The translations under genes and the position numbers were made by a program. A DNA stretch of 27,817 bases from a virus. Positions 1 through 27,817 of the stretch are shown here, in pieces (positions within the stretch are counted from its first letter, which is position 1; every line of letters begins with the position of its first letter). The stretch covers positions 1 through 27,817 of the IMG/VR virus record IMGVR_UViG_3300042289_000608; one strand, 5' to 3'. The notes beneath the pieces are model-generated. The model was not told where the DNA came from and made no database searches. It saw nothing but the letters and a program-made list of their open reading frames with translations.

Positions 1-456
1 TGTTTCTGCTAATCCGCTATACGTAACACGATAAACTTTTGCCGTTCCAATGGCAACATAAGCAACTATTGCTGACGATTCTGTTACCAATACAGGTGCC
101 CCAAAAACGCCAGTTCCTACATCAGTTAGATCTTTTTTAGTTAACGCACCGGTTGATACGTCTACAAAATAAACCGTTGTTGCTGAAGAAGTTTTTCCTA
201 TGAAACATATAACGCCATTGAAATACGTAGCATCTGACCATGTGGTTGTTGTAGTTCCGGAAGCAAGCTGTCCACCGGAAGTTCCAGTTCCAGTTAAGGT
301 AATTGCGGTTGATTCGTAAGTTGGTACAAGTGTGGCTTCGTCGTCTGAGATAGTGACGTTTTCACCACGCCATGTGTTTTGTGGTTGGTTTACTTCAGAC
401 GGCCCCATATAGTAACCGGCACGGAAATCATCCCAACCAAAATTAAATGCGGCCAT
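1..456 (-). CDS. Partial beta-rich virion protein, nozzle/tail-tube B-like (C-terminus off window)
   Basis: The frame is open from an ATG at 456 to the left edge, giving 152 codons without a stop. It begins one base after the stop of the adaptor-like gene, so it is the next cistron of the same operon. The visible part has short beta-strand-like segments rich in Thr, Ser, Val and Gly (for example TWSDATYFNGVICFIGK and APVLVTESSAIVAYVAIG), as expected of propeller-type tail proteins. In podoviruses of the P22/T7 type the adaptor gene is followed by the nozzle gene, and that order is the main reason for this call. I see no catalytic motif. It could equally be another tail or receptor-contact protein, since the C-terminus is missing. 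Confidence 0.55.
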   Translation of the reverse strand, partial: MAAFNFGWDDFRAGYYMGPSEVNQPQNTWRGENVTISDDEATLVPTYESTAITLTGTGTSGGQLASGTTTTTWSDATYFNGVICFIGKTSSATTVYFVDVSTGALTKKDLTDVGTGVFGAPVLVTESSAIVAYVAIGTAKVYRVTYSGLAET

Positions 457-1071
457 TTACGACCACGCAGCGTATTGGTAACCACCATCGTAGCGAATGC
501 GTCGACCGGTAGCCTGCTTCAAATCGTCTCTCATGTTCTGCATCAGCGCCTGATACTCGGCTTGATAGACAGCAGCTCTGCCTTCATCTTGACGAACCAT
601 TGAAGCAAGGTAACAGGTATGAGCAATAACTAAAGAGTGGTGTGTGGCAGGGATCAACGGAACCGAATAGTCACTCAAAAGTTCAGGTTCATTGCGGTAG
701 TAATACAAAGTCCCAGAAAAATCAGATGTTGGGATAGGGTTGAGCTTTGCTTTGTTACCAATAATGGTCCAAGCAAATACGCTTTGCCGGCGATCAGGCA
801 TCAAGAAGTCTTCAAGCTGTAACCACATACAGGGCTTGCCGTCAATAACTAACTGCCTGGCTCGTATGAAGTCGTTGGGAATTGTAGCTGTGCCGGATAC
901 AAAGTTTAATGTAAAGTCGTCCATTAGCCAGGGCCATTCCCTAGCACCTGAAATAACGGCAAGGGTTCTGTTAATTAACCCGTCTACTGTAGCGTCGGGA
1001 AGCAAACCATCCCCAATAGATGGAATAGCCAAACGTTCTTTTACTGCTGTACGGATTTCGCCACGATTCAT
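457..1071 (-). CDS. Head-to-tail adaptor protein (SU10/P22 gp4-like)
   Basis: A 204-residue protein. The N-terminus pairs a short helix with a motif typical of phage adaptor/connector proteins: a run of helices ending in AREWPWL (about residues 43-49), followed by a beta segment (FTLNFVSGTATIPNDF). The C-terminal half has YYYRNEPELLSDYSVPLIPATHH and then a long helix (residues about 150-190), the pattern seen in SU10-type adaptor proteins. Its role would be to dock under the portal ring and join head to tail. Its start overlaps the end of the glycosyltransferase gene by ATGA, and its stop directly abuts the next tail gene. The family call is from pattern recognition; a profile search would be needed to name the exact family. 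Confidence 0.65.
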   Translation of the reverse strand: MNRGEIRTAVKERLAIPSIGDGLLPDATVDGLINRTLAVISGAREWPWLMDDFTLNFVSGTATIPNDFIRARQLVIDGKPCMWLQLEDFLMPDRRQSVFAWTIIGNKAKLNPIPTSDFSGTLYYYRNEPELLSDYSVPLIPATHHSLVIAHTCYLASMVRQDEGRAAVYQAEYQALMQNMRDDLKQATGRRIRYDGGYQYAAWS

Positions 1072-2111
1072 TTCCCGATATTATACCATTTAAGGTTATC
1101 CCGTAGTCGTTTGTCATTGCCGTTTAGCCTTATAGCTTCTAGTCCGTGGACTATGGCTTGAGCCTTGTCTCCAAGATGGTGGCAGGCTATTGCCATCAAA
1201 TCGTGAACTAGCCAACCCCAAGCATCTGCTTCACATAGATAGTCCAATGGTTTTTCTGTAATACGCAAAGCCATTTCGCAGTTGTATCGGCAACTAAGCC
1301 AATCATTCTTTTCGTAGTGGTACTGTGCCAACGCAACCCAAGATTCCCGTCTGCGTGGGTCTTCACTAATGGCTCGATAAAGATGGCAATGAGCATCGTC
1401 CGGCCGCATCTTGGCTATGTACCGGTGTGATGCAGCTCGTTCCGGCAACCAAGTAGACAGATCTAAATGGCGTGAAAAGTGGTATTGGGATTCAGGATAC
1501 CTGCCCTGAAAATAGTATTCACGAGCTAGGTAGAACTGGTTCCTATCATCCATTGGAGATTCTTTAACCGCTAGTTCAAGCAATGGCAAATACTGCGATC
1601 GGGACTTCGTGGGGTCGGGATGATGATGTATTTCTAAGCCAGGTACCCATTGTTGTATTTCTGTTTGTTGAGGTTTAAGAACCTCGTGTACGGGATGTTT
1701 CCATGTGTAACCGTGCCGGCGATGGATCTTGTCTCCACCGTAAACCAAACCTTCTGACCCGTCGTCATTCCAAGACCAAACGTATTTATATCTTGGTCTG
1801 CTGGTTCCAGGTTCTATGTTTTCCAACATTCCCCGCCAGCCAGGTAACAAATATTCATCCATGTCCAAAGCAATACAAATATCAATATCGTCAGGGAGCA
1901 ACTCCAACGACTTGTTGCGAGCTTCATCAAATCTCCATGGATCAGGCCGCCATTGTTCTACATGAACGCCGGCTCCACGAGCCACTGCAACGGTGTTGTC
2001 GGTAGATCCGGTATCCAAAATAAACCGGTAGTCTGCTTCAATAGCTGAATCTGACCATCTGTATACGAACTGCTCTTCATTAAGTGCGATGGTATAAACA
2101 GCGATTTTCAT
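1068..2111 (-). CDS. Family 2 glycosyltransferase with C-terminal helical (TPR-like) region
   Basis: A 347-residue protein. The N-terminal GT-A fold is recognisable: YTIALNEEQF near residues 6-15, ILDTGSTDNT at 31-40 (nucleotide-sugar binding), and DMDE at 83-86, the metal-binding DxD. The second half (about 170-340) consists of repeated helical pairs with Tyr/Trp/Ala-rich helices, as in glycosyltransferases that carry TPR-like repeats. A strong AGGAGG-type ribosome site precedes the ATG. It sits inside the virion structural operon, overlapping the adaptor gene by 4 bases, so it probably glycosylates a virion fibre or a host surface glycan late in infection. The substrate cannot be told from sequence. 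It is full length for a GT2 plus repeats. Confidence 0.85.
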   Translation of the reverse strand: MKIAVYTIALNEEQFVYRWSDSAIEADYRFILDTGSTDNTVAVARGAGVHVEQWRPDPWRFDEARNKSLELLPDDIDICIALDMDEYLLPGWRGMLENIEPGTSRPRYKYVWSWNDDGSEGLVYGGDKIHRRHGYTWKHPVHEVLKPQQTEIQQWVPGLEIHHHPDPTKSRSQYLPLLELAVKESPMDDRNQFYLAREYYFQGRYPESQYHFSRHLDLSTWLPERAASHRYIAKMRPDDAHCHLYRAISEDPRRRESWVALAQYHYEKNDWLSCRYNCEMALRITEKPLDYLCEADAWGWLVHDLMAIACHHLGDKAQAIVHGLEAIRLNGNDKRLRDNLKWYNIGK

Positions 2112-2126
2112 TGCCCCTCCTAAAAG

Positions 2127-3170
2127 TTACAAACTTTCCAATATTGATTGCTTGGATGCTAGTAGATTAGTACGTGACGTGAGGAAATAAGTCATATCTT
2201 TGTTATTTGGATCATTTAGTGTTGTTCGCATTGAGTCCAAAACAATAAGGTCGGCTGCCAGTTTTGTTTGTTCAGCTTCTTTAACTTCTGTCAAGTCTGC
2301 AGCATCTGGATACAGAGAGATTATTGAGGACAAGCATGAATGGGCAACATTCTTTTTAACAAACGCATCTGTCGCCAGCAACAAAGGCTGAACATTTTCT
2401 GGTCGAACACGGGCTGTAGGATTACCTTTCAAATACTCATAGATCTGCATATCAGGCTGGTTGGACACAAGTGTTTCGTTAATACCAAGTTGCTGAACAA
2501 AATTGTTTGCTTTTACGGCAACAGGTTCCGTGTTGTTAAACGGTTCTTCTGATACTTGCGCCCATTCCAAAATTAACTTCAATGCTTCGCCTAAACTGTA
2601 TGTAGCAAAAGGCGTGGATGAATTGTTCATCAACTCTGTCTTGTTGTTTTTGTTTTGTCGTTCAATATAAACAAGATGAGCCACACCATTGATAGACAGT
2701 ATCGGTTCATAAACAAGTAAAGCGTCAGCTGCATCCGGCACTGCAATTGTTGAATCGCCAAGAGGATCTGCAAACAATTCAACCCCGTAGAGTCCAGCGT
2801 CACATCGCCATTGGTTGTCAAACGATGGCACAGGTGCAGAGTTCATAAAGGTGAACCCACCAGCATCAACGCTATCTACACCGTGTTTATAGTATTGATA
2901 AATCCGTTCAAAGATTTGAAGACTTACTACCTCGGATGTTGTTCCGTTTGTAGCAATAAGGTTGTGCTTACTGATGTGAGTGAAGTATTCGGGAAACGCC
3001 ACAAGAACTTGGCCGTTAGCCATTTCAAATAACGCGCAGTCTTCAAACGGCACATTGTTGTTTACTTCTTGGTAGTACAAATCAATTGTTGATGTTGCGT
3101 TTAGTTTTTGCAACATAAAGAACATATTGTATTTGTTTACAACGTCTAGGTTAAATCGTTTAATGTTCAT
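2127..3170 (-). CDS. Uncharacterised virion-associated protein
   Basis: I do not recognise this 347-residue protein. The frame extends further upstream, but the ATG at 3170 is preferred: it lies two bases after the stop of the glycine-rich fibre gene, and the extension would be a shadow of that gene. The N-terminal two thirds are mixed alpha/beta with several aromatic segments (for example FTFMNSAPVPSFDNQWRCDAGLYG), and the C-terminal third is helical (about residues 225-347). There is no signal peptide, membrane segment or metal motif. Its place between a tail-fibre-like gene and the glycosyltransferase suggests a fibre chaperone, a fibre-associated protein or a partner of the glycosyltransferase; this is inference from position only. 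Confidence 0.6.
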   Translation of the reverse strand: MNIKRFNLDVVNKYNMFFMLQKLNATSTIDLYYQEVNNNVPFEDCALFEMANGQVLVAFPEYFTHISKHNLIATNGTTSEVVSLQIFERIYQYYKHGVDSVDAGGFTFMNSAPVPSFDNQWRCDAGLYGVELFADPLGDSTIAVPDAADALLVYEPILSINGVAHLVYIERQNKNNKTELMNNSSTPFATYSLGEALKLILEWAQVSEEPFNNTEPVAVKANNFVQQLGINETLVSNQPDMQIYEYLKGNPTARVRPENVQPLLLATDAFVKKNVAHSCLSSIISLYPDAADLTEVKEAEQTKLAADLIVLDSMRTTLNDPNNKDMTYFLTSRTNLLASKQSILESL

Positions 3171-3172
3171 AA

Positions 3173-4236
3173 TCACGGTCCGTAGTATTGAAAATAGCAC
3201 ATTCCTGCTGTGCCAACAGATGCTGTGTTGCCACCACAACCGTACACGCCTGTTCCCCCACCCAAAATTCTGTTGCCAGAACCGTTGGCTGTAGAGCCAT
3301 AACCTCCACCACCAGAGCCACCATAGTAACCAAAAGCCTGACCACCTACACCACCTGAACCACCGTATCCATTACCAACGGTGTGTCCGTTGTCTCCAGC
3401 AGAGAAGTTGCCTCCACCACCACCAGCAGCGAGATAGTAAACAATATCTTTACCACTACCAGTAGAAGTTACAGAACCAGTACCACCACCATATGATGAA
3501 CTGGTACCTGAACCTGAAGAACCACCTGTACCTACTGTTGTATATTGCCCACCAGCACCACCAGTAGCAGTCAATGTAGAAAAAGATGAACCCGAAATAG
3601 TTGTGGTACCACCAGCACCACCGTTGGTATCAGCAATGTTTCCAGCAGTACCACCACCACCGACAACCACAGTCAAATAAGAACTAACTGCTGATGTTGC
3701 AGAAACATTACCTGTGTTGTAGTAATAGGCACCACCACCTCCACCACCTCCAGCACCTCCACCTCCACCACCAAAGAAAAAGATGTTGAAGATAGATGGG
3801 GTGATAGCAGAGCCACCAGTAGGTGTAATGGTTTGTAAATGAACAATGTCGGTGTAAGTAGTATTACTGGTGCCTGTAGGTGTTCTCACAAAAGTTTGTA
3901 TTGACCAAGTAGTAAACGAAGTAGATGAAGACGTAGCGCTGCCAATGCCGTTAGTAACTATGGCACGAACATCATAAGACACTCCGGCAGTCGGTAAACC
4001 TGTTTGGTTTGAGTAAACGCTTTGGCTACCACCTGTCAAACCAGTAATTGTTGCTCCATCTGTCCAAGTGGAATCAACGGTCTTTTTAAACTGAAATTTA
4101 ACGCTTGTTGTTTGCCGGTTAGGATTTACCGTTGCGTTAAATGTGGCTCGGTCTTGGTTAAAGTTAGTAACGGCATTGATAGTTACCGTAGGCAACTCAG
4201 TAATGCTTGAAGCAACTACCCCACGACGGATAGGCA

Positions 4237-4237
<1 letters not shown>
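3173..4237 (-). CDS. Glycine-rich tail fibre/adhesin with N-terminal fibronectin-III-like domain
   Basis: A 354-residue protein. Residues about 14-110 look like one beta-sandwich repeat of fibronectin type III/Ig style (TVTINAVTNFN, then TSVKFQFKKT, then VSYDVRAIVTNGIGSATS). From about residue 150 to the end it is dominated by Gly runs separated by short Ser/Thr/Tyr segments, including several stretches of five to seven glycines. Such glycine-rich C-termini occur in phage receptor-binding tips, where they can pack as polyglycine-II helices. The ATG overlaps the stop of the collagen-like gene by one base (TAATG), so the two are translationally coupled and may form one fibre. Likely role: host receptor recognition. 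Bacterial relatives of such proteins also exist, so the phage-tip call is inference. Confidence 0.7.
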
Positions 4238-5280
<1,043 letters not shown>

Positions 5281-5281
5281 G

Positions 5282-5620
5282 TTACCTCGTTACATCAGGA
5301 AGAACTACAAAAGCTCCAGCAATAACAGTACTTACAACACCAGAAGCAGTTTCTTGAAGATCCCAAACATAGTTATACGGGTTAAGGCTTAGAGTGCTAG
5401 CAGAACTCAATGTCAGGGACAATGTGCCAGCAGCGCCGCTTACAATAGTGCAGGTAAAAGTAGCGGCCGGCGTGGGGTCTTCATAGTCGGCACGAACCAT
5501 TGCAGCATAAGTGCGACCCGTAATATCGATAGGGGTAGTACCGTTTGTGGTCATCGTCACACCTACGGTGACATTATCGCCCCGTGTAGTTACAAGATCC
5601 TGTTCTGCTGGCGTTGCCAT
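5282..5620 (-). CDS. Small Ig-like/baseplate-type structural protein
   Basis: A 112-residue all-beta protein. The pattern [22 protein letters not shown], then [11 protein letters not shown], then [24 protein letters not shown], resembles the N-terminal domain of baseplate upper proteins (BppU family) that hold receptor-binding fibres on the tail. It lies immediately upstream, in transcription order, of the collagen-like fibre gene (one base between stop and next start), consistent with a fibre-docking role. The ATG overlaps the stop of the small membrane protein gene by one base (TAATG). Family assignment is tentative because the domain is short and beta-sandwich folds are common. Confidence 0.6.
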
Positions 5621-5793
5621 TATTCATCGACTCCTATGCCACCAAAGACTATGGCAACAATATTAACACCCAAAGTGGCGGCACTGATAAACAAAGCCTT
5701 GCTGAGTGTCTCCCCTGACAACGTAATCAAGATTAGACCTGTACCAGAGGCCCACAATAATAGGGAAACTATAGCTCCAAAGTATTTACGCAT
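5620..5793 (-). CDS. 57-residue membrane protein, holin-sized
   Basis: A short gene with the ATG at 5793. The protein has two hydrophobic segments, about residues 5-24 (ending TGLILITL) and 33-53 (ISAATLGVNIVAIVF), joined by a short polar loop (SGETLSK), with a positively charged N-terminus and an acidic C-terminus (VDE). Size and topology fit a class II holin, but no lysis enzyme gene is adjacent, so a general small membrane protein is equally possible. It lies between the Thr-stalked surface protein and the Ig-like protein. The TAA shares a base with the ATG of the next gene, which is good evidence that the gene is translated. Confidence 0.6.
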   Translation of the reverse strand: MRKYFGAIVSLLLWASGTGLILITLSGETLSKALFISAATLGVNIVAIVFGGIGVDE

Positions 5794-5805
5794 GGGTAGA
5801 TTTTA

Positions 5806-6804
5806 TCATTTCCGGCGGATGATTGGTGGAGCAGCCGCTAATACAACACCTGCAACGATAAGTGTTCTGCGTTGTTTGACAGGGACTTTTGAGCCAACCG
5901 GAACATAGGAGTCAACCGCTCCACCAAAAACGTTGACTTCCTGCTCAAAAGCTTCACGCACTTCTTCAGGGGCAGATTGAACGCTGGCAACCAGCTCTTC
6001 TAACTGCGTATCAGAAAGATCGTTTACCTCTAAAGCAGCAAAAACCTCTTCAGCTTCATCTTGTGTAAGTGTTGCCAAAACTTCAGGATCCGTAGCTATT
6101 TCAGCAGCCTGGTCAGCTGTCACCGTTGGCGGTATCGTCACCGGGACGGTCGTTGTTGTTGCCGGGATCGTAGTAGTTGTTGTCGTTGCAGGGACAGTCG
6201 TTGTCGGAACAGTAGTAGTAGGTATCACTATTAATGTCGTGGATGTGGTATTTTGGACCCATGTTGTCGTCGTTTCCGGTATTGAAGTCGTTGTTGGTGG
6301 CAGTGTGGTTGTTGTGGTTGTGGTTGTTGTGGTGGTGGTAGTAGATGTGGTTGTGGTGGTTGATGTTGTGGTTGTCGACGTTGATGTTGTGGTTGTCGGT
6401 TCTTCTGTGGTAGATGTTAGCATTGACCCCATACCGTTAAAACCAAGTTCGTACTGTAAGTTCCAACCTCCACCTGTACGCCAAGCATTAGGATCGCCGC
6501 AACAGATACCAGCCCTAAGCCGATAACGACCGGCAGGCACGGCAATAGAAATATAGGACTGTAAACCAAACGAGTCATCGTTGGCGGCAAGAAGATTCCC
6601 TTGTTCGTCGTATACCCAAAGCATTGGATCAGAAGGATGACCTTCGATCATGTAGGTTTGAGCCACAAATTGAGTAGGTTCCGGATAATCAAACCAAATG
6701 TCTGTTGGTTCCGTTATGATGTAATTCTGAGCTGCCGCCCCAGAAACTGAGAAAAACGCTAATACTCCAATTAGTAAAACTAAATACCTAGCGTATTTGT
6801 GCAT
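5806..6804 (-). CDS. Secreted, membrane-anchored surface protein with Thr-rich stalk
   Basis: A 332-residue protein. Residues 1-25 are a signal peptide (charged start, hydrophobic core, Ala-rich end at GAAAQ). Residues about 28-125 form a compact beta domain with a CC pair near residue 101, reminiscent of pre-peptidase/jelly-roll surface domains. Residues about 131-232 are a Thr/Pro/Val stalk with long Thr runs. Residues about 233-300 are acidic and helical (ADQAAEIATDPEVLATLTQ onwards). The end, about 311-332, is a hydrophobic segment followed by RRK: a stop-transfer anchor. The predicted product is therefore a host-surface protein rather than a classical virion part, although processing into virions cannot be excluded. 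Thr stalks of this type are frequent in actinobacterial exported proteins. Its position among late genes suggests surface remodelling, adhesion or superinfection control. Confidence 0.75.
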   Translation of the reverse strand: MHKYARYLVLLIGVLAFFSVSGAAAQNYIITEPTDIWFDYPEPTQFVAQTYMIEGHPSDPMLWVYDEQGNLLAANDDSFGLQSYISIAVPAGRYRLRAGICCGDPNAWRTGGGWNLQYELGFNGMGSMLTSTTEEPTTTTSTSTTTTSTTTTTSTTTTTTTTTTTTTLPPTTTSIPETTTTWVQNTTSTTLIVIPTTTVPTTTVPATTTTTTIPATTTTVPVTIPPTVTADQAAEIATDPEVLATLTQDEAEEVFAALEVNDLSDTQLEELVASVQSAPEEVREAFEQEVNVFGGAVDSYVPVGSKVPVKQRRTLIVAGVVLAAAPPIIRRK

Positions 6805-6809
6805 CTACA

Positions 6810-7106
6810 TCAAATCAGCATAAATGTTGAAGTAGTAATTCCTGAGTTAATTAGTTTAATAACTGCCCCTGAACCATTCCAAGGATAATCAATTGTTCCT
6901 GTGTGTTCGGTAACATAGCAGTTATCGCCGGATACAGTTGGGGTTGCAGGGGTTTGGCCAAGAGGAGCTGTGGTAAAAAACGTATGGGTGCTTCCTGATC
7001 GGCCAATAATACGAAGAGTTTTACCAGCCCCGCTGAGAGTAATTGTGTCTACCTGATCAGCTACGGTTGTAATACTTTTTGCGTTTGATGCTGTGTATGT
7101 TGCCAT
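6810..7106 (-). CDS. Small beta-rich structural protein
   Basis: A 98-residue protein of Thr/Ser/Gly-rich beta strands (SITTVADQVDTITLSGAGKTLRI, HTFFTTAPLG, GAVIKLINSG). This resembles the many small phage proteins that decorate the capsid or tail, but I cannot assign a family. An AAGG ribosome site lies before the ATG, which overlaps the stop of the preceding gene by one base (TAATG). It sits in the run of genes between the coat and the fibres, so a virion role is likely; this is inference from position and composition. Confidence 0.5.
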   Translation of the reverse strand: MATYTASNAKSITTVADQVDTITLSGAGKTLRIIGRSGSTHTFFTTAPLGQTPATPTVSGDNCYVTEHTGTIDYPWNGSGAVIKLINSGITTSTFMLI

Positions 7107-7567
7107 TATTTTTTACCTTGATATAGAGAAGTTTGTCTATGGGTTCCGCCTTCAAGATGCCCAAGATCTTTGATGATGGCCCAATGTATTTTATCAGCAA
7201 TTTCTCGTGCTTGCTCATGCTTTGCATCGTCTTCGGCTTTGCGAGCAGCAGCATTCTTCTTTTGTATGTCTTCAAGCAATCTATGGCCCTTGCGCCAGTC
7301 GCCTTCAATAAGCTTTAGAATAAGGGAATGATCGCAACGCTGCGAAGAACAAGCAATATATGGCGTATTGTGAGCGTCAATCAGCCAAACTTCAAAATGC
7401 TGTGTGAGCGGATTGAAGAGAATGCTCGCTGTAGGGTCTCCCTGCCATCCCGATTCATCTCCTTCACGAACACGACGTGCAATATCGTACACGTCTGTAG
7501 AAATCTCAGCCCAACCGTCAGCGCCTGGGATGTGTTGCGACAAAATGTCATGAGCTCTTAAGTCCAT
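7106..7567 (-). CDS. Uncharacterised phage protein next to coat/decoration genes
   Basis: A 153-residue protein. Residues about 1-80 are mixed alpha/beta with DVYDIARRVREGDESGWQGDP and ILFNPLTQHFEVWLIDAHN, a motif I associate with conserved hypothetical genes placed after major capsid genes in phages. The C-terminal half is a charged helix (about 95-130). There is one CxxxxC pair (ACSSQRC), but no convincing metal site. The ribosome site AAGGAGG is strong, and the gene follows a large stem-loop, so its translation may be independent of the coat gene. No function can be given. Confidence 0.6.
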   Translation of the reverse strand: MDLRAHDILSQHIPGADGWAEISTDVYDIARRVREGDESGWQGDPTASILFNPLTQHFEVWLIDAHNTPYIACSSQRCDHSLILKLIEGDWRKGHRLLEDIQKKNAAARKAEDDAKHEQAREIADKIHWAIIKDLGHLEGGTHRQTSLYQGKK

Positions 7568-7582
7568 TATTCCTCCTTAGAA

Positions 7583-7631
7583 TTGTTAGTCGGAGCAGGT
7601 GAAAGGAGAAAAGTCCTACTCCGACCAACAA
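7583..7631 (-). other. Strong stem-loop between decoration gene and next cistron
   Basis: Positions 7583-7599 pair with 7615-7631 as a 17-bp stem (two G-U pairs) with a 15-nt loop. In the direction of the operon it is not followed by a U-run, so it is more likely an mRNA-stabilising or processing element, or a leaky terminator, than a classical intrinsic terminator. It ends shortly before the AAGGAGG site of the following gene. Confidence 0.7.
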
Positions 7632-7644
7632 ACCTGTTTTTTAT

Positions 7645-7965
7645 TTATGCGCCAAAAGCGAAGATCCGGGCAACCACCGTCGAAACGTTTGTGGTGCTTG
7701 TAACTTCTGCCAATGCTGCGCCGTCTGTGGTTGTGTCAACCCAGAAAAGCTCGATCTTTGGAGCGGTTGTTGAACCGTCCCATGCGGGAACGTAGCCATC
7801 TGTGGTGACTGCCCAAAGGAAGTCAAGTCGGTCAAGACCAAGGGAGACGAGTGAAATCGCTTCTCCCCCGGTCGGATACGACGAGTCAAATGTAACTGTT
7901 GCTGTTACAAATTTACGGTTTCCAGGAACTTCTGGTCCCGTAAGAATACTGACTGTAGCGGCCAT
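7645..7965 (-). CDS. Capsid decoration-like protein
   Basis: A 106-residue protein starting at the ATG at 7965, two bases after the stop of the major capsid gene. The longer frame upstream is a shadow of that gene. It is beta-rich (MAATVSILTGPEVPGNRKFV, TATVTFDSSYPTGGEAISL, then KIELFWVD), short, and directly follows the coat gene, which is the usual place of head decoration or stabilisation proteins. A GGAG lies about a dozen bases upstream. I infer function from size, fold and position. Head-completion protein is an alternative. Confidence 0.6.
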   Translation of the reverse strand: MAATVSILTGPEVPGNRKFVTATVTFDSSYPTGGEAISLVSLGLDRLDFLWAVTTDGYVPAWDGSTTAPKIELFWVDTTTDGAALAEVTSTTNVSTVVARIFAFGA

Positions 7966-7966
7966 C

Positions 7967-9235
7967 TTAGATCGTTGTCTCCGTAAGATCCTTGATGACG
8001 AAGTTAGCGTTGCGCTGCTTACATGCGAGTTCTGCGTAGCAAGTGAGAGTTGCTTCGTAGGCATCGGTGTTTGCAACACGGTTCATTACAGCACCGTCAA
8101 GATCCATGAAGTTCCAGCCTTCTCCGACCTGGTGGAACACCATGCTCTCAGGCGAGATGCCATAGAGACGGTTGTTCGGGCAGTCGAAGTCTGCGTAGAG
8201 TGTGGTTGGACCTTCATCACCCTGTCCGGAGACTGATGGTGAGTAGTACTGAATACCAGCGTAGCCGCCCTTGAGCTGCGTCTGCTCCATGTTTCGCTTG
8301 AGCGAGAGGAACAAGTTTGCAACTGACATGTGGACACCTTCTGCAGAAACGAGAAGCGAAGGCTTCTTGCCGCTGTTGATAAGGGTCTTCATGATCGCAC
8401 CGGTGATAAGAGTTTCGGTAACTGCACGGTTTGTACCGCTGTTGCTGTTTACGTAGCTCTTCCACTTTGGCTGGCTTGATGGGTTGATTGTGTGGAGGAC
8501 TGCAGAGTCATCAATGATGGTCTGAACGCCTGTCAATTCAATCTGTCCGTCACCAGGAGCACCAGTGTTGCTTGAAGCACCGCCTGCACCAGCACGGAAA
8601 ATGAAGTGCGATGAGGTTGTGGTTACTGCAGCACCAGAAATGGCTACTGTTTTGTTGGCTTCGTCAACCGATGTAATGGTACGAGCAGATGCAACTGTTG
8701 TTGGAGAAGATACTGTACCAATGTCAACTACCATGCCACCATCAAAGAAGAGGTTGCGAAGAGCAGTTGTTCCGGTGGTTGAAGCCAAAACGACGGTTGT
8801 TGCTGAAGATGTTGTACCACACTGAGCGATAACACCGTTTGATGTACCCCAAAGTTGACGGTTAACGTCCTTCATTGCGTCCTTACGGATGCCTTGCATT
8901 TCAGCATCAAGTGCGTCAACGAATGCACCACGATCGGTAACAGCCTGGCGGATGGTTGGGCCACTCAACTGGATGCGACCATAGACGTAGCGGACCGGTA
9001 CGGGGACCGTTGCGTACGCTTGGTTACCTGCTGTTGGTAGCGTTGCATTTTCGCTGCGAGCGCCGACACCGGACGAACGACCGAGGTGGAGCGCATGACG
9101 GGCGATACGGCCCGTGATTGTGTCACGACGGGTTTCAATCTGTGAGAGGAGAAACGTAGCTTGGTTTAATTGATCGATGTAATCCTTATAATCGTCTTTG
9201 AGGATTGCATCAACTGTGGAAAGGCTTGCGGGCAC
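7967..9235 (-). CDS. Major capsid protein, HK97-fold type
   Basis: A 422-residue protein. It starts at a GTG (9235) with AAGGAAG upstream; no ATG is in a plausible place. The N-terminal region (about 1-60) is helical, as in the N-arm of HK97-fold coats. It is followed by YATVPVPVRYVYGRIQLSGPTIRQA, a typical E-loop/P-domain strand-helix junction. There is a Thr/Ser-rich beta insert (about 140-230), and the A-domain-like end carries LYGISPESMVFHQVGEGWNFMD and a closing helix-strand pair. It sits directly downstream of the scaffold gene and upstream of a decoration-type gene. It has its own promoter and a 190-base leader, as befits the most abundant virion protein. Confidence 0.85.
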   Translation of the reverse strand: MPASLSTVDAILKDDYKDYIDQLNQATFLLSQIETRRDTITGRIARHALHLGRSSGVGARSENATLPTAGNQAYATVPVPVRYVYGRIQLSGPTIRQAVTDRGAFVDALDAEMQGIRKDAMKDVNRQLWGTSNGVIAQCGTTSSATTVVLASTTGTTALRNLFFDGGMVVDIGTVSSPTTVASARTITSVDEANKTVAISGAAVTTTSSHFIFRAGAGGASSNTGAPGDGQIELTGVQTIIDDSAVLHTINPSSQPKWKSYVNSNSGTNRAVTETLITGAIMKTLINSGKKPSLLVSAEGVHMSVANLFLSLKRNMEQTQLKGGYAGIQYYSPSVSGQGDEGPTTLYADFDCPNNRLYGISPESMVFHQVGEGWNFMDLDGAVMNRVANTDAYEATLTCYAELACKQRNANFVIKDLTETTI

Positions 9236-9391
9236 TTTATTTACTTCCTTGTTGAAGATAGGGGGTTGTTAATTGGTTTTCACCAACCATCGGCTGATCG
9301 TTGTTACTCCGTAACGTAGAACTGCTTGACTTCCGCCAATTGCCTAAAGGTTGAATAGGTTTTACATCGCCTTATCCAAGGCAATACATTA
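9236..9391 (-). promoter_or_regulatory. Structured 5' leader of the capsid mRNA
   Basis: This untranslated leader contains three short hairpins read on the minus strand. One lies at 9367-9384, starting at the predicted transcription start (GCCTT pairs with AAGGC around GGAU). Another has GTTAC/GTAAC arms near 9312-9324. A third has TTGGT/ACCAA arms closing a GAAA loop near 9273-9286. No open frame of note lies here. It probably stabilises the capsid message. Confidence 0.55.
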
Positions 9392-9419
9392 ATTGTATAC
9401 CTTATATGTGCCGTGTCAA
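9392..9419 (-). promoter_or_regulatory. Near-consensus housekeeping promoter for the capsid gene
   Basis: On the minus strand TTGACA (9419-9414) is separated by 16 bp from TACAAT (9397-9392). This is an almost perfect sigma-A/sigma-70 promoter in the gap between scaffold and capsid genes. Predicted start is near 9385, where a hairpin begins. Confidence 0.8.
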
Positions 9420-9424
9420 GTAAC

Positions 9425-10171
9425 CTAGATACCGGACTGATTTAGTCGAGCCATTGCTTTGTCACGAGGGCTCATATTTGCAGTATTCATCTGTGGAGCC
9501 ATTCCACCGTTTGGTGCGGCAGATGGCATGCCTGCAGATGGATTTTGCCGGCGTGAAACAATTGATTGTGCTTGTTGAAGAATTTGATTCTCAACATCCG
9601 CAATAGCCTGATGTAGATCAAGGTCTTGACGGTTCTGTGCGGCACTAATTGCAGCTACGGCCAACGGGCTGTTAGGATCATATCCAGCGTCAATTAAAGT
9701 TTGCTCAATTTCATATTCGTATTGAGTAACAACTTGTTCGTGTTGAAACGCTTGCATGCGCTCCTCAACCATCATTTCAACCTGTTCAGGGGTCATTCCT
9801 TGTTGTTGAGCTTCATGATAGGTTTCAGTCATAACGTCTTCCCGTGTTTGGCCCTGTGAGTTAACACCGGCAATTTCGTAAAATCGGTCGCCAGCAAGGG
9901 TTTTGGCATTTTCAATCATCCAGTTAATTGCTGTATCTTGATCGCCGTTAGCCCATGCCTGAGCAAAACCTTGCACTGCTTGTGCGTCGTCTGGGTGCAT
10001 ATTGTCAAATACTTGACGAATCGGCTTGTAACGTTCCCGTTCCCGGATACGATCCTGAACTTCTGAACGGTACTTTTCTTCCCAGTTAGCATCTCCACCG
10101 GTTTCTACCGGCGCTTCTGCTGGTGCCTCTGACGTTACATAGTCAGTAAAGTTTGTATCTTCAATGCTCAT
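9425..10171 (-). CDS. Scaffolding protein
   Basis: A 248-residue, Gln/Glu/Ala/Met-rich, almost wholly helical acidic protein. An unstructured N-terminus (EAPAEAPVETGGD) leads into long charged helices (WEEKYRSEVQDRIRERERYK, EQVEMMVEERMQAFQHEQVV). The C-terminus is a Pro/Met/Asn-rich linker ending in a short helix with basic residues (SPRDKAMARLNQ), which fits a coat-binding tail. It lies between portal and capsid genes, the standard position of scaffold. The ATG overlaps the portal stop by 4 bases (ATGA) and has GGAGG upstream. No protease motif is visible, so it is a scaffold without a fused protease. Confidence 0.75.
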   Translation of the reverse strand: MSIEDTNFTDYVTSEAPAEAPVETGGDANWEEKYRSEVQDRIRERERYKPIRQVFDNMHPDDAQAVQGFAQAWANGDQDTAINWMIENAKTLAGDRFYEIAGVNSQGQTREDVMTETYHEAQQQGMTPEQVEMMVEERMQAFQHEQVVTQYEYEIEQTLIDAGYDPNSPLAVAAISAAQNRQDLDLHQAIADVENQILQQAQSIVSRRQNPSAGMPSAAPNGGMAPQMNTANMSPRDKAMARLNQSGI

Positions 10172-12192
10172 TGCATTCCTCCATTACCAAATAGGCTTTG
10201 TTCCATCATATCAGGAGACTGTGTGTTTTCAGGCATCCCCATTGCTTCTTCTTCTTCAAGCATTTGTGCTTCTTGTTCCATTCCATTATCCGGGATAGGC
10301 AATCCAGTACCGGCAGTTAGCGCTGCCATAACTCCTGGGTCTTGCATCTCGCCCATTGCTGCCTGGTCTGATTGAGCCATCATTGCGGCTGTTTCGTTAG
10401 ACAAGTACTGCATGTGGGCCATAACGTGCATATCAAGCATTTGCTTCATCTGAGGATCAGCAAGTTCATATGCTGGCGACTTACGTTGCGTGTTGTGAAC
10501 CTGGATATGAGCGTCATGAACGTCAAAGTCTTCGGGGATAACTGGAACGCCTTGCATAAGCAAACCATTTTCCCATTCGGCTTTAGCAATGTCTGGGTCC
10601 ATGCGAGACAAGAATTGTTTTGGATCAGGCAAATCAAGCATCTTGCTAATTGACCGAGCGTCGATGTTTTGGAATACCAAAGGAAACTGCTGTGCAAGGT
10701 TGGTAATCATTGATTGGGTAGCAATCTTGCTGCGTGGCATAGTTGCGTCCATTGGTACAATAACTACCGGCTGTTCGTCAATATCTTTAGCAGTCCAAGA
10801 AATTTCATGAGGAACGCCATGTTCGGTCAAAAGCATTACTTTTCGTGTAATGTTGTTTGATTCCGCGTTCATCCGGTACAACTTCAAGGTCATTTCTGCA
10901 ATTTTTCCCCAACCATAAGACTGGTCTTTAGCCATTGGGCCAAGAGGAGTGTCGTCTTTTTCAGCTAATAGCGACAAAGCTAAACCGCTGTTGCGATCTC
11001 CAGGTGCTTCGCCACGAGTTGTTTGGTGAGTATGGAAAATGTCGTCAAGTTCTGCTTCAAGGAATTGAGCTTCGTTTGAAATCCAACGAGGTACTTCAGG
11101 TGCGGTTTGCCAGTGTGGTTCACCAATTTCGCTGTTGTACTCCATAATGTCAGCAGGGTCAATAGTAATAGCGTCTGCATCGTCAACAGATCCTACCGGA
11201 ACCATTAGACGAGCATTGGCAGCCTTACGCATGTGTTCAAGAATTGTTGAACGAGCACGGTTATAGGCGTATTGAACGTCCCTCGCCGGCGTTAAAAGCG
11301 TATGTCCAACCCAACTGTTGGGAATTTTATTTTGTCTAAACAGAGAAAGGTTCAGATGTTTGAACGGAAAAGGCCACTGATCTTCTTGTAAAACAACTTT
11401 GCCGTTAACTACATGAACCACGCATCCCGGACCACGAGAGGTGGGTCTTTCATAGTATATATAAACAAGCGTCGTTTTTGGGGGAGCTCCTCCGGGACGA
11501 CGCAAAAGAATACTACGATGCCTAGAAGAAAGCATAGCTTCAGCATCAGCTTTAGGAGGTTCTTCAAGTCCATACCTCTCTTGTACTTGTTCAGGTGGAA
11601 GACTTGTGCATCTAATCCACCAACGAGCGTCATGAACGTTTTGAGAACCAGGCTCAAGGCTAAATTCGTTGATCCCTAATGGTGTCAATCTGATACCACC
11701 AACTGGAACAGAAATTTGCGACATAGGATCTAGGAGATACTCTTCGCCTTTATCTGGGTCCCAATCGACTGCAACAGCAGCAGCACCACCAAACAATGTT
11801 TGTAGAAGAGCCATTTCACGAATGTCTTCCCAATGGTTGTGACGCTGTTCACCCATAAGTAGATGTTCTTGCAGTGACTGCCGGCGCATAGAACTATCAT
11901 CCATGCCGGATGGTTGAACTTCCCAGATTAGCTCAGAGCGTGTAAGACGAGCCAAAAGGCTACGGGTACGAGGACCATACTTATCGACAGTAATACGAGA
12001 TCCACGTTCAGCTTCGTTTGCGTAATCTAATTCTTGAACGATATTGCGAGTAAAGTCCCACCAAATCCATTGGTGAGAAGCATAATAGGATGCGTTCATC
12101 CAATAGTCACGACGTTCTTTTACAAGATACTGGTCGGATAACTGCCAAAGATCAACAATCTTGGCAGCTTCAGGTGGTGCCCAAGGCTTCAC
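10168..12192 (-). CDS. Portal protein
   Basis: A 674-residue protein, the size of podovirus-type portals. It starts at GTG (12192), with GAAGGAG upstream and GTGA overlap with the preceding gene. An N-terminal helical and Trp-rich region (WMNASYYASHQWIWWDF) leads into TVDKYGPRTRSLLARLTRSELIWEV (a conserved portal segment). Next come mixed wing domains, then helices of the stem/clip region (ARDVQYAYNRARSTILEHMRKAANARLMVP) and a Gln/Met/Glu-rich C-terminus (about 590-674), as expected for a barrel or core tail. The protein would form the dodecameric DNA channel at one capsid vertex, contacting terminase during packaging and the adaptor afterwards. Position between terminase and scaffold supports the call. 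Confidence 0.85.
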   Translation of the reverse strand: MKPWAPPEAAKIVDLWQLSDQYLVKERRDYWMNASYYASHQWIWWDFTRNIVQELDYANEAERGSRITVDKYGPRTRSLLARLTRSELIWEVQPSGMDDSSMRRQSLQEHLLMGEQRHNHWEDIREMALLQTLFGGAAAVAVDWDPDKGEEYLLDPMSQISVPVGGIRLTPLGINEFSLEPGSQNVHDARWWIRCTSLPPEQVQERYGLEEPPKADAEAMLSSRHRSILLRRPGGAPPKTTLVYIYYERPTSRGPGCVVHVVNGKVVLQEDQWPFPFKHLNLSLFRQNKIPNSWVGHTLLTPARDVQYAYNRARSTILEHMRKAANARLMVPVGSVDDADAITIDPADIMEYNSEIGEPHWQTAPEVPRWISNEAQFLEAELDDIFHTHQTTRGEAPGDRNSGLALSLLAEKDDTPLGPMAKDQSYGWGKIAEMTLKLYRMNAESNNITRKVMLLTEHGVPHEISWTAKDIDEQPVVIVPMDATMPRSKIATQSMITNLAQQFPLVFQNIDARSISKMLDLPDPKQFLSRMDPDIAKAEWENGLLMQGVPVIPEDFDVHDAHIQVHNTQRKSPAYELADPQMKQMLDMHVMAHMQYLSNETAAMMAQSDQAAMGEMQDPGVMAALTAGTGLPIPDNGMEQEAQMLEEEEAMGMPENTQSPDMMEQSLFGNGGMQ

Positions 12193-12407
12193 GGTGCTAC
12201 TCCTTCAGATGGATTACGCCAAGTGTGGTAATCATCATCATCTTTTTTTGGCTTCTTAACAGCAGGTGTCTGTCGTTCAGCACGAACCATGGCAGTAAAG
12301 TCACCTGTGTGCCTAGATACTGCCATTTGTGTTAATCTCCGGTTCTCTCGAACAAGCCAAATTACGACACCCATATTGCCGAGTGCCACTACAGCCAACC
12401 ATATCAT
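12189..12407 (-). CDS. Small single-pass membrane protein
   Basis: A 72-residue protein with one N-terminal membrane segment (MIWLAVVALGNMGVVIWLV, about 1-19), then a basic and later mixed-charge tail (KKPKKDDDDYHTW). The ribosome site GAGG and ATGA overlap with the previous gene, plus a GTGA overlap with the portal gene, show it is part of the operon. Function unknown; its place beside portal might mean an internal virion or membrane-contact protein. Confidence 0.55.
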   Translation of the reverse strand: MIWLAVVALGNMGVVIWLVRENRRLTQMAVSRHTGDFTAMVRAERQTPAVKKPKKDDDDYHTWRNPSEGVAP

Positions 12408-12805
12408 ATTTTGTCCTCATCTGGAGCAGCTACTTTAAACGATTTCTTAGCTGGAGACTCTTTTGGAGCGGCAGGAATTGAGTTGACTACACGCAAAGCA
12501 GACTCTAATTCTTCAATACGTTCAGTCAACTTAATATTAGAATCCGCAAGTATTTGATTGGATTCAGTAAGACCTGCGACTGCGCCGGCAGTAACAAATT
12601 CAATATTGCGTGATGTAGAAACCATGCGAGCCATTTCCATGGCGCAATCAGCACAAATGTAAAAACGAGAGTTAGCTGACGGGTTAACGTCATCAGGACT
12701 ATTAAAATGGTCCAAGTCAATACCGGTATCTATGGTTGGTGTATTAATGCTTCTACACATCCAACAACAGCCGGGTAAATAAAAATAGTTGTCAACAAGT
12801 AACAT
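12404..12805 (-). CDS. Zinc-ribbon-like small protein with coiled coil
   Basis: A 133-residue protein. I prefer the ATG at 12805, which shares its A with the terminase TAA, over an ATG four codons upstream. Two Cys pairs, CCWMC (residues about 13-17) and CADC (about 51-54), are spaced like a zinc ribbon or treble clef. From about residue 80, LTESNQILADSNIKLTERIEELESALRVV is a heptad-like coiled coil, and the end is basic/acidic. A structural or DNA/protein-binding accessory to packaging is conceivable from its place between terminase and portal, but no family is recognised. Confidence 0.55.
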   Translation of the reverse strand: MLLVDNYFYLPGCCWMCRSINTPTIDTGIDLDHFNSPDDVNPSANSRFYICADCAMEMARMVSTSRNIEFVTAGAVAGLTESNQILADSNIKLTERIEELESALRVVNSIPAAPKESPAKKSFKVAAPDEDKI

Positions 12806-14397
12806 TAGTGCTTCCATCCTTGGGCTGGCTTACGTTTGCCCATTCTGTCTAGTTTTTCCATATAACGTTGGACTCTTCCTTCTGCACCTTCAGTATACTT
12901 CTGAAATGAGCGTTTTTGGATTTCATAAGGCCGGCAGCCTAACAAATATCTCAAAGCGTCAACTGCGTGGTCTTCGTCTCTAGTTTCCAAATCTTCAGGA
13001 TTGTTATGGGCGTGGCGCATCAAAGGCAAAGTACGAATCAAGTTAAAGCAGTTATCAAAGATTTTAAGACGAATAACACCATCAATAGGCGAAGGGGCCA
13101 TGTAACGCTTAACGTTCTGCCATCCACCAATACGTTGGTTTTTAGCTCTTTGGCAGATAACACCGTTAGTTTGATACTGTCCAGCTACGGTTGTGCCTGT
13201 TCCACCGGTATTACTAAAGGTAGAAGGGTCAATCACAGTCATAGAGATTGTTTCTGGTTTTCCGTGCTCGTCGACAGATAAGGACTTAATCTTCCGGGCC
13301 TGTTCTGCCGCAGTGAGATTTTTATCGTACGCCTCCCGATATATATACATAGTACCGTCTGAAGGATCGACCGCACCCCATAAGCAACAGAACGGGTTTG
13401 CAGTGCCAAAGTCGATACCCCGATATTTTTGCCACGTTTCCGGAATGGCAAACCTGGGTACGACGTGAATGTTACGTTGAAATTCCACGAAGTACTGCCC
13501 CGTAAACGTGTCCCAATCGCCCATGAGTTTTTGGCGGCGCTCTGTTTCAGGGAGCATCGAGAGGTGTTTTTTGTAGGTTGGGTCAATGTGTGGGTTATCG
13601 ACGACAGTTGACGGGACAAAAGCGACGACAAGGTGAGTATTGGGGTCGTGGTCAATTTCAAGTTTTTCAAGTTCTTCAAGATCATCAGGGATTTCAACCA
13701 GCCTTACAATAGGTGGATCCTCAAATCCATTGGATACATCATAGACCACAATGTATTTACCGTATTGTGTAGGCCCCACAAGCATTTGATACAAAAACGT
13801 ATGTCCACGGTCACCGGGGTTTGTAGCAAACATAACATGGGTACGAACACCGGATGCTGCCATCTTTTTGCTAGTACGCAAACGACCAGAGATCATGAGC
13901 ATTTGATACGGGGTAAACTGGGTAGCTTCGTCGAAACCAATAAAATCGTATTCAGCAGACATGAACTGTCCAACGTCTTCGTCACGAGAACAATAGCCGT
14001 ATTCAATAATGCTTCCATTGCCATACCACCAAGCTTTAACGTTGTCTACGGAACGTAGGATTGCGTCCACCACAAGCTGTGCGTAGCGCACCTGTGTACG
14101 GATAATCAAAGATCGGCGTAGTTCCGGTAGGGAAGTACGGATTAACAGGCTTCTATGGCCCGGATACATAAGGCTCAGCTCATGTACGTGATACGCCAAC
14201 AGCTCTGATTTGCCACCGCCGGCCGCACCACCATACAAAAGCCAGTCGACTTTCTTTAACAGCGTGTTGGCTCTTAGTTGGCGTTCGTTACCTTGCAAAG
14301 ACCAAGCTGAAAGGTCCTCTTCAAGTAGCTTAAGATATTCATCCTGCTCCCTTGTTGAAAGCTGTTTGAACTCGTCATCTGATAACAGAAGACTCAT
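12805..14397 (-). CDS. terL: Terminase large subunit (ATPase-nuclease)
   Basis: A 530-residue protein of full family length. The ATPase has Walker A GGAAGGGKS (residues 56-64), Walker B IGFDEATQ (153-160) with the catalytic Glu, and coupling motif ATNPGD (191-196). The RNase H-like nuclease has GIDFGTANP (327-335, first metal Asp), MTVIDPS (386-392, second Asp) and DEDHAVDALRYLL (474-486, third Asp). Together these drive DNA translocation into the prohead and cut concatemers. The start overlaps the small-subunit gene by ATGA, and the stop overlaps the next gene. All catalytic residues appear intact, so the enzyme should be active. Confidence 0.95.
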   Translation of the reverse strand: MSLLLSDDEFKQLSTREQDEYLKLLEEDLSAWSLQGNERQLRANTLLKKVDWLLYGGAAGGGKSELLAYHVHELSLMYPGHRSLLIRTSLPELRRSLIIRTQVRYAQLVVDAILRSVDNVKAWWYGNGSIIEYGYCSRDEDVGQFMSAEYDFIGFDEATQFTPYQMLMISGRLRTSKKMAASGVRTHVMFATNPGDRGHTFLYQMLVGPTQYGKYIVVYDVSNGFEDPPIVRLVEIPDDLEELEKLEIDHDPNTHLVVAFVPSTVVDNPHIDPTYKKHLSMLPETERRQKLMGDWDTFTGQYFVEFQRNIHVVPRFAIPETWQKYRGIDFGTANPFCCLWGAVDPSDGTMYIYREAYDKNLTAAEQARKIKSLSVDEHGKPETISMTVIDPSTFSNTGGTGTTVAGQYQTNGVICQRAKNQRIGGWQNVKRYMAPSPIDGVIRLKIFDNCFNLIRTLPLMRHAHNNPEDLETRDEDHAVDALRYLLGCRPYEIQKRSFQKYTEGAEGRVQRYMEKLDRMGKRKPAQGWKH

Positions 14398-14894
14398 GCG
14401 TCACCGGCAACAGCCCTTAAACCACCCTCGACACGACGTTTAGCCTCAAGACGTAGTTCTTCCAACCTAGTTTGACGGGTTTCCGGAGTTTCATTTTGTG
14501 TACCGGAAATAGTAGTAGCCTGGTTCATTTCAAGACGAAGAATGTCATGCCAGATCTTTGCGATCTTAGTTGCCTCTTCAGCGTTCTTGATTTCCCATTC
14601 GCCACCCAAAACACGCAAAGCATGGTCCATCATGATACCAATAGCAAGTTTAGGCAGATCTTCCCTGTCAACACCTTCAGCAATCTTTGACATACCAAGC
14701 TTTTTAAGCTGTTCTTGAGCTGTGACAATTTCTTTGCTATAGCCAGCACGAACATGTTTTTCACGTCTTTTGTTCTCTTCACGTGCTATTGTGGCTTTTC
14801 GAGCGTTATCTCCAGCGGTTTCTGGAGTAAAAGCATGAGGCATCAATCTGTCGATTCTTTGCTGTCTTAGCTTTTCTTCTGGTGTTTCTGCCAT
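14394..14894 (-). CDS. Putative terminase small subunit
   Basis: A 166-residue, highly charged, helical protein directly upstream of the large terminase (ATGA overlap). Its length, basic N-terminal half (QQRIDRLMPHAF, RKATIAREENKRREKH) and long C-terminal helices (RQTRLEELRLEAKRRVEGG) suit a DNA-recognising, oligomeric small subunit. No clear HTH motif is visible by eye, and the call rests mainly on position and size. A GGAA site lies upstream of the ATG. Confidence 0.6.
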   Translation of the reverse strand: MAETPEEKLRQQRIDRLMPHAFTPETAGDNARKATIAREENKRREKHVRAGYSKEIVTAQEQLKKLGMSKIAEGVDREDLPKLAIGIMMDHALRVLGGEWEIKNAEEATKIAKIWHDILRLEMNQATTISGTQNETPETRQTRLEELRLEAKRRVEGGLRAVAGDA

Positions 14895-14895
14895 G

Positions 14896-15198
14896 TTATT
14901 CCGATTGAGCTGATTGCTCGTAGATGTTTTTCCAAATTTGCATTGCTAGTTCTGAAACACCCTGGATAGCTGCATGTTCTTCTGTACTTATAGTTCCAGC
15001 GTCATATGCCATTTTGCCTAGGTTCATCACATAGGAACACCCCATAAATATAGCAGACGCTATATGTTCAGGTAACGGATCAGGCCAGCCTGCAGACAGT
15101 AAACCAGCCAAAGCTTGAGCTGAAATAGCTGAATCAGGAGCGGGAACTGTTGAGCTAAGCAGCAATTTTGTTTGTTTTGGTGTTTTGTATTCTGTCAT
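14896..15198 (-). CDS. Uncharacterised 100-residue protein upstream of terminase
   Basis: This starts at the ATG at 15198, one base after the stop of the 102-residue gene, and ends one base before the terminase small-subunit start. That gives tight coupling, with no strong ribosome site. The product is helical with ALAGLLSAGWPDPLPEHIASAIFMGCSYVMNLGKMAYDAG in the middle (described here as one helix-turn-helix pair around residues 28-68). It reads in the same frame as the upstream WhiB-like sequence, and no stop separates them (see the WhiB entry). Independent translation from 15198 is my preferred interpretation. Function unknown. Confidence 0.55.
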   Translation of the reverse strand: MTEYKTPKQTKLLLSSTVPAPDSAISAQALAGLLSAGWPDPLPEHIASAIFMGCSYVMNLGKMAYDAGTISTEEHAAIQGVSELAMQIWKNIYEQSAQSE

Positions 15199-15720
15199 TT
15201 TATTTATCAATTTCTGAGATTTCAGGTTCGAATGGTACTCCCAATTTGATTGCCAAAGACTCAATCTCTGGCCAAAGGAAGTTAAAAGCGTCTGTAACGA
15301 TTGTTCCGGTTGATTCCCATCGCTGTTCGTAGATCTCTTGAATTTCATCATCGGAAATTCCTGGTTCATCTGCGTATTCTGCGAGCTCAAGCCATTCGAT
15401 GGCTTTAGTTGCGGCTTCAACGGATCTAACAAGGAACTCTTCCCAAACGAGCTGCCTGTGGTTGGTTTCCTCGTCAAACGGTTCTGGCGAATAGTTTCCC
15501 TTTGCCATGGTGATAATCCTCCATACATTCCAGCAGTGTCCTCTACTGCCGGAAAACTTAGTGCGTAATCAAGACATTCTTGTCTTACTGGGCATTCATT
15601 ACATATTGCTCTTGCTTGAGCAAAAAAGTCTTTACCTTGTGGATCGGAAGGAAACCAGATGTTGGTGTCCAAACCCTTACAACTAGCATCCTGCAACCAA
15701 TTAGAACGGCTCTTCGTCAT
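14896..15720 (-). CDS. WhiB-family Fe-S regulator at the N-terminus of a continuous 274-codon frame
   Basis: From the ATG at 15720 the first ~85 residues are a complete WhiB domain. The four Cys that hold a 4Fe-4S cluster are in SCKGL (C14) and CNECPVRQEC (C40, C43, C49), followed by the glycine turn GMYGG and LSPWQRE. WhiB proteins bind sigma-A and tune transcription; phage versions such as TM4 WhiB are known to affect host division and superinfection. The frame has no stop after the WhiB domain: it runs through the 102-residue gene in another phase and into the 100-residue gene in phase. The middle part looks non-coding. Either translation really reads on, or the WhiB stop has been lost. 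The start overlaps ssb by 20 bases without a good ribosome site. Confidence 0.7.
   Translation of the reverse strand: MTKSRSNWLQDASCKGLDTNIWFPSDPQGKDFFAQARAICNECPVRQECLDYALSFPAVEDTAGMYGGLSPWQRETIRQNRLTRKPTTGSSFGKSSLLDPLKPQLKPSNGLSSQNTQMNQEFPMMKFKRSTNSDGNQPEQSLQTLLTSFGQRLSLWQSNWEYHSNLKSQKLINKMTEYKTPKQTKLLLSSTVPAPDSAISAQALAGLLSAGWPDPLPEHIASAIFMGCSYVMNLGKMAYDAGTISTEEHAAIQGVSELAMQIWKNIYEQSAQSE
15200..15508 (-). CDS. Acidic 102-residue protein nested in the WhiB-like open frame
   Basis: The ATG at 15508 has a GGAGG ribosome site nine bases upstream; that site lies inside the codons for the WhiB turn motif GMYGG. The protein is acidic and helical (TNHRQLVWEEFLVRSVEAA, AEYADEPGISDDEIQEIYEQ, FNFLWPEIESLAIKLG). 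Codons follow the purine-N-pyrimidine habit of real genes in this frame, whereas the overlapping frame gives a Ser/Gln/Lys-rich shadow. I therefore regard this as the true coding frame of the interval. The product is not recognised. Confidence 0.65.
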   Translation of the reverse strand: MAKGNYSPEPFDEETNHRQLVWEEFLVRSVEAATKAIEWLELAEYADEPGISDDEIQEIYEQRWESTGTIVTDAFNFLWPEIESLAIKLGVPFEPEISEIDK

Positions 15721-16084
15721 CTGATTGTGGGGCTGAGGACTTGCGAGCCGCCGGCATTGTCGTGGTCGTAGGGATTTCAAACCGTAGACTCAGCCCACAA
15801 TCATCTACCAGCACTTCCATGTTGGACTTTGTTTCACCGCTTTTGGTCTTGTACGAGTCAAGCTTGTATCGGCCTGTAACCACGACTCGGTTGCCTTTGG
15901 CAAAGATCGAGGCGATGTTCTCGGCTTGTGCTCCCCAGGCTACGCACCTGTGCCAGGTTGTTTCTGTTTCTTCACCATTCTTGCGGGTGTCAGCTACGCT
16001 GAAGCGTACTTTGGCTTTGCCTGATGGTGTAAAGGTTAGTTCCGGATCTTGTCCGAGGTTACCTACGATTGTGATTAAGTTCAT
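15701..16084 (-). CDS. ssb: Single-stranded DNA-binding protein
   Basis: A 127-residue OB-fold protein. The start MNLITIVGNLGQDPELTFTP is the classical SSB beginning. It is followed by VRFSVADTRK, ETTWHRCVAWGAQAENIASIFAKG and VVVTGRYKLDSYKTKSGE. The flexible Thr/Pro/Ser linker ends in the acidic tip DDEEPF, the peptide by which SSBs recruit replication and repair proteins. It is shorter than bacterial SSBs only in the linker. It overlaps the HTH gene upstream by ATGA and the WhiB frame downstream. It would coat single-stranded DNA in phage replication and act with the RecT-like protein encoded at the right of the window. Confidence 0.95.
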   Translation of the reverse strand: MNLITIVGNLGQDPELTFTPSGKAKVRFSVADTRKNGEETETTWHRCVAWGAQAENIASIFAKGNRVVVTGRYKLDSYKTKSGETKSNMEVLVDDCGLSLRFEIPTTTTMPAARKSSAPQSDDEEPF

Positions 16085-16356
16085 TGTTCCTCCTGGGGGT
16101 TATCTATTTGTATCACACGTTTGTTGGAATATGGGGCGTTCCAGTAATCTTCTCCCCAAATATATGAGGGATGAAGTCCAAGTCTCGTACATATCCTATC
16201 TGCAGTATAGAACCTAATTCCGTTATTCCTACGCCATCCTCTAATCATGTCACGTGTCACACCTATTGATGCGGCAAATTCATGGTCGTTATGGTCAGGA
16301 TCTCGTATTATGCGTTCAAATGGCTCCAGAGCTAGGATTGGCTCTTTAAGCGTCAC
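16081..16356 (-). CDS. Helix-turn-helix DNA-binding protein
   Basis: A 91-residue protein. Residues about 10-65 form a compact helical DNA-binding unit: FERIIRDPDHNDHEFAASIG, then VTRDMIRGWRRNNGIRFYTADRIC, and TRLGLHPSYIWGEDYW. The ASIGVTRDMIRGWRR part reads as helix-turn-recognition helix. The TADRICTRLGLHPSYIWG part is a motif I know from small actinophage HTH proteins. Coupled to neighbours by ATGA at both ends. Likely an operon regulator or an accessory to replication; the target is unknown, although the inverted repeats in the promoter at 16986-17014 are candidates. Confidence 0.65.
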   Translation of the reverse strand: MTLKEPILALEPFERIIRDPDHNDHEFAASIGVTRDMIRGWRRNNGIRFYTADRICTRLGLHPSYIWGEDYWNAPYSNKRVIQIDNPQEEQ

Positions 16357-16622
16357 CGGGAGAACTCTTCTTTTGCTTTAAGGTATCTGTCTTGAATTTC
16401 GAAGACTCTGCGCCATATGGATATATTAGTGGGGTCATCTTGTAATAGATCAATGGCATAGCTAAGATCATCAGCAATCTTCTCCCAATTAATACCACCC
16501 CAGTGATTTGTCCGGGGTTTGTTGGGTTTATTCATCTTCTCCAACATTTTGTCTAATTGGATCTTCTCGTGATGAGCGATAGCTTTTTCTTCTGCTTTAC
16601 GCATTTCGTACCAATCAGCCAC
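16353..16622 (-). CDS. Uncharacterised small helical protein
   Basis: The product is about 89 residues if started at the GTG at 16622, which has a GGGTGGG stretch before it and overlaps the previous stop by a few bases. An ATG at 16667 would overlap the upstream gene by 53 bases, and an ATG at 16604 is a third option. The protein is charged and helical (MRKAEEKAIAHHEKIQLDKML, then WEKIADDLSYAIDLLQDDPT and WRRVFEIQDRYLKAKEE). No motif or family is recognised. It is coupled by ATGA to the HTH gene. Confidence 0.55.
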   Translation of the reverse strand: MADWYEMRKAEEKAIAHHEKIQLDKMLEKMNKPNKPRTNHWGGINWEKIADDLSYAIDLLQDDPTNISIWRRVFEIQDRYLKAKEEFSR

Positions 16623-16884
16623 GTTCCCACCCCATATTGCTAGCTCGCCAGTTAGTTGGAGAGTCATTGGACTCTACAGCTAGACGGTGATCGTGGTCTT
16701 CGTACAACCGGACAATATGTAGGCAGGGGTCATGACCGTCTCCCCAGTCTTCTTCTTCATCTGCAGTAAGGGGCAGACCATCGTGGATGTAGCAAATAGC
16801 GGGACCGCAGTAACCCATTTCCCAACCATAACGCAGCCATGCTTCATGGTCCAACGCAACTGTAATGACTTGATTATCATTCAC
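16615..16884 (-). CDS. Uncharacterised acidic small protein
   Basis: An 89-residue protein from the GTG at 16884, preceded by AGAGG at good spacing; the longer frame upstream is a shadow of the 26-codon gene. It contains DHEAWLRYGWEMGYCGPAICYIHDGLPLTADEEEDW and DPCLHIVRLYEDHDHRLAVE, a combination familiar from conserved hypothetical actinophage genes. Three Cys and several His could hold a metal, but there is no clear pattern. It is the second cistron after the strong promoter at 16993-17021. Confidence 0.6.
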   Translation of the reverse strand: MNDNQVITVALDHEAWLRYGWEMGYCGPAICYIHDGLPLTADEEEDWGDGHDPCLHIVRLYEDHDHRLAVESNDSPTNWRASNMGWERG

Positions 16885-16961
16885 CACACACCTCTTTCTG
16901 TGTCTTTGTCTCTTTCTTGTGGTTGTGGATCTTGTCCACCCCAACGGGTAATATCTTCCAT
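16881..16961 (-). CDS. 26-residue first cistron of the structural operon
   Basis: The ATG at 16961 has an AGAGGAG ribosome site at ideal spacing, 32 bases below the -10 box. The frame encodes MEDITRWGGQDPQPQERDKD and six more residues ending in VW. Its TGA overlaps the next GTG (GTGA). The product is very short and hydrophilic: it may be a functional micropeptide or mainly a translational coupler for the next gene. Confidence 0.5.
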   Translation of the reverse strand: MEDITRWGGQDPQPQERDKDTERGVW

Positions 16962-16992
16962 AGCAGCTCCTCTGCAATAAGTGTCATTGTGA

Positions 16993-17021
16993 ACAATACA
17001 GGCGATTTACCTGTTTGTCAA
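16993..17021 (-). promoter_or_regulatory. Strong promoter of the leftward structural operon with overlapping inverted repeats
   Basis: On the minus strand TTGACA (17021-17016), 17-bp spacer, TATTGT (16998-16993). Two perfect inverted repeats overlap it: ACAGG-N7-CCTGT at 16998-17014 within the spacer, and ATTGT-N2-ACAAT at 16986-16997 across the -10. These look like repressor or activator operators. The -35 box lies just after the stop of the upstream gene. Confidence 0.8.
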
Positions 17022-17023
17022 CA

Positions 17024-17767
17024 CTATTTAGGAAACTTTTTTGACGGAATGTTTGAAGTAGTTTGCCGGCGTTGTTGTTTTATCGTTTTCTCAAGCTTAG
17101 CGTCTCGCCCATCAACTATTTTTTTAGTACCTACTCCTATGCCACCAACAATGCCGGCAGCGCCAGCACCAATAGCAAGGTATTCAGCAAGTAATCTTGC
17201 GTCGCTTTGATTAGCATTTTTAGCCATTTGCTGGTTAAGTTTTTTGTTTTTTGCGGCGGTTTTAATTTTATCCTGAGCTGCTTTTATCTCAGGTTTAGCT
17301 ATCTTGTCAAATGCTTTAGACTCGGATTTACTTAATGGATTAGTTGGAGAGTCAAATTTATAGTTTTTAACTATATTATCGAATGCCTTAGATTCGGCTT
17401 TAGCTGCTGCCTTGGTTCGATAGTCAGTAGCAGCCTTCTGAACAATCTTTTTTCCGGCAGAAGCGACAACAGGTGCAACTTTAGTAATTGCCCTGCCAGC
17501 TACAGCACCGCCTACAGCAGCGCCTACAGCGCCGGCAACTTGGCTTTTACTAATAGGGTTAAGAGCCATCGATGCACCTAAAGGAGTGCCACCGCCGGCT
17601 AAACCACCCGTCGCACTCTTCACCTTAGTCTTAGCATCAGAAGAAAAACGGTTCTTTGCCTTCGAAGTAGCCAACCCCTTAGCAGCAGTACCCTTAGTAG
17701 TAAACGCTTCAGTAGGTTTCTTCTTGGATTCTTTCCATTTGCTTGGATCGCCATAGTTGTTTGCCAT
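17024..17767 (-). CDS. Lys/Ala-rich basic protein with Gly/Ala-rich hydrophobic segments
   Basis: A 247-residue protein, strongly basic (Lys-rich throughout). Two Ala/Gly/Val stretches, about 87-110 (VAGAVGAAVGGAVAGRAITKV) and 195-215 (EYLAIGAGAAGIVGGIGVG), could insert in or cross a membrane. A duplicated motif, SESKAFDKIAK versus AESKAFDNIVK, lies in the middle. The composition resembles internal virion or DNA-ejection proteins and DNA-binding proteins; neither is proven. A -10 box lies 7 bases before the ATG and no ribosome site is visible, so it is probably translated from a leaderless mRNA and transcribed separately from the operon that begins just after it. Confidence 0.6.
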   Translation of the reverse strand: MANNYGDPSKWKESKKKPTEAFTTKGTAAKGLATSKAKNRFSSDAKTKVKSATGGLAGGGTPLGASMALNPISKSQVAGAVGAAVGGAVAGRAITKVAPVVASAGKKIVQKAATDYRTKAAAKAESKAFDNIVKNYKFDSPTNPLSKSESKAFDKIAKPEIKAAQDKIKTAAKNKKLNQQMAKNANQSDARLLAEYLAIGAGAAGIVGGIGVGTKKIVDGRDAKLEKTIKQQRRQTTSNIPSKKFPK

Positions 17768-17780
17768 ATCAAATATAATA
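17768..17780 (-). promoter_or_regulatory. -10 element of a leaderless transcript
   Basis: TATTAT (17780-17775) is followed by 7 bases and then the ATG at 17767. The transcription start would coincide with the start codon. No convincing -35 box is seen. Confidence 0.5.
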
Positions 17781-18360
17781 ACATTTTGTTAGTCCACAGG
17801 TTGCAATCGACACACACAGGGTGTAATCTCTACCTACAACTTACAGACTCATGGCTGTATCACTGTTGCAAGTGACGGGGCGTTCATACTAGGGAACTAG
17901 GGTAGATGAACCCTGCAATCAAGCTAACGACGAGACATACGTTTCCCCCTATTGCGTAAGAGGTTCAAGCAGCGTTATGAACGTCATCTCATTAAATATT
18001 CCGGTGTCGGCTAAAACAAACTAGCTACGGCGACCATCTACACATGTAGTAAACCGTGGGGGGAGCTAATAAACCCACGCCCGTGTAGCAAGTATCCACA
18101 AAATATCCACAGCATGTGTAAAAAAGACTCGCACACCAGGGTAATCCCCCCAGGAATGGAGAACTTTTACTGCGTAATGGGAAAAATAAGCCTCCGGCAA
18201 CAAATCAACACCATCATTCGGAGCCAAAAAAGGCCCAAAAACACCAAAAAGGACCGTTGAACGTGTCTTAACGCTAAAACCGCCCAAATCGAGGTGAAAA
18301 ATTTAAATCAATGTCTACACATCGGTTTTGAAAAGCCCAAACGTACGGGAGTCTGTAGTC
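17781..18360. other. Non-coding region, candidate replication origin with DnaA-box-like sites
   Basis: No supported gene lies here. DnaA-box-like 9-mers occur at 17790-17798 (TAGTCCACA), 18092-18100 (GTATCCACA), 18103-18111 (ATATCCACA) and, on the minus strand, 18115-18123 (TTTTACACA, an exact match to TTWTNCACA). The last three lie within 32 bp, the first two of them 11 bp apart. AT-rich stretches flank them (near 17990-18000 and 18298-18310). There is also a tandem ACTAGGGA-type repeat at 17888-17902 and a GTTCAT/ATGAAC dyad at 17882-17911. Confidence 0.45.
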
Positions 18361-18450
18361 ATTTAGGGTCGTGGGGCCCCCCGTGGGTGGGGGGGGTCGG
18401 GCGTGCTTCCTTCCTGGTCGGGTCGGGTGGGTGGGGGCTTCCCTCCTTCC
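18361..18450 (+). other. G-rich tract with two G-quadruplex motifs
   Basis: On the plus strand G-runs at 18385-18401 (three, eight and three Gs) and 18420-18437 (GGGTCGGGTGGGTGGGGG) each meet the four-run quadruplex rule with loops of one or two bases. Base composition changes sharply here compared with the AT-richer left side. No convincing gene is present. Confidence 0.6.
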
Positions 18451-18454
18451 TCGG

Positions 18455-18643
18455 TCATCTCTGCCGTAGGTGGGGTGTGTTGGGGCTTGCTGTCGGTGGT
18501 GACGTGGCGAGCCTGGGCAAAAGAAGCTTTGAGGTGATCCAGTGCCGGTGACGTGGCCAGGGTGAGCAGGGTGAGCGCGGCGCACTTGTGCGTTGTCTCT
18601 GCGTCTCACGGTGGGCGAGTTGCTTGTGCTCGTGGTTGGTCAT
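18455..18643 (-). CDS. Possible small gene, perhaps frameshifted
   Basis: The ATG at 18643 sits just after a terminator hairpin, in a sequence context (GCTATGAC) like that of the 18936 gene. The first ~20 residues, MTNHEHKQLAHRETQRQR, look real. The rest of the 62-residue frame is Pro/Arg/Ser-rich and shadow-like. The minus-1 frame, open from 18605 to a TAA at 18363-18365, reads more naturally (ALTLLTLATSPALDHLKASF and so on). It could be a gene with a frameshift, or chance in GC-rich DNA. Confidence 0.3.
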   Translation of the reverse strand: MTNHEHKQLAHRETQRQRTSAPRSPCSPWPRHRHWITSKLLLPRLATSPPTASPNTPHLRQR

Positions 18644-18660
18644 AGCAACGGAGACAAAGC

Positions 18661-18692
18661 GAGAAGCCCCACCAACTAGGGCAGGGCTTCTC
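18661..18692 (-). terminator. Terminator-like hairpin
   Basis: GAGAAGCCC (18661-18669) pairs with GGGCTTCTC (18684-18692), a 9-bp perfect stem, followed on the minus strand by CGCTTTGTC. It lies 44 bases beyond the stop of the 18736-18936 gene. Confidence 0.6.
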
Positions 18693-18735
18693 TGTTGAGT
18701 GTTGTTCTGTTGTCAGCGCATTGGGGCGCAGGTGG

Positions 18736-18936
18736 TTAGTAGTCGGTTGCTCCGTGGCAGTAATCGCAGGCGTAGCGTGCGTTCTTTTTGGTCATTTCTT
18801 TTTTCTTGTTGCCACGAAAGTGGAAGGTGTGGTGCTCGCCTGCTTCGTCAATGTGTAAGCAATAGACAACCCATTTCCCGATTTCGGGTGAGTCGTTTGG
18901 CTGTGGGCTTGACGTGTGTATGTGGGTGTATGTCAT
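18736..18936 (-). CDS. Small Cys-pair protein, uncharacterised
   Basis: A 66-residue protein from the ATG at 18936; an in-frame TTG seven codons upstream lies close to the terminator and is not favoured. It contains GKWVVYCLHIDEAGEHHTFHFRGN, a beta-like His-rich segment, and ends with YACDYCHGATDY. The CxxC plus nearby His might bind zinc. There is no ribosome site, but TACTCT lies 6 bases before the ATG, so a leaderless mRNA is likely. It is bracketed by hairpins on both sides, giving a single-gene cassette. Confidence 0.55.
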   Translation of the reverse strand: MTYTHIHTSSPQPNDSPEIGKWVVYCLHIDEAGEHHTFHFRGNKKKEMTKKNARYACDYCHGATDY

Positions 18937-18948
18937 AGCGACAGAGTA
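18937..18948 (-). promoter_or_regulatory. -10 element of a leaderless transcript
   Basis: TACTCT (18948-18943) lies 6 bases before the ATG at 18936 and only 12 bases past the upstream terminator stem. Confidence 0.4.
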
Positions 18949-18960
18949 GCAGGGCAAAGA

Positions 18961-18993
18961 GAAAGCCCCTCAGCAATGCGCCGAGGGGCTTTC
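18961..18993 (-). terminator. Intrinsic terminator of the 19014-20007 operon
   Basis: An 11-bp perfect stem, 18961-18971 with 18983-18993 (GAAAGCCCCTC/GAGGGGCTTTC), with an 11-base loop. It is followed on the minus strand by TCTTT. It lies 20 bases past the operon's last stop. Confidence 0.8.
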
Positions 18994-19013
18994 CTTTGTG
19001 GGGGGAATGGTTG

Positions 19014-19463
19014 CTAGTCGCTGATGGTTGGGTGCGTCACTTCGGGACTGTGCCGGGGGTGAAGGAGTGCGTCATCGAGCCAGTTACTCACGGCGTAGAA
19101 GTTCACCCAATAGAGAAAGCCGAGAAGGTTCTGTCGTTCTTGGTCGGTGACCAGTGGCGACATAAGTGAGACGGCGATCTCTTTGCTGATGGTGTTGGCG
19201 TGTAGTGAAGCCTCGGCACTGCTGGCTTGTTGCGTGATGACGTGGACAGTCGGTGCCGAGTGGCAGAACTCGCAAACAGTCTCCCAATCCCAGACCGAAG
19301 GCGTACGGCTTTCACAGATGACACGCACAGCCCTAGCGACATTTGCGTTCCGTTCGCCGGGTATCTGTGCGAATGTCGGCGTGCGTAGTGGCTCGCCCTG
19401 GGTGATGCGTAGGCAGTCCTGGCACAGTGCCATTGTGCCTGCTTCGAGGTAGGTCGGTTTCAT
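19014..19463 (-). CDS. Two-CxxC zinc-binding-like protein, uncharacterised
   Basis: A 149-residue protein from the ATG at 19463, which overlaps the previous stop (ATGA); the longer frame upstream is a shadow. LCQDC (about 13-17) and CEFCHSAPTVHV (about 66-77) make two CxxC knuckles of zinc-ribbon type, separated by a basic helix (NVARAVRVICESR). The C-terminal half is helical (ISKEIAVSLMSPLVTDQERQ, LLGFLYWVNFYAVSNWLDD). Last gene of a three-gene operon that ends at the terminator at 18961-18993. No family recognised. Confidence 0.55.
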   Translation of the reverse strand: MKPTYLEAGTMALCQDCLRITQGEPLRTPTFAQIPGERNANVARAVRVICESRTPSVWDWETVCEFCHSAPTVHVITQQASSAEASLHANTISKEIAVSLMSPLVTDQERQNLLGFLYWVNFYAVSNWLDDALLHPRHSPEVTHPTISD

Positions 19464-19723
19464 TGCTCGCCCCCCCACACGGCTACGGCACCGTCGTCTG
19501 TGCTTCCGACAATCCACACACCCGACCACTCCCAACGGTTCAGGAACTGCTGAACGGCGTATGCGTACATTTCGCCAGTGTCTACCCCGACCTGCCACTC
19601 GACATACATACGACAAGTGCCATCTGTCTTAGAGAGCACTATGCGATTGGTTTCGGGTAGCCACTTGGCTTTTATAGACGCTCTATGTGAGCGTATGACC
19701 TGTGGTGTATCTGTTGTTTTCAT
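19460..19723 (-). CDS. Uncharacterised small beta-rich protein
   Basis: An 87-residue protein with an alternating strand pattern (SIKAKWLPETNRIVLSKTDGT, RMYVEWQVGVDTG, WSGVWIVGSTDDGAVAVWG) and one helix (AYAVQQFLNRW). The start shares the repeated context GGAACA followed by ATGAAAACAACA with other genes of this region. It overlaps neighbours by 4 bases at both ends. Function unknown. Confidence 0.55.
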   Translation of the reverse strand: MKTTDTPQVIRSHRASIKAKWLPETNRIVLSKTDGTCRMYVEWQVGVDTGEMYAYAVQQFLNRWEWSGVWIVGSTDDGAVAVWGGEQ

Positions 19724-20007
19724 TTTGTGTTCCGTCCTTCGTTGTGAAGGTCTTTGCGCCTTCTGACGGTTGTCTCTTCGACTATGAAACAGGCTCGGCG
19801 CTGTTCGTGGTCCATAGCGAGCCAGTTCAGACCGAGAAGGTCGCAGGCGTGGTTCTTGGGGGTTTCGTCTCCGTAGCCGTAGGAGAATGGCGCAGTTATG
19901 TCTTGCCCCTGACCGATAACTCTAAAAGAGTAGTAACTGTTTCCGTTGATTGTGTCGTGCCAGCGTCTCAAACATAAGACGAATGGCGAGTGTGTTTCTG
20001 TTTTCAC
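19720..20007 (-). CDS. Uncharacterised small protein, first gene of a three-gene operon
   Basis: A 95-residue protein starting at GTG (20007) after AAAGGAACA. It shows an alpha/beta pattern: LCLRRWHDTINGNSYYSFRVIGQ, ITAPFSYGYGDETPKNHACDLLGLNWLAMDHEQRRACFIVEE, then a basic tail. A TATACT -10 box and a hairpin at the predicted mRNA 5' end lie upstream. It overlaps the next gene by 4 bases. No family recognised. Confidence 0.55.
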   Translation of the reverse strand: MKTETHSPFVLCLRRWHDTINGNSYYSFRVIGQGQDITAPFSYGYGDETPKNHACDLLGLNWLAMDHEQRRACFIVEETTVRRRKDLHNEGRNTK

Positions 20008-20027
20008 TTTTTGTTCCTTTCGTGAAT

Positions 20028-20057
20028 GTGGCGTTGCTTGCCACTGGTCAGAGTATA
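20028..20057 (-). promoter_or_regulatory. Promoter -10 and 5'-terminal hairpin of the 19014-20007 operon
   Basis: TATACT (20057-20052) lies 10 bases past a terminator stem. The predicted start near 20045 coincides with a GTGGC-N7-GCCAC hairpin (20044-20028), followed by the AAAGGAACA ribosome site. No clear -35 box is seen. Confidence 0.6.
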
Positions 20058-20067
20058 GACACAGAAA

Positions 20068-20097
20068 AGCCCTAGCAGGTGTATTTCTGCTAGGGCT
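20068..20097 (-). terminator. Intrinsic terminator of the 20170-20793 gene
   Basis: An 11-bp perfect stem (AGCCCTAGCAG/CTGCTAGGGCT, 20068-20078 with 20087-20097) with an 8-base loop, followed on the minus strand by TTTCTGTGTC. Confidence 0.85.
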
Positions 20098-20136
20098 GAT
20101 CTAGTGGGGGGAGTGGTGGCAGGTTTTCAGCTTGTA

Positions 20137-20153
20137 GCCGGGTGAAGGCCGCG
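20137..20153 (+). repeat. 17-bp repeat, copy 1
   Basis: GCCGGGTGAAGGCCGCG occurs here and again exactly at 21244-21260. Both copies lie just downstream of a minus-strand gene stop, between that stop and its terminator hairpin. Confidence 0.7.
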
Positions 20154-20169
20154 CCGAACCTACGTTGTT

Positions 20170-20793
20170 TTAGTCGCTCTCGGTGTCGTTCTCGCTCTCG
20201 TCACTCTCGCCAACTATACGCAGAAAGTGTGCGAGACGGTCAGCGCAGGTTTTGACTTGTGTCTCTGTGAGTTCTGCTCGCTTGCTGGTGAAGTAATCCA
20301 TCAGGGAATGAATGAAGGCAGAACCCCACACGGCGAGCGCAACGCTATCTAGCGTCACGGTTATGTCACCTGATGCTTCACCATTGGCACGAAGTGTGTC
20401 GGCAACCTCACCAGCCTGGGTGAACATTGTCATCACGCTGGCTTGTTGAGCGTCTAGGGGGCTAATGGCGTGTACCAACTCAACACGCTTTCTTTCGGGG
20501 TGTTGGCTCGGTGGCATTGTCACTTCTCCGTCATCACCTAACGGTGAAGCCCAACCACCTGAAACAAGCACAATGGCGTCAGGGCGTTTTTTTGGTGTGG
20601 CGACATACTTCGCACCATTGTCGAGAATGTAGTGCGTCATCAGCTCGTAGATACTCACGTCATCTTTTGTTGGCTCGTAGCGCACCCATTCAGCACCGAA
20701 CATTTGCCACAGTTCAGGGTTCTCTTTGGTGTCGGGGGTTGCTTTTGGTTGGCAGGCTATGAAGTTATCTAGAACTTCGGTAGTGGTTTCCAT
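20170..20793 (-). CDS. Uncharacterised acidic-tailed protein, likely paralogue of the 21678-22499 product
   Basis: A 207-residue protein from the ATG at 20793 (site AAAGGAACA). A much longer frame upstream is rejected because it covers a plus-strand gene. Features: IYELMTHYILDNGAKYVATP, PDAIVLVSGGWASPLGDDGEV (strand, Gly-turn), HPERKRVELVHAIS, then a helical C-terminal half and an acidic tail ESDESENDTESD. The arrangement M-x2-H...NG...AI-x-LV-x2-G recurs in the AAA/VWA operon's third gene, which also ends in an Asp/Ser tail. It is a single-gene transcript with its own promoter and terminator. Function unknown. Confidence 0.6.
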   Translation of the reverse strand: METTTEVLDNFIACQPKATPDTKENPELWQMFGAEWVRYEPTKDDVSIYELMTHYILDNGAKYVATPKKRPDAIVLVSGGWASPLGDDGEVTMPPSQHPERKRVELVHAISPLDAQQASVMTMFTQAGEVADTLRANGEASGDITVTLDSVALAVWGSAFIHSLMDYFTSKRAELTETQVKTCADRLAHFLRIVGESDESENDTESD

Positions 20794-20811
20794 TGGTCTG
20801 TTCCTTTCAGG

Positions 20812-20839
20812 ACTGGCGTGTTTGCCAGTAGTCACTATA
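20812..20839 (-). promoter_or_regulatory. Promoter -10 and 5'-terminal hairpin of the 20170-20793 gene
   Basis: TATAGT (20839-20834); the predicted start near 20827 falls in an ACTGGC-N6-GCCAGT hairpin (20829-20812). The AAAGGAACA site and ATG follow. Confidence 0.55.
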
Positions 20840-20888
20840 CACAACAAAACTTCTGACATTGCGACACCCAACCCACCTTCTACTCGGT

Positions 20889-21191
20889 ATGACACAACTA
20901 ATACCTTCCCCACCTGCCTACCTAGCGAAGTCCCCTGGTGAATGGACACCAAGAGATCGGTTCGAGCGTGAGGTGGATTGGCACTGCCAACACAAAACCA
21001 TTCTGCGCCCTCGTTGCCGTGAGTGGGTGGAGTTCTCTGAACGCTTTGTGCCGTTCTGCGAGGACTGGAACGGTTGTTGGGTGGCAGAGACAGCCGTTTT
21101 TGAGTGGAACTTGTACCTACGGCTCCCCGAAGGTGAATACGAACCAGTCGAGTATGAACCTGGCTATCACTTCCGAATGGGCTACCCATAA
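20889..21191 (+). CDS. Uncharacterised small protein on the plus strand
   Basis: A 100-residue protein from the ATG at 20889, divergent from the 20793 gene and convergent with the 21505 gene. It contains EWTPRDRFEREVDWHCQHKTILRPRCREWVEFSERFVPFCEDWNGCW, in which four Cys and two His might form a zinc site (described here as a region around residues 18-65). It ends with a Glu/Tyr/Pro-rich strand segment (EGEYEPVEYEPGYHF). No ribosome site is visible. Amino-acid composition and position before a hairpin support coding. No family recognised. Confidence 0.55.
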   Translation: MTQLIPSPPAYLAKSPGEWTPRDRFEREVDWHCQHKTILRPRCREWVEFSERFVPFCEDWNGCWVAETAVFEWNLYLRLPEGEYEPVEYEPGYHFRMGYP

Positions 21192-21198
21192 GACAAAA

Positions 21199-21229
21199 GC
21201 CCCACCCGACACGGATAGTCAGGTGGGGC
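21199..21229 (-). terminator. Terminator between convergent genes
   Basis: GCCCCACC/GGTGGGGC stem (21199-21206 with 21222-21229), followed on the minus strand by TTTTGTC. It therefore serves the 21266-21505 gene, and perhaps weakly the plus-strand gene. Confidence 0.7.
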
Positions 21230-21243
21230 AGATGATCAGGTGT

Positions 21244-21260
21244 GCCGGGTGAAGGCCGCG
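21244..21260 (+). repeat. 17-bp repeat, copy 2
   Basis: Identical to 20137-20153. It lies between the stop of the 21266-21505 gene and its terminator. Confidence 0.7.
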
Positions 21261-21265
21261 AAACT

Positions 21266-21505
21266 TTACGGTTCTAGTGGCTCTCTCTTTCGCTTTGGTT
21301 GGTACGCAGGGTGTTGTTTCCTAGAAGCTTCTTTTTGTTTTGCTTTGAGTTGGGCAAGTTCGGCAAACAGTTCATCTACCAACCACTCGGTATTTTCTAG
21401 TTCATCTACCAGTTGTTGTACTGCTCGTGCTTGGTCAAAAATGGCTAAGGCACTAGCAAGGGTGATGAAACAGAGTGAGACTAAAAGCCACGTTTCGTAT
21501 GACAT
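21266..21505 (-). CDS. Small membrane protein with coiled coil
   Basis: A 79-residue protein from the ATG at 21505, preceded by GAAAGGAACA; the frame upstream is not used. One N-terminal membrane segment (about 6-23, LLVSLCFITLASALAIF) precedes a heptad-like helix (ARAVQQLVDELENTEWLVDE, on through FAELAQLKAKQKEA) and a basic tail KRKREPLEP. Such topology is seen in spanin-like and Rz-like proteins as well as in many unrelated phage membrane proteins, so no function is given. It has its own promoter and terminator. Confidence 0.6.
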   Translation of the reverse strand: MSYETWLLVSLCFITLASALAIFDQARAVQQLVDELENTEWLVDELFAELAQLKAKQKEASRKQHPAYQPKRKREPLEP

Positions 21506-21526
21506 AGGAATGTTCCTTTCGTTGTT

Positions 21527-21552
21527 GTGGGGTATCCACGAAGGCGAGAATA
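21527..21552 (-). promoter_or_regulatory. Promoter -10 and small 5' hairpin of the 21266-21505 gene
   Basis: TATTCT (21552-21547) begins 6 bases past the preceding terminator stem. The predicted start near 21540 adjoins a short GTGG-N5-CCAC hairpin (21539-21527) and then GAAAGGAACA. Confidence 0.5.
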
Positions 21553-21553
21553 A

Positions 21554-21598
21554 CAGAGAAGCCCCACCAGTGGGGGGACACTGGCAGGGCTTCATCTG
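21554..21598 (-). terminator. Terminator of the AAA/VWA operon
   Basis: GAAGCCC pairs with GGGCTTC (21558-21564 with 21587-21593), and CCAGTG with CACTGG inside it (21567-21572 with 21579-21584). It is followed on the minus strand by TCTGTTATTCT. It lies 80 bases past the operon's last stop. Confidence 0.65.
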
Positions 21599-21677
21599 TG
21601 TGGCGTTGTGAAATAGGGAGAAGGAAAAAGGAAAAGAAAAACCTCAACCCCTACGCCAACACTTGGCAGGCTATCGG

Positions 21678-22499
21678 CTAATGCCCCCACTCACTACTGT
21701 CGCTGTCGCTGTCGCCAAAACCAATGTCGCCGTTAGCGATACCAGCAGACACCATTTTGAGAAGGAACGCCAGCATTGAGCGACCTTCTACTGTGTCTGT
21801 GCCTATCTCGCCAGCCGTATCCATTAGCCCCTGAATGGTTGGTGCGTGACCCCTGCTTAGACATTCCCAAGTGAGGCGAACGAAGGTCATAGCTTGCGTC
21901 AGGGCATCATCTACAACACCACTGCTTTCAGGTGTGGCTTCTCTTGCGTCTTGTTCGTGTCGCTCGACCAAAGGTTCTGTGTCACTATAAAAAATCGTTG
22001 CTTCACTGACTAGTCCTGTTTCAGAGATCAGGTTCACCACCCTTGTTGGCACAAAGCCCTTAGCGATTAGTTCTCCCATTGCCGGGTCAATAGACAAGGC
22101 TTCTTGGATTTCTGCTTCGCTCGCACCATCTACCCCACCATCTACCTGAACAATCGTGGAAGGGTTGTCTATCGCTTGGTACGCCATACGCCCTTGACCG
22201 TGTGTAACTAGGGCAATCGCATTGAGAAAAGGTGTATGCGCGGCTTCACCGTTTCCTTCGTGATGCTCTCGCATAATCTCTACCATTTCTAGCGTGCCTT
22301 CGTTCAGGCTTTCAGGTGGCGCAATGGAAGTGCCAGCAACACGCCAGCGAGAAGTCCAAGCTTCTTTTTTGGTGTCGTATTCGCTTACGAGCAAATAGCA
22401 AAAAGCAATGTGTTCGTTACCTGTTGCTCGGTACTTGACAAGACCGTATTTGGCTTGGAGTTCGTCTAGTAACTCTGATGGGCTTTTTGTTGTTTTCAT
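21678..22499 (-). CDS. Third gene of the AAA/VWA operon, uncharacterised acidic-tailed protein
   Basis: A 273-residue protein. Residues about 1-115 are alpha/beta, with VEIMREHHEGNG followed by FLNAIALVTHGQGRMAYQAID, which aligns by eye with the 20170-20793 product. The middle (ASEAEIQEALSIDPAMGELI) and the region 195-255 are helical. It closes with the acidic tail DSDSDSSEWGH. The start context is GAAGGAACA before ATGAAAACAACA, and ATGA overlaps the VWA gene stop. Tight coupling means it is probably made with the ATPase and the VWA protein and may be their substrate, adaptor or inhibitor. No known family recognised. Confidence 0.65.
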   Translation of the reverse strand: MKTTKSPSELLDELQAKYGLVKYRATGNEHIAFCYLLVSEYDTKKEAWTSRWRVAGTSIAPPESLNEGTLEMVEIMREHHEGNGEAAHTPFLNAIALVTHGQGRMAYQAIDNPSTIVQVDGGVDGASEAEIQEALSIDPAMGELIAKGFVPTRVVNLISETGLVSEATIFYSDTEPLVERHEQDAREATPESSGVVDDALTQAMTFVRLTWECLSRGHAPTIQGLMDTAGEIGTDTVEGRSMLAFLLKMVSAGIANGDIGFGDSDSDSSEWGH

Positions 22500-23998
22500 T
22501 GTTCTGTTCCTTCGTTGGTTTCTTCTTGGGGCAGGTAGTGATCTATGAAGTTTTGTAAATAGCTGACGTGTCGTTGTCTAGGAAACCTACCACGCAGTTT
22601 CATTTCTCGTAGTAACTCAATCGCACCTTCGGTACTTTCCACGCCGATAATGTCGTGCTTGACAATGAAGGCGCACACCTGAGCAATAAGGCTGTCTGTT
22701 TGGTTGTCACCTTTGCCAGTCACACCACCGTCACTTATCCACATTAGGAACTCTTTACGGTTTTTACGCTGACGCACTGCCCATTGGAGAATGGGCAAGT
22801 CCACGCCATTGCCGTGACGAAGATTTATCTGTGAAAAGTTGTGTTGGCTAATCATCTTGCCGTTTTTGGCAAGTATCCAGGCGTTAGGACCTTTGTCTCG
22901 TTGCGTGTAGGCAACAATCGTTGCGCCTGAATAGTGGTGGAGAATGTCTAACACTTGACTGTGCGAAAGAGACATTGAGCCTGAACAGTCCACAACGACA
23001 ATGCCACCGTGAGACTTCACAGTTTCACGAAAAATACGTCGTTCAGGGTCAGTGAGCAGGCGATCAGGTCGAACAGGAAACTTGCCGGTCATAGATGGCC
23101 GTTTGCGCTTACCGATAAACGCACTCGCTGTCTCGGTGAGTGCTGTCATACCGAAACGCAATGTTTCCCACTCAACCTTCTTTTCGCTGTGTCCGTGTCT
23201 ATCCAAGCCACCTTTCATCAGCCCTTTCTCAAACTTCTGTTCTGCTGTCGGTGGGTGACCTTTCCACTCGTCAATGAGATGAGCGAGAGGGAGTGTGTGT
23301 TCCACAAAGCCACCTGGAAGCAGTGCTTTTTCGTTTTGACCTTTATCTGTTTTCCATTCGTATTTATAACTGTAAGTGCTACTAAGAGAACGAAAAGATG
23401 TTTTGTATCTGTAAGCAGACTTGACCGAATAACCTTCCCTTCGCAGTTTTTTGTCAATGACTTGTAAGGCTGTTTTCCATTGTGGAATTGCGCTTAGGTG
23501 GCGTTTCACTTTGGCGTTTATGTCAGTGTTATAGGTGTTGAGATACATACTTAGTGCTAGTTGCCAATCTTTATTTTCGACTGCTTTTTTCGCAACTGCC
23601 ACTTCTGAACCGTCAGCAAGATGAGGTAAAGACGACAAGATACTTTCGCCTTCTCGGTTTTTTGCCGTAAGACCGAGAAGATTTATGCGTACTTCTTCTG
23701 CTGTACGGACAGACTGCTGTGTTGTTCCCATTTGGCTTAGAAGCTCTATGGGAACAGAGGTCGGTGAAAACCGTGCGTGTAACAGTTCGTGCGCCCGAAC
23801 TGCCTTCGCACTGTCGGTGTCTCCTGCTGGCACTGACATTTCGTGAGTACCGAAGTCTGTGTAGTTGCTTCCTCGGTGAATGGGGGCGACAGTTGTCTGC
23901 CACCCCCCCGACACACGCTCATCAATTTTTCTATCTAACCGACGTGCCGTCACCCATTCAGGCGCGGCGACTGGTGCTGGTGCTGATTTCTCTCGCAT
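22496..23998 (-). CDS. VWA-domain protein with N-terminal HExxH motif (CobT/MoxR-partner-like)
   Basis: A 500-residue protein. Near the N-terminus VRAHELLHARFSP (HELLH at 70-74), with AEEVR at 100-104 downstream, has the layout of a gluzincin-like metal site (two His plus a later Glu) and is also the signature of CobT-like VWA proteins. The middle (about 115-300) is helical and basic. Residues about 331-485 form a von Willebrand A domain: MIDAS DCSGS (337-341), GNGVDLP near 396-402 at the place of the MIDAS Thr, and ISDGG (421-425). Such proteins pair with AAA+ ATPases of the MoxR/CobS class to remodel or metallate targets. The ATG shares a base with the ATPase stop (TAATG). No signal peptide, so it is cytoplasmic. 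Confidence 0.85.
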   Translation of the reverse strand: MREKSAPAPVAAPEWVTARRLDRKIDERVSGGWQTTVAPIHRGSNYTDFGTHEMSVPAGDTDSAKAVRAHELLHARFSPTSVPIELLSQMGTTQQSVRTAEEVRINLLGLTAKNREGESILSSLPHLADGSEVAVAKKAVENKDWQLALSMYLNTYNTDINAKVKRHLSAIPQWKTALQVIDKKLRREGYSVKSAYRYKTSFRSLSSTYSYKYEWKTDKGQNEKALLPGGFVEHTLPLAHLIDEWKGHPPTAEQKFEKGLMKGGLDRHGHSEKKVEWETLRFGMTALTETASAFIGKRKRPSMTGKFPVRPDRLLTDPERRIFRETVKSHGGIVVVDCSGSMSLSHSQVLDILHHYSGATIVAYTQRDKGPNAWILAKNGKMISQHNFSQINLRHGNGVDLPILQWAVRQRKNRKEFLMWISDGGVTGKGDNQTDSLIAQVCAFIVKHDIIGVESTEGAIELLREMKLRGRFPRQRHVSYLQNFIDHYLPQEETNEGTEQ

Positions 23999-24792
23999 TA
24001 TTCACTCTCCGTAGATGGTGCTTCTATTGTCCGAACTTCTGATGGCTCAACTTCTAGTGGTTCACGGTCATTGAGAAACTGCTCGGTGATAGCAATGGCT
24101 TCGTTGATGGCGTTTGCTTCCTCACCGAACACCAAGCGAACTGCCGTGTGTCGGTCAATCTTGTTCGCTAACTGCTCATAAGCAAAGAACGAGCGCAACG
24201 AGAAACGACTGTGTGTTCGGTTCGCATACGAGCGAGCGACATCTTGTAGTTCGGGTTTCAGTGCCAACAATGCTTGTGGGTTCACTTCGTTGATGTTGAT
24301 GCGAACAGGGAAACGATCTACAAGGTTCTGTGGAAGGTCACTTAGTTTCTCGGCATTGGTGGTTGCGATTATCTCAAAACCTGCTTTTGGAGAAATACGT
24401 GCGCCAGTTTCGGGGTGTTCACGAACGGCAGAACCGTTGCTGTCACAGATAAGCAATAACGCTGTAAGAACGTCACCTGACGCTTGGTCTAGTTCATCAA
24501 GAATAAGACGGTCACCATTTGACCAAGCACGAAGGGCAGAACCCACTACGAACTGCCAATCGTCTTTGCTCGGCTTCCACAGACCATCTACATCTGCTGT
24601 TGTCATATCGGGAGAACACAAAACTCGGTGTGATGAACGCAAACGGTTCTCGTGTTCTAGGTGCTCTGTCAATGCGTAGTAAGTCTTACCAGTGCCGGGT
24701 GGCCCATAAAGAAGCACACGGTCAATGCCACTCGCAAGGGCAATGTCCAAGTCGTTCCAGCATTGGCTAGTTACAGGGGTTGGGGTTTTCAT
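23998..24792 (-). CDS. MoxR/CobS-like AAA+ ATPase
   Basis: A 264-residue protein. Walker A GPPGTGKT (30-37), Walker B LILDELDQ (96-103), sensor 1 ATTN (143-146), and an arginine-finger-like LVDRFP (158-162). The helical lid (about 200-250) is short. The segment SPDMTTADVDGLW (60-72) is the pore/insert region typical of the MoxR group. It would assemble as a hexamer and act with the VWA protein encoded next. First gene of a three-gene operon with a leader hairpin and an AGGAGAACA ribosome site. The C-terminus is Glu/Pro-rich (EPLEVEPSEVRTIEAPSTESE). All motifs intact. Confidence 0.9.
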   Translation of the reverse strand: MKTPTPVTSQCWNDLDIALASGIDRVLLYGPPGTGKTYYALTEHLEHENRLRSSHRVLCSPDMTTADVDGLWKPSKDDWQFVVGSALRAWSNGDRLILDELDQASGDVLTALLLICDSNGSAVREHPETGARISPKAGFEIIATTNAEKLSDLPQNLVDRFPVRININEVNPQALLALKPELQDVARSYANRTHSRFSLRSFFAYEQLANKIDRHTAVRLVFGEEANAINEAIAITEQFLNDREPLEVEPSEVRTIEAPSTESE

Positions 24793-24822
24793 TTTGTTCT
24801 CCTAATGAACTTTTGTGATGAA

Positions 24823-24872
24823 CTCGGCGTTGCCGAGAGAGTGAGTATGCCATAGATTATGAACTATGGCAA
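24823..24872. promoter_or_regulatory. Divergent promoters with shared 22-bp operator
   Basis: Minus: TTGCCA (24872-24867), 17 bp, CATACT (24849-24844), predicted start at a CTCGGC-N3-GCCGAG hairpin (24837-24823), driving the AAA/VWA operon. Plus: TTGCCG (24830-24835), 17 bp, TAGATT (24853-24858), 7 bp before the ATG at 24866. A dyad GCCATAG-N8-CTATGGC at 24849-24870 covers both. Confidence 0.75.
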
Positions 24873-25165
24873 CAACCATTTCAGAAATACAACAACTAGC
24901 AGACGAACTCACCATTGTTGCGCCCCCACCACCCCCACCACCCACACTGAACAATGTTGTTGCGAACAGTGGAAGGTGGGTTGTTAGGGCTATCGGTGGT
25001 GGATCGTATGCGCTACGAGTTGAGTACGCGACAGCGAACGGTGGCACAGTGATCACACGAGTAGATGACGAAGCTTTCGGTTTTCCTTCCACACTTCGTA
25101 CTTCACTTAGGTTCGCATTACAGATAGCGAACTCGCACAGGTTGTATTGGCAACCAGTTCACTAA
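24866..25165 (+). CDS. Proline-tract small protein, divergent from the AAA/VWA operon
   Basis: A 99-residue protein. A helix (TTISEIQQLADELTIV) is followed by eight consecutive prolines (residues about 19-26... APPPPPPPP-like, seven or eight in the reading), then a beta-rich part (RWVVRAIGGGSYALRVEYAT, GGTVITRVDDEAFGFP) and a closing helix (LRTSLRFALQIANSHR). It is expected to be translated from a leaderless mRNA, because TAGATT is 7 bases before the ATG. Polyproline needs EF-P for efficient translation, so expression may be slow. It shares an operator with the AAA/VWA operon and could be its regulator or partner. No family recognised. Confidence 0.6.
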   Translation: MATTISEIQQLADELTIVAPPPPPPPTLNNVVANSGRWVVRAIGGGSYALRVEYATANGGTVITRVDDEAFGFPSTLRTSLRFALQIANSHRLYWQPVH

Positions 25166-25198
25166 CCCCTGCCGAAGCAGCGTCACCGTGCCGGGTGG

Positions 25199-25204
25199 TA
25201 AAAT
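25199..25204 (+). promoter_or_regulatory. -10 element of a leaderless transcript
   Basis: TAAAAT lies exactly 7 bases before the ATG at 25212, the same spacing as at 24866 and 17767. No good -35 box. Confidence 0.5.
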
Positions 25205-25211
25205 AGCCAGT

Positions 25212-25505
25212 ATGGAAAGTAAAGATCTCGCACGTGCTGAGTTTGTAATCAAATCCCCACCACCCTCACGCTCAGGTTATCGTTTTGACGTTCCCATTAT
25301 GTCAGAGTTCGTTTCGTTCCTTGACGCTAACGAAGGCGTTTGGGCTATCTATCACACTTACGCAACAAAACAATCAGGGTATCAACGAGCTTGCGATGCT
25401 AATAAGCAATACGGAAAAGAATACGAGTTTGTCGCACGTGTGGATGAAAATGGTGCGACAGTTTATGGAAGAAAAATCTCTCACGCTGGCGCAAATAACA
25501 CTTAG
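25212..25505 (+). CDS. Uncharacterised small protein on the plus strand
   Basis: A 97-residue protein from the ATG at 25212; a GTG eight codons earlier would place the start upstream of the -10 box. It has ESKDLARAEFVIKSPPPSRSGY, FVSFLDANEGVWAIYHTYATK and GKEYEFVARVDENGATVYGRK. This alpha-beta pattern resembles small phage proteins whose function is not known. Likely leaderless. A very strong terminator follows 30 bases after the stop. Confidence 0.6.
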   Translation: MESKDLARAEFVIKSPPPSRSGYRFDVPIMSEFVSFLDANEGVWAIYHTYATKQSGYQRACDANKQYGKEYEFVARVDENGATVYGRKISHAGANNT

Positions 25506-25534
25506 TGGGTGTATACTTACCTCGCTCCTAATGC

Positions 25535-25577
25535 CCAAAATCCCCTCTGACGGTTATTCCGTTAGGGGGGATTTTGG
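25535..25577 (+). terminator. Very strong intrinsic terminator of the plus-strand gene
   Basis: A 19-bp stem (two G-U pairs), 25535-25553 with 25559-25577, 5-base loop TTATT, followed by TTTATC on the plus strand. Confidence 0.9.
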
Positions 25578-25593
25578 TTTATCATTGTATTGT

Positions 25594-25625
25594 CCTAGAG
25601 AGAGTCGCCTCCTCCTCTCTCTAGG
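25594..25625 (-). terminator. Hairpin at the end of the recombination operon
   Basis: CCTAGAGAGAG pairs with CTCTCTCTAGG (25594-25604 with 25615-25625), an 11-bp perfect stem four bases past the RecT-like stop. The U-run after it is weak, so it may act mainly as an mRNA end. Confidence 0.6.
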
Positions 25626-25629
25626 GCAC

Positions 25630-26511
25630 CTACACTGCTTTTGAGTCCATTGCTTCTTTGCAAGCAACCCACAGTTTTTCGTCGTGAGCAAGTTCGTGGT
25701 ATGAGATAGGCATGTTGTCTCGACCAAGCTTCTTTACATAAACGGCGGCGATCGCCTTTACATATGGCCAACGACCCCAACTTGACGCAATCTCTAAACG
25801 CTCCTCAAATGACGGCGTAGTGCTTTTGGTTTTCAAAGCTTCTTCAACGACTTCCTCTACTGGTGTCATCTTAATCGCTTCACCAACCTTCTTGCGTGGT
25901 TTTGGTTTTGGTTCTTCTTCAACGATCTCGGCTTCAACGATTTCATCGTCTAAAGTAATTGGTTTCTCAATGGCCGGCGCAGGGGAAACATTTGGTTCTT
26001 CGTATTCAACGCCAGCGATGCTTGCTACTTCTTCGGGGGTGTACGAAAGACCAGCAATAACGTCAGGAAACACGATACGACACAGTTCGCTCGTAGCTCT
26101 CGCAAGCAACATTGCTCTTGGGTATGTCTTCCAGTTGTTCTTACCAGCAAGACCAGCCATTCTTGCATCGTCAAGTGTCCAGCGAACTGTTGCTGTTGAT
26201 CCAGTATCGGCTCGTGTTCCTTTGACCTCGCATACATCGTTGCTGTTCTCAATCACATCAATACGGTGTCCGTGTCTCGCCACCATTGCTCGCATTAATT
26301 CGGGCGACATTGCTGTGCGACCCTCAATGACGTGAATGCTGTTTAGCGACTGCATTGGTCCAAGCCCAAGTTCTGCTCCGTACAGAACACATGCCAAGAC
26401 TGCTTCGTTCTTGCCACGTAATGCTGTTGGCACAAATGGTGTGTTGCTGATTCGTTGCGAAAGCTTCCAAAGCGTTTCGTAATCTGTGTTTGGTATTGCT
26501 ATCTCTGTCAT
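25630..26511 (-). CDS. recT: RecT-like single-strand annealing protein
   Basis: A 293-residue protein from the ATG at 26511, which has GGAG upstream. Residues about 8-170 match the RecT annealing core: FVPTALRGKNEAVLACVLYGAELGLGPMQSLNSIHVIEGRTAMSPELMRAMV is its signature (spanning roughly residues 24-76). It is followed by ATVRWTLDDARMAGL and KNNWKTYPRAMLLARATSELCRIVFPDVI. A Glu/Lys/Pro linker leads to a C-terminal helical domain (about 235-293). It would anneal single strands during phage recombination, together with the SSB. No exonuclease partner is visible in the window. Last gene of the rightmost operon. Confidence 0.85.
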   Translation of the reverse strand: MTEIAIPNTDYETLWKLSQRISNTPFVPTALRGKNEAVLACVLYGAELGLGPMQSLNSIHVIEGRTAMSPELMRAMVARHGHRIDVIENSNDVCEVKGTRADTGSTATVRWTLDDARMAGLAGKNNWKTYPRAMLLARATSELCRIVFPDVIAGLSYTPEEVASIAGVEYEEPNVSPAPAIEKPITLDDEIVEAEIVEEEPKPKPRKKVGEAIKMTPVEEVVEEALKTKSTTPSFEERLEIASSWGRWPYVKAIAAVYVKKLGRDNMPISYHELAHDEKLWVACKEAMDSKAV

Positions 26512-26519
26512 GGTTGCTC

Positions 26520-27032
26520 CTACTTTGTTATTGAGATCGTTTGACGACCCCAGGTTACACTGCAATAGTCTTCTATGTCAATGTTTTCTTTTTTCAATTC
26601 ACCAGTTCTCCATCCAAGAGAACCAGTAAGCGGCAAGACCCTTTGAAGGGTGTCAATAAGACTAAATATATCAGAAGGGTGTATCTCGCCAGTTTCGGTT
26701 TGTAGCTTGCTAGACACAATATCTTCCAGCAATCTATTGCTCTCCCACTTCTTAGTGTTGGCACGGCGCTTTTCAAGGATGCCAACGCCCTCGATCACTG
26801 TCTTTTTGTCCGGCATCAATCCGTAAATGTCAAGCTCGATCTGTTGAATCAACATGATCAAATTAGTTTTAAAATCGTTAAGATTTACTAAACCAACTGC
26901 AAGCGTGTTCCAATCGCCCGCCTCTGCTAGTTGTGCTCGGTAATCATCCATTGCAAGCAGTGCGCTTTGGAATGATGCAAGGTAGTCGTTAGAAACTACT
27001 TCTTGTGCTTGTACTACAATGTCTTTTGACAT
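26520..27032 (-). CDS. Conserved-hypothetical helical protein next to RecT
   Basis: A 170-residue protein with AGGAGG before the ATG. The N-terminal half is long helices (FQSALLAMDDYRAQLAEAGD, LNDFKTNLIMLIQQIELDI). Then VIEGVGILEKRRANTKKWESNRLLEDIV carries a basic stretch that I associate with conserved phage genes near recombination modules. The C-terminus is mixed (VLPLTGSLGWRTGELKKENID). No catalytic motif seen. Probably a DNA-recombination accessory by position. Confidence 0.6.
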   Translation of the reverse strand: MSKDIVVQAQEVVSNDYLASFQSALLAMDDYRAQLAEAGDWNTLAVGLVNLNDFKTNLIMLIQQIELDIYGLMPDKKTVIEGVGILEKRRANTKKWESNRLLEDIVSSKLQTETGEIHPSDIFSLIDTLQRVLPLTGSLGWRTGELKKENIDIEDYCSVTWGRQTISITK

Positions 27033-27050
27033 GGTGCCTCCTATGGCTAT

Positions 27051-27464
27051 TTAACATCCACGCTTCCAGCGTTGGACTTTCTTGTGATTAGAACGACAGA
27101 TGAACTCTTGTAAGTTCATACAGTTTTGACGCTTTATTGTACCCCAACCCCATGGTCCTACAGGCCATTTGTATTGACCTTTTTTAGTAAATCCCATGAA
27201 CGCAATGTTATCAACTACTTTTGCTTGGTGTTCAAAACTCATGCCTTTTGCGCTTGTGTGATTTGAGTACTGTTGCCAAGTGCGTCGGTAGATACCAAAT
27301 GCCCCTGTATAGGAGCGTGTCGAATGGTTTACATTACCGGCAGTTTCGCATTGAGCTAGCCGTTTATAAAACTCCATTGGCATAACCAATTTGCTTTTAG
27401 CCATAGCCGGCGCAGGAAATGCTAATGAAATTGCAAGTATCGAAGATATAAGTATTTTTCTCAT
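27051..27464 (-). CDS. Secreted Rpf-like transglycosylase
   Basis: A 137-residue protein. Residues 1-22 are a signal peptide (RKILISSILAISLAFPAPAMA). The mature part has FYKRLAQCETAGN with Glu40 at the place of the catalytic Glu of resuscitation-promoting factors and lysozyme-like transglycosylases. Next come YTGAFGIYRRTWQQYS (the GxFGI/QFSxxTW equivalent) and WPVGPWGW. Cys39 and a later Cys (in RQNC) can form the conserved disulfide. It should cleave peptidoglycan glycan strands outside the membrane. It is coupled by ATGA to the preceding gene and sits in the recombination operon rather than with late lysis genes. Confidence 0.75.
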   Translation of the reverse strand: MRKILISSILAISLAFPAPAMAKSKLVMPMEFYKRLAQCETAGNVNHSTRSYTGAFGIYRRTWQQYSNHTSAKGMSFEHQAKVVDNIAFMGFTKKGQYKWPVGPWGWGTIKRQNCMNLQEFICRSNHKKVQRWKRGC

Positions 27465-27661
27465 GCTTCCACCTTTGTTCGGCGTTTCTTTGCCACGATC
27501 AGCTTAACGCTGTGTGAGTCACGAAACATACCATGACCTGATATGCCTCCGTACAAAAGATAACTTCCGTCTTTGTTGTAGCCTTTGATTTTGTATTCGC
27601 CAGGCTGACGTGGAATCTTAACTAAGCTACCGACAGGCAGCCGCTCTTGGTCTTTTTTCAT
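27461..27661 (-). CDS. Small basic SH3/KOW-like protein, first gene of the recombination operon
   Basis: A 66-residue protein; two ATGs in tandem (27664 and 27661) follow AGGAG, and the second has better spacing. LPVGSLVKIPRQPGEYKIKGYNKDGSYLLYGG is a small beta-barrel-like segment (described as one piece around residues 8-40), followed by a basic end KKRRTKVEA. Nucleic-acid or protein binding is plausible. No family named. Confidence 0.55.
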   Translation of the reverse strand: MKKDQERLPVGSLVKIPRQPGEYKIKGYNKDGSYLLYGGISGHGMFRDSHSVKLIVAKKRRTKVEA

Positions 27662-27693
27662 CATTGCTCCTAACAACGTTATGTGTGGCTTCT

Positions 27694-27721
27694 ATTTTAC
27701 CACTTGATTGAGATTATGCAA
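27694..27721 (-). promoter_or_regulatory. Promoter of the recombination operon
   Basis: On the minus strand TTGCAT (27721-27716), 16 bp, TAAAAT (27699-27694). The start is near 27687, about 26 bases before the first ATG, with AGGAG. Confidence 0.7.
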
Positions 27722-27723
27722 CC

Positions 27724-27816
27724 CTACAAAGAATTGTGGGGATTTATTACACTATCAAAAGGGGAATCATCTTCAATGTTTTCAACATACCAATAGTGGG
27801 TATTTGTGATATAAGA
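27724..27816 (-). CDS. Partial C-terminal end of an upstream gene
   Basis: The frame is open from the right edge to a TAG at 27726-27724, encoding 30 residues (ending in ENIEDDSPFDSVINPHNSL). Composition is protein-like and acidic, and it ends just before the promoter. Too short for a function. Confidence 0.4.
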   Translation of the reverse strand, partial: SYITNTHYWYVENIEDDSPFDSVINPHNSL

Positions 27817-27817
27817 A

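Follow-up and report, generated by a model that had tools for sequence, protein, structure and literature searches.

Several described systems pair a MoxR-type ATPase with a vWA protein. In jumbo phages, a MoxR-vWA pair in which a metallopeptidase is fused N-terminally has already been reported (PMC7824862). RavA-ViaA and CoxD-CoxE of bacteria combine a MoxR ATPase with a vWA co-chaperone (PMC7159879, PMC3893208), and the VMAP, iSTAND, FtsH and beta-propeller ternary conflict systems consist of MoxR, vWA and a third protein (PMC7159879). Pairs of this MoxR-vWA or CobST-like kind are widespread in phages and have been labelled in contradictory ways, as vitamin B12 synthesis, as peptidase or as virion chaperone; one example, the vWA protein of the freshwater Actinomycetia phage DSL-LC01 (OQ999401), is labelled 'cobalamin biosynthesis protein'.

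The stretch of viral DNA analysed here, referred to as the window, is 27,817 nucleotides long and carries three coupled minus-strand genes at 21678-24792, in the order AAA+, vWA/HELLH and a third gene. As in the jumbo-phage pair ASV44729.1 (MoxR AAA+) and ASV44728.2 (vWA), to which it is likened by description, an ATPase lies beside a vWA protein with an N-terminal metallopeptidase; the window differs in having a lineage-specific third gene, partners of a second family (X), a sister clade lacking the protease site, and smaller contigs. A CobS-like ATPase near a protein with HExxH...EDxR and a MIDAS is also found in cyanophages (CobS and the T4-like 'peptidase', PHROG 459, e.g. S-SM1), among replication genes as in the window, but the 702-aa S-SM1 'peptidase' contains a long acidic linker, is encoded upstream of cobS, and matches the window profile in the metal-site helices only (E=0.03). 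DSL-LC01 has adjacent AAA+ and HExxH...EExR plus vWA proteins, the latter differing in its 609 aa and long linker, with similarity limited to the metal site (E=0.004). The AAA+ profile matches S-SM1 CobS with 98.2% and the DSL-LC01 AAA with 99.3% probability, and X was not found in either record. Thus, the window machine is a variant of a kind known from giant phages, and the original prediction of an undescribed phage system is not supported as worded, given the reported jumbo-phage pair and the equal layout in cyanophages. With the bacterial RavA-ViaA and CoxD-CoxE the phage-borne module shares the MoxR-vWA logic, as compared at the Pfam level.

The ATPase and the vWA protein

Coordinates below refer to the minus strand unless stated otherwise. 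The first gene (23998..24792, 264 aa) encodes a MoxR/CobS-type AAA+ ATPase, assigned to Pfam AAA_5 with 61.2 bits against a cut-off of 22. Walker A, the Walker B DE, the sensor-1 N, the DR(F) Arg-finger position and R200 show little or no variation among 89 distinct AAA+ relatives, and the intact ATPase motifs originally described are confirmed. Identity to the window copy is 66-71% across most of the window clade and 51% in its most distant member. The gene overlaps the vWA gene (22496..23998, 500 aa) by 1 bp (TAATG), which in turn overlaps the third gene (21678..22499, 273 aa) by 4 bp (ATGA), and the reading frames of the coupled three-gene operon are as first claimed.

The ATPase-vWA pair was found in ∼100 viral contigs, almost always adjacent. 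The vWA gene adjoins the AAA gene in ∼75 of 81 loci, the remainder being mostly contig ends, and the same was seen in a second locus set; overlaps of 1 or 4 bp are the most frequent. Within this survey of viral contigs the coupling of the MoxR-type ATPase to the vWA/metallopeptidase is therefore strict, as had been proposed. At the sensitivity of the search used, the pair occurs in none of 84,980 bacterial and archaeal genomes. A BLAST search of 50,697 phage records with the vWA, third and X proteins gave no match, and the vWA alignment used as a profile against genome contigs found no relatives. The A3Wally gene beside the AAA gene of that phage, gp244, was considered as a vWA partner and encodes a RIIA-like protein instead.

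The second protein, which matches PHROG 33218 (E=4e-34), combines a gluzincin-like metallopeptidase with a vWA domain on the basis of alignment and an AlphaFold2 model. By sequence motifs, an N-terminal zincin-like site (residues 70-104) precedes the vWA MIDAS motif DCSGS (residues 337-341, 22976..22990). Of 47 non-redundant homologues, 46 retain the MIDAS pattern, D337-x-S-x-S341 with D423, and the remaining one has a gap there. HELLH (residues 70-74, 23777..23791) is predicted to form the metal-binding and catalytic helix, and E101-E102 (23693..23698), on the next helix, to supply the third metal ligand, the gluzincin Glu. Within the window clade H70, E71, H74, E101, E102 and R104 never vary in the alignment, and each full-length HExxH-type homologue checked has E[ED]xR after its HExxH; this conservation across homologues means that HELLH...EE is not a chance motif. 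In the AlphaFold2 model (pLDDT 70.5), where the metal site was judged by helix placement, helices span residues 62-77 and 94-116 with E101/E102 on the latter, so that HExxH is followed by a Glu on a second helix, as in gluzincins. The best fold-search matches of the protein were the vWA domains of TFIIH/Rpn10, and these were weak. The HELLH...EE site is probably that of a zinc-dependent protease; metal binding, ATPase activity and cleavage are all predicted from motifs.

Partner genes and a sister clade without the protease site

Only the immediate clade of the window has the third gene, in 13 contigs (mostly 10-44 kb; the window contig is 27.8 kb), and there it directly follows the vWA gene in 12 of the 12 where the upstream gene is visible. 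Its product evolves fastest, with identities of ∼21-33% compared with 66-71% for the AAA+ protein in the same clade. As originally stated, it has no name: no family was matched in Pfam, PHROG, PADLOC or NCBIfam. The AlphaFold2 model is alpha/beta (pLDDT 77.8, built with an alignment that included one false row, L011/L021), its fold has no significant match in the PDB, and a homologue is present in BFVD (A0A6J5QDN9, E=5e-10). That false row had entered as a member of the family and was exposed by leave-one-out; Sixama gp116, encoded between the Sixama AAA+ and vWA genes, was not recognised as a relative of the third gene. The third gene can thus be rejected as a component common to all pairs, being limited to one clade. 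Of the proposed tie to the AAA/vWA genes, the strict position after vWA stands, while the gene is lineage-specific and the wider partner is X.

Gene X (20170..20799, 209 aa), a linked gene overlooked in the original prediction, belongs to a GWxxP...PSxHPxRRRV family and has its own leader hairpin. The family comprises 141 genes in 77 of the 81 AAA loci, with 117/120 DNA-pattern hits, and is a more widespread partner of the pair than the third gene. It is multi-copy and patchy in distribution, and many phages carry it in which no ATPase-vWA pair was found. As an obligate partner X was rejected, since 30 of 48 X-bearing contigs showed no such ATPase, though many of these are fragments.

Comparison of the third and X profiles gave an hhalign score of 15.7, against a shuffled maximum of 14.9, which does not establish the third gene as a paralogue of X; the order of predicted strands and helices is similar as judged by eye. 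Both families have acidic C-terminal tails (net +5.4 for the third protein and +1.8 to +2.8 for X, against a control value of −1.4 from 59 families; related sequences went into the comparison), unlike the vWA protein, whose tail is basic. Acidic tails are frequent in phage proteins.

Conservation of HELLH and the downstream Glu was as expected in the window clade, and the metal site is also invariant in larger phages, but it has been lost in the largest related clade. In this sister clade all three HExxH residues are absent from 37 of 37 sequences, the ATPase and MIDAS are retained, and the pair is flanked by X paralogues. Whatever maintains the pair can do without proteolysis, as this clade shows. 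The family thus provides a natural comparison: in one clade the metallopeptidase site never varies, and a large sister clade kept the ATPase and MIDAS without it. Two clades and two linked partner families allow direct questions about the contribution of the protease and the ligand of the vWA domain.

Possible functions of the module

The module has RecT, exonuclease, RecE and WhiB genes on one side and terminase on the other, and it clusters with genes for recombination, WhiB and SSB. From this position between those genes and terminase, its expression probably falls before or around the packaging of DNA. Between the window and a close relative (L005), both flanks, including the start of the packaging genes, are 86-89% identical in DNA while the module is strongly diverged, so the module behaves like an exchanged cassette. 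Such exchange between close relatives is consistent with pressure from hosts or rivals on the module's function. Early regions of phages often exchange cassettes, for many reasons. The phages are known from metagenomes and, given their WhiB genes and the X homologues in Actinomycetota MAG contigs, probably infect actinobacteria; the host of the window phage is probably a freshwater actinobacterium, and aquatic actinobacterial hosts have few phage isolates.

The explanation that we tentatively favour, with a confidence just short of even, is that the operon encodes an AAA+/vWA remodelling protease for which the third protein is an adaptor or client. As its family suggests, the AAA+ subunits would assemble into a ring on which the vWA protein docks, and the MIDAS metal ion may hold a partner or client by an acidic segment. 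ATP-driven motion would then present the client to the N-terminal gluzincin, where, to judge from HELLH...EE, it would be cut. The third protein may be the lineage's own adaptor or dedicated client, offered through its acidic C-terminal tail, and the target would most likely be not a virion component but a protein of the host or of phage DNA metabolism. The sister-clade machine would act without cleavage, with X-type partners in place of the third protein. The evidence pointing this way is the intact AAA+ motifs, the strict vWA adjacency and the joint invariance of HExxH and E101/E102; the 12/12 position of the third gene and the acidic third and X tails against a basic vWA tail; the loss of the HExxH set in one sister clade that keeps the MIDAS; the recombination/terminase neighbourhood and cassette exchange; and the architecture shared with cyanophage CobS plus 'peptidase' and with DSL-LC01. 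Counted against it are the protease-dead sister clade, the weak fold matches, and the commonness of acidic tails and cassette exchange.

A role in virion assembly, with a MoxR-vWA chaperone folding head or tail proteins and trimming them through its peptidase activity, is unlikely, though a serious candidate. It was proposed for the jumbo-phage pair (PMC7824862), with the tail chaperones of Acidianus two-tailed virus as the analogue, and in the sister clade the module lies immediately before terminase. However, the module keeps company with recombination, WhiB and SSB genes rather than structural genes, and a virion chaperone should track its client, whereas here the module diverged strongly between flanks that stayed 86-89% identical.

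A wider form of the remodelling-protease reading seems rather unlikely: that the AAA+/vWA family has switched between active metalloprotease and protease-dead states, with acidic third and X proteins selecting the target through the MIDAS, as an exchangeable-cassette weapon (host takeover or inter-phage) of freshwater actinobacterial phages. We give still less credence to a system for counter-host or inter-phage conflict in which the machine activates the third and X proteins, as interchangeable effectors or specificity factors, against host defences or rival phages. The fast evolution of the third protein, the swapping of the module as a cassette and the multi-copy, patchy X family fit this idea, as do the MoxR-vWA pairs at the core of bacterial conflict systems (PMC7159879). 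The three-component layout is shared with the VMAP-type systems, and the bpMoxR score was 18.9 bits, under the cut-off of 27. Against the idea, no toxin, nuclease or peptidase domain was found in the third or X proteins; no VMAP, iSTAND, FtsH or beta-propeller third component was detected, the third gene having no Pfam domain; and the PADLOC defence-system models gave short or weak ATPase matches only, none over most of a model's length. With no CobT or CobN match either, the original suggestions of metal-cofactor sabotage or defence find no direct backing.

It is very doubtful that HELLH...EE is a structural or regulatory metal site in a chaperone that is non-proteolytic throughout: the sister clade did lose the site with its AAA+/MIDAS machine intact, but E71 is invariant whenever the histidines are present, and a purely structural site would let it vary. 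Least credible are CobST-like cobaltochelatase subunits boosting host cobalamin synthesis, which the labels traditionally given to cyanophage and archaeal-virus relatives (PMC8651126) and the AAA+ profile matches to S-SM1 CobS and DSL-LC01 would suggest, and which we set aside because neither Pfam nor NCBIfam gave a match specific to CobT or CobS, CobN was not found in any of the 29 records searched, no large-subunit ribonucleotide reductase was found in 19 small phages, and a peptidase-type HExxH...EE site is needless for a chelatase.

Candidate regulatory elements of the operon

A leader hairpin, CTCGGCAACGCCGAG, lies upstream of the AAA start (24823..24837) and recurs at the equivalent place in relatives, with 12 copies in the window-clade loci compared with 0.8 expected. 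Ahead of it is a sigma-70-like promoter candidate, TTGCCA-17-CATACT (24844..24872), identified by consensus scan alone, in which promoter-like sites in the region were not above chance in number. For the suggested promoter of the operon's own, the candidate site is thus no commoner than chance, but a -10-like box with the leader hairpin at the operon start does recur in relatives. The gene divergent from the operon (24866..25165, plus strand, 99 aa), also noted originally, has a homologue divergent from AAA in 9 of the 9 loci that extend to that position, with 35-48% identity. At the other end, 3' of the third gene, is an intrinsic-terminator-like hairpin with a 15-bp stem (21558..21593).

The operon and its setting

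The three minus-strand genes predicted at 21678-24792 are real and tightly coupled, with overlaps of 1 and 4 bp. They encode an AAA+ ATPase, a vWA protein with a HELLH motif and a third protein. A terminator-like hairpin lies 3' of the third gene (21558-21593), and thus the three genes appear to form a single transcription unit. The unit lies between recombination, WhiB and SSB genes on one side and terminase on the other. The window is an entire IMG/VR virus entry (27,817 bp), linear and possibly a fragment; it also carries RecT, portal, capsid and tail genes, and from the WhiB genes we infer that the host is an actinobacterium. A beta-1,4-glycosyltransferase-like gene is present near the tail genes (1068-2111; PHROG 13126, E=1e-106).

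On the plus strand, a divergent gene of 99 aa with no assigned function (24866-25165) is present in 9/9 loci that reach that place. A second, of 105 aa and also without assigned function (25188-25505), adjoins the module; tblastn matched it only in the contigs L002 and L003, and in several more loci genes of one cluster occupy its place.

A leader element, consisting of a -10-like box, a hairpin of type GGCAAnnACGCC, a purine-rich stretch and the start codon, precedes the ATPase gene (24823-24837), gene X (20828) and one further gene (20044), all on the minus strand. Loci of the window's own clade (the window clade) contain 12 copies against 0.8 expected from mononucleotide shuffles, though these loci are related and the copies are not independent cases. 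The element may be a common signal for regulation or RNA stabilisation. A generic promoter scan by itself gave nothing above chance.

The module region has diverged far more than its flanks. DNA identity between the window and the related contig L005 is 86-89% on both sides (13908-18396 and 25241-27817), whereas in between (18396-25241) only parts of the ATPase (72%) and vWA (67-69%) genes align and the third gene gives no DNA alignment. Protein identities are 96% for RecT, 70% for the ATPase, 49% for the vWA protein and 31% for the third protein. The whole module region has probably been swapped by recombination.

The ATPase and the metal site

The window ATPase scores 61 bits against AAA_5 (cut-off 22). 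An alignment of 89 distinct relatives shows no or almost no variation in Walker A, Walker B, the sensor 1 Asn, the DR motif or R200, and the ATPase is intact in the window clade and the sister clade alike.

In the vWA protein, conservation of HELLH and its downstream Glu holds within the window clade, where H70, E71, H74, E101, E102 and R104 are invariant, but fails in the sister clade. Viral loci were retrieved with the ATPase profile (80) and the vWA profile (62). In 37 non-redundant motif-less vWA proteins, position 70 is Y/F/L, 71 is G/A/V/L/S and 74 is L/R/M; R68 and R76, which flank these positions, are mostly kept. MIDAS residues D337, S339, S341 and D423 are retained throughout, apart from one relative with a gap there. 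An AlphaFold2 model of the window's protein (mean pLDDT 70.5) places the two motif parts on separate helices (62-77 and 94-116). Fold matches in the PDB are weak, the top ones being vWA domains (TFIIH subunit, Rpn10).

Labelling the tree by presence of the site requires two changes, one of which stems from the very long, uncertain branch of locus L084, so that one switch accounts for the main split. More distant relatives, whose contigs reach 172 kb, share the HExxH...E[ED]xR motif, as do the peptidase of cyanophage S-SM1, gp115 of Gordonia phage Sixama and phage DSL-LC01. Given its presence in these larger phages and distant relatives, the site seems likelier to have been lost in the sister clade than to have been gained several times.

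The third gene and the X family

The third gene, without a match in four family libraries, was found only in the window's immediate clade: besides the window, 12 contigs carry it. Its predicted link to the AAA/vWA genes is borne out: it lies directly 3' of the vWA gene in 12/12 contigs that include the upstream gene, and the thirteenth is a fragment with the gene at the contig end. Contig L011, a false row in the first alignment, was exposed by leave-one-out testing and rejected as a member. The AlphaFold2 model, built with that row included (pLDDT 77.8, pTM 0.75), is alpha/beta with the acidic tail at low confidence. A PDB search with it gave no significant relative, and a BFVD search gave one clear homologue, A0A6J5QDN9 (28% identity); weaker BFVD matches include two phage proteins of ~150 aa that may be X-like. 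In Sixama (L092; gp115-gp117), a 263-aa protein of no assigned function lies between the AAA+ and HExxH/vWA genes; by profile it is unrelated to the window third gene.

Gene X (20170-20799; family core GWxxP...PSxHPxRRRV) belongs to a family with no Pfam entry, whose subgroups are interlinked at 92-99% probability in profile comparison. Sister-clade loci usually read X - AAA - vWA - X', and 77 of 81 loci hold X (141 genes, 69 upstream and 72 downstream). The family is widespread in viral contigs and occurs in some Actinomycetota/Acidimicrobiia MAG contigs (viral and MAG contigs together: L157-L276, L278, L292, L299, L304, L315, L319, L322, L332 and others). The X DNA pattern was found in at least 120 viral stretches, 117/120 among the matches listed encoding X by profile; in genome contigs the figure was 16/119. 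This ATPase was found in 18/48 X-bearing contigs searched whole (each E <1e-65), and X in 13/27 records examined for their pair. Thus, X is associated with the AAA-vWA pair yet not dependent on it. A similar strand/helix order hints that the third gene and X may be paralogous.

The net acidic excess of the last 15 residues is 5.4 for the third protein and 1.8 to 2.8 for the X subgroups, compared with -1.4 for 59 control families obtained by mechanical ORF picking and -2.7 for vWA proteins; the sequences are related and these statistics are not independent tests. Ligands typically contact a MIDAS ion through an acidic side chain, which makes the acidic tails plausible as a docking device.

Possible function

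The operon most likely encodes an AAA+/vWA machine that remodels clients, includes its own protease and has an adaptor or client specific to the lineage. The AAA+ protein would form a ring, docking would occur within the machine, the protease would cleave the client and the acidic tails would have a role; we infer the machine's timing and target likewise.

The original prediction of an undescribed phage system needs narrowing. Jumbo phages are already reported to pair MoxR with a vWA protein that has a metallopeptidase fused at its N terminus, and a virion-assembly role was proposed for that pair (PMC7824862); the operon is a new variant, differing in its small phages, third gene, X partners and protease-dead sister clade. 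A pure virion-assembly role is mildly disfavoured here by the neighbourhood of recombination, WhiB and SSB genes before terminase, and by the cassette exchange. Pairs in cyanophages and archaeal viruses carry the label CobST (PMC8651126), and nothing in this analysis supports a cobalamin role for the operon. Four large contigs with an AAA-vWA pair (G025, G049, G050, G053) have ribonucleotide-reductase-like matches barely above cut-off, as two pieces within one open frame.
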